A stretch of DNA of 38,926 bases from Bacteroidota bacterium (GTDB taxonomy: Bacteria > Bacteroidota > Bacteroidia > B-17B0 > Aurantibacillaceae): positions 1-38,926 of the forward strand of contig JACDED010000025.1 in NCBI GenBank assembly GCA_013816615.1, written 5' to 3'. The notes below the pieces were generated by a model. That model made no database searches and was not told the DNA's origin. It saw only the letters and a list, made by a program, of their open reading frames with translations. This document shows positions 1-38,926 of this stretch, piece after piece. Both the position numbers and the translations under genes were made by a program. Position 1 is the first letter of the stretch. Every line of letters starts with the position of its first letter.

Positions 1-111
1 GGAGATTGCTTTTCTTAATCATAGTCAAAGATACAAAGCAACTCACATAATAAAAACCAATGATATCAATAGTTTCAGACAATATAGTGTTGAAATCCCA
101 CTGTTCATTGC

Positions 112-306
112 TTGCAGCGGACTCTTATTATTGATAGCGTTGGGAAATTAGGAGAATACAAAGTAATGAATAGTCGCAAATGTGCTACAACATTCTCAAA
201 AAAACTGGAAGAGCGTTTTATAAGATGGTTTATTAATCTGCAATTTCCGCCAGAGCTTTATAATACTAAATTTGAAATACGACTTGGTACAGGACTTAAA
301 TGCTAA
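112..306 (+). CDS. Doubtful short ORF in the left-edge region
   Basis: The first 325 bases hold no gene I recognise. A 64-codon frame opens with TTG at 112, although the frame is open from 94, and it ends at a TAA just before the convergent phosphatase gene. The product is basic and mixed, with no signal peptide, membrane segment or motif I can name. A second open stretch lies in another frame at bases 2-151 and ends at a TAG. It could be the tail of a gene that begins left of the window. The two frames overlap, so at most one is likely coding, unless this is a decayed gene with a frameshift. Confidence that it is a real gene is low. Confidence 0.2.
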   Translation: MQRTLIIDSVGKLGEYKVMNSRKCATTFSKKLEERFIRWFINLQFPPELYNTKFEIRLGTGLKC

Positions 307-325
307 ATAAAAATAGTCACTAATT

Positions 326-2902
326 TTATATTTTTATTCCGATGATCGTTATATCATCCAATTGCTCCAATTCACCTTTCCAACTTCTAAATGTTTCGTC
401 AAGTATGGTTTTTTGTAATGATAAAATCTCGCCTGACATGGTCAAGATCTTTTCTTCTAATTTTTTATACATGAATTTTTTGCCCTTTGGTCCGCCAAAC
501 TGATCTGCCAGGCCATCTGTCATCAGATAAAATGTTGTGCCTTCTTTATAATCAATTTGGTGAGTTGTAAATGCCTGGCGATGGTCGCTTTTACCAACAG
601 GTTGCTTATCAGCTCTAATAACATTTAGCTCTTTATCTTTCACATATAAAAGCTGATTATTAGCGCCGCTCCAAAATATTTTTTTATTTTTTTTATCAAA
701 ACAGATCAATGAAATATCCATTCCGTCTTTTATCTCTTCCCCACTCTTATCAAAAGTTTCTAATACAAGATCGGTAGTTTTATCTAGTATTTTCCCTGTA
801 TCTCTTAAGCTAAATTCTTTTACAGCTTTATCTAACGCATTACTACAAACAATACTTACTAATGCACCCGGCACGCCATGCCCGGTTGAATCTGCGGCTG
901 CCATAAATACCATTTGCTCATTTTCATACATCCAGTAAAAATCACCGGCAACAATATCTTTAGGTTTATAAAAAATAAAATTATGCGGCAAATGTTTTTG
1001 AATAAGCTCAGGGGCTGGTAAAATTGCATTTTGCAATCGCTTGGCATAATTAATACTATCAATTATCTCTTTTTGTTTTTCTTCTACTAAAGCACTTTTT
1101 TGCTCTACTAATTCTTTTTGCTGACTAATAAGTTTATTGTCTTTTTGTTTTTGCATATAACCCCTTACTGCAAAAAACAATAATCCTAACACAAGTATAC
1201 CACCAATAGCGAGGGCATTACGTTGAGTATTCTTTCTTTTAATTTCTTCTTCTGATATTTTTTGATCTTTTTCTAATAAACCAATTTGTTGTTTTTGTTT
1301 ATCGGTTTCATACTTCGCCTGCATTTCAGAGATAGAAGCCGCGAATTTTTTATTGAATGTTGAATCATTAATGTTACTATAAAGGACATGAAATTTATAT
1401 GCGTTTTCGAAATTTTTTATTTCTTTATAAGAATTTGAAAGTGTAAGATACGATTCGCCCAGTTCATTAATATCGCCGATCTCTTTTCTAAGCTCAAGTG
1501 CTTTTAAATAATATTCGATCGATCTTTTGTAATCTTTTTTATCATAATATAATACGCCAATATTATTGGTAATACCTGCAATAGAAGGTCTATCACCCAT
1601 TTCTTCTTTAATTTTAAGTGCTTTTAGATAATATTCAAGAGCTTTATCCGGCTTTTGTAAAGCCTGATGTAAATTTCCAAGGCTTATATAACTGTCAGAC
1701 AACGCTTTTTTATTTCCTATTACTTCTCTCATGCTTAAAGCTTCCTGGTAATATTTCTCCGCTTCTGCATAATTATTAGCTCTAAGATAAATCGCTCCTT
1801 TAAAGCTTATCCTATCAGCTTGTTTTGTTTTATTACCGATCTTTTCTTCTTGTGCAATAGATTTATTTATATACTCCAGGGCTATGTCAGTTTGGTTTAA
1901 CTGATTATACATAGAAGCGATATTTGTGTAACTTGTACCTATTAGTTTTTCTGATCTTGCTTCTTCCCTTATTTTTAAAACCTTAAAAGCGTAAATAAGT
2001 GCCGAATCCATTTTACCTTCTTTGCTAAAAATATTCGAAATGTTTTCAATAGAGCCTGCTAATCCCTCATTATCATGTGCGATGTTATAATAGTGAGATG
2101 CCTTTAAGAGCTTTACTTTTGCTGATTTTATCAAGCCCATCTCATCCTCCGTCATAGCAATATTTACAAGGCTTTTGGCAATTTGTAGCGTATCTTTTAA
2201 CTGCTCAAATACTTTGAGTGCTTTTTCATAGTATTCAATTGATTTTTTAAAATCACCCGAATGAAAGAATACAACGCCAATATTCATAATTGTACCCGCC
2301 TCTTCTGCTTTATCTCCCGTGTTTTTTCGAATAGCAACACATGATAAAAAATCCTTTTCAGCCATTTCTAAATTACCCAGATAGTAGTAAGCTACGCCTC
2401 TTTTATTATACATATCGCCTAGTAAAACCTGCATATTATTGGCAGTTGTAAATGCAATTGCTTTATCCATCATCAAAACAGAAGCATTTATATCAGCTTT
2501 CACATCAAGATAATAAGCATACTTTGCTTTATAGATCTTAGCAACAGCTTCATTTGCTTTTATTGCCAATGCTTCATTCATTACATCTTCAATTAACTCA
2601 AGCCCTTTTTTATCCTTGCCATATTTTAAATGTACTTTCGCTTCGCAGATCTTTCCTTCGAGTATTTTAATTTTATTATTTGATTTCGTGGCTAATTCAG
2701 TTGCCTCTAAAGCATATTTAAGAGCTTTTTCTTCGCTATCAGGCCTATGCTCGTTTGAGAGACTTAATAATGCTTCAATCTTTTTTTCGCCTTGCAAAGA
2801 GTTTAATATAGGTGTTAAACTATCTATTACTTTATTTTGTGAAATTGCATATTTAAAACTAAAAGCAATTAGGAAACTGATTATAAAGATTTTATTTTTC
2901 AT
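326..2902 (-). CDS. TPR-repeat SpoIIE-type (PP2C) serine phosphatase, membrane anchored
   Basis: Likely a sensor phosphatase that dephosphorylates serine/threonine on a partner protein such as an anti-sigma antagonist. The 858 residues start with a signal peptide (1-21, ending AISQ). About nine tetratricopeptide repeats of the form ALEYYLKALKIKEEMGD follow (about 160-510), then a charged helix, one membrane segment (about 562-581), a coiled coil (585-615) and a C-terminal SpoIIE/PP2C domain (about 640-858). Metal-binding motifs are intact: GDFYW at 653, ADSTGHGVPGA at 670, TDGLADQFGG at 795 and DDITI near 849. The TPR part would lie in the periplasm and the phosphatase in the cytoplasm. This layout is common in Bacteroidota. 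The gene lies 13 bp downstream of hutI on the same strand, so the two may be co-transcribed. The partner protein is not in the window. Confidence 0.9.
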   Translation of the reverse strand: MKNKIFIISFLIAFSFKYAISQNKVIDSLTPILNSLQGEKKIEALLSLSNEHRPDSEEKALKYALEATELATKSNNKIKILEGKICEAKVHLKYGKDKKGLELIEDVMNEALAIKANEAVAKIYKAKYAYYLDVKADINASVLMMDKAIAFTTANNMQVLLGDMYNKRGVAYYYLGNLEMAEKDFLSCVAIRKNTGDKAEEAGTIMNIGVVFFHSGDFKKSIEYYEKALKVFEQLKDTLQIAKSLVNIAMTEDEMGLIKSAKVKLLKASHYYNIAHDNEGLAGSIENISNIFSKEGKMDSALIYAFKVLKIREEARSEKLIGTSYTNIASMYNQLNQTDIALEYINKSIAQEEKIGNKTKQADRISFKGAIYLRANNYAEAEKYYQEALSMREVIGNKKALSDSYISLGNLHQALQKPDKALEYYLKALKIKEEMGDRPSIAGITNNIGVLYYDKKDYKRSIEYYLKALELRKEIGDINELGESYLTLSNSYKEIKNFENAYKFHVLYSNINDSTFNKKFAASISEMQAKYETDKQKQQIGLLEKDQKISEEEIKRKNTQRNALAIGGILVLGLLFFAVRGYMQKQKDNKLISQQKELVEQKSALVEEKQKEIIDSINYAKRLQNAILPAPELIQKHLPHNFIFYKPKDIVAGDFYWMYENEQMVFMAAADSTGHGVPGALVSIVCSNALDKAVKEFSLRDTGKILDKTTDLVLETFDKSGEEIKDGMDISLICFDKKNKKIFWSGANNQLLYVKDKELNVIRADKQPVGKSDHRQAFTTHQIDYKEGTTFYLMTDGLADQFGGPKGKKFMYKKLEEKILTMSGEILSLQKTILDETFRSWKGELEQLDDITIIGIKI

Positions 2903-2915
2903 TTAATTGTATTCT

Positions 2916-4166
2916 TCAGCTAAATATTTTTCCGTTTATAAATACATTTTCAATATGATCATTTGAAAATGAGTAAGGAATAAACCCGTAAGAGTTTATT
3001 TTTTTGGTGAGAATGAAGTTGGCTAATTTTCCACGTGTAATGCTTCCTGCTTTATGCCCCATATTCATCGCATAAGCAGAATTAATAGTTGTTGCATTAA
3101 TAACTTCTTCGGGCGTTAATTTATATTGTATACAACCAAGGCTCATCATAAAACCCATATTGCCACTTGGGCTACTACCCGGATTGTAATCACTTGCAAA
3201 AGCAATTGCTAAACCGGCGTCTATCATTTTACGGGCCGGCGGTAAAGGTAATCCTAAAAAGAAAGCAGCACCCGGTAACACAGTTGCCATGGTTTTACTT
3301 TTTAATAATTCTTCAATATCCGAATCGTTACAATACTCTAAATGATCAACACTTATTGCATCGCATTTAATTGCTGTTTTTATTCCGTTACTATGACTTA
3401 ATTGTTCGGCATGCACTTTACCAACAAGGCCGTGTTTTTTTCCTGCCAATAAGATCTTTTCTGTTTCTGCGGCTGTAAAATAATCTTTCTCGCAAAACAC
3501 ATCAATGTAATCTGCCAGTTTTTCTTTGGCAATAGCGGGTAACATTTCATTTATTAAAAGATCAATGTATCCTTCTTTATTACCTTTAAATTCAGGTGGA
3601 ATAGCGTGCGCACCAAGGAAAGTTGCTTTTACCGGAATAATATTAAGATCTTTGATCCGTTTAATAACGCGTAATATTTTTAACTCTGCCTCTAAACTTA
3701 AACCATAACCGCTTTTAATTTCAACAGCACCTGTACCTAATTTTATTATTTCGTTAAAACGAATTAACGATTGCTGAAATAATTCTTCTTCACTTGTTTT
3801 TCTTAATAGCTGAACTGAGTTAATTATTCCTCCCCCTCTTTTGGCAACTTCTTCGTAAGAAAGTCCGTTTATTCTATCTACAAATTCACCTTCACGATTA
3901 CCCGCATAAACAATGTGTGTATGACTATCTGCATAACAGGGTAAGATTATTCTATCGCTTGCGTCTATTACTTCCAGGTCTTTCCAGTCAACAATTCCAG
4001 GAAAATCATCCATAGAACCATAATCTGCTATCAGGCCATTATCAATTGCCAGCCAGGCATTTTCAACACATGGCAGAACTGCCATTTCTTTACCCGAAAC
4101 CTTTACCGGCGCCTCTTCACGCACCTGTACAAGGTTTTTTATGTTTTTAATAAGAAGCTTGCCCAT
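2916..4166 (-). CDS. hutI: Imidazolonepropionase (histidine degradation)
   Basis: Hydrolyses 4-imidazolone-5-propanoate to N-formimidoyl-L-glutamate, the third step of histidine breakdown, in the cytoplasm. The 416 residues match the family length. Metal and substrate residues of the amidohydrolase fold are visible: SHTH (H82, H84), KSGYGL at 151, GAHAIPPEF (H187), HAEQLSH (H252) and FASDYNPGS (D326). The ATG at 4166 gives a normal N-terminus. No hutH, hutU or hutG is seen here, so the pathway genes are scattered or lie elsewhere. The gene is followed after 13 bp by the TPR-SpoIIE phosphatase. It is divergent from the TonB receptor across a 117-bp AT-rich gap in which I see no clear promoter motif. 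Confidence 0.95.
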   Translation of the reverse strand: MGKLLIKNIKNLVQVREEAPVKVSGKEMAVLPCVENAWLAIDNGLIADYGSMDDFPGIVDWKDLEVIDASDRIILPCYADSHTHIVYAGNREGEFVDRINGLSYEEVAKRGGGIINSVQLLRKTSEEELFQQSLIRFNEIIKLGTGAVEIKSGYGLSLEAELKILRVIKRIKDLNIIPVKATFLGAHAIPPEFKGNKEGYIDLLINEMLPAIAKEKLADYIDVFCEKDYFTAAETEKILLAGKKHGLVGKVHAEQLSHSNGIKTAIKCDAISVDHLEYCNDSDIEELLKSKTMATVLPGAAFFLGLPLPPARKMIDAGLAIAFASDYNPGSSPSGNMGFMMSLGCIQYKLTPEEVINATTINSAYAMNMGHKAGSITRGKLANFILTKKINSYGFIPYSFSNDHIENVFINGKIFS

Positions 4167-4283
4167 ACTATTTTAACGTTTTAAAATTATCAAAAACAAT
4201 CGTCTTTACCTAAAATATAAAATATCTTAAAATGCAACACAATATTTTTATTTGTATGCGTTATTAAGGTAATTTAAACGCCA

Positions 4284-6611
4284 ATGAATAAAGAAAAGCT
4301 GTTTATAATTTTTGTTTTACTGAATCTATTTTCGGTTTCACAAACAAAATATACAATTAGTGGCTACGTAAGTGAACAGGGAAGTAAAGAAAATTTACCC
4401 GGGGTGTATGTTGTAATTCCAAAATTAAAAACGGGCACAAGCACAAATAGCTATGGGTTTTATTCAATAACCCTTGCCCAGGATTCTGTTGAACTCATCA
4501 TTAGTTATGTTGGTTATAAATCTAAAAAAGTTAATTTATATCTTAATAAAAATACATCTATAAATTTTGAGCTAAAGGCGGAACAGTTGGCGGAAGTTGA
4601 AGTTACAGCCGATCAAAATTATAAAGTAAGTGAGGATGTGCAAATGAGCACAATTGACATTCCAATTGAACAGATCAAACAAATTCCCGCGCTACTTGGA
4701 GAGAAAGATGTTTTAAAAGTTATTCAGCTCATGCCGGGTGTTCAAAAAGGCAGTGAGGGAAGTTCTGGTATTTATGTAAGAGGTGGCGGGCCTGATCAAA
4801 ATTTAATTATTTTAGATGAGGCGCCCGTTTATAATGCCACACATTTATTCGGGTTCTTTTCGGTTTTTAATGGCGATGCGTTAAAGAGTGTAGAGCTTAT
4901 AAAAGGCGGCTTTCCTGCAAGATATGGTGGCAGGCTTTCTTCTGTTATTGACCTGCAGATGAAAGATGGAAATAAAGAAAAGATACATGGCGAAGGTGGA
5001 ATTGGTATTATTTCCTCCCGCTTAACGCTTGAAGGGCCAATTATAAAAGATAAGTGCTCTTTTTTGGTATCAGGACGACGGACGTATATTGATGCTTTAA
5101 TATATCCATTCCTACCTGCAAAAAGCAAAGTAGGTTATTATTTTTATGACTTTAATGCAAAACTAAATTATGTTTTTAACGATAAAGACAAATTATATTT
5201 AAGCGGTTATTTTGGAAGGGATAAATTTTATTTTAACTCAAAACAAACAAATTACGAAAGCAAATCTAATTTAAACTGGGGCAATGCAACGGGTACCTTG
5301 CGCTGGAACCATTTATTCAGCAGTAAATTATTTTCTAATGCATCGCTTATTTATACAAACTATAAGCTTGGCATTGGCTCAAGTGATAAATATGGTGCCG
5401 ACTTTTTTACCTTAGATTACCGCTCTACTATTCGCGATCTTGGTTTCAAATACAATTTTGATTACATGCCCACGCCAAATCATTATATAAGATTTGGAGC
5501 AAGCAGTACCTGGCATTATTTTTTACCACAGGCCATCGTAATTAAATCTTCTTCGGCATCGCAAAATACTACCAATAAATCTACAGGCATTAACACATTT
5601 GAAAGTGGCATTTACATTGAAGATGACTGGAAAATAACAAATCGTTTAAGAGGTAATTTTGGTGTTAGATTAAGTAGTTTTAATAGTAATGGTGAGAATT
5701 TTTTCAATCCCGAGCCGCGTGCATCATTAAGGTATTTATTTAATAATGATTTTTCTTTAAAGGCCTCTTACGCAATGATGAATCAATACTTACATCTTTT
5801 ATCAAACACAGGTATTGGTTTACCAACTGATCTATGGGTGCCTGCAACCAATAGAATAAAGCCACAGCAATCACAGCAAATAGCTTTGGGTGCGGCAAAA
5901 GACCTTCCAAAACAAAAATTAACCATTACTATTGAAGGTTATTACAAACAGATGAAAAATGTATTGAATTATAAAGAAGGCGCAAGTTTTTTACAAATTA
6001 ATGAAAATGAGAATGCCGAAGGAGCAAGTTGGGAGAACAACGTAACCTCAGGATCTGGAATTAGTTATGGAGCAGAATTTTTTATACAAAAAAAAGTTGG
6101 AAAATTTACAGGCTGGATTGGTTATACCTTATCGTGGACAACCTTAAAATTTGATTCATTAAATTTTGGAAAACCTTTTCCTGCAAGATATGACAGAAGG
6201 CACGACATATCGGTGGTGGGCATGTATAAAATAAACGATCATATTAATATTTCTGCCACATGGGTTTATGGCACAGGCAATGCCATCACATTACCACTTG
6301 CATCTTACGCAGTAAACACGCATTTTTTAACCAGCAATCCCAATTATATTTATAACCAGCCGGTAAATGATTATGGAGAGAAAAATTCATTCAGAATGGC
6401 TGCCTACCATCGCGCGGATATCGGGATCCAGTTCCATAAAAAACTAAAACGCTGCGAACGCATTTTTGAATTGAGTTTTTACAATCTATATAATCAAAAA
6501 AATCCTTTCTTTTATTTTACTCAATTTGATCCTGATAAACAAAAAACAGTATTAATGCAGATCTCATTGTTTCCAATATTACCAAGCGTTTCGTGGACCT
6601 ATAAATTTTAA
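4284..6611 (+). CDS. TonB-dependent outer-membrane receptor with carboxypeptidase-like N-domain
   Basis: An outer-membrane gated channel for an unknown ligand, powered by TonB. The 775 residues comprise a signal peptide (1-19), a carboxypeptidase-regulatory-like beta-sandwich (about 23-97, with ISGYVSEQGSKENLPG), a plug domain (about 115-225, with GIYVRGGGPDQNLIILDEAP and GGFPARYGGRLSSVIDLQ) and a 22-strand-type barrel to the C-terminus, which ends in an aromatic residue (SWTYKF). It is shorter than SusC-type receptors, and no SusD partner follows. Instead a DUF4249 lipoprotein gene starts 3 bp downstream, a pairing seen often in Bacteroidota. The substrate cannot be told from sequence. Confidence 0.9.
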   Translation: MNKEKLFIIFVLLNLFSVSQTKYTISGYVSEQGSKENLPGVYVVIPKLKTGTSTNSYGFYSITLAQDSVELIISYVGYKSKKVNLYLNKNTSINFELKAEQLAEVEVTADQNYKVSEDVQMSTIDIPIEQIKQIPALLGEKDVLKVIQLMPGVQKGSEGSSGIYVRGGGPDQNLIILDEAPVYNATHLFGFFSVFNGDALKSVELIKGGFPARYGGRLSSVIDLQMKDGNKEKIHGEGGIGIISSRLTLEGPIIKDKCSFLVSGRRTYIDALIYPFLPAKSKVGYYFYDFNAKLNYVFNDKDKLYLSGYFGRDKFYFNSKQTNYESKSNLNWGNATGTLRWNHLFSSKLFSNASLIYTNYKLGIGSSDKYGADFFTLDYRSTIRDLGFKYNFDYMPTPNHYIRFGASSTWHYFLPQAIVIKSSSASQNTTNKSTGINTFESGIYIEDDWKITNRLRGNFGVRLSSFNSNGENFFNPEPRASLRYLFNNDFSLKASYAMMNQYLHLLSNTGIGLPTDLWVPATNRIKPQQSQQIALGAAKDLPKQKLTITIEGYYKQMKNVLNYKEGASFLQINENENAEGASWENNVTSGSGISYGAEFFIQKKVGKFTGWIGYTLSWTTLKFDSLNFGKPFPARYDRRHDISVVGMYKINDHINISATWVYGTGNAITLPLASYAVNTHFLTSNPNYIYNQPVNDYGEKNSFRMAAYHRADIGIQFHKKLKRCERIFELSFYNLYNQKNPFFYFTQFDPDKQKTVLMQISLFPILPSVSWTYKF

Positions 6612-6614
6612 GGA

Positions 6615-7436
6615 ATGAAAAAATATATCGCCATATTAATTTTAATGAACCTTTTAACTTCCTGCGAAAAAGAGGCGAATGTAAAATTGCCTGAAACAAA
6701 ACCTTTACCGGTTTTATTTTCTTACATAAGTCCGCAGGATACACTCATAAGAGTTAAACTAACCATGTCGCAGCCTTTGTATGGTACTGCATCCGGAGAT
6801 ATAAGCGATCCTGTAACAAATGCCACTATTATTTTATCATCCACCCAGGGAAATATTACACTACTATATAATAACCAAAGTGGTTATTATGAAGCAATGA
6901 GCAATACTTACCCGATATATTATGGAGCAACTTACAAACTCGGTGTTACATTGGCAAATGGCAGTTTTGCAGAGGCAGAAACAACAGTTCCTGGAAATAT
7001 TATTCCGATATTAAATGCCTCTGCTGAGGCTCTTACAGTAAATAATATGCCGCAAACGCGATTTAAATTGAATTTTAATGATGACGGATCAACTGTCAAT
7101 TATTACCGTGTTTCTGTACTTGGGATAGAGTATAATTTTCCGCTAGACACTTTCTTTTCAGAAACAGGTATACGAGCTATTTATACTGATTTGAATAACA
7201 ACGGAAAAAACATGGAAGTAAGTTTTGAAAATTATGGAGGAAATAATTTAGGTCAAATAGGCTATGATATCTATTTATTAAATTGTAATAAGGATTACTT
7301 TCAGTTTTATAAATCTATTTTTAACTACCAAAACGGGAACCCTTTTGCCGAACCATCGCTTATTTACTCGAACGTAAAAGGCGGCTTTGGCGTGTTTTCG
7401 GCCTATACCATGTCAAAGTACCGTTTAAATATATAA
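6615..7436 (+). CDS. DUF4249 family lipoprotein, partner of the TonB receptor
   Basis: The 273-residue protein has a lipoprotein signal peptide whose lipobox is LLTSC, with the acylated Cys at about residue 17 followed by EKEANVKLPE. The rest is beta-rich and fits DUF4249, whose members are encoded next to this receptor class. The early segment with VLFSYISPQDTLIRVKLT is typical. The start codon lies 3 bp after the receptor stop, with GGA just before the ATG, so the two genes form an operon. By position it probably acts at the outer membrane as an accessory to the receptor, in ligand capture or plug gating. That role is inferred; the family has no settled function. Confidence 0.85.
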   Translation: MKKYIAILILMNLLTSCEKEANVKLPETKPLPVLFSYISPQDTLIRVKLTMSQPLYGTASGDISDPVTNATIILSSTQGNITLLYNNQSGYYEAMSNTYPIYYGATYKLGVTLANGSFAEAETTVPGNIIPILNASAEALTVNNMPQTRFKLNFNDDGSTVNYYRVSVLGIEYNFPLDTFFSETGIRAIYTDLNNNGKNMEVSFENYGGNNLGQIGYDIYLLNCNKDYFQFYKSIFNYQNGNPFAEPSLIYSNVKGGFGVFSAYTMSKYRLNI

Positions 7437-7481
7437 ACTCTTTATGCCTGCTATTTCTTAATTATTTATTAATTTTAGATC

Positions 7482-8606
7482 ATGGCAGGAAATTCTTTTG
7501 GAACCCTTTTTAAATTGAGCACTTTTGGCGAAAGCCACGGCCCTGCTATGGGTGGAACTATTGATGGTTGCCCGGCGGGTTTAAAAATAGATCTTGCTTT
7601 TATACAACAGGAATTAGATCGTCGCAAGCCCGGTCAATCAAATATTACTACGCAACGTAAAGAAAGCGATACGGTAGAATTTTTATCTGGTATTTTTGAA
7701 GGTGTAACAACTGGTACGCCCATTGGTTTTATTATTAAGAATGAAGATCAAAAGCCAAAAGATTATGCGCATTTAAAAGATGCTTACCGCCCTTCGCATG
7801 CAGATTTTACTTATGAAGAAAAATTTGGCATAAGAGATCATAACGGTGGTGGAAGAAGCAGCGCCCGTGAAACAGCATGCAGAATTGTTGCCGGAGCCAT
7901 TGCAAAATTAATTTTAAAACAAAAAAACATTTCAATCAATGCTTTTGTAAAACAGGTTGGAGAAATTAAGCTGGAAAAAACATTTGATCAATTAGATCTT
8001 TCAAAAACAGAAAATAGTATTGTAAGATGTCCGGATGAAACCACCTCTGAAAAGATGATCGCTTACATTGAAGATATAAAAAAACAAGGCGATACCATTG
8101 GAGGCATTATACAATGCGTGATACAAAACACACCTATTGGTTTAGGAGAGCCTGTGTTTAATAAATTACATGCTGTATTAGGCCACGCTATGTTAAGTAT
8201 CAATGCTGTAAAAGGTTTTGAAATTGGAAGTGGCTTTGAAAGCATTCATTTTAAAGGCTCACAGTTGAATGATGTTTTTCTACCCTTCGATTCTACTTCG
8301 ACTGCTTCGACCACTTCGACAGGCTCAGTGGCCGATAAGAAAATAATAACGAAAACAAATAATAGTGGTGGTATACAAGGTGGTATCAGTAATGGTATGC
8401 CTATTTATTTTAATGTAGCTTTTAAACCTGTTGCAACTATTTTACAAAAGCAGAATTCAGTAAATAATAAAGGCGAAGAAATTATTTTAGAAGGCAAAGG
8501 CCGCCACGATCCTTGCGTATTGCCCCGTGCCGTACCTATTGTAGAAAGTATGGCCGCTTTGGTACTGGTAGATTTTTTGTTGCTGGCGAGATGTAATAGA
8601 GCTTAA
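7482..8606 (+). CDS. aroC: Chorismate synthase with a repeat-derived insertion
   Basis: Converts 5-enolpyruvylshikimate-3-phosphate to chorismate using reduced FMN, the last step of the shikimate pathway. The 374-residue protein has the family signatures: [12 protein letters not shown] near the N-terminus, [67 protein letters not shown] and [16 protein letters not shown]. The usual short loop between KGSEHND-like and RTKTN-like blocks is replaced here by a Ser/Thr-rich stretch of about 15-20 residues encoded by CTTCGAC repeats at 8286-8330. All catalytic blocks are intact on both sides, so the enzyme is probably active. The stop lies 3 bp before the end of the convergent downstream gene. Confidence 0.95.
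8286..8330 (+). repeat. In-frame TTCGAC repeat element inside aroC
   Basis: Four TTCGA words occur at 8286, 8297, 8306 and 8315. The last three lie in near-identical 9-mers of the form CTTCGACNN (8296-8304, 8305-8313, 8314-8322). The tract ends CTTCGACAGGCTCAGTG, a string I recognise as resembling intergenic palindromic repeats found in many Bacteroidota genomes. It reads through in the aroC frame as alternating Ser and Thr and adds a loop that chorismate synthases normally lack. GC content is visibly higher than in the flanks. The mobile-repeat origin is inferred from its resemblance and position. Confidence 0.6.
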
Positions 8607-8609
8607 CAC

Positions 8610-9509
8610 CTATTCTTTAATAAACTTTGAGTAAAAAGGGTTTCCTTTTTCATCTTCTACTTTAAGAATATACAGTCCATTTGAAATTTTCGAAACATCA
8701 ATTACTTTATCCTCTAAAATATTTTGGCTTGTAACCAAATCACCCAAATTGTCATAGATAGCATAATTATTTAAAGGAAAATCGCTATTAACTTTCAAAC
8801 TTGAGTTTGCAGGATTAGGAAATACCTTCAAAGCGTTTTTCTTATCATAAAACTTTTGTATAGCTGTTGGGTCGCAAGTTGAAAAAAGGGTTGAATATAT
8901 TGTATGTGGCTCAAAAGGACAATCTCCAAAAGCTGTTTGCGTAAAATTATCTTCAAATCCTACACCTTCAATTAGCCTTGTATTAAAGCCTCCGGCACAA
9001 TTAAAATTGAAACGCTTGTAATAAATTCCACAAAAAGCAACGCTATCAATTGAAGAAACTATTCTTCTTTGATTTGAGTTATTAGCCCATGCAGGATTTG
9101 TAAAAGCAAAAGTATTCTTTAAAGTATCACCTACATTTAAATTAAAATCATACCACAATTGCTCTACTGCATTCGGTGCTGTTACGTTTAAATAATACAC
9201 TTTTTTATTTACTGAGTCATTTCTGTAAGCAAATGCTACTATCGGAGAGCCTGGTGATTGATAAGGATTTCCTCCTGGGTAATTATAATATTTTACTTTT
9301 TTGTAGCTTACCGAATTTACAATTATATCACCATCCGCAAAATATTTTTGATACGAATAATAAGCAGAACTAAAGGGACCAATATTATGCGATCCAGAAA
9401 CTTTCCATACCGCAAAACTTTCAGGAAAAGGCTTATATACGCTTGTTTGTGAGAATGAAAAATTATTCATCACAATCAACAAACCAAATAATATGATTTT
9501 ACGAATCAT
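8610..9509 (-). CDS. Secreted T9SS type A sorting-domain protein, function unknown
   Basis: The 299-residue protein has a signal peptide (1-20, ending NFSFSQ) and a C-terminal type A T9SS sorting domain (about 225-299) with KVFPNPANSSLKV, SNGLYILKVEDEKG and a final KFIKE. The middle part is beta-rich with scattered aromatic residues and four cysteines (FCG, NCAGG, GDCPF, STCDP) that could form disulphides. I recognise no catalytic motif. It should cross the outer membrane by the type IX system and be released or anchored at the surface. It is convergent with aroC (3 bp between stops) and precedes the thioesterase gene on the same strand orientation by 26 bp. Confidence 0.85.
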   Translation of the reverse strand: MIRKIILFGLLIVMNNFSFSQTSVYKPFPESFAVWKVSGSHNIGPFSSAYYSYQKYFADGDIIVNSVSYKKVKYYNYPGGNPYQSPGSPIVAFAYRNDSVNKKVYYLNVTAPNAVEQLWYDFNLNVGDTLKNTFAFTNPAWANNSNQRRIVSSIDSVAFCGIYYKRFNFNCAGGFNTRLIEGVGFEDNFTQTAFGDCPFEPHTIYSTLFSTCDPTAIQKFYDKKNALKVFPNPANSSLKVNSDFPLNNYAIYDNLGDLVTSQNILEDKVIDVSKISNGLYILKVEDEKGNPFYSKFIKE

Positions 9510-9535
9510 GGTTATATAAATTTACAAAAAAAAGA

Positions 9536-9970
9536 TCACTTTCCAACTTTTTTTGGAATTATCATACATGTAAACCTGCTAATGCAGCACAATTCATTTT
9601 TATCATTATAGATCTTAATATCCCAGACGTGTAATTTGCCACCAACTTTAATGGGTGAACAAACCGCAGTTACTATTCCTTCAGTTACAGAAATTAAATG
9701 GTTGGCATTTATTTCAATACCTACTCCAATAAATAAGTCACGGTTCACACAACACCAACTGGCTACGCTACCAATGGTCTCAGCCAACGCTACAGAAGCG
9801 CCACCGTGTAATAAACCAAAAGGTTGTTTGGTTTTATTATTTACAGGCATAGTAGCTTTTAAATACTCTGCTCTTACTTCTGTAAATGCAATTTCAAAGA
9901 ATTCACCTAAGGTATTTTTATTTAATTTGTTTAATAAGTCTGTAGTAATTTCTCCGTTCCAAATGCTCAT
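9536..9970 (-). CDS. Hotdog-fold thioesterase (PaaI/YdiI-like)
   Basis: A cytoplasmic acyl-CoA thioesterase of 144 residues, the usual length of this family. The active-site block FGLLHGGASVALAETIGSVA has the conserved H55-G-G and the catalytic acid E64. IGVGIEINANHLISV and GKLHVWDIKIYNDKNELCC match the core strands and C-terminal half of PaaI/YdiI-type enzymes. Relatives hydrolyse phenylacetyl-CoA-type thioesters or 1,4-dihydroxy-2-naphthoyl-CoA (menaquinone synthesis). The substrate here cannot be chosen from sequence, since no paa or men gene is adjacent. It is divergent from the glutathione peroxidase gene across 44 bp that contain a perfect palindrome. Confidence 0.85.
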   Translation of the reverse strand: MSIWNGEITTDLLNKLNKNTLGEFFEIAFTEVRAEYLKATMPVNNKTKQPFGLLHGGASVALAETIGSVASWCCVNRDLFIGVGIEINANHLISVTEGIVTAVCSPIKVGGKLHVWDIKIYNDKNELCCISRFTCMIIPKKVGK

Positions 9971-9994
9971 AATAAACTATAATCCGATTTATTG

Positions 9995-10008
9995 GTTTAA
10001 ATTTAAAC
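9995..10008. promoter_or_regulatory. 14-bp perfect palindrome between divergent genes
   Basis: GTTTAAATTTAAAC lies in the 44-bp gap between the thioesterase (minus) and glutathione peroxidase (plus) start codons, 7 bp before the latter. Its symmetry and position fit an operator for a dimeric regulator shared by both genes. It is made only of A/T apart from the end bases, so chance is a real alternative in this AT-rich genome. Confidence 0.3.
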
Positions 10009-10014
10009 AATCAA

Positions 10015-10572
10015 ATGAGATCTTTTAGCATTAAACTTATTATGGCCTTCACATTTTTCTTTCCCGCTTTATTTAAAGGACAACCTAGCAGTAGTATCCA
10101 TCAATTTACCGCTACCGGTATTGAAGGAAAACAAATAGACCTTAAAGACTTTAAAGGCAAGAAGATACTTATTGTAAATACAGCCAGTGAATGCGGCTTA
10201 ACACCTCAATTTAAGGAATTGCAGCAACTTTATACAACTTATAAGGATTCGGGCTTAATTATTATTGGTTTTCCTACAAATGATTTTGCACACCAGGATC
10301 CGGGCTCAAATGATGAGATCCATTCTTTTTGTGAACGCAATTATGGTGTTACTTTTTTAATGATGCAAAAGATCTCTGTAAAAGGCGCTGATACACATCC
10401 AATTTATAAATGGCTGACACAAAAATCGCAGAACGGAGTTATGAGTTCAACCGTAAAATGGAATTTTCAAAAATATTTAATTGACGAGAATGGTTTTTTT
10501 GTAAATGTTATTTCTCCCTGGAAAAAACCCGATTGCGGAAAAATTCTTAAATGGCTGAATAAAAAAAATTAA
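10015..10572 (+). CDS. Glutathione peroxidase family thiol peroxidase, exported
   Basis: Reduces hydrogen or lipid hydroperoxides with thiol reductants, in bacteria usually thioredoxin rather than glutathione. The 185 residues include an N-terminal hydrophobic signal (1-22), placing it outside the cytoplasm. The catalytic set is visible: peroxidatic Cys60 in NTASECGLTPQ (Cys where animal enzymes have Sec), Gln94 in FAHQDPG, and Trp149-Asn150 in VKWNFQKYL. Cys106 in FCERNYGVTF is the likely resolving cysteine. The usual FPCNQF block is altered to FPTNDF. The stop codon overlaps the stop of the convergent T9SS gene by 4 bp. Confidence 0.92.
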   Translation: MRSFSIKLIMAFTFFFPALFKGQPSSSIHQFTATGIEGKQIDLKDFKGKKILIVNTASECGLTPQFKELQQLYTTYKDSGLIIIGFPTNDFAHQDPGSNDEIHSFCERNYGVTFLMMQKISVKGADTHPIYKWLTQKSQNGVMSSTVKWNFQKYLIDENGFFVNVISPWKKPDCGKILKWLNKKN

Positions 10573-12218
10573 TCCGTTACAATAAAGCTTCCTTTAGCAA
10601 ATTCATTTTCAATCTTCACAATGTAAAAATAAACGCCGGCTTTATTGTTTGCATTTATTTGAAATGCCTCATCGCTTTTAAGCGTTTGTTCATTTAGTAA
10701 TTTGCCAAAAGAATCATAAATACTGATTTGCCATTGTTTTCCCGGTACATTATTTTTTAATTGAATAACCGAACCAGGACTTACCGGATTTGGAAAACAG
10801 TGTACCTGCACTAAATTAGTTCCTGATCTTTCATTTAAGCCAACTACCTCGCTACCATTGTAAAATAAATGATGTGCATATAAATTATAATCATTGGCAT
10901 TTCTGTAATCTTCCCATATATAAATTGCGCCACCATTGCCATCTTTTACCTGAGATACATTTACCTGGTCGTTTACGGCATTTGAAACCATTACACCACC
11001 GGCTTGCCATTGTATACCTCCCGGGCTTATTTTTTGTGTTTTAATATCCCAACCTAAAACTGTAGAATCCTGCCATGCTATAATTGCGCCGCCATTATCA
11101 TCGCGTATAATGTTTGGGTTATTTGACTTTAAAGCATTTGATAATAAAATACCATCTGTTGTGGATCCTATAGCGCCATTTTCAGAGATCATCTGCGCAT
11201 AAACTGAAAGTGTATTTGTTCTGCTGTCTTTCCACGTAAAAGCCGTGCCGCTTGCTCCAAGGTATTTCATATCTAACGCGCTTTGGTTATTTGCAGCACC
11301 ACATATCAAAATGCCATTACTTGTCCATTGCGCAATGCCTATATCACTAATGTGCTGCGCATAAATATTATAATCAATTGCATTTCTTTTATCTATCCAG
11401 CCTATTAAAGCGCCATTATTACCGTCTGGCTCAATGCGTGGATTACTTTGCGTGTTAATAGCTGTAGAAACAGCAACACCATTTGCCGGCCATAAAACTA
11501 AACCATTCCCATCAATACGTTGGGCATAAATATCATAATCGGTATTATTACGTTTATCCTGCCAGGTTAGTATGGCTCCTCCAGCGTCATCTGAATCTAT
11601 TTTTGGATTTATTTGTGCATTGGGAACATTACAAATAGCTACACCGTTAGTTGTCCATACAATAACGCCTGAGGCATTAATTCTTTGCGCATAAATATCC
11701 CAAAAATTATTTACCGAATCTTCCCAAACTATTATAGCACCACCATTATTATCAGCCGTGATCTTTGGATTTTTTTGATGATTGGTCTTTGAACAAACGG
11801 CAACACCATTAGCTGTCCATAAAACATTACCGGATGAATCTATTTTTTGCGCATAGATATCATAATTGCCCGCCCGAAAGTCTTCCCAGGTAATAATAGC
11901 ACTTCCGTTCCCTGCATCAATTATTGCTGAAGATTGTTGTGTAGATGCATTATTACAAACAGCTAAACCATTTACAGACCATTTTGGCAAACCCATATTG
12001 CTCATACGTTGTGCATAAATATCGGTTGAATTGGCGGGCGAATTACGGTTATCATCCCAGGAAATAATTGCTCCCCATTTTGTATCTGTTACTGAATGAA
12101 CATTGTTTTGAGATTTTGCGGCAATTGCTACAGATGTATTAATTGTTGAGCTTACATTCCATTGCGAAAAAACAGAAGTAGTGGTTATGAATAAAAAAGA
12201 AAATAAAAGTTGTTTCAT
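10569..12218 (-). CDS. Secreted eight-repeat (propeller-like) T9SS protein
   Basis: I start the gene at the ATG at 12218, which opens a clean signal peptide (MKQLLFSFLFITTTSVFSQ). An upstream in-frame ATG at 12275 would add 19 residues and overlap the preceding gene. The body is eight repeats of roughly 50 residues, each with a W(E/D/Q)D(K/S)R...DIYAQ(R/K)I core and a ...W..NGVA(V/I)C block, for example ITWEDFRAGNYDIYAQKI. Such units resemble blades of a beta-propeller (inference). The last 80 residues are a type A T9SS sorting domain with CFPNPVSPGSV. It is the last gene of the second CotH cassette, 10 bp after the DUF2490 gene. No enzymatic motif is seen; a binding or adhesive role is possible. 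Confidence 0.8.
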   Translation of the reverse strand: MKQLLFSFLFITTTSVFSQWNVSSTINTSVAIAAKSQNNVHSVTDTKWGAIISWDDNRNSPANSTDIYAQRMSNMGLPKWSVNGLAVCNNASTQQSSAIIDAGNGSAIITWEDFRAGNYDIYAQKIDSSGNVLWTANGVAVCSKTNHQKNPKITADNNGGAIIVWEDSVNNFWDIYAQRINASGVIVWTTNGVAICNVPNAQINPKIDSDDAGGAILTWQDKRNNTDYDIYAQRIDGNGLVLWPANGVAVSTAINTQSNPRIEPDGNNGALIGWIDKRNAIDYNIYAQHISDIGIAQWTSNGILICGAANNQSALDMKYLGASGTAFTWKDSRTNTLSVYAQMISENGAIGSTTDGILLSNALKSNNPNIIRDDNGGAIIAWQDSTVLGWDIKTQKISPGGIQWQAGGVMVSNAVNDQVNVSQVKDGNGGAIYIWEDYRNANDYNLYAHHLFYNGSEVVGLNERSGTNLVQVHCFPNPVSPGSVIQLKNNVPGKQWQISIYDSFGKLLNEQTLKSDEAFQINANNKAGVYFYIVKIENEFAKGSFIVTD

Positions 12219-12228
12219 TTTTGAAATT

Positions 12229-12924
12229 TTATAATGTAAGTGTGTAAGCGAGTCCGAGAATATAAATACTTTCACGATCTGAAATATTAAATTCTGATTG
12301 TATCAAATAATAAAGGTTAATAGAATTACTTTTATTGATCTGGTACTCTATCCCTGCTACATTCCTTATCCTATGAAATCCATAATCATAAACAGGCCCA
12401 TCTCCTCTCGGCGAATGTATCTGGTATCTTAATTCACACGAAATATAAGGTGTAACATCATCGTTAAGATTGTATTTAAGATCGGTTTTTAATCGCAAAA
12501 ATTGTTCAGGCAATTTTCCTTTTTTACTGGTGTAAAGGTCCTGTACTTCTATTTGATAACGCACCCGTTCGCTTAAAGTAATTTTTTGAAACTTTTTCTT
12601 TAATGTAAGATCCAGCATTAATCTATGCCTGTAACTAAATGTACCATCAAACCGCTTTTTTTGTATAGCACGGTAAGTTGGACTGACCTTTAACCATTTA
12701 TTTGCTTTGTAATCAACGCCAATATTTGTATAAAATAAATTTATACGTTGAAAATTTTCTCTTAACCTTAATTCCTGGTCAACTACAAGCGTTACTCTTT
12801 TATTTATTTTTTTTTGGATCGTAAATGTGGCCCACATACCGGCATCTTTAACATCCTGGGCATTAGCAACACATGCAATTAAATAGAATGCGCAAAAAAG
12901 AAATATTTTTTTAGTACAAGTCAA
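12229..12924 (-). CDS. DUF2490 family outer-membrane/periplasmic protein (cassette B copy)
   Basis: The 231 residues carry a signal peptide (about 1-22, ending CVANAQ) and alternating beta-strands with RLRENFQRINLFYTNIGVDY, a pattern typical of DUF2490, which I expect to form a small outer-membrane barrel. The protein ends in an alternating aromatic strand (YILGLAYTLTL). The only plausible start is TTG at 12924, immediately after the TAA of the lipoprotein gene, so translation is probably coupled. A paralogue sits at 16846-17526 as the last gene of the neighbouring VTC operon. DUF2490 has no established function. Position in both CotH cassettes suggests it serves the same surface system. Confidence 0.8.
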   Translation of the reverse strand: MTCTKKIFLFCAFYLIACVANAQDVKDAGMWATFTIQKKINKRVTLVVDQELRLRENFQRINLFYTNIGVDYKANKWLKVSPTYRAIQKKRFDGTFSYRHRLMLDLTLKKKFQKITLSERVRYQIEVQDLYTSKKGKLPEQFLRLKTDLKYNLNDDVTPYISCELRYQIHSPRGDGPVYDYGFHRIRNVAGIEYQINKSNSINLYYLIQSEFNISDRESIYILGLAYTLTL

Positions 12925-13332
12925 TTAATCAATAATTACAATATCTTCTAAAACCTTTTTTTGTTTTTTTTCGGTGATAGTCACTTCCATTAAACTTTCT
13001 TTTGGAATTGATAAAGAAGGTTTGGTCTCATCTTTACCTATGGCATAAACTTTATATTTACCTTTTTGTAAATAATTAAATTTAAAAGAGCCATCATAAG
13101 AAGTTTTAACTGTATTACCTATCTCTTGTCCATCACCATAAATTATATAAACCGTTTCGCCTGGCAAATAGTATTCTGATGTTAAAACTGTAAATGTAGC
13201 GTCATAGTTCTTAACATATAATTTGCCTTCAATACTGGCAAAACCGCCTTCTCCCGCTGTTTTCTTGCATGAGCAAATAAATAGTACAGCCACAAAACAA
13301 AAAACGATCTTCAGATACTCTTTTTTAAACAT
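12925..13332 (-). CDS. Small lipoprotein of the AGEGG type (cassette B copy)
   Basis: From the ATG at 13332 the product is 135 residues. A longer frame starting at 13392 would put 20 residues before the signal peptide and is unlikely. The signal peptide ends in the lipobox FICSC, so the mature protein starts CKKTAGEGGFASIEGKL. The rest looks like one beta-sandwich (SYDGSFKFNYLQKGKYKVYA), similar to carboxypeptidase-regulatory or prealbumin-like folds. The copy at 19409-19822 shares CRKEAGEGG, the YIIYGD/YILYGD block, the NYLQKGKYKVYA/KYLRKGKYKIYV block and the ending ITEKKQKK/ITGKKQTK. The name is mine; I know no described family. It is predicted to be lipid-anchored and may be a partner of the CotH protein. 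Confidence 0.75.
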   Translation of the reverse strand: MFKKEYLKIVFCFVAVLFICSCKKTAGEGGFASIEGKLYVKNYDATFTVLTSEYYLPGETVYIIYGDGQEIGNTVKTSYDGSFKFNYLQKGKYKVYAIGKDETKPSLSIPKESLMEVTITEKKQKKVLEDIVIID

Positions 13333-13380
13333 AATACTTTTTAATTTTTTAAATTGAATTCTAATATTTCTATAATAAAA

Positions 13381-13431
13381 AACCGGTATCAAGGTTATGA
13401 GAAAATATCCTCCAAGGCTTTGATACCAGTT
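13381..13431 (-). terminator. Stem-loop between CotH and lipoprotein genes
   Basis: On the minus strand, arms AACTGGTATCAAAG and CCTTGATACCGGTT pair over 13 of 14 positions (one G-U counted) around a 23-nt loop. They are followed by a run of six T that begins in the stem. It lies between the CotH stop at 13456 and the lipoprotein start at 13332. This fits an intrinsic terminator or attenuator that lowers downstream expression relative to CotH. Confidence 0.6.
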
Positions 13432-13455
13432 TTAAAATTGATACTAATTAAAACA

Positions 13456-16008
13456 TTATTTCTGAACTACCAGCTTAAATGTTTTGTTATAATTTTTTAC
13501 ACTTAATTGAATAAAATAAATGCCGTTACTTAACGTTGATGCAATTGTTTGATCAATATCAATTTTATAAGATCCAACAGCAAAGTCCGATTTATTTGGA
13601 ACCAGTTCTGCTACCTGCTTACCTTCAGTTGAGAACATTTTTATGTTTACTGGTGATGTTTCGTTCACATCAAATTCAATTGAAAAACCACCGTTTGTTG
13701 GATTTGGAAAAACCTTTGCATCAGTAGAAAAAGGATTCTCAAGTGTTTTAATACCTACATCCAATATATAATTAGCAACCAATGTATCGCTATGAGTTAA
13801 TTTTATCTTATTTACATTCGTTGTCTGTGCTATCAAATAAGGATTAACATTAGACGTCCATGTTACAAACTGGCTGGCTGAAGAGTAAGAAGTAGAACTT
13901 AAATTGACATCTATATTACCATAATAACTGGCTGCCCATGGCAATTGTGTTACCGTTAATGAATTTACAGTAACATTTGCAGCACCTGTTGGATTAACTG
14001 AGAACGTAACCGGGTAAGGCCCCGTTAAGTTATAACAACCATTCATTCCATTATTAGGATTAGTTCCACAACGTTTTGCAATAAAGGCACGCAATGTATC
14101 AAAATTTGTTTGCCATCCTGCATAAGTTCCACCCCATCTTTGCGTTTGACGTGTCATTTCAGGATCGATCACCGCTTTAGTACTATCTAAATAATCAAGC
14201 ATATGCTGGCAGCTAAAAGTGGTATTCATAAGATCGGCATAACGCGAAATATACCACTGATTAAAGCCCGGGTTATTTCTAAGCGTTTTCAAGATCTTGG
14301 TATGTTTTTGAGGGTCGGAAGAACTTTGGTTATACAGATTATCTACATTACAAACCGCTGCGGTATAAGAAGTACTCGGAACATTTGTATAATTGATATA
14401 AAAATCAAAAGACGCATCGTTATCCCATAAAATATAACCCCATTTTTTATGTCCGCCGGCAGGATTAAGTCCTCTCCACCAACCTGTATTATAATTTAAC
14501 CAATCGGATGAAACAGACATGGAATGCCCGATAACGTAATCTGCAAGACTTTCAACATCTAACTGAGAAGCAACATAATCAAAATTCGATTGCACAGCCA
14601 TACTATTATTAAAAATATATGTTTTTAATGTATTCCAGTCTGCAAGCGCCTGGCTACCGCCGTACTCCGCCCATGTACTTCCCCAGGTAAGAATATATTG
14701 CAGATCATATTTACCCTGGTTGTAATTGTATTCTGTATAATCATGATCATCCGGAATTTCGCGAAGATCATAAACACCCCAATATTTACCATTTAAATAC
14801 ACAACACATTTAGAACCTGTTCTAATGTCTAATTTCATACCGCCATCTTTACACAACGTTTGAAAATAAGCATCACGTAAATGCGCGCTTCCTGCATTTG
14901 CAGTATGAAAATCGGCAGGGTAATTATCATCACCTGCAGCACGTAAAATTAAATGTTGAAATTTATCACGCGTAGTTTGAGAAAATACATGTTCTTTTAA
15001 TGCAGCAGAATAACCCATTTCATCACGCGCAACAAAATCTAAACTCCTATGACTATTTGCCCATGAATCCTGGCCATGGCTGTTAAAGCCGCCATAAGAC
15101 TTGGATGTGCGTATACCGCCGGGAGTGAAATATTCTATTGAACCATTAGGCTTTAATGATTGTGAACCATTGGCAAGAGTTGTTAAGCTTGTACCCGAAA
15201 TTGAAATAATAGGAACCGTATGAACCTCGTTGATAAGATAAGTATTATAGTCTACAAAGCTTGACAACAAAAGAGGATTAGTACTGGTAGCAATAGCTTT
15301 TATAATTTGCGTTGTAGAAACACTTATCGCACCTGTATATAAAGTTGATAGTGTTGTAGGCTCAGTACCATCAATTGTATAATACATTGCATTTGAGGTT
15401 GGCTCATTGTTAACCAAAGCAACAGAAATTGCGCTTGTATAAAGGCCTGCTGTGTATGTCATAGATGGACGATCGGCAAAACCTGAATAAAGTGAACCTG
15501 CATTGTTTGCATTTGGAGTAGGGTTTGTAAAGATACCCCATGTTGCGGCACCATTAGTAGCACGACCTCTGGACTGGCCTAACTTTGTTTTAAGAACCCT
15601 CAAACTATCTATAACCACATTGCTTGGATTTGAAAGTATAATTGGTTCGGCATTATCTTTTGTTTGTGTTAACTTAAAGTTAGCATGTACGTTACCTGCT
15701 GTAATAGTTCCGCGTCCGCTGGCCCATATAATATAAACGCTATTGGCGTTAATAGTTGCTCCTGCAGGAATTGGAAATTTAGCAAGATTAAATACATCAT
15801 CACTTAAAAAATAGCCCGTTAAGTTAATAGGACTTCCTGTAGTGTTATACAACTCAATCCAATCTTCATATTTTTGGTTATTATCCTGGATGTTGCTTAA
15901 ATTAGCACAAGAATATTCGTTTATCAGAATTTGTGCTTTTATATTGGTAAACGAAAGCCCTATTAAAACAAAAAATAAAATTTTGCTGAAAGAGTATATT
16001 TTTTTCAT
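13456..16008 (-). CDS. T9SS-secreted CotH-kinase protein with N-terminal lamin-tail domain (cassette B)
   Basis: The 850 residues contain, in order, a signal peptide (1-25), a lamin-tail domain (about 26-150; INEYSCANLSN, YEDWIELYNTTGSPINLTGY), a chitobiase-C-terminal-like sandwich (about 180-240; YYTIDGTEPTTLSTLYTG), a CotH kinase-like domain (about 265-600) and a type A T9SS sorting domain (about 770-850). CotH motifs include VYLNGKYWGVYDLREIPDD (403-421), DVESLADYVIGHSMSVSSDW (484-503) and WGYILWDNDASFDFY (523-537), the last matching the WD.D metal/catalytic block. CotH proteins of spores phosphorylate coat proteins; here the target would be surface or envelope protein. It is the first gene of the second cassette and is separated from the lipoprotein by a stem-loop. 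Confidence 0.9.
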   Translation of the reverse strand: MKKIYSFSKILFFVLIGLSFTNIKAQILINEYSCANLSNIQDNNQKYEDWIELYNTTGSPINLTGYFLSDDVFNLAKFPIPAGATINANSVYIIWASGRGTITAGNVHANFKLTQTKDNAEPIILSNPSNVVIDSLRVLKTKLGQSRGRATNGAATWGIFTNPTPNANNAGSLYSGFADRPSMTYTAGLYTSAISVALVNNEPTSNAMYYTIDGTEPTTLSTLYTGAISVSTTQIIKAIATSTNPLLLSSFVDYNTYLINEVHTVPIISISGTSLTTLANGSQSLKPNGSIEYFTPGGIRTSKSYGGFNSHGQDSWANSHRSLDFVARDEMGYSAALKEHVFSQTTRDKFQHLILRAAGDDNYPADFHTANAGSAHLRDAYFQTLCKDGGMKLDIRTGSKCVVYLNGKYWGVYDLREIPDDHDYTEYNYNQGKYDLQYILTWGSTWAEYGGSQALADWNTLKTYIFNNSMAVQSNFDYVASQLDVESLADYVIGHSMSVSSDWLNYNTGWWRGLNPAGGHKKWGYILWDNDASFDFYINYTNVPSTSYTAAVCNVDNLYNQSSSDPQKHTKILKTLRNNPGFNQWYISRYADLMNTTFSCQHMLDYLDSTKAVIDPEMTRQTQRWGGTYAGWQTNFDTLRAFIAKRCGTNPNNGMNGCYNLTGPYPVTFSVNPTGAANVTVNSLTVTQLPWAASYYGNIDVNLSSTSYSSASQFVTWTSNVNPYLIAQTTNVNKIKLTHSDTLVANYILDVGIKTLENPFSTDAKVFPNPTNGGFSIEFDVNETSPVNIKMFSTEGKQVAELVPNKSDFAVGSYKIDIDQTIASTLSNGIYFIQLSVKNYNKTFKLVVQK

Positions 16009-16103
16009 GCTTTTAAATTTATTAGTAAATTAATTATTATTAAAATGTTATTTAACGTATGAATTTACTTAAAAATTTGTTAAAATCAAAAAATGTATCT
16101 TTA

Positions 16104-16132
16104 AGTGGATAATTATCTATAATAGTGGATAA
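16104..16132. promoter_or_regulatory. Direct repeat of a DnaA-box-like 9-mer
   Basis: AGTGGATAA occurs at 16104-16112 and again at 16124-16132, starts 20 bp apart (about two helical turns). The complement TTATCCACT differs from the DnaA box TTATCCACA only in the last base. A palindrome GATAATTATC (16108-16117) overlaps the first copy. The site lies in the 190-bp gap between the divergent CotH gene and the plus-strand TPR-like gene. The rest of that gap is plain AT-rich sequence. It could bind DnaA or another regulator, or be chance. Confidence 0.3.
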
Positions 16133-16186
16133 CAAACTAAAATTGGCCCAACCATTATAAAGATAAACCTGTAGTATTACTCATTA

Positions 16187-16194
16187 TATATTTG
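16187..16194 (+). promoter_or_regulatory. Bacteroidota -7 promoter element
   Basis: TATATTTG matches the phylum consensus TAnnTTTG exactly. It lies 4 bp upstream of the ATG at 16199, so transcription would begin at or next to the start codon and give a leaderless or nearly leaderless message. No clear TTTG at -33 is visible, which weakens the call. Confidence 0.3.
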
Positions 16195-16198
16195 AAAT

Positions 16199-16840
16199 AT
16201 GCGAGCTCGACTTCTGTTTTTATGCCTGATCTTAGTTGCAAAGATTAATTCACAATCCTTTTATGAAAAAATAATGGAAGTGAATATAACTTATGCAGAT
16301 ACATCAAATGATCAGGAAATATTAGAACAAAGCGCAACTGCATTTGCGCGAATTGCCGGGGCATCAAATAACGATTGGTCAGCAGCCTATCATAATACGC
16401 TTTGTCACATAAGGTCTGCAGATCTTTTACTTAAAAAAGACACAGGTTATGCTAAAGCAAAATATTACACAGCTATAGCAGCATTTAAAGTTGCAGATAC
16501 ATTAAAACCAAAAGACCCTGAAAATAAAATATTAGGCATTTATCTCAAAATAATTGAATTGAGATTTAACAAAGAAAAAACAAGGGTAAATAAGATCCAA
16601 CAAATTGAAACTGAAATTACAGAATTCAGGAAAGTCAACCCCGCCAACCCAAGGATCTTAACTATAAATGCGTACTACTATTTGATCCTCTATTCTACCG
16701 ATAAAATTAAAAAAGCTAAAGCGGTTGAACTATTAAATCAGGCGGCTAAACAATACGCACTTCAAAAGATAGAAGGATTTGATCCTCGCTGGGGAAAAAA
16801 ATGGAATACTGAGCTTTTACAGAAAACAAAAAGCAAATAG
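16199..16840 (+). CDS. Exported helical (TPR-like) protein, function unknown
   Basis: A signal peptide (1-19, ending AKINSQ) supports the ATG at 16199. The remaining 194 residues are predicted all-helical with TPR-like spacing (SAAYHNTLCHIRSADLLL, YYTAIAAFKVADTLKPKDPE, AKAVELLNQAAKQY). It ends FDPRWGKKWNTELL. I recognise it only as a type of periplasmic TPR-like protein common in Bacteroidota, often annotated hypothetical. It sits alone on the plus strand between the two CotH cassettes, convergent with the VTC operon (5 bp between gene ends) and divergent from the cassette B CotH gene. Its link to the system rests on position only. Confidence 0.7.
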   Translation: MRARLLFLCLILVAKINSQSFYEKIMEVNITYADTSNDQEILEQSATAFARIAGASNNDWSAAYHNTLCHIRSADLLLKKDTGYAKAKYYTAIAAFKVADTLKPKDPENKILGIYLKIIELRFNKEKTRVNKIQQIETEITEFRKVNPANPRILTINAYYYLILYSTDKIKKAKAVELLNQAAKQYALQKIEGFDPRWGKKWNTELLQKTKSK

Positions 16841-16845
16841 GATAA

Positions 16846-17526
16846 TTAAAAACTGTGCGCATAAGTCAGGCCAAAAACAAAGTCTCTTTTTGGTTGATCT
16901 TTATAACGATAATGTTTCTGAAAAAGAAAATAACCTTCTAAATAACTTTTTGCAGTAAGATTATAGATAGCGCCTGCAAACGTTCTGCTACGACTAATAT
17001 TATCATACTTAGGCTGATCATACGAAAGATTTAATTCCTGGGAAATAAAGAATTCAACACGTTTACTTAATTCGTATTTAACTGTAAATTTGTTCTTGTC
17101 AAAATACAAAGGCACTCCGCCTTTTTCGCTTGAGTTTACGTTTTTAGTAGAAGCCTGTAAAAGATTACGGTATGCAAATAAAAACTGTTTTATTTTTTTT
17201 CTCAAAATAAAACCACCATATATTTGTTCTCTATCGCCAAACATACCGTTTAGCTCTCTTTTCTGTCCGTATGTATAGCCTCCAACAAATCTAAAATGCT
17301 TATTTAATTTATAGGTAAGTTCAACATTCGCATTAGCATTAGTATATTCTGAAATGTTATTATCAAACCTGTTTTGAAGAGATAGCTCAGCATTTAACTT
17401 TTTAGTAATATCCTTGTCAAGTTTTATGTACAGCCAAAGTTTTGCGTCATCATCATAATATTGCGCTTTTGCTGAAAAGGAATACAGCAAACAGGCTAAT
17501 AAGAAAAACAAAAAACGTTGCATCAT
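16846..17526 (-). CDS. DUF2490 family protein, last gene of the VTC operon
   Basis: The 226 residues have a signal peptide (1-21, ending FSAKAQ) followed by alternating beta-strands: AELSLQNRFDNNISEYTNAN, YKLNKHFRFVGGYTYGQKR, and a final YRYKDQPKRDFVFGLTYAHSF. The closing aromatic residue fits an outer-membrane barrel. The ATG at 17526 overlaps the TGA of the DUF4956 gene (ATGA), so the two are translationally coupled. It is a distant paralogue of the protein at 12229-12924. Inferred role: an outer-membrane component of the CotH/VTC surface system. Confidence 0.82.
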   Translation of the reverse strand: MMQRFLFFLLACLLYSFSAKAQYYDDDAKLWLYIKLDKDITKKLNAELSLQNRFDNNISEYTNANANVELTYKLNKHFRFVGGYTYGQKRELNGMFGDREQIYGGFILRKKIKQFLFAYRNLLQASTKNVNSSEKGGVPLYFDKNKFTVKYELSKRVEFFISQELNLSYDQPKYDNISRSRTFAGAIYNLTAKSYLEGYFLFQKHYRYKDQPKRDFVFGLTYAHSF

Positions 17527-18179
17527 TCTTTTATCTTTTCTTCGTAATAATAAATTTTTATCTGAGCCGCATCTTTAAGAAAATCGATCTTACCGATCGA
17601 GATCCTGTGTACATTAAGTCCTGTGCGTAATTTAATATCCGCTATCAATTCTGCATGACGTTCTTTCCTGATCAATTCTATATTTTCATAATTTATAAGT
17701 TGTACCGCTTCTTTTTTAAAGAACAGGTTGGTTTCGAAAATAAAGGCAACACCAATAATTACAAGATTAATCAGACCTAAGAATAAATATTCGTAACCAT
17801 CAGATGTATCTTTTATTTTAGTTACCGCCGCAATTAAACCAATAGCAATTACCAAAAACAGGTAACTCATATCTTTAATACTGATATCTTCGGTACGGTA
17901 ACGCAACATACTAAATACGGCAAAGAGGCCAAAAGCCGCGCCCATACTAAGCTCCACCTTATTTAATAAAAAGCAGATCAAAAAGATGACCACGTTAAAA
18001 ATAAAGAAGGTAAAGAAAAGGTCACTACGTTTATAAACACGGTAATACACCAAACGGATCAAAATAAATACCGAAACAATATCGATAAGAAATCTGAATG
18101 AGAATTTACTCAGTATTTTTATAAGCTCATCTGTGCTGTTCTCAGTTATGGCGTCTGTAGATATTTGTAAGAGTGTCAT
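17523..18179 (-). CDS. DUF4956 inner-membrane protein
   Basis: The 218 residues contain four to five membrane segments (about 29-46, 53-73, 80-92, 103-120 and 128-148). Diagnostic DUF4956 features are LSMGAAFGLFAVFSMLRYRT and the adjacent EDISIKDMSYLFL block between segments. A soluble alpha/beta tail follows (about 155-218; TGLNVHRISIGKIDFLKDAA). The family is uncharacterised but recurs next to VTC-domain polymerases. It is the obvious candidate for the membrane part of the polymerase complex, perhaps a conduit for polyphosphate (inference). The start at 18179 lies inside the end of the VTC gene (38-bp overlap), which implies coupled translation and fixed stoichiometry. Confidence 0.9.
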   Translation of the reverse strand: MTLLQISTDAITENSTDELIKILSKFSFRFLIDIVSVFILIRLVYYRVYKRSDLFFTFFIFNVVIFLICFLLNKVELSMGAAFGLFAVFSMLRYRTEDISIKDMSYLFLVIAIGLIAAVTKIKDTSDGYEYLFLGLINLVIIGVAFIFETNLFFKKEAVQLINYENIELIRKERHAELIADIKLRTGLNVHRISIGKIDFLKDAAQIKIYYYEEKIKE

Positions 18180-18924
18180 GTTTAATAATATGTTTTAATG
18201 CTAATAGTTTTTCTTTAAAATTATTTTTCTTCGCGTCAATATACGTAAAGGCAATTGCAAAACAATATTTGCTTATTGAACCTTCGCGTACATGCTGTTT
18301 TTTCATTTCTTTTATAAAAGGCGATGGTTTCTTTTTTTCCTGTTTTACCTCTGCAATAACAAGATTATCAAGGTTTACAATTTTATCTCCTTTTTTAAAT
18401 TCAAGATTTATATCAATAGTTAAACGTTCTGCACTTTGTTTGTTTACAAGTGTAATGCGGCTGTAATTAACCCACACAACAGGCACAAGTGTGCCTGGAT
18501 CGAAGGGCAATTCACCTGATAAAAACGCATGTGATTTTTCATTAAAAACAGTTGCAGGATCTTTTTCTTTAATTCTTTCTTTGATCGTTCTGCCTTTGTT
18601 ATTTTTAAATTTCACTTCCAGGTAACCCAGCTGCGAATCTACATAAGTACGGTGCCTTATCTTGTAACGGTTTAATTCGCCATTATGATGTTTATTATAA
18701 AGCATTAAGGTGCTTGTATCGTAATATAAAGTTTGATAACTACTCATCACCTTACTTTCAATATGTAAACATTTATAAAACGGTTCAATTGCTTTTAAAA
18801 CTTCGGGCAACAACTCCATTTTGAACGTATACTTGGTATCTGTTCTATCCATTAGTTTTACACCATCCATCTCTTTTAAAGTGGTTGGTATAAATGAATT
18901 TAATATGTCGTTAACTGAGTTCAA
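18142..18924 (-). CDS. VTC-domain polyphosphate polymerase
   Basis: The 260 residues form a single VTC (triphosphate-tunnel) domain, the catalytic fold of yeast Vtc4, which makes inorganic polyphosphate from ATP. Tunnel residues are present: RTDTKY (27-32), YYDT (67-70), RYKIRHRTY (86-94), YLEVKFKNNKGRTIKERI (101-118), ERLTIDINLEF (166-176), AEVK (191-194) and SKYCFA (218-223). There is no SPX domain and no membrane segment, so the DUF4956 protein encoded downstream probably anchors it. The start is TTG at 18924; an internal ATG at residue 19 is possible, but residues 1-18 look natural. The gene lies 3 bp after the YD-repeat-like gene and overlaps the next by 38 bp. Activity is inferred from conserved residues. 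Confidence 0.9.
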   Translation of the reverse strand: MNSVNDILNSFIPTTLKEMDGVKLMDRTDTKYTFKMELLPEVLKAIEPFYKCLHIESKVMSSYQTLYYDTSTLMLYNKHHNGELNRYKIRHRTYVDSQLGYLEVKFKNNKGRTIKERIKEKDPATVFNEKSHAFLSGELPFDPGTLVPVVWVNYSRITLVNKQSAERLTIDINLEFKKGDKIVNLDNLVIAEVKQEKKKPSPFIKEMKKQHVREGSISKYCFAIAFTYIDAKKNNFKEKLLALKHIIKHDTLTNIYRRHN

Positions 18925-18927
18925 AAA

Positions 18928-19404
18928 TTATTTATAACCGTATATGTATTTTTTTGAGGTCACTAAAACATTATTACCGTCGTAAGTTTTACGTTCGCTT
19001 TTTAAGCCTTTAGAATCGTAAGTGTAAACATTTTTCTTTAATTGCTTGCTGTTTCCATCAAGCACTAATTCTTCTGTTTTTTCTTTTAAAGAATTGTATT
19101 TAGATAAACGTTTTTCTTTTAAAACATTCTTCTCATCATACTCCATTTCTTCTATCACATCATCATCACTATTATATTTGTATTTAGTGGTAGATTTTAA
19201 AAGGCCTTCTTTATCATAATTCACTTCTTCAATTACAAGTCCGGCAGAATTATATATTGTTTTAGAATCGGTAATGGTTTTAGCGCCATGTGTTTCAACC
19301 GAAGTGATGGTTTTAATACCCAGTTTTTTTATGTCCTTCTTTTTTTGCGCGAAAGATCCGGTACTTAAAACTGCAAGTATGAGTGCTATAATTATTTTTT
19401 GCAT
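18928..19404 (-). CDS. Exported YD-repeat-like small protein
   Basis: The 158 residues have a signal peptide (1-19, ending GSFAQ), then about five degenerate repeats of roughly 20 residues such as KTIYNSAGLVIEEVNYDKEG and NVYTYDSKGLKSERKTYDGN. The Y.Y...G....E..YD..G pattern resembles YD/RHS or MORN-like hairpin repeats. It is highly charged and has no enzymatic motif. It sits between the lipoprotein gene (4 bp upstream) and the VTC polymerase gene (3 bp downstream) in the operon. The many Lys residues (well over a tenth of the protein) would suit binding a polyanion such as polyphosphate, which is speculation from composition. It has no counterpart in cassette B. Confidence 0.75.
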   Translation of the reverse strand: MQKIIIALILAVLSTGSFAQKKKDIKKLGIKTITSVETHGAKTITDSKTIYNSAGLVIEEVNYDKEGLLKSTTKYKYNSDDDVIEEMEYDEKNVLKEKRLSKYNSLKEKTEELVLDGNSKQLKKNVYTYDSKGLKSERKTYDGNNVLVTSKKYIYGYK

Positions 19405-19408
19405 GTTC

Positions 19409-19822
19409 TTAATTATAAATTGTTATTTGTTCTACTTCTTTTGTTTGTTTTTTACCAGTTATTTCAACTTCTTTTAGAACTGAAACATTTCCGGATTTTG
19501 ATTGCAGTGTATTATCTTTTGAATACACATAGATCTTATATTTTCCCTTACGTAAATACTTAAATTCAAATTCACCATTGTAATTTGTTTTTGTTTTTTC
19601 GCTATAGCTTACTGCATCGCCATATAAAATATAAACATCTTCATCATACCCGGCATACTCACCGTTTTTAATAGTGAAAGCGTTGTTCCAGTCTTCTACC
19701 CAAATTTTGCCTTTAATGGTTGATGTACCTCCTTCTCCGGCTTCTTTTCTACAGGAGATTAAATTTACAACAAACAGTAGTACAAATCCTAATTTTATTA
19801 AATTCTTAACGAGCATTCTCAT
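19409..19822 (-). CDS. Small lipoprotein of the AGEGG type (VTC operon copy)
   Basis: The 137-residue precursor has a signal peptide with lipobox VNLISC, so the mature protein begins CRKEAGEGGTSTIKGKI. A single small beta-domain follows (TNYNGEFEFKYLRKGKYKIY) and the protein ends ITGKKQTKEVEQITIYN. ATG is at 19822; a second ATG two codons later is equally possible. The gene starts 5 bp after the CotH stop, so it belongs to the operon. Its paralogue at 12925-13332 also directly follows a CotH gene, which argues for a shared job with the CotH kinase. No acidic lipoprotein-export signal follows the Cys, so it may face the periplasm rather than the surface. Confidence 0.78.
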   Translation of the reverse strand: MRMLVKNLIKLGFVLLFVVNLISCRKEAGEGGTSTIKGKIWVEDWNNAFTIKNGEYAGYDEDVYILYGDAVSYSEKTKTNYNGEFEFKYLRKGKYKIYVYSKDNTLQSKSGNVSVLKEVEITGKKQTKEVEQITIYN

Positions 19823-19827
19823 TTATT

Positions 19828-22089
19828 TTAGTTAGTTATTATTATCTTTTTAGTGGCGTTATTGCATTTCACAAGATACAAACCGTTTTGCCAGCCGGAT
19901 GTATTAATAATTATATTTTCAGAAAAATTATTACGATAAATCGTTTGCCCTAAAGCGTTTGTTATATCCAAAGTTTGTTTGTTTATAGTTTCTGTTCTAA
20001 TACAAAAAAACAAATTGGCAGGGTTTGGGTATATTAAAAAATCATTCATACCTGATCCATTTTCTGCGAGACCTACTGTACAGTTAGACATTCCATAAGA
20101 AGGATATGGTAATGATGTAAAATTACCGGTTCCATCCGGGCAACGGCCAATAGAGATATCGGATGTTTGATTACCAAAAGAAACACTGTCGAGTACTGAT
20201 CTTAAACCATTGCTTAAAATAATATTATCCCCATCTTCATTTAACTTAAAAGGCGCATGCATTTGATTTCCTGTTAAAGAAACATTATCTGCCCAAACTA
20301 TTAAATAACCGTTTGGTTGAATAACCGTATTATTTGGAAAAGAGAATTTTGCTTTGTCCTTATTCTCATCACTTAAATAATAATTACTAAGACTTAAAGG
20401 TGTGTTGGTATTGTTATACAGCTCTATCCAATCTTCTTCCAAATTAAATTCGTTTTTAACATCGCTTTTATTATTGGCTAAAAATTCATTTATCACCACC
20501 TGCCCCGGTAAAGGGTTTTGAAGGATCTTTAGTTCATGAAACTCATGCTCTGCCCTTTCCGGTGAAAAAATTCCGGCATTGGCATTTTCGGCATAAATAT
20601 AATATTGCAATTGGTTGCCCGTCATAACAATATTTGTACCGTAAACATTATCGCCCGCTGCGCCATCATTATGCGCACCATCATCGTACATTACAATTCG
20701 TGTAAATTTATCTGCTAACAAAAAGCGGTAGCCAAAATAAACCGTGTTTGCATTTGTAACGTTTGCGGTAAACGTTACGCTTGTATTTAAAGCTGGTGTG
20801 GCGTTGTTATTAACGCCGGCAATTGTTGGTGTAGTAACTGTAAAATCTGCTGTTGATTGTAAATAAGCGATCCTACCATTCATTAATGTTTGTATACCCG
20901 GCACAGAATAACTTCCTACCGAATAATTTGCAGTTAAGGCATTTTGAAATTGCGTGTAAGTAAAGAATTTTCTTGTATCACTTAAAACAGCTGTATCAAC
21001 GAGTGTTTTTAATTGATTATAATCTGTTACATAACTATTACTTACAAATATTTCGTTTAACATTGTGCGTGTATGTGCCACCAACATACGTTTGTATAAA
21101 GGGTTATTGTAAATTGCTTTTATCATTGGCCAATAAGCATCTGTTGAATGGGCGCTTATTGGAAGCACCTGCATTGAAGGAATGGTAAGACTTCCCAGGC
21201 TTGTATTTAAATTCCCTAAAAAAGGAAATCCGCCAAAACTCATATTAAGATCCCATACAATCGGATTGTAGTGTTTTGTACGGTCTTTATACAAATAATA
21301 ATTCTGGCAAAAAGCACCACTGTAGCTATCCAGATTTATTAAAACATTATTAAAAGCCAGCATCCAAATAGCACGGTCAACATCCATTACATTTGCTATT
21401 GTGTTTGGATGATTAGTAACCGAATCACTTAATGCTTCTAATTGTTTCCAACCATAATCGGATTTTATTTCGTAAAAATTAAAATAGGCGCTACTATCAC
21501 CTGCTAGTTGTTTTAAGTTACATTTTGTATTGGCCGATGGCGTTACATTAGGATTGCCTTTTATGAAAGTTCCATCCTGCGAGAAAAAATGGTTGCCACA
21601 AAATACTTTATTAATTGATTCGGTGTTTGAATAAACACCCATGTATGTATTATTGATATATACCTGAGCAAAATTGGCTTCAGGACAATGCATATAATTT
21701 TTCAAGATCTTATACGCTAACACTTCACGTATCATTGAAGGATCCTGGTAACAATTACTTAGTTTAATATCCGCGTAGCCTTGGTGATCCTGGTTCTTAT
21801 AAGCATCCAGCTCAATGTGAATTGGATTTTTTAAACGTGTAGAATCGTAAGAACTGTTTCCTTTGTATCTAACTCCTACGCTATCGTATTGCACGCCATT
21901 GATCTTTACCCATTGCGCCATTACATAACCTTCTTTACTTAATTTAGAAGTATCGAGCATGTAATCCCATTTAGGATCGTTAAAATGCACTTCTATTTTT
22001 TGAATAGCAGTAATGTTATAAAAAGATTGCCCATAACTTTTAAAATTTAAAAGTATGAGCAATCCTAATAATTTAAAGTACCTGAACAT
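19828..22089 (-). CDS. T9SS-secreted CotH-kinase protein with C-terminal lamin-tail domain (VTC operon)
   Basis: The 753 residues comprise a signal peptide (1-20), a CotH kinase domain (about 28-410), an Ig-like/spacer region (about 425-530), a lamin-tail domain (about 533-660; VINEFLANNKSD, LEEDWIELYNNTNTPLSLSN) and a type A T9SS sorting domain (about 680-753; FLIYPNPANLFF, WQNGLYLVKCNN). CotH motifs are VGVRYKGNSSYD (71-82), IKLSNCYQDPSMIREVLAYK (108-127), FAQVYINNTYMGVYSNTE (140-157) and NPIVWDLNMSFGG (275-287). The domain order differs from the other CotH protein, where the lamin-tail comes first. It is flanked by 4-5-bp gaps in the operon. Expected role: phosphorylation of surface proteins outside the cell; the phosphate donor there is an open question. 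Confidence 0.9.
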   Translation of the reverse strand: MFRYFKLLGLLILLNFKSYGQSFYNITAIQKIEVHFNDPKWDYMLDTSKLSKEGYVMAQWVKINGVQYDSVGVRYKGNSSYDSTRLKNPIHIELDAYKNQDHQGYADIKLSNCYQDPSMIREVLAYKILKNYMHCPEANFAQVYINNTYMGVYSNTESINKVFCGNHFFSQDGTFIKGNPNVTPSANTKCNLKQLAGDSSAYFNFYEIKSDYGWKQLEALSDSVTNHPNTIANVMDVDRAIWMLAFNNVLINLDSYSGAFCQNYYLYKDRTKHYNPIVWDLNMSFGGFPFLGNLNTSLGSLTIPSMQVLPISAHSTDAYWPMIKAIYNNPLYKRMLVAHTRTMLNEIFVSNSYVTDYNQLKTLVDTAVLSDTRKFFTYTQFQNALTANYSVGSYSVPGIQTLMNGRIAYLQSTADFTVTTPTIAGVNNNATPALNTSVTFTANVTNANTVYFGYRFLLADKFTRIVMYDDGAHNDGAAGDNVYGTNIVMTGNQLQYYIYAENANAGIFSPERAEHEFHELKILQNPLPGQVVINEFLANNKSDVKNEFNLEEDWIELYNNTNTPLSLSNYYLSDENKDKAKFSFPNNTVIQPNGYLIVWADNVSLTGNQMHAPFKLNEDGDNIILSNGLRSVLDSVSFGNQTSDISIGRCPDGTGNFTSLPYPSYGMSNCTVGLAENGSGMNDFLIYPNPANLFFCIRTETINKQTLDITNALGQTIYRNNFSENIIINTSGWQNGLYLVKCNNATKKIIITN

Positions 22090-22093
22090 TTTT

Positions 22094-23089
22094 TTATTCT
22101 ACTACTAATTTTTGTATTGCGCTTTGGTTGTTTTTACCAATAATGCGAACAAAATAAATACCTGAATTAAAATTCCCGATATTTAATTGCGTTGTTTCTG
22201 TTTCAATATCTTTAACAAGCATTACTTGTTTTCCTTTTGCATCAAATACTACAACGGTATAAGCACCATTTACTTTTGAGCTTAATGTAACAACATTACT
22301 GGCCGGGTTTGGGTGCATTTTTAAGTTTATTAAAGCACTTGAATTTTCTTTAACACCAACACCAGCCGCACAGTTAATACAGCTTGAAAAACAGATATCA
22401 GGCATTACAGTATCTTTTGTTACAATAATTGATCTGTTACCTGCATTAGCGCAAGTGTTAGGAACCGTTTCGGCATTGCCTGTTGTTTTGCCATTATAAA
22501 ATTTAAACTCATAAGTACCATTAGTCACATAATTGATTACTTCATAAACATCATCCGCAAAACTATACATATAAATGGTTGCAGGGTTAAAACTCTGATA
22601 ACTGGCACCAACATGTATACCATTAGCCGAAACCGGCATATTGGCGCTCATATCTACTTTAAACCTTATTAATGATTTACCCGCGGGCGCATTACCTCCA
22701 AACATAATAGCACCAACAAAAGTTGTATCATTTGCAAGTGAATCAACATATAACCAACGGTTATTATTAAATGCATCAACACTTGATTCGATAGGCACAA
22801 ATTCAGCCTCGTAAGTTTGATCTCCGTTTACAAATTGGTATTCATATTTCTGAAAAGCTGGAACATTTACAATAGCACTGTAAATAGTTGTTGAACCTTC
22901 TTGCGTTAATGAAATTGAACTCGGATCAAGATTTGCTGTATAACCGGCCGCAATTTGAAAATCGCCCATAACGTGAATGCCATTAGGACTAATTGTATTT
23001 GTACCCATATTTACGGCAAACTTTATTTTTTTCGCATAAACACCAGATGAGATGCAAAGAATGATAATTAAACTTAATACTTTTTTCAT
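22094..23089 (-). CDS. T9SS-secreted protein with two starch-binding-like beta-sandwich repeats
   Basis: The 331 residues have a signal peptide (1-19), then two related domains opening FAVNMGTNTISPNGIHVMGD (about 24) and FKVDMSANMPVSANGIHVGA (about 148). Each has a Y.F.(F/Y).NG strand near its end (YEYQFVNGDQTYEAE and YEFKFYNGKTTGNAE). This pattern resembles carbohydrate-binding CBM20/48-like sandwiches. A Cys-rich linker (CFSSCINCAAG) leads to a type A T9SS domain (about 255-331; MHPNPASNVVTL, FNSGIYFVRI). It lies 4 bp after the arylsulfotransferase-like gene and 4 bp before the CotH gene. A glycan-binding surface role is inferred from the fold guess only. Confidence 0.78.
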   Translation of the reverse strand: MKKVLSLIIILCISSGVYAKKIKFAVNMGTNTISPNGIHVMGDFQIAAGYTANLDPSSISLTQEGSTTIYSAIVNVPAFQKYEYQFVNGDQTYEAEFVPIESSVDAFNNNRWLYVDSLANDTTFVGAIMFGGNAPAGKSLIRFKVDMSANMPVSANGIHVGASYQSFNPATIYMYSFADDVYEVINYVTNGTYEFKFYNGKTTGNAETVPNTCANAGNRSIIVTKDTVMPDICFSSCINCAAGVGVKENSSALINLKMHPNPASNVVTLSSKVNGAYTVVVFDAKGKQVMLVKDIETETTQLNIGNFNSGIYFVRIIGKNNQSAIQKLVVE

Positions 23090-23093
23090 GTTA

Positions 23094-24785
23094 TTATTTT
23101 ATTAAAGTTATTTTTTTGTTTACAGAAGCTTTATTTGGCACAGCAATGTTTAAAATATATAATCCTGTGTTTAGATCAGACATGTCTATCTTTACTTCAT
23201 TCTTGCTTTTTAAAACCAGTTTTCCGGTGTTATCAAAAATAGAAACCGTAAAATCAGTTTCAGTATACCCGTTAAAATCCAATTCTATATTTCCTGTTGT
23301 TGGATTTGGAAAAATCATAAGAGAATTAAGCGTATTGTTCTGAGTCTTAACAGATGTTACCATTGTATAATCAAATCCTTTTGAATATACATTTACACAA
23401 CCATTAGCATCTGTTGTTCTTACAACATAAATACCATATTGTGAGGGAGTATAGGTTTGACTTGTTGCCCCTACAATCAGATCTCCATTAAAATACCATT
23501 GATAAGTTGTACCAGGTGTTGAGATAAGATCAGGATTTGTATAGCTGATAACCGGTTGCGAAGGTGCAGCGTTATTAATATAGCAAGTTGTATAACGGTG
23601 CGATTGTGGTGTTGTACCACCGGTACTTTTTGTCCAAACAACTGTACCTGCAGAATTAATTTCATAAATAGTTCCTGCAGTAGCCAGGCAGATCATTTGA
23701 TTACCGTTAGGGAATTGATCTGAGCTACCCATGTTACTTGTATAACCGCTTGATAAGTGACGGTTTAAATATGAAGCCGGAGTATAGGCGCTTCCTGCGT
23801 TAATGGTATAATTGTAATTAGTTCTTGGTGAAAGAATTTGATCAACACATGTTTTAGTGCTTGGTGATATTTGTCCTTTATTATTAATACCAACTAAATA
23901 CCCTGCGTTTGGAGATCCTTCAGGAATCCAGTGTGAATCGTGTGTTACATTTAAAATAGTTGAACCTGCTGCCTGGTAAGCAAAAGGATTACCCCAACGG
24001 TATAAAAAATCTCCGCCTTTGCCAGCGTTACCGCCACTATGGGTTGCTGCCTGTGCTGTTGTAGTGCTATGATCAATTATATACCATTCGTTAAGATTAT
24101 GTGAACTAACAACTATTTGGTCAAGAATTGGATTGTAATCAATACCATTCATATGCATCCAATCTTTTTGAGATGCATAATTGATATTTAATAATTGTGG
24201 ATTATTTACAATAGAAGTTTGGTAATTAGCCAAATTGCTATTTACGTTTTGAACAAGGTGATCCCAAACATTCCATTGCCATACAATATTAGCCGTATTA
24301 AGGCCGGTTGGCTGCAGTTCAAGGATCTTTTCAGCCCAAACAATAATATTATTGGTGCCACCGTTCGCTGTTACAGTTGCAGCACTTTTAACATCGTAAC
24401 TAATAATTAAAACATTACCATTTGGCAAAACGCAATGATCATGGTGCATACAATATGTTGTTGAAGAATATGTATAATCCCAAAGTAAAACACCTGCATA
24501 GCTCCATCTTTGGATCTTACCTGTCATACCACCACCAATTAAAGAAGTAGAAATAGAAACAGTTCTGTAAAGATCACCCCCAGGAGCAAGATGTGTTGAA
24601 TAACCAGTGCCGCCGCCTGTAAAATTCCAGGTTTTAACTACCGTATTATTAGTGTCTATCAGGTAGCCAATAGAACTTCCACTGTTGCTATACAACGTTA
24701 GCCCGTTCCATTTCTGGGCGTTTGTTTTAACTGCACAAAAAAGTGCAATTGTAATAATCATCGCTTTAATGGTAATTAATCTCAT
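23094..24785 (-). CDS. T9SS-secreted arylsulfotransferase-like (ASST) beta-propeller protein
   Basis: The 563 residues comprise a signal peptide (1-23, ending KTNAQ), an ASST-type propeller (about 25-400), an Ig-like segment (about 405-472; TYQWYFNGDLIVGATSQTY) and a type A T9SS sorting domain (about 485-563; MIFPNPTTGNIELDF). Family features include HHDHCVLPNGNVLIIS (114-129), KDWMHMNGIDYNPILDQIVV (207-226) and THDSHWIPEG (281-290), whose histidines match those lining the ASST active site. True ASSTs transfer sulfate between phenols through a sulfo-His; phosphate-related activity is not known to me. It is the first gene of the eight-gene operon. The upstream AT-rich 88 bp (24786-24873) should hold the promoter, but I see no exact consensus match. 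Confidence 0.85.
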   Translation of the reverse strand: MRLITIKAMIITIALFCAVKTNAQKWNGLTLYSNSGSSIGYLIDTNNTVVKTWNFTGGGTGYSTHLAPGGDLYRTVSISTSLIGGGMTGKIQRWSYAGVLLWDYTYSSTTYCMHHDHCVLPNGNVLIISYDVKSAATVTANGGTNNIIVWAEKILELQPTGLNTANIVWQWNVWDHLVQNVNSNLANYQTSIVNNPQLLNINYASQKDWMHMNGIDYNPILDQIVVSSHNLNEWYIIDHSTTTAQAATHSGGNAGKGGDFLYRWGNPFAYQAAGSTILNVTHDSHWIPEGSPNAGYLVGINNKGQISPSTKTCVDQILSPRTNYNYTINAGSAYTPASYLNRHLSSGYTSNMGSSDQFPNGNQMICLATAGTIYEINSAGTVVWTKSTGGTTPQSHRYTTCYINNAAPSQPVISYTNPDLISTPGTTYQWYFNGDLIVGATSQTYTPSQYGIYVVRTTDANGCVNVYSKGFDYTMVTSVKTQNNTLNSLMIFPNPTTGNIELDFNGYTETDFTVSIFDNTGKLVLKSKNEVKIDMSDLNTGLYILNIAVPNKASVNKKITLIK

Positions 24786-24873
24786 TTTAAAGTAAATTTA
24801 TAGTTAAGTAAATGTACTTTAAATGTTACAGTGTAAAAAATAAAAGAGGTAAAAAGATGCAAAAAAAGGTGAA

Positions 24874-25040
24874 TTATTTATTGTTAAAAATTTCCATAAC
24901 GGCAGCCGCGTAACTTGGACCAACAGGAACATCAACATCTAAAATTTTTAGGGTTTTATTTTTTTTAAAGGAACAATATACGAACGATGAACCCTCATAA
25001 ATAAGTTAGACGGCAGATTCTCTAAAAAGAATTTCAAAAC
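24874..25040 (-). pseudogene. Decayed C-terminal remnant of a LytTR-type response regulator
   Basis: Directly after the deacetylase stop codon (25041) the same minus frame reads VLKFFLENLPS, then NLFMRVHRSYIVPLKKIKP, and stops at 24948. A different frame then gives KTLKILDVDVPVGPSYAAAV and MEIFNNK, stopping at 24874. Together these are the last third of a LytTR DNA-binding domain (FMRVHRSYIV and VPVGPSY are diagnostic), split by a one-base frameshift near an A-rich tract at 24952-24967. No start codon and no receiver domain remain; the upstream part has been replaced by the polysaccharide gene. I therefore call it a dead fragment at a recombination junction. Confidence 0.8.
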
Positions 25041-25847
25041 TTACTTCTCAAGTTCCTTAATAGCATCGCCATAATTTACGAACTCAATTTTATTGCTTTT
25101 TAAATATTCAACCAGCCACATATACCAGTTTAACCAGGTTTTAAACGAATGAGAAAAATAACGGTCATGAAAATCGATACCAAGATATTTTAAATTATGT
25201 TGATTGGCCTGGTCAATTATTTTAAGTGTTTTTTCTTTAGCCTTTTCTAAATTTAATGATTGCCATTTTTTTCCATCTTCAATTATCCATCCATCCATGA
25301 TCTGAAAGGGAAACTCCCACATATTACCAATTTTATAAGGATCTTTAAAAGAGTGTTCAGTGCTATCAAAACTGTATCCTGCTTTATTAAGCATATTAAA
25401 GGTTTGGGCAGAGTTTCTTACGTAATGCATTCTCACACCAAAATTTTTACGATCTGCTAAACCGCCAAACAATTCAAATTCCTTATTAATGAGATCCTGG
25501 TTCTCAAATTCAATTCCGTGTATATTGATCTCGCAATTTCTATGTTTCATTTGCTCTATCCAAAGGAATGCGGCACGGTTTGAATAATTAAGGCCAATGC
25601 CCCTGTTAACGGCAATAAAAAAAGAAGAAGGAACATTATTGATATTATTATAAGTAATTAACTCATCAATATTTTGCCACTTGTTCTTAAAAAAATCTGT
25701 CCAACGCAACATATATTCTCTAAGCGAGATCTTACCTGCCAACAATTCAATATGCATGCGTACCATAAACTTTGGTATGATAGCATCTTTAAACGTATGT
25801 TCTAAAACGCTGATATGATCAATATCGTGGGATATTATAGCTTTCAT
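25041..25847 (-). CDS. Polysaccharide-deacetylase-like (NodB-fold) protein
   Basis: The 268 residues fit a carbohydrate-esterase-4-like barrel. The N-terminal SHDIDH (H7, D8, D10) is the catalytic/metal Asp block, INIHG (H110) is the second metal motif, GVRMHYVR (138-144) supplies the conserved Arg, WEFPFQ (177-182) is the motif-4 region and GIDFHDRYF (223-231) carries the late His. There is no signal peptide, so it would act in the cytoplasm on a precursor or be a divergent member. Such genes often accompany capsule or O-antigen loci. It begins 6 bp after the upstream acyltransferase-like gene and is the last intact gene of the locus. The LytTR remnant abuts its stop codon. Confidence 0.78.
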   Translation of the reverse strand: MKAIISHDIDHISVLEHTFKDAIIPKFMVRMHIELLAGKISLREYMLRWTDFFKNKWQNIDELITYNNINNVPSSFFIAVNRGIGLNYSNRAAFLWIEQMKHRNCEINIHGIEFENQDLINKEFELFGGLADRKNFGVRMHYVRNSAQTFNMLNKAGYSFDSTEHSFKDPYKIGNMWEFPFQIMDGWIIEDGKKWQSLNLEKAKEKTLKIIDQANQHNLKYLGIDFHDRYFSHSFKTWLNWYMWLVEYLKSNKIEFVNYGDAIKELEK

Positions 25848-25853
25848 AACGTG

Positions 25854-26762
25854 TTAGCCTTTCTTTCCTTTTAAAACATTTATCACTTTAGGCAAACGAT
25901 TTACCTTTAAGAAATTATAATCCAACTGATCGCCGCCCAAACCACTGTAAAAACCAGCAAGTCCGGCATTTCCGCCTCCACCAAAATCAAAAACATTTGC
26001 TTTTTTTTCAAAATACTTAATGGCAAAATCAATTAATAAATGCATACTGCCATTGTTTTCTTTTTTATCAAAACTGGTTCCTTTTAAATACAAGACATGC
26101 GCCTTATTAAAAACAAAATGCCCAAGCGCCTTTATATTATTCCCGGCATCTACGGTTTTAAAAGTAATGATCTGCTCGTGCTTTATACAGCTTGCCAGCA
26201 ATGTATTAAAGATCCTTACAACCGAACTATCAAGCCCAATTTCTTTTGTAAGAAAAGGATCTATCCATTTTTTAGAAAGAGAACTGATTTCCTTTGGATC
26301 CACTTTTTCAACGGTGAAATTACTTTCTTTGGCTTTTTTTATATTGCGTTTTGTATTTTGATTATAGGTGTATCCTTTTTTATAATCAATAATAAATGTT
26401 CTCTTTTGATTTAGTCCCCTTACTTTTAAATTGTTTGAAGCATTTAACTCTATCTCAATTAATTTAAAATTTGTAGTAATGTAATTATAAAATGCGAGTT
26501 CGATCTCTTCGGTTATTTTGCCAAAAGCCCCTAACTGAGAGGTAAACGAAGGTTGTGGCAAATATTTAAAACCTAATTTTCTTTTTGCAGTTAAAGGAAA
26601 AACACTTTCGTAATTTCCAATTACGAGTGCATCCCAATTAGGAGAAGTTGCATTTAAATAAAAAGATTGCGCAAAAACCCAAGGGCAGGGAGAAGATAAA
26701 ATTGTTTTATCCCATTTTTTAAGATCAATATCCTTATGCTTTATGAGCTGCACTTTATCCAT
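25854..26762 (-). CDS. GNAT/FemAB-like acyl- or aminoacyltransferase
   Basis: The 302 residues resemble the double-GNAT FemAB fold: FPLTAKRKLGFKYLPQPSFT near 55-74, a basic YNQNTKRNIKKAKE block (132-145) where FemAB proteins bind the donor, HFVFNKAHVLYLKGTSFD (about 216-233) and FDFGGGGNAGLAGFYSGLGG near 258-277. Members transfer amino acids from tRNA to peptidoglycan stems or acyl groups to sugars. In a glycan locus it probably decorates an amino-sugar. It overlaps the previous gene by one base (TAATG-type junction). It is a clear relative of the neighbour at 26762-27724, although sequence identity looks modest. Confidence 0.72.
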   Translation of the reverse strand: MDKVQLIKHKDIDLKKWDKTILSSPCPWVFAQSFYLNATSPNWDALVIGNYESVFPLTAKRKLGFKYLPQPSFTSQLGAFGKITEEIELAFYNYITTNFKLIEIELNASNNLKVRGLNQKRTFIIDYKKGYTYNQNTKRNIKKAKESNFTVEKVDPKEISSLSKKWIDPFLTKEIGLDSSVVRIFNTLLASCIKHEQIITFKTVDAGNNIKALGHFVFNKAHVLYLKGTSFDKKENNGSMHLLIDFAIKYFEKKANVFDFGGGGNAGLAGFYSGLGGDQLDYNFLKVNRLPKVINVLKGKKG

Positions 26763-27724
26763 TAAAATATTTCGCGTTTCTTATACTTTAAAAGAATTTC
26801 TAATGGCAAAATAGCCTTGTTTACAGTATAATATGGGATAAGTTCAGGCCCAAAACCACGGAAGAATTTCTCAACACCTTTTAGCATTGAGCCTTCAAAA
26901 TCAAAAGTAGTACATCCTATTTCTTTTGCTTTTTCGATACTTTTCTGGATCAATAAATTATTTACACCTTGTATGCCTGAATTTTTATCCGTGCCTCCCA
27001 ATAAATAATAACAATTGTTTTTATCATACACACAAAAAACAGCGCCATAAAACTTATCATCCTTTTTTGCAATTAAGCCAAAAGAATTAGAAGCATCTGA
27101 GAATTGAAGGAATATATTTTTAAGCTCTTCTTCGTAAACGTTTGCCCCTGCTGATTTTAAAGAACCTTTAAAGAATTTATAAAGTTCTTCGCGACTGATC
27201 GAATCTTCAGTAACAACAATTTCTTCTTTAATTGCTTTATTAATTACATTCCTGTGTTTGGTATCAAAATTACTTTTGATATCTTCTATTGTTCTATTTA
27301 GATCTATGCGATATGTGTAATTAGGTATTACTTTATATTTATCCCAAATAAATGGTTGCAGATCTATTATATCAGATGGAAAAGCCAAAATGGTTAATGA
27401 ACTTTTTTGCGCGTTAAAATAAGTGCAAATATCATTCATTACTTCTTTAGAAAAATTATTGCCGGATGACCTGTTCTTGCTTTCAGAAACAAAAAACAAA
27501 CCGCAATGTGGTGTATAAGGCGGGAGTTTTATAAAATTAAAGCCGTACTTCCTGGTCTTTAAAAAATAAAAGCCGCCAATTAACTGGTGTTCATCTTTAA
27601 ATATACCTATCAACTCTAATTGTTGTCCGTAAACAGAAAGCCATTTTTTAGAACCAAAAACGCCAATGGCAGGTTCAGCCTTTTCTGTAAACAGGTCAAT
27701 ATCTTTAATTGGTTTTAAGATCAC
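26762..27724 (-). CDS. FemAB-like GNAT transferase
   Basis: The 320 residues show the peptidoglycan-bridge/BioF2-type GNAT pattern: YRIDLNRTIEDIKSNFDTKH and RNVINKAIKEEI (basic donor-binding helix), FYGAVFCVYDKNNCYYLLGG, TDKNSGIQGVNNLLIQKSIE and TFDFEGSMLKGVEKFFRGFG. The last block, with F.F.GS...GV..F...FG, is typical of the family. The start is GTG at 27724, 20 bp inside the end of the GT4 gene, so translation is coupled. Two adjacent FemAB-like genes plus a deacetylase suggest that an N-acetylated sugar is deacetylated and then re-acylated with something else (inference). Confidence 0.78.
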   Translation of the reverse strand: MILKPIKDIDLFTEKAEPAIGVFGSKKWLSVYGQQLELIGIFKDEHQLIGGFYFLKTRKYGFNFIKLPPYTPHCGLFFVSESKNRSSGNNFSKEVMNDICTYFNAQKSSLTILAFPSDIIDLQPFIWDKYKVIPNYTYRIDLNRTIEDIKSNFDTKHRNVINKAIKEEIVVTEDSISREELYKFFKGSLKSAGANVYEEELKNIFLQFSDASNSFGLIAKKDDKFYGAVFCVYDKNNCYYLLGGTDKNSGIQGVNNLLIQKSIEKAKEIGCTTFDFEGSMLKGVEKFFRGFGPELIPYYTVNKAILPLEILLKYKKREIF

Positions 27725-28826
27725 TTTTACTTTTTTCTTTAGTTAATATTTTTGAATATTCATCGATCATTTGTTGCAGATTATTTTGCCAGTTGTATTT
27801 TTCTATAACATGTATTCTTGCATTTACTGCAATTTGATCATATAAATTTTTATCTGTTATTAAACGTTCTATTCCATTTGCCGTAGCTTCTACATCACCA
27901 ATATTTACTTTCAGTCCAACGCTATCATCTTTTACAACTTCTTTTAATCCACCTACATTTGTTACAATAACCGGGATCTCACAAGCCATCGCCTCTACAA
28001 CTGAAACTCCAAAACTTTCGTACTCGCTTATGTTTACAAGCACATCCAACATATTGTAATAATTACTGATCTCTTTAAACGGGATACGGCCTGTAAATAT
28101 TACCTTCTCAAAAATACCCAATTCTTTGCAAAGTTCTTTTAAAGCTTTTTCCTCGGTTCCCTCGCCAATTATCAATAACTTTAAGTTAGCCTGTTTGGGT
28201 AAAACTTTTGCATAGGCTTTTACCAAAACATCAATGTTATAAAGGCTTTCGAGAGGTTTAATACTTCCTAAAACAAAATCATCGGCGCTAAATAACGATT
28301 CCACTTTCTTTGGTTTAAACTCATCAATATTTATCCCAAAAGGAATAACGTTAACAGGTTTATCTATCACCGCATGAATATATTCTTCAATTGTGAACGA
28401 GGTGGCACAAAGCAGATCAGCTTTCTTAAAATTAAATTTTAAAATTGATTTTGCCACAAAATTTTTGTTTGGAAACTTCATTACATCCGAACCCCAGCTT
28501 GAAATAACAAAAGGATGAAACCCTGTTAATGCACCCACAAAGCCATAACTGGTAGCATAATGTGCGTGCAAAATATCCGGTTCAAAATGTTTAATGATCT
28601 TTTTTAAAATGGCAACGTATTTTATATAAGCGAACTTTGTTAAAGTGCTTTCTGCATTTATTTTATTATCGGGCTCAAAAAAAACAGTTATGTTCTCGTG
28701 AACATACCAATCGTAAGATGCTTTGTTAAAACTGAATAAACCTACTTTAATTCCACTGTTTGCAAGGCCCAAAGCCCACTTTTCAGTATGCTCGCTATAC
28801 GTATCGGATAATAACAGGACTTTCAA
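27705..28826 (-). CDS. Glycosyltransferase family 4
   Basis: A retaining GT-B glycosyltransferase of 373 residues. The N-domain has DILHAHYATSYGFVGAL and SSWGSDVMKFPNK; the hinge has IPFGINIDEFKPKK; the C-domain has LLIIGEGTEEKAL and the E-x7-E donor block YESFGVSVVEAMACEIPVIV followed by TNVGGLKEVV. It should add a sugar from an NDP-sugar to a lipid-linked intermediate at the cytoplasmic face. The start is TTG at 28826 because a stop lies two codons upstream and no ATG fits. TTGA overlaps the TGA of the preceding GT2 gene. Donor and linkage cannot be read from sequence. Confidence 0.9.
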   Translation of the reverse strand: MKVLLLSDTYSEHTEKWALGLANSGIKVGLFSFNKASYDWYVHENITVFFEPDNKINAESTLTKFAYIKYVAILKKIIKHFEPDILHAHYATSYGFVGALTGFHPFVISSWGSDVMKFPNKNFVAKSILKFNFKKADLLCATSFTIEEYIHAVIDKPVNVIPFGINIDEFKPKKVESLFSADDFVLGSIKPLESLYNIDVLVKAYAKVLPKQANLKLLIIGEGTEEKALKELCKELGIFEKVIFTGRIPFKEISNYYNMLDVLVNISEYESFGVSVVEAMACEIPVIVTNVGGLKEVVKDDSVGLKVNIGDVEATANGIERLITDKNLYDQIAVNARIHVIEKYNWQNNLQQMIDEYSKILTKEKSKSDLKTN

Positions 28827-29674
28827 AGTAAATTATTTTGTTTTGTAAAGATATAGTTAAATAACTTTTTTTGCGCATAACAATAGGCGAAAAATTTTAA
28901 ACGGTAAACTTCTTTAAATGAGGCTAAAACAAGGAACAACACTATTCTTAACCAAATTTGAATTTGCGTTAAAATAGCGGAACTCACAAGATTAAAGCTT
29001 TGCTTATGTTTTTTAAAGAATTTCAGCTTGCTTATTAATTGATTAGAGATGGCAACGTTGTAATTTTTTTTAGTGGATTGACCATAATCGTGTACAACTG
29101 TCCAACCTGTAAAATAAACGCTTTTTACATTCATTTGATTTGCCCTGAAACACAGATCCACATCATCCATCCAAAATAAATTCTCATCAAGGCCGCCTAG
29201 ATTTTTATAAGTTTGGCTTTTCATTAGTAAACAGGCGCCAGACAGTGCAAAATCATTACCAACTTTTGGTGTATAAAAATAAAGCAGAAAAAAAGTTTCC
29301 ATTAAAATACCCATAACGGTTGGCTGTTTTATTATAGAATCCTGTAGGGTTAGATCAGGATTTAATATCTTTGGGCCGATAATTTGGTTTGGATCTTTTT
29401 GCAATTCAGAAATAGCTTTTGTTATATCGCTATTAATTAATTTTGCATCCGGATTCAACAACAATACATATTCACCTTTACAGATAGCAAAACCCTGGTT
29501 GTTTGCCGCAGAAAAGCCTGCATTGGTTGTATTGGCAATAAATTTAATGTTAGCATCCAAAGCAGGAATTACATCTTTGGTTTTATCTTTGGAAGCATTA
29601 TCTACAATAATAATTTCATAACTGCACTCAACATATTTTTGAATGGAATTTATGGCTTCAATTAAGAAATCCAT
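28823..29674 (-). CDS. Glycosyltransferase family 2, start codon unclear
   Basis: From the first ATG (29674) the product is 283 residues and contains IIIVDNASKDKTKDV, the NTTNAGFSAANNQGF block, LLLNPDAKLI (the DxD-equivalent) and GGLDENLFWMDDVDLCFRAN. It resembles rhamnosyl- or WcaA-like GT2 enzymes with a C-terminal membrane helix (about 241-257). The essential first strand of the GT-A fold lies upstream of this ATG: the same frame reads SIIIVSYNC straight into MDFLIEAINS. The frame is open back to a TAA at 29759, yet it contains no ATG, GTG or TTG. The real start is therefore a rare codon (ATA at 29698 or ATT at 29695), or the original ATG is lost. The coordinates given are from the first ATG and probably miss at least 8 residues. 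Confidence 0.82.
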   Translation of the reverse strand: MDFLIEAINSIQKYVECSYEIIIVDNASKDKTKDVIPALDANIKFIANTTNAGFSAANNQGFAICKGEYVLLLNPDAKLINSDITKAISELQKDPNQIIGPKILNPDLTLQDSIIKQPTVMGILMETFFLLYFYTPKVGNDFALSGACLLMKSQTYKNLGGLDENLFWMDDVDLCFRANQMNVKSVYFTGWTVVHDYGQSTKKNYNVAISNQLISKLKFFKKHKQSFNLVSSAILTQIQIWLRIVLFLVLASFKEVYRLKFFAYCYAQKKLFNYIFTKQNNLL

Positions 29675-29754
29675 ACAGTTGTAACTAACAATAATTATGC
29701 TGAGTGTAGGGCTAATAGTTAGATTTTTAACAAAAATAATCTTAATTTTATAAT

Positions 29755-30897
29755 GTGCTTAAAACTTCTTTAAAAATTGGCTATTTATCTTCGGAAAACC
29801 CCACAAATAAAAAGGTTTGGAGCGGCACGCACTACTCTATCTACAAACACCTTTCCACTTTTGCCGAAGTAACTCCTTTAGGCCCTTACGAGCCAAAATT
29901 AAGGCTATGGATAGCGAAATTTGTTAACCAGTTTTATCTAAAAGTACTTAATAAACGCTACAGTTACAGGCATAGTATATTTATTAGTAAAGGATATGCC
30001 AATTATTTCAATAAAAAATTAAAAGAAAAAAAATACGATTACATTATTGCGCCCGCTGCATCGTGTGAATTAGCGCTTGTTGAAACAGATATTCCTATTA
30101 TTTATATTTCGGATGGCACCTTTGCAAGTTGCTTAAATTATCACGACAGTTTAAAAAACCTGACTGAAAGATCAATTAAAGAAGGAAACTTTATTGAACA
30201 GCAGGCTATACAAAAAAGCAAGTTTGTAATTGTTTCTTCAGAATGGGCTAAAACATCGGCTATGACTGATTACAAAGCCGATTCGGCAAAAGTAAATATC
30301 ATTCCCTTTGGTGCTAATTTTGACCGTTTACCTGAAAAGAATGAGCTTGAATTTTCAGCGCCGGTGGAATGGAAGATCTTATTTGTTGGTGTTTACTGGG
30401 AGAACAAAGGTGGTGACATCGCTTACAACGCCTTTAAATTGCTTTTAGAGAAGGGTTACAACGTTTCGTTAACTGTTTTAGGTTGTATTCCTCCTGCGCA
30501 GTTCAGTCATCCTAAAATGGACGTTATTTCTTTTATTGATAAGAACGATCCAAAAGGACAGGAAGAGTTGAACACTATCTATAAACAACATCATTTTTTA
30601 ATATTACCTACCCGCTTTGATTGCACACCAATTGTAATTAATGAAGCCAGCGCTTACGGAATGCCTTGCATTGTTTCGAATACGGGTGGTGTTGCCGGGC
30701 ATTTAAAAGAAGAGAAGAACGGTTTTTTGGTTGATTATTCTGACAAAGGAAAAGGTTATGCAGAAACGATCTCCCGTTTAATTGATCATCCAGCGGAATA
30801 CACAGAGTTGAGAAAAGAAACACGGAAATTGTATGACGAATTACTTAACTGGAATAACTGGACTAGCCAGTTAAAAAAAATAATAGAAAATTCTTAA
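29755..30897 (+). CDS. Glycosyltransferase family 4 (plus strand)
   Basis: The 380 residues form a GT-B enzyme: N-terminal IGYLSSENPTNKKVWSGTHY with an acceptor loop, NIIPFGANFDRLP at the linker, KILFVGVYWENKGGDIAYNA and RFDCTPIVINEASAYGMPCI followed by VSNTGGVAGHL as the donor-binding block. The start is GTG at 29755, since an in-frame stop at 29743 excludes an upstream ATG. It is the only plus-strand gene of the polysaccharide locus, divergent from the GT2 gene (80 bp, starts overlapping in the open frames) and convergent with the larger GT block across the palindromic element. Confidence 0.88.
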   Translation: MLKTSLKIGYLSSENPTNKKVWSGTHYSIYKHLSTFAEVTPLGPYEPKLRLWIAKFVNQFYLKVLNKRYSYRHSIFISKGYANYFNKKLKEKKYDYIIAPAASCELALVETDIPIIYISDGTFASCLNYHDSLKNLTERSIKEGNFIEQQAIQKSKFVIVSSEWAKTSAMTDYKADSAKVNIIPFGANFDRLPEKNELEFSAPVEWKILFVGVYWENKGGDIAYNAFKLLLEKGYNVSLTVLGCIPPAQFSHPKMDVISFIDKNDPKGQEELNTIYKQHHFLILPTRFDCTPIVINEASAYGMPCIVSNTGGVAGHLKEEKNGFLVDYSDKGKGYAETISRLIDHPAEYTELRKETRKLYDELLNWNNWTSQLKKIIENS

Positions 30898-30900
30898 AAA

Positions 30901-31053
30901 TTTAACCATATAGGCACATAGCTGATTTTTTAGAGAGAAACCGCTATTTTGCAAAAGAAAATCATAGTATAGTTTTTTCGATAAATCGAAAAAAACTATG
31001 TTTAACTCTGATTTATTCTAATGAAAAACCACTATGTTTCTATGTGGTTTATT
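30901..31053. repeat. Palindromic intergenic element (MITE/REP-like)
   Basis: The gap between convergent genes is filled by a symmetric element. Its left end (30902-30921) and right end (31032-31051) are inverted copies matching at 16 of 20 positions, of the form TTAACCATATAGGCACATAG versus TAAACCACATAGAAACATAG. Inside lie an almost perfect long hairpin (30969-30999) and a short hairpin at the right end (AAACCAC at 31026, GTGGTTT at 31044). Strings such as AACCACATAG...CATAG recur between genes in Bacteroidota from my general knowledge. It codes for nothing I can see, so it would be a non-autonomous repeat. Confidence 0.6.
30969..30999. terminator. Bidirectional hairpin at the convergent gene ends
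   Basis: Arms ATAGTTTTTTCGAT and ATCGAAAAAAACTAT pair fully apart from a single bulged A, with an AA loop. It has A/T runs in both arms, so either strand's RNA folds similarly. It lies 71 bp after the plus-strand GT4 stop and 59 bp after the minus-strand GT2 stop, which fits a shared transcription stop. Neither side is followed by a long T run, so terminator strength is uncertain. Confidence 0.5.
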
Positions 31054-31058
31054 AGTAC

Positions 31059-32087
31059 TTAGGCTTTCCTGAATTTACGGATCAGACATTTAGTAAGCAG
31101 CTTACTTTTTTTATCCAATGTTACTTTTGTCACTTTTGAAAGCATAGATCTTGAATACAGGCTATAGGCAGCAATTCCAAGATTTGAATAACCACAACTA
31201 TCAAACCAGAACTTGTGTAAGAATAAATTAAACGAATTTTCTTTAAATGCTTGATTCTTTATATTCTGATCTTTTAAATGCAACAATAACCTCTCTATCT
31301 TTTCAAGTGTGTCGATAGAAGTAATAAAAACGTTATTACCAATTATGTTTAATACAGCAAATTGTTCTTCAGATAATTCGTACTTAAGCTGATCACAATA
31401 TTCTTTTCTTATTCTTTCGCTAATGCCAAGTTGCGTAGACCTATTTTGAGTACTTATCTGCGAAGCGTGCGAACGGTATTTTAATAAAGGCTCAGGTATA
31501 TTTCTGAATTCACCATGAAAGGCAAGATCTGTCCATAATTTATAATCCTCTGCATGAACATAACTGCTGTTATAAGACAAATTCTTCTCAGCGAAAATAT
31601 TTTTCATCATCACCGTAGGATGACAAAAACAAGGCGAGAAAAGTAACATCGCCTTTTGAAAATCGCTGTTATTCTTGTTCTTTTTATGAGCTGTTTTTTT
31701 ATCTGTAAGTAAAAAATAATCACTTCCAATAACAACTGCATTGGGGTTTACTTCAAATTCTTTCACCTGCAATTCCAATCGCTGTGGTAAGGCTACATCA
31801 TCAGCATCCATGCGGGCAATATATTTTCCTTTGGCAATTTTCAAACCATTGTTCAATGAACTGATCAAACCACTGTTTGCTTCGTTCTTTATAAAAACAA
31901 TGCGCGGGTCTTTGAATGAAAGAATTATTTTTTCCGAATCGTCTGTAGAACCATCATTTACAATTAAGAATTCAAGATCAGAAAACGTTTGATCTAAAAT
32001 ACTCTTAATAGCTTCCTGCAAATACTTAGCCCCGTTATACACAGGCATAAGTACAGAAACTGTTGGCGTTTTTATATTTTTATCCAA
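31059..32087 (-). CDS. Glycosyltransferase family 2
   Basis: An inverting GT-A glycosyltransferase of 342 residues. Motifs are VSVLMPVYNGAKYLQEAI (first strand and helix), LIVNDGSTDDSEKI, SSLNNGLKIAKGKYIARMDA followed by DDVALPQRL (the DxD metal site) and AEDYKLWTDLAFHGEF (late ED block). The C-terminal 100 residues are helical and basic. The start must be TTG at 32087, because the first ATG falls inside the first strand. It overlaps the fucosyltransferase gene by 16 bp. It is the last gene of the upstream GT block before the palindromic element. Confidence 0.9.
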   Translation of the reverse strand: MDKNIKTPTVSVLMPVYNGAKYLQEAIKSILDQTFSDLEFLIVNDGSTDDSEKIILSFKDPRIVFIKNEANSGLISSLNNGLKIAKGKYIARMDADDVALPQRLELQVKEFEVNPNAVVIGSDYFLLTDKKTAHKKNKNNSDFQKAMLLFSPCFCHPTVMMKNIFAEKNLSYNSSYVHAEDYKLWTDLAFHGEFRNIPEPLLKYRSHASQISTQNRSTQLGISERIRKEYCDQLKYELSEEQFAVLNIIGNNVFITSIDTLEKIERLLLHLKDQNIKNQAFKENSFNLFLHKFWFDSCGYSNLGIAAYSLYSRSMLSKVTKVTLDKKSKLLTKCLIRKFRKA

Positions 32088-32956
32088 TTGTTTGGTATAA
32101 GATCGTTAGTGTTAATTTTTTTATCGACAAACCAGTTTTTTGGTGCTATTACAGTTTTCATTTGATATTGATTTAACCATGCACCCCACCAGCTAAAACT
32201 ACTGTTGGCAATAATATTATGTTTGCAATGGCTCATTAATATTAATTCTTCCTGGGTACTGATGCCTTTTTCTTTTCCTTCAATAAATTCTTTCTTATCA
32301 ATAAAATCAAGATTCTTTTTACACCAATCCATATCATCACTAAAAATAAAAAAAAACGGATCGGTCTCTTTATTTTTAATTTGTTCTATCGCAGCCTTAT
32401 AATAATCAACTTCAAGATACCCGTGAAAATGATTGGCGGATTTTAAACTAACAAAATCGCCACGCCTTACATGTAAAGATACCGAATTTAATTCATTGAT
32501 CTTTTTATCCAATACAGCGGCATTTGCAGACAAAGCTTCCCTTAATGTGATCTCAGCAAGTAATTTTTCTCTAAATGAATTAAAATATTTTTCGCTCTGC
32601 CAATAACCGTTCAAATACGTATTTTTTGGAAGCTTTAAAAATTCAGAATGAAAATTAAAATGATGTTCATTGAATATCATCTTTTTAAATAAAGCCGGAC
32701 TTATTTTTTTTAATCGTCTTATAAATTTATTCTGATCGATATTAAAAATTTTTAATACGTCTTCATTCGCGATTGACACATTAATATTAAACTTTTCCAA
32801 TTCAAACTTACGCTGCGTGTATGCGCCGTTAGAGATCAGTTTTAGATGAGATGTATCAACTATTAATTCTGTTTTATGATAAGTAGCCAAAGCCTTGCCG
32901 GCAGCATATTGAAAGAGCTGATTACCTAATCCACCTATGAGCTTAACTACGATCAT
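32072..32956 (-). CDS. Alpha-1,2-fucosyltransferase (GT11)
   Basis: Transfers L-fucose from GDP-fucose to a terminal galactose or similar sugar in alpha-1,2 linkage. The 294 residues match the GT11 length and signatures: VVKLIGGLGNQLFQYAAGKA (3-22), LHVRRGDFV (161-169, the GDP-fucose-binding HxRRGD), FFFIFSDDMDWCKKNL (201-216) and NIIANSSFSWWGAWLN (247-262). It implies that the cell makes GDP-fucose, though no gmd or fcl is in the window. The gene starts directly after the previous GT2 stop (no gap) and overlaps the next by 16 bp. It implies a fucosylated surface glycan. Confidence 0.93.
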   Translation of the reverse strand: MIVVKLIGGLGNQLFQYAAGKALATYHKTELIVDTSHLKLISNGAYTQRKFELEKFNINVSIANEDVLKIFNIDQNKFIRRLKKISPALFKKMIFNEHHFNFHSEFLKLPKNTYLNGYWQSEKYFNSFREKLLAEITLREALSANAAVLDKKINELNSVSLHVRRGDFVSLKSANHFHGYLEVDYYKAAIEQIKNKETDPFFFIFSDDMDWCKKNLDFIDKKEFIEGKEKGISTQEELILMSHCKHNIIANSSFSWWGAWLNQYQMKTVIAPKNWFVDKKINTNDLIPNNWIKI

Positions 32957-33895
32957 TTAAAAACGTTCTATCTTAAAGATACGCTTATTATAACGGCTTG
33001 TGAGTAATTTCTTTTTGATCTTCTTTAATAAACTGTTTTTTGGAAGATCAATAAAAACATCTTTTAAAAAGCTATCGATAGTGGTTGGCACTTCAACCTC
33101 TGCTTTTAAGCTTTCATAACTATTAACACTAAATTGAACAAATAATTCCTGAAAAAATAAAAGTGAGCTTTTATTATTTAGTTTTTCATTATAAAATGAG
33201 GAGAATAGATTCAAATTCTCTTTTAAGACGAGTTTTTTATCCTGAGAAACTTCCTGTGTAATTTGCGCTTCACCACCATCAACAATAGTTACAAGACCTT
33301 CGGGGATACAGACAAAATTTTTATGCTTCTTTAAATAATTAATATAAAATTCGACATCCACTAACCATTTATAATTTTTATTAAAAACAATGTTCTCGTC
33401 TTTTTTAAACATTACAGCACTTGGTGCTCCAATGCAATTTCTAAAGAATAAAAATTCAGGTTCTATTCTTAATCTTTTTAATTGCACATTGCTTTGCTTA
33501 TGCAAATAATGTTCATTTAATTTTTTAAAATAAATATCCGAGTAAGAAAATACAAGATCAGTTTTTGGGTCAGATGTTAAAGCCGAAACAAACTTCTGAA
33601 GACTTCCTTTCGAAGTAAAATGATCATCGTGATGTAGAATTTTAATAAAATTGCCTTTAGCCAGTTTTATTGCATTGTTCCAATTTTTGGGGCTTCCCAA
33701 AGGGTTTTTATTCTTAAAATAAAAGATCTTTGAATCTTTAAAACTATCAATTATTTCTTTTACGGAATTGTCAGGCGTATCGTCACTCACAATAATTTCA
33801 TAATTGGTATACGATTGCATTAAAACAGATTCAATTGCTTTTTTGAGCAACTCTGGCTGTTTATAAGCAGGTATACAAATTGAAACTAGTGCCAT
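32957..33895 (-). CDS. Glycosyltransferase family 2
   Basis: The 312-residue GT-A enzyme has LVSICIPAYKQPELLKKAIE, YEIIVSDDTPDNSVKEIID, NNAIKLAKGNFIKILHHDDH (HHDD in the metal-site position) and a late WLVDVEFYINYLKKH block. The second half is helical with a basic C-terminus (KKIKKKLLTSRYNKR), which may hold it at the membrane. It starts 3 bp after the preceding gene and abuts the fucosyltransferase start. The sugar specificity is not readable. Confidence 0.88.
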   Translation of the reverse strand: MALVSICIPAYKQPELLKKAIESVLMQSYTNYEIIVSDDTPDNSVKEIIDSFKDSKIFYFKNKNPLGSPKNWNNAIKLAKGNFIKILHHDDHFTSKGSLQKFVSALTSDPKTDLVFSYSDIYFKKLNEHYLHKQSNVQLKRLRIEPEFLFFRNCIGAPSAVMFKKDENIVFNKNYKWLVDVEFYINYLKKHKNFVCIPEGLVTIVDGGEAQITQEVSQDKKLVLKENLNLFSSFYNEKLNNKSSLLFFQELFVQFSVNSYESLKAEVEVPTTIDSFLKDVFIDLPKNSLLKKIKKKLLTSRYNKRIFKIERF

Positions 33896-33898
33896 ACT

Positions 33899-34678
33899 TT
33901 ATTTACTTGACCATTGTGAAGAGGTTTTTAAAACATTATTTCTATAATATTTTTCTTCTTCCGTTAAATTATTTGAATCAATATACCAGGGTAAATGTAA
34001 AAATTCATATTCTCCACCTACTCTGTATGCCTTACTCATTTCTGCATTACCAAAGGCTAAAGGTTTGTATAAAGCAAAGGTTGTATCCACCACCGCATCA
34101 AACACATTTTTCTCAACGTGTTTTTCCCAATAGATCTTTTCCCATTCTAAAACATTTTTCTTTTGATCATACTGATCAGGCAGATCGTTGATCTTTAATG
34201 CAGCGCCTGCTTTTTCAATAGAATTATATTTTGACAGAACTGAATAAAGTTTGTAAACAATATTACCCGGACAAAAAGGATTTGGGATCACATCAGGATC
34301 TGTATAAACATAAAATCCTTTTTTAATATTTTTAAAAAATTCAGTTTCCCAAAGCGCCATATAACCCACATTACGCTTCAAAAAAATTACTTTATGTTTT
34401 GTTGTTTTATAATATTCTAATAATGGAGCATAAGTAGAATCATTATCAAGAATAATAATATTGCTGTAATTATTCCGTTCGAGCCAGTTAATTAATTGCA
34501 ACATACAGGTATAACGGTTACGATTATTAATAACAATAGGCACATTATACGATTCTTTCTCGCTTAATTTGTTTGATAAAAATAAACGGTTAAACTTTCT
34601 GAAAAATTTGGATGCTATTGAACGGCCCTTCTTTTTAATAGAAAATAAAGTTTCTTTTATCGCACTATCATTCGACAT
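33899..34678 (-). CDS. GT2-like (GT-A fold) putative glycosyltransferase
   Basis: The 259 residues carry VPIVINNRNRYTCMLQLINW (first strand and helix), NIIILDNDSTYAPLLEYYKT, FLKRNVGYMALWE and FYVYTDPDVIPNPFCP, in which DPD is the expected metal site. It is shorter and more divergent than the neighbouring GT2 enzymes and lacks the usual late ED motif, but HLPWYIDSNNLTEEEKYY is a strong block seen in similar locus-encoded transferases. The N-terminal 40 residues are basic. It is packed in the operon with 2-3-bp gaps on each side. I am fairly sure of the fold and less sure of activity. Confidence 0.75.
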   Translation of the reverse strand: MSNDSAIKETLFSIKKKGRSIASKFFRKFNRLFLSNKLSEKESYNVPIVINNRNRYTCMLQLINWLERNNYSNIIILDNDSTYAPLLEYYKTTKHKVIFLKRNVGYMALWETEFFKNIKKGFYVYTDPDVIPNPFCPGNIVYKLYSVLSKYNSIEKAGAALKINDLPDQYDQKKNVLEWEKIYWEKHVEKNVFDAVVDTTFALYKPLAFGNAEMSKAYRVGGEYEFLHLPWYIDSNNLTEEEKYYRNNVLKTSSQWSSK

Positions 34679-34680
34679 TT

Positions 34681-35439
34681 TTACTTCCTCCTGAACTTTT
34701 GAATAGTACTTATTATTTTGGAATATTTACTGCGCGAAAAAACATTGTGCTTTTTTAAGCTTTCAAATATCGGTTCTGATAAATTTAAATGCCAGGCCTT
34801 CTCTCTTTCTTCAGTTAAAAGCTCGGCCAGCTTTGGATTATTGCTAATACCGTTTCCATCAAATACGGAAATAAAACGGTTTATATGCTCGCTTGAAACA
34901 TCTGGTTTTAAAAGACAACGAATAAAAAATTCATAATCACCTGCAATTTTAAAATCTGTGCGGTAAAGGCCAAACTTTTTAAAGAGATCGGCTTTAATAA
35001 ATACACATGGATGCCAGAATGTACTATTGAGCATAAAATCAAGATCGATCTTTGAGGGCGCAATATGATTTTCTTTTTTACCATCCTTAACCATGATAAG
35101 ATTTCCATAATAGAATGAAGCATCTGTTAACAAGGCTGCCACAGAGCTTAAAGTTTTAGATTCATTTAAAACATCGCCACTGTTTAAGAACAATAAATAC
35201 TTGCCGGTAGCTTCTAACACACCTTTATTCTGCGCATCGTAAATCCCGCTATCCGGCTCTGAGATCGTATAATCTATCTTATCCTTATAACTTTCAATTA
35301 CGCTTACACTATCGTCAGAACTGTTGCCATCAATAACAATTAATTCAAGATCTTTATGATCCTGTGAAATAACACTTTCGATGGTTTTTTTTAACCCCTC
35401 AGCGTTATTTAAGTTTATTGTTATAATTGAAAACAACAT
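34681..35439 (-). CDS. Glycosyltransferase family 2 (WcaA/WcaE-like)
   Basis: The 252 residues show FSIITINLNNAEGLKKTIES, LIVIDGNSSDDSVSVIESY, SEPDSGIYDAQNKGVLEATG and KYLLFLNSGDVL (metal site as SGD), then FKIAGDYEFFIRCLLK. The GIYDAxNKG block defines a GT2 subgroup frequent in colanic-acid-like and capsule loci. A close relative with the same block lies at 36480-37307. It starts 18 bp after the preceding GT8-like gene. It is probably cytoplasmic and membrane associated; donor sugar unknown. Confidence 0.9.
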   Translation of the reverse strand: MLFSIITINLNNAEGLKKTIESVISQDHKDLELIVIDGNSSDDSVSVIESYKDKIDYTISEPDSGIYDAQNKGVLEATGKYLLFLNSGDVLNESKTLSSVAALLTDASFYYGNLIMVKDGKKENHIAPSKIDLDFMLNSTFWHPCVFIKADLFKKFGLYRTDFKIAGDYEFFIRCLLKPDVSSEHINRFISVFDGNGISNNPKLAELLTEEREKAWHLNLSEPIFESLKKHNVFSRSKYSKIISTIQKFRRK

Positions 35440-35457
35440 TTATATATCTCTTTTAAT

Positions 35458-36462
35458 TTATACTTTACGACTAACTCTCTCAAGAAAACCGATCATTTTA
35501 AGTACAATGCTTTTAGCCGCTGAAACCTTTTCCTGCTCTTTTTTATAAAGTGCATAAGCGATTGGAATTGTTTTTAGTTTGGAGTATCCGTTTGCTTCTA
35601 TCTTTTTAAAATAAGCATCATATAACTCTTTTAACAATGGAAATTTCTTAAAATCATAGCGCGTATAAAACCGGGAGATCTCATCCCTGTTATTACTTAA
35701 ATTACTAAAATGATAAAATACCAGCTTAGAATTGTCGTTTAGAACTACTGCATCACTTTTTATTTCTACAACAGAACGTTCGTGAAGGTTCCATGGTGCC
35801 ATATTAAATTTAAAGTTTTTCAATATGATAGCATCATCAAAATATAGTGGTGCTAGATTCATCCACAATTGGTCAACAAATAATCCTTCAGAAGTACGAT
35901 TATAACCAATGCTCAAAGTTCTCTCCTCCCACCAATCAAGCATGACAGTAGCATTTTTACTTTTTGCGTTTATTCCCAAAAAGCCAAGATTATAAATACC
36001 ATAGTTTAAAAAAAGAGGTTCATAGGCTCCAAACTCATCTAATTGAATTGGGGACGTAATATGCGGCGTTAAAGCCATTGAATGCTTTTTCAGGCTTTGG
36101 TTTATTTCTTCAATGCTATCGAAAAAACAAATGTCCGGATCGATATAATAAACAATTTCGGCATTCTTATTATGTTTAATAATGTGCTTAAAAAAAGAAG
36201 GCTTTACACAGGTATTAAATTCAATGATATCATATTTAGCAATTAGCTCGTTAACATTCATTCCCTCTACTTTGCTAACCGGAATGATGGTTGCGGGCTT
36301 AAAGATGCTGTAATCAACCTGTGATGATAGCTCATCCACTAAACCAATATAAAACTCGAAGCCGGGATTAAATTTTAAAAAAGATTCTTTTAGCACATTT
36401 GCCTGCGCTAAATAATTATTAGAGCAAAGTGTAAATGCAAAATATTTTTGATCAGGATCCAT
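35458..36462 (-). CDS. GT8-like nucleotide-sugar transferase
   Basis: The 334 residues begin with FAFTLCSNNYLAQANVLKES and contain VYYIDPDICFFDSIEEIN (metal site DPD, about 105), FLNYGIYNLGFLGINAKS, EGLFVDQLWMNLAPLYFD, FNMAPWNLHERS and LVFYHFSNL. This set (DxD, DQ..., APWN, HFS) is found in GT8-like bacterial transferases often annotated only as glycosyltransferase. The gene at 37310-38353 shares the plan, with DAD, DQKYLDDW, APWNLQ and FFHYHGL in place of these. The two flank a GT2 gene. Specificity is unknown. Confidence 0.8.
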   Translation of the reverse strand: MDPDQKYFAFTLCSNNYLAQANVLKESFLKFNPGFEFYIGLVDELSSQVDYSIFKPATIIPVSKVEGMNVNELIAKYDIIEFNTCVKPSFFKHIIKHNKNAEIVYYIDPDICFFDSIEEINQSLKKHSMALTPHITSPIQLDEFGAYEPLFLNYGIYNLGFLGINAKSKNATVMLDWWEERTLSIGYNRTSEGLFVDQLWMNLAPLYFDDAIILKNFKFNMAPWNLHERSVVEIKSDAVVLNDNSKLVFYHFSNLSNNRDEISRFYTRYDFKKFPLLKELYDAYFKKIEANGYSKLKTIPIAYALYKKEQEKVSAAKSIVLKMIGFLERVSRKV

Positions 36463-36479
36463 AAAATACAGAAGTGAAT

Positions 36480-37307
36480 TTAAGAAAATTTCTTCAATAC
36501 TTTCCTAATACCTCTTTTTACTGAGCCAAGCTTGTAACGGAGAGGATGCTTTTCACTTTGCAATTGCAATACATCCTTATAATATACAAACTTGCTTGTG
36601 TTTATTAAATGATTGAAGGGTGAAAAATTAAAATAATGCATCACATTCTTTACAAAATCTTTAGAAAGATTTGCATCTCCACTATTTCCCGAAAAGCCCG
36701 CCACCGAATATTTAACAAGGGTGAGCTTAGTATACGCAAATTTTGTTTTAGACCAAAATCTTAAATTCAGATCCCAATCTGCCGATTTTACATAATCCAA
36801 ATTGTAATAACCAACCTGCTTAAGCATAAAATCTCTTTTATAAAAAATTGCCTGGTGGCAAATGTTCTGATTCAATAATTTTTCAGTTGAGAATTTACCG
36901 GCATAGATCTCTCCATTTTTAGCCCAGGCTGTATCGCCCACTATTTGCACATCTCCGTAAACAACTTCCCTATCCGTATTCGTTAATTTTTTACTGATCG
37001 TTGTAAGAACATCCTTGTTATAAAATACATCATCACTCCCTAAAAAGAACAGCCACTCGCCTTTTGCAAGATCCATTCCTTTATTCATAGCATCATAAAT
37101 ACCTTTATCTTTTTCGCTGTAAACATTAATGTTTGTATGTTTTGAAGTATACTCTTCCAATAAATTCAGTGTACCGTCAGTTGAAAGAGAATCAATAACA
37201 AGCACTTCAAAATAAGCTGTTTGCTCAAAAACGCTATCCAAACAAGCTTTCAGGGTTTTTGAAGAATTGTAAGTAGGAATAATTATGGAGATCAAAGGTT
37301 GTGGCAT
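36480..37307 (-). CDS. Glycosyltransferase family 2 (WcaA/WcaE-like)
   Basis: The 275 residues contain LISIIIPTYNSSKTLKACLD, VLVIDSLSTDGTLNLLEEY, SEKDKGIYDAMNKGMDLAKG, EWLFFLGSDDVFY (metal site SDD) and a late SADWDLNLRFWSKT block. It is the same subgroup as the enzyme at 34681-35439. The C-terminus is basic and helical (RYKLGSVKRGIRKVLKK). It starts 2 bp after the GT8-like gene and ends 17 bp before the second GT8-like gene. Confidence 0.9.
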   Translation of the reverse strand: MPQPLISIIIPTYNSSKTLKACLDSVFEQTAYFEVLVIDSLSTDGTLNLLEEYTSKHTNINVYSEKDKGIYDAMNKGMDLAKGEWLFFLGSDDVFYNKDVLTTISKKLTNTDREVVYGDVQIVGDTAWAKNGEIYAGKFSTEKLLNQNICHQAIFYKRDFMLKQVGYYNLDYVKSADWDLNLRFWSKTKFAYTKLTLVKYSVAGFSGNSGDANLSKDFVKNVMHYFNFSPFNHLINTSKFVYYKDVLQLQSEKHPLRYKLGSVKRGIRKVLKKFS

Positions 37308-37309
37308 GG

Positions 37310-38353
37310 TTATATGGTATTATAAAAAAAATAATGAAAGTGTTTTAATTTTGAGCTCATGCTTTTACCAAAAACATTGCTTAATGAACGTTTTGTATCT
37401 TTTAAATATTTTATAAAACTGCTTTTTAATGTAAAAGGTAATTCAGGCGAAGGCACTGTAGCTCCATCTACATTTACACCCGGTAATTTAGTTTGCAGCT
37501 GTTTTTTCACCGCTAAAAGTTCTTTCACATAGGGGAAATAAAATATAGCACGTGCGTCATCCGTCATTTCATAATCATTACCTGTAAGCGATACAACTTC
37601 ATTATTATAAAATCTTAATCCATGATAATGAAAGAAGATCGCATCAAATTTTTTCCCGGAGGTTTTTTCCGTGCCTGTTTTTTTTCCATTATTATTCTCA
37701 AACAAATATTGCTGTAAATTCCATGGGGCAAGGCCCCCACCCAAGTATTGCAATTCGTGCACACCTTCAAAACGTGTTGTCCAGTCATCAAGGTATTTCT
37801 GATCGCCAAACTTACCACCTTCTATTCTTCCATAACACCAGTCAATACAGGCGTTTCTCCACCAACGTAAAACTTCCATACCTTTTGCATCATTTTTAAA
37901 TGTCACAAACTGCACACAGTACTTTCCGTAGATCTCTGATCCCCTATACTCAGGAGTAAAACGGTGTTCTGTTATTAAAACAGACTTACTGCCCATTTCC
38001 TCAACCAACACCTTTGGATCAGAATAAAAATACATGTCCGCATCAATATAAGTACAGTTATCCAGCTTAAAAGTTTCGATAGAATATAATATGGTACATG
38101 AAGCGCTGGTCCAGCAATACTCACCGGCACTACGGCCCGGTTTAATACGTAAAAGTTCAGGGTCTTCAAATTCTTTTAATGAAACAACAGTTAAATTGGG
38201 GTAATTTTCTTTCTTAAAAAATTCATAACACACATCATCAAAAGCAAAAACATACAAGTGAAAATTCTTGCATTGCCTCTCCAGGGACTGATACATCAGC
38301 AATCCGCGGGAAAGGTAAGATGAATTAAATAATGTGCAAAAATTCAGTTTCAC
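37310..38353 (-). CDS. GT8-like nucleotide-sugar transferase
   Basis: The 347 residues include NFCTLFNSSYLSRGLLMYQS, CTYIDADMYFYSDPKVLVEE (metal site DAD), KYCVQFVTFKNDAKGMEVLR, GGKFGDQKYLDDWTTRFEGV, GGGLAPWNLQQYLFENN and FDAIFFHYHGLRFYNNEV. The plan matches the paralogue at 35458-36462, with the GDQKYLDDW acceptor/donor block of the GT8-like group especially clear. The start is GTG at 38353, overlapping the TGA of the upstream methyltransferase-like gene (GTGA). A role in building the same repeat unit is inferred from the operon. Confidence 0.82.
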   Translation of the reverse strand: MKLNFCTLFNSSYLSRGLLMYQSLERQCKNFHLYVFAFDDVCYEFFKKENYPNLTVVSLKEFEDPELLRIKPGRSAGEYCWTSASCTILYSIETFKLDNCTYIDADMYFYSDPKVLVEEMGSKSVLITEHRFTPEYRGSEIYGKYCVQFVTFKNDAKGMEVLRWWRNACIDWCYGRIEGGKFGDQKYLDDWTTRFEGVHELQYLGGGLAPWNLQQYLFENNNGKKTGTEKTSGKKFDAIFFHYHGLRFYNNEVVSLTGNDYEMTDDARAIFYFPYVKELLAVKKQLQTKLPGVNVDGATVPSPELPFTLKSSFIKYLKDTKRSLSNVFGKSMSSKLKHFHYFFYNTI

Positions 38354-38926
38354 AGTTTATTGATATAACCGGTTAATTTATTTTTAATTTTTTGTTTTGT
38401 AGTAAATGTAATTTGAACAGGTTTTATGTGTTCCAACGAATATTTTTCAAGTTCTGAAAATAAACTTTTATCGATGGTGTTTTTTAAGTTTAACAGATCA
38501 AGTGCAAAGCCATGCTGTTGTTTAACAGTGCTAAATACCCAGCCCAATAAAATATCCCGGTCGTTTTTTTTATTCTCGAAAGTATTAAAATAAGTGATCT
38601 CGCCCCAGCAAGAACTATTAGGAAAATTAAAATCGGTATCAGGATGTAACTTATATTTTACAAGTGTAGACTTTGCAATACGTTTAGAACCCATAATATT
38701 TATTTCAGAAGCCCAATAGGGCATTTTATCCATATAGGCCAATACACCATGGAATTTATCCTCACCTTTATACGCATCAATAATACCGGGCTCAAATTGC
38801 GCGATGATCGCGTTTTTTTGAAGTTCCTCAGAAAGTGATGTGAACAAACGAAGATCTGTACCTTGCGAATCGGTCTTGAACCAATCAATATAACTAATGA
38901 TTTTTTCTTTTAAAACGGCAGGCAGC
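38350..38926 (-). CDS. FkbM-family methyltransferase-like protein (N-terminus beyond window)
   Basis: The frame is open to the right window edge, so this is the C-terminal 191 residues of a longer gene. The edge sequence reads SYIDWFKTDSQGTDLRLFTS, close to the FkbM signature (D.lK.DtQG.el..l), followed by IIAQFEPGIIDAYKGEDKF and GVLAYMDKM. FkbM enzymes are SAM-dependent O-methyltransferases that act on sugars or polyketides; in a capsule locus sugar methylation is likely. The SAM-binding part lies outside the window, so the call rests on the second half. It overlaps the next gene by 4 bp (GTGA). Confidence 0.72.
   Translation of the reverse strand, partial: LPAVLKEKIISYIDWFKTDSQGTDLRLFTSLSEELQKNAIIAQFEPGIIDAYKGEDKFHGVLAYMDKMPYWASEINIMGSKRIAKSTLVKYKLHPDTDFNFPNSSCWGEITYFNTFENKKNDRDILLGWVFSTVKQQHGFALDLLNLKNTIDKSLFSELEKYSLEHIKPVQITFTTKQKIKNKLTGYINKL

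Follow-up and report, generated by a model that had tools for sequence, protein, structure and literature searches.

An eight-gene operon with a VTC polymerase, DUF4956 and T9SS-tailed CotH and ASST-like proteins as a candidate trans-envelope polyphosphate module in Bacteroidota

The window, by which we mean the whole 38,926-nt stretch of DNA analyzed here, harbors an operon of eight minus-strand open reading frames running from 24785 to 16846. We tentatively propose that it encodes a trans-envelope module for polyphosphate synthesis and export that feeds CotH and ASST-like clients at the cell surface and probably acts on surface glycans. The products, in order, are an ASST-like protein, a sandwich protein, CotH, a lipoprotein, a YD-like secreted protein, VTC, DUF4956 and DUF2490. 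A sequence-only reading had described eight tightly spaced genes joined by gaps of 3-5 bp or overlaps, and all eight were verified at their coordinates, separated in order by gaps of 4, 4, 5, 4 and 3 bp and then by overlaps of 38 bp (VTC/DUF4956) and 4 bp (DUF4956/DUF2490). Gene order, conservation, the catalytic residues of VTC and CotH and the compartment signals are read from the sequence itself. Pfam matches given for the operon proteins are above the curated cut-off unless called sub-threshold.

We analyzed 87 genomes of the source genome's own family and a phylum sample of 395 genomes. DUF4956 was present in 57 of 57 VTC-bearing genomes in the own family and again in 57 of 57 in the phylum sample, and VTC lay within 1.2 kb of DUF4956 at 65 of 69 own-family places and 62 of 66 phylum places. 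The earlier hypothesis had been made to depend on linkage in relatives, and the VTC-DUF4956 linkage is indeed conserved there. All eight families occurred in one run in the window and in L044, L078, L080, L081, L085, L087, L093 and L101 (with ASST cut by a contig or fetch end in L044 and L101), and a T9SS-tailed CotH adjoined the core in eight other families. T9SS tails, CotH, ASST and sandwich genes were enriched in DUF4956 runs relative to other genes of the same loci, by uncorrected Fisher values that treat genes as independent. A chance neighborhood was rejected on the linkage counts, the run enrichment and the eight own-family loci with the full set. Against the export reading, 11 own-family and 31 phylum genomes carried DUF4956 without VTC (some of the 11 at contig ends, three of the 31 below the family cut-off), so the pairing is not obligatory for DUF4956. 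CotH also counts against it, being present in just 18 of the 73 DUF4956 runs of the own family and 9 of the 40 of the phylum sample. L107, whose DUF4956 match fell below the cut-off, was dropped before counting; L111-L190, many of which repeat the same genomes, were excluded from run counts, and the analysis leaves aside fragments of G033 and G039 that are short and lie at contig ends. Genes were called as greedy longest ORFs, which missed some (VTC in L230) and invented others in GC-rich loci (L220).

The VTC gene (18142..18924, minus strand) encodes a predicted cytosolic, 260-aa polyphosphate polymerase of the TTM fold (PF09359, 5.3e-26). A phmmer search with the single window sequence gave no Vtc4 match; a 12-sequence profile reached yeast Vtc4 at 1.4e-13, and the solved chains that it matched were six, every one Vtc4 or Vtc2. 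Window residues R27, K31, R90, R92, E103 and K105 correspond to Vtc4 R196, K200, R264, R266, E279 and K281, and R156, R167, E192, K194 and K219 to R361, R373, E426, K428 and K458, with each of the 11 mapped catalytic positions kept in 81-89 of 89 VTCs. TTM tunnel residues are common to hydrolases and the wider TTM superfamily, so the residues alone are no proof of synthesis. No export signal was predicted in 91 of 98 VTCs; the export-signal counts include L185-L190, so that L085 is present again as L190 and L058 as L186. Judged from these features, the window enzyme should be cytosolic and catalytically complete, in keeping with the earlier description of an intracellular enzyme whose tunnel residues would have to be intact. 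In the available text of PMC9911596, R264A/R266A/E426N is a catalytically impaired Vtc4. The Pfam scan of the window protein returned the VTC domain only and no SPX domain, making it a VTC-domain polymerase and not a eukaryotic-type VTC subunit, and neither VTC nor DUF4956 was matched in PHROGs. The likeness to the eukaryotic complex (Vtc1/2/3/4) lies in a cytosolic TTM polymerase with a membrane partner and in the retained catalytic residues; the eukaryotic complex has SPX and Vtc1-type helices and sits in the vacuole membrane, whereas here the partner is the MgtC-like DUF4956, SPX is absent and the cell envelope would be crossed.

DUF4956 (17523..18179, minus strand; PF16316, 2.2e-49) is a predicted inner-membrane protein with an ACT-like tail, and its earlier assignment as a membrane protein is backed by model and profile alike. 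Profile comparison with MgtC by hhalign gave 94.1% with a score of 55.8 over 193 columns spanning membrane domain and tail, against 24.9 for the best of 30 column shuffles and 16.8 for the reversed control. This value was obtained with a wider DUF4956 alignment and after dropping four faulty MgtC rows (one a wrong ORF, three truncated); a shallow DUF4956 alignment and all 20 MgtC rows had given only 1.9%. The Pfam scan of the window protein named DUF4956 alone and gave no MgtC match, and on the profile evidence DUF4956 is a distant relative of MgtC that is not filed as MgtC. Foldseek and VIA-align searches of the model against the PDB returned no trustworthy match for the membrane part, the top VIA-align row being a helical protein inside the tool's warning range, and the tail drew weak ACT-like rows in Foldseek alone, with E near 1. 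MgtC proteins are not known to be channels, which counts against the export reading.

The last gene, for DUF2490 (16846..17526, minus strand, 226 aa; PF10677, 2.8e-16), very probably encodes an outer-membrane beta-barrel with a signal peptide, in line with its earlier placement among envelope parts. The model (pLDDT 93.1, 11 strands assigned) gave porin-type Foldseek matches that include Omp32, NanC and the polysaccharide secretin 4y25, but the barrel match is generic, because the best-E matches are VDAC/TOM40 barrels at TM < 0.25. Over 53 sequences, the polar face, assigned by hydropathy alternation, is 24.2% K+R and 15.6% D+E, and the mature proteins have a median charge of +12. In a sister clade, a HlyD-like adaptor is encoded upstream of VTC in the same run (13 of 40 phylum runs). 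The adaptor profile matches EmrA, AcrA and MacA, and adaptors account for 13 of its 14 PDB matches (best 4.6e-5), while single adaptor sequences stay under Pfam cut-offs. DUF2490 and the adaptor never share a VTC-DUF4956 run in the phylum sample, a mutual absence confounded by descent since the adaptor tracks a single region of the VTC tree, with 2 changes.

The T9SS domains noted earlier on CotH, the ASST-like and the sandwich proteins were recovered as Por_Secre_tail matches, and with signal peptides, type A C-terminal domains and a T9SS in the genome (including the SprA translocon) all three are predicted T9SS cargo. CotH (19828..22089, minus strand, 753 aa) combines a CotH kinase domain with an LTD domain and a T9SS tail (PF08757, 3.6e-40; PDB 5jd9, 2.9e-5). 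In 79 of 80 sequences D254 and D280 are conserved, and from the family alignment we read them as the counterparts of the catalytic B. subtilis pair D228 and D251. When the protein is aligned to 5jd9 alone by HMMER, however, the residue facing the likely counterpart of D228 is a Ser next to gaps instead of D254. All 31 CotH proteins of these operons carry an export signal and are thus predicted to be extracytoplasmic. The ASST-like protein (23094..24785, minus strand, 563 aa; PF05935, 1.1e-11; PF14269, 1.4e-6; Por_Secre_tail, 8.1e-14) has H114, H115, H176, H211, H239 and H282 invariant among 11 homologues. A weak alignment (E 0.17) to E. coli AssT, whose active site we take to be H356, N358 and R374, places H356/N358 opposite H211/N213 and R374 opposite H229. 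The sandwich protein (22094..23089, minus strand, 331 aa; Por_Secre_tail, 1.7e-13; weak X25) is perhaps glycan-binding; in L201 the homologous segment follows ASST in a single fusion protein, and there a CBM_20 match falls just short of the cut-off. The Ig-like AGEGG lipoprotein (19409..19822, minus strand, 137 aa), with a lipobox seen by eye and only sub-threshold Ig-like Pfam matches, belongs to a family present in 30 of 73 own-family DUF4956 runs. The commonest partner after VTC, in 54 of 73, is the small secreted YD/MORN-like protein (18928..19404, minus strand, 158 aa; weak YD-repeat match to NCBIfam TIGR01643, 0.0014; sub-threshold Pfam).

From this arrangement we infer enzymatic activity, docking, transport, CotH use of polyphosphate and a final substrate. 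VTC would sit on the cytosolic side of the inner membrane and build polyphosphate from ATP; there DUF4956 would dock it and pass or gate the polymer. Exit through the outer membrane would be by the basic DUF2490 barrel, whose place in the operon is taken by the HlyD-like adaptor in the sister clade. At the surface, the T9SS-delivered CotH, ASST-like and sandwich proteins and the two small lipo- or secreted proteins may bind or consume the polymer, with phosphorylation or cross-linking of surface glycans or proteins made by neighboring glycan genes as the outcome. A bolder version, which we consider unlikely, is ATP-independent extracellular phosphorylation, in which cytosolic polyphosphate threaded across both membranes (VTC-DUF4956-DUF2490 or VTC-DUF4956-HlyD-like adaptor) would serve as phosphoryl donor for the secreted CotH and for an ASST-like transferase that has switched from sulfate to phosphate, modifying surface glycans and proteins.

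The surroundings of the operon hold a second cassette, a glycan region and a LytTR remnant, all absent from the sequence-only reading. The cassette lies downstream on the minus strand (16008-10569) and opens with a second CotH (13456..16008, 850 aa; LTD, CHB_HEX_C_1, CotH and T9SS tail; PF08757, 6.7e-29), followed by a second AGEGG lipoprotein (12925..13392; own-family HMM, 173.6 bits), a second DUF2490 (12229..12924; PF10677, 2.9e-28) and a 568-aa repeat protein of the c5 family with a T9SS tail (10569..12275; window scans and relatives' loci). The same gene order is joined to the VTC-DUF4956 core in L084, and several relatives have a c5 gene in the same run as VTC-DUF4956. In the gap before the operon, at 24876..25040 (minus strand), is what is left of the C-terminal part of a LytTR response regulator, its frame broken; tblastn aligned it in two frames to the regulator of L087, at 47% over 55 residues and 72% over 29. 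Directly upstream of the operon is a glycosyltransferase-rich region (about 25041-37307). Its genes at 25041..28826 (minus strand; window scans and relatives' loci) encode 268-aa, 302-aa, FemAB/GNAT-like and glycosyltransferase products, the first two being deacetylase-like and FemAB-like by eye, neither with a Pfam match; in relatives these families and the core form a single run.

It is possible, though we think it somewhat unlikely, that the operon is a glycan-assembly module, in which VTC-DUF4956 tunes an exported polysaccharide or modifies it, DUF4956 is a regulator and not a channel, and CotH phosphorylates glycan or export proteins with a donor other than polyphosphate. Such a role would suit the window's immediate upstream genes (glycosyltransferase, FemAB/GNAT-like, deacetylase-like). 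Genes of these kinds also join the VTC-DUF4956 run in L046, L050, L065, L098 and L105, and a VTC-less DUF4956 run in L073, L074, L076 and L077. The CBM/BACON domains in L201 and the T9SS-tailed GH3-CBM6 protein adjoining the core in L222 point the same way. Accessory genes of Gram-positive Pel loci may play an analogous role. The recurrent VTC/DUF4956/CotH neighborhood, mentioned in the sequence-only reading, is in print as Pel-associated accessory genes in streptococci, clostridia and bifidobacteria (PMC7112168, in its available text), where the trio adjoins Pel operons; the likeness is of three families as adjacent genes with CotH secreted. In the available parts of PMC12345266, the Streptococcus intermedius trio is SIR_1592-1594, its membrane gene is described as an MgtC membrane domain plus an ACT domain, like DUF4956 here, a section heading calls SIR_1591-1594 dispensable for Pel production, and DUF4956 or CotH deletion altered Pel level and aggregation, the effect on Pel level speaking for glycan assembly; the same parts describe no defect for polymerase deletion, which counts against the export reading. 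They also state that no syntenic trio was found outside Pel loci, whereas in the window and in relatives such as L101 and L209 the trio stands together with no evident Pel context. PelG was not found in the source genome, the window scans name no Pel gene and no pelDEADAFG operon adjoining the trio was seen. The absence of PelG argues against glycan assembly, as do runs of only YD protein, VTC and DUF4956 (e.g. L040, L049, L052 and L058), VTC and DUF4956 alone in L089 and L092, and an adaptor and a basic barrel that point to anionic export. Relative to the Pel-associated trio, the window adds an outer-membrane barrel, lipoproteins and T9SS cargo.

Two further loci resemble the operon in part. 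According to the available text of PMC2879425, C. perfringens NELoc-2 clusters VTC (two genes), small membrane genes and CotH, but it is Gram-positive, its membrane genes are annotated tubulin/FtsZ and it has no T9SS or outer-membrane parts. In B. thetaiotaomicron, DUF4956 adjoins DUF2490 (BT3498-BT3499), as known from one table's transcript entry in PMC10434189. The literature searched showed no T9SS, DUF2490 or adaptor version of VTC/DUF4956/CotH, in agreement with the earlier reading, to which no described T9SS-linked version was known.

We think it quite improbable that VTC-DUF4956 makes or regulates a cytosolic polyphosphate store under phosphate or magnesium stress, with the secreted neighbors only loosely linked. 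CotH and ASST are patchy on the VTC tree (25 presences with 17 changes and 13 presences with 10 changes, respectively, among 89), and the discussion of PMC12345266, in its available part, mentions ATP synthase inhibition and altered phosphate metabolism as effects of MgtC in Salmonella; however, secreted partners are enriched with gene order kept across families, and many loci have a barrel or adaptor in the same run. PPK1 is already encoded in the source genome, which weighs against such a store and also against the export reading, as polyphosphate supply alone needs no VTC. That VTC is no polymerase but a tripolyphosphatase or a TTM enzyme that processes nucleotides, as its superfamily-wide tunnel residues would allow, is very unlikely given the exclusively Vtc4 and Vtc2 chains matched by the profile and a constant membrane partner that recalls the eukaryotic VTC layout.

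The VTC/CotH/DUF4956 trio is already known from Gram-positive Pel loci. The operon described here suggests a supply of phosphate energy outside the cell, where ATP is absent, and if the export reading is true, it would be a dedicated bacterial polyphosphate exporter and a phosphate source for secreted kinases outside the cell. Even on a modest reading, VTC and DUF4956 are a conserved pair equipped for the envelope in two ways, with a barrel or with an adaptor, and DUF4956, DUF2490 and surface CotH become testable in cultured bacteria.

The ORF listing placed eight genes on the minus strand at 24785-16846, separated by gaps of 4, 4, 5, 4 and 3 bp and then by overlaps of 38 bp and 4 bp. By Pfam and NCBIfam, their products were an ASST-like protein, a sandwich protein, CotH-LTD, an AGEGG lipoprotein, a YD-like secreted protein, VTC, DUF4956 and DUF2490, confirming the eight-gene operon proposed in the sequence-only reading. 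Pfam identified T9SS tails (Por_Secre_tail) on the first three proteins, and in the sandwich protein this tail was the only Pfam or NCBIfam match above the cut-off. The genome harbored one copy each of VTC and DUF4956, five CotH matches, the T9SS translocon gene SprA and the polyphosphate kinase PPK1.

We examined how consistently VTC and DUF4956 occur together. In the window's own family, Aurantibacillaceae, DUF4956 was present in 68 of 87 genomes and VTC in 57, all of which carried DUF4956. Of 395 sampled Bacteroidota genomes, 88 carried DUF4956, 85 of them with a match above the cut-off, and 57 carried VTC, again always together with DUF4956 (57/57). The predicted linkage thus held, as VTC was never found in a genome without DUF4956. 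VTC lay less than 1.2 kb from DUF4956 at 65 of 69 places in the family and 62 of 66 in the phylum sample; out of the remaining eight, three were 2.7-2.9 kb away and five were on contigs without DUF4956. Among control genomes, both families matched in the same 3 of 14. DUF4956 occurred without VTC in 11 own-family genomes and in 31 phylum-sample genomes, the latter counting three matches below the cut-off. In two such loci, L210 and L211, DUF4956 shared a run with another gene, which was purple-acid-phosphatase-like in L210. At L075:8326-9758 VTC was split into two ORFs, as was DUF4956, possibly reflecting a decaying copy or assembly errors.

A 12-sequence VTC profile matched yeast Vtc4 at 1.4e-13. 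Eleven charged residues of Vtc4 aligned with the window VTC, and each was kept in 81-89 of 89 VTCs, so the tunnel residues on which the proposed activity depended are retained. R264, R266 and E426 of Vtc4 are the positions altered in a catalytically impaired mutant (PMC9911596), and R264 and R266 are termed essential (PMC8749416). From its sequence, VTC likely synthesizes polyphosphate. Profile comparison related DUF4956 to MgtC, and its model had five helices and a beta-alpha-beta-beta tail (pLDDT 78, pTM 0.62).

To describe the neighbourhoods, we defined a run as genes on one strand spaced less than 150 bp apart, and analyzed 73 loci of the own family, namely the window and 72 fetched ones, with L107 dropped, as well as 40 phylum loci. 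The phylum loci represented 38 of the 87 other genomes that were positive, most of them taken from the top of the score list. Own-family DUF4956 runs (n = 73) contained VTC in 61, the YD protein in 54, DUF2490 and a T9SS tail in 35 each, the lipoprotein in 30, CotH in 18, sandwich in 10 and ASST in 9. The corresponding phylum counts (n = 40) were VTC 34, DUF2490 13, an adaptor 13, CotH 9, T9SS tail 9, ASST 5 (one weak, L199), lipoprotein 3, sandwich 2 and YD protein 0. Compared with the other genes of the same loci, runs were enriched in T9SS tails (65/301 versus 62/666 in the family; 15/98 versus 20/439 in the phylum) and in CotH (21/301 versus 13/666; 9/98 versus 5/439).

ASST, sandwich and CotH accompanied VTC, DUF4956 and DUF2490 in nine own-family loci, counting the window, and in two loci of two other families, L201 and L209. 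A T9SS-tailed CotH lay within two genes of the VTC-DUF4956 core in nine phylum loci from eight other families (L201, L202, L209, L216, L222, L224, L225, L226 and L230), and inside the core's run in four of them (L201, L209, L216 and L224); the L230 VTC, skipped by the ORF rule, was known from the VTC search of the phylum sample. A quick VTC tree with 89 rows required 17 changes for the 25 presences of CotH and 10 for the 13 of ASST, so the secreted partners were gained or lost repeatedly; gain and loss are not separable by this count. L201:12600-15524 encodes a single 974-aa protein with ASST-like, PKD, BACON and sandwich/CBM_20-like parts and a T9SS tail, the sandwich-homologous part standing behind the others and its CBM_20 match falling slightly below the cut-off. 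A GH3-CBM6 glycosidase with a T9SS tail (L222:5009-7834) lay between CotH and adaptor-VTC-DUF4956. In Emticicia (L185, from the cultured species Emticicia aquatilis, and L188), CotH had a lipoprotein-like start and no T9SS tail; these loci also carried the YD protein, VTC, DUF4956 and DUF2490.

Downstream of the operon on the same strand is a second cassette of paralogues (10569-16008), comprising CotH2 with a T9SS tail (13456-16008, minus), second members of the AGEGG lipoprotein and DUF2490 families, and a T9SS-tailed repeat protein (10569-12275, minus). In L084 such a cassette was joined directly to the YD protein, VTC and DUF4956. Upstream, glycosyltransferase genes and FemAB/GNAT-like genes were accompanied by one of 268 aa, which resembled a deacetylase by eye and had no Pfam match. 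These glycan-gene families formed a single run with VTC and DUF4956 in L046, L050, L065, L098 and L105. In L073, L074, L076 and L077 their run contained DUF4956 without VTC; these four loci retained the YD protein and DUF4956 beside the glycan genes, and no VTC was found in their genomes. A pair of genes from a LytS-type kinase family and a LytTR regulator family preceded ASST in L078, L080, L081, L085 and L087 (kinase family checked in L085, regulator family in L080). At 24876-25040 the window retains only the tail of such a LytTR response regulator, with a broken reading frame. L111, a close relative (DUF4956 95% identical) that covers the same region as L087, has a full-length 230-aa regulator at the equivalent place, preceded by a 311-aa gene. 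A regulator of the operon seems to have been lost from the window genome.

Similar gene sets have been described elsewhere. Genes for CotH, a poly-phosphate polymerase and DUF4956 adjoin Gram-positive Pel operons (PMC7112168). PelG was not found in the window genome (assembly 97% complete). For S. intermedius, PMC12345266 reports that all four accessory deletion mutants still produce Pel, which was raised in the DUF4956 mutant and lowered in the CotH mutant, and that aggregation in artificial sputum medium fell by over half in each of these two; no defect is described there for the polymerase mutant. The paper also states that the syntenic trio was not found outside the Pel locus in its analyses, a restriction with which the window disagrees. 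Further occurrences are shown in PMC2879425 and PMC10434189, the latter for the DUF4956-DUF2490 pair BT3498-99 of B. thetaiotaomicron. Listings of papers on CotH with polyphosphate polymerase, on CotH kinase with T9SS (among the matches listed) and on polyphosphate together with T9SS or with export contained none recognisable as a report of a T9SS-linked version, subscription journals lying mostly outside these searches.

Compartments were called by a simple hydrophobicity rule in the window, L038-L110 and L185-L230, with slight repetition of loci. CotH in DUF4956 runs had a hydrophobic signal; 26 of 31 also bore a T9SS tail, and most of the others had a lipobox-like start. ASST and sandwich each had signal and tail in 13/13, and 91 of 98 VTCs lacked a signal. 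Because signals are present on CotH and absent from these VTCs, kinase and polymerase would be separated by the inner membrane. CotH D254 and D280 were retained in 79 of 80; we read this pair as corresponding to D228 and D251 of the B. subtilis protein, residues without which the kinase is inactive (PMC7821199), and in the pairwise alignment D254 was not opposite the D228 position.

The genes between or beside those for VTC and CotH code for an inner-membrane protein, joined in many loci by either a barrel or an adaptor. The DUF2490 model was a barrel (pLDDT 93, 11 strands assigned) with a basic polar face. Its best Foldseek E-values were to VDAC/TOM40 chains, at TM below 0.25, and better-fitting rows included NanC (TM 0.49/0.53) and 4y25 (0.50/0.41). 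In a sister clade (L213, L214, L216, L217, L219, L221-L226, L228-L230), an HlyD/EmrA-like adaptor gene stood upstream of VTC-DUF4956; its profile had 14 PDB matches, of which 13 were periplasmic adaptors such as EmrA, AcrA and MacA (best 4.6e-5). The L213 adaptor gene was split over two ORFs.

The operon is a real, conserved envelope module. The opposite placement of VTC and CotH, together with the inner-membrane protein and the barrel or adaptor genes, makes trans-envelope export of polyphosphate plausible, and a bolder proposal is that CotH may use this polyphosphate at the cell surface.
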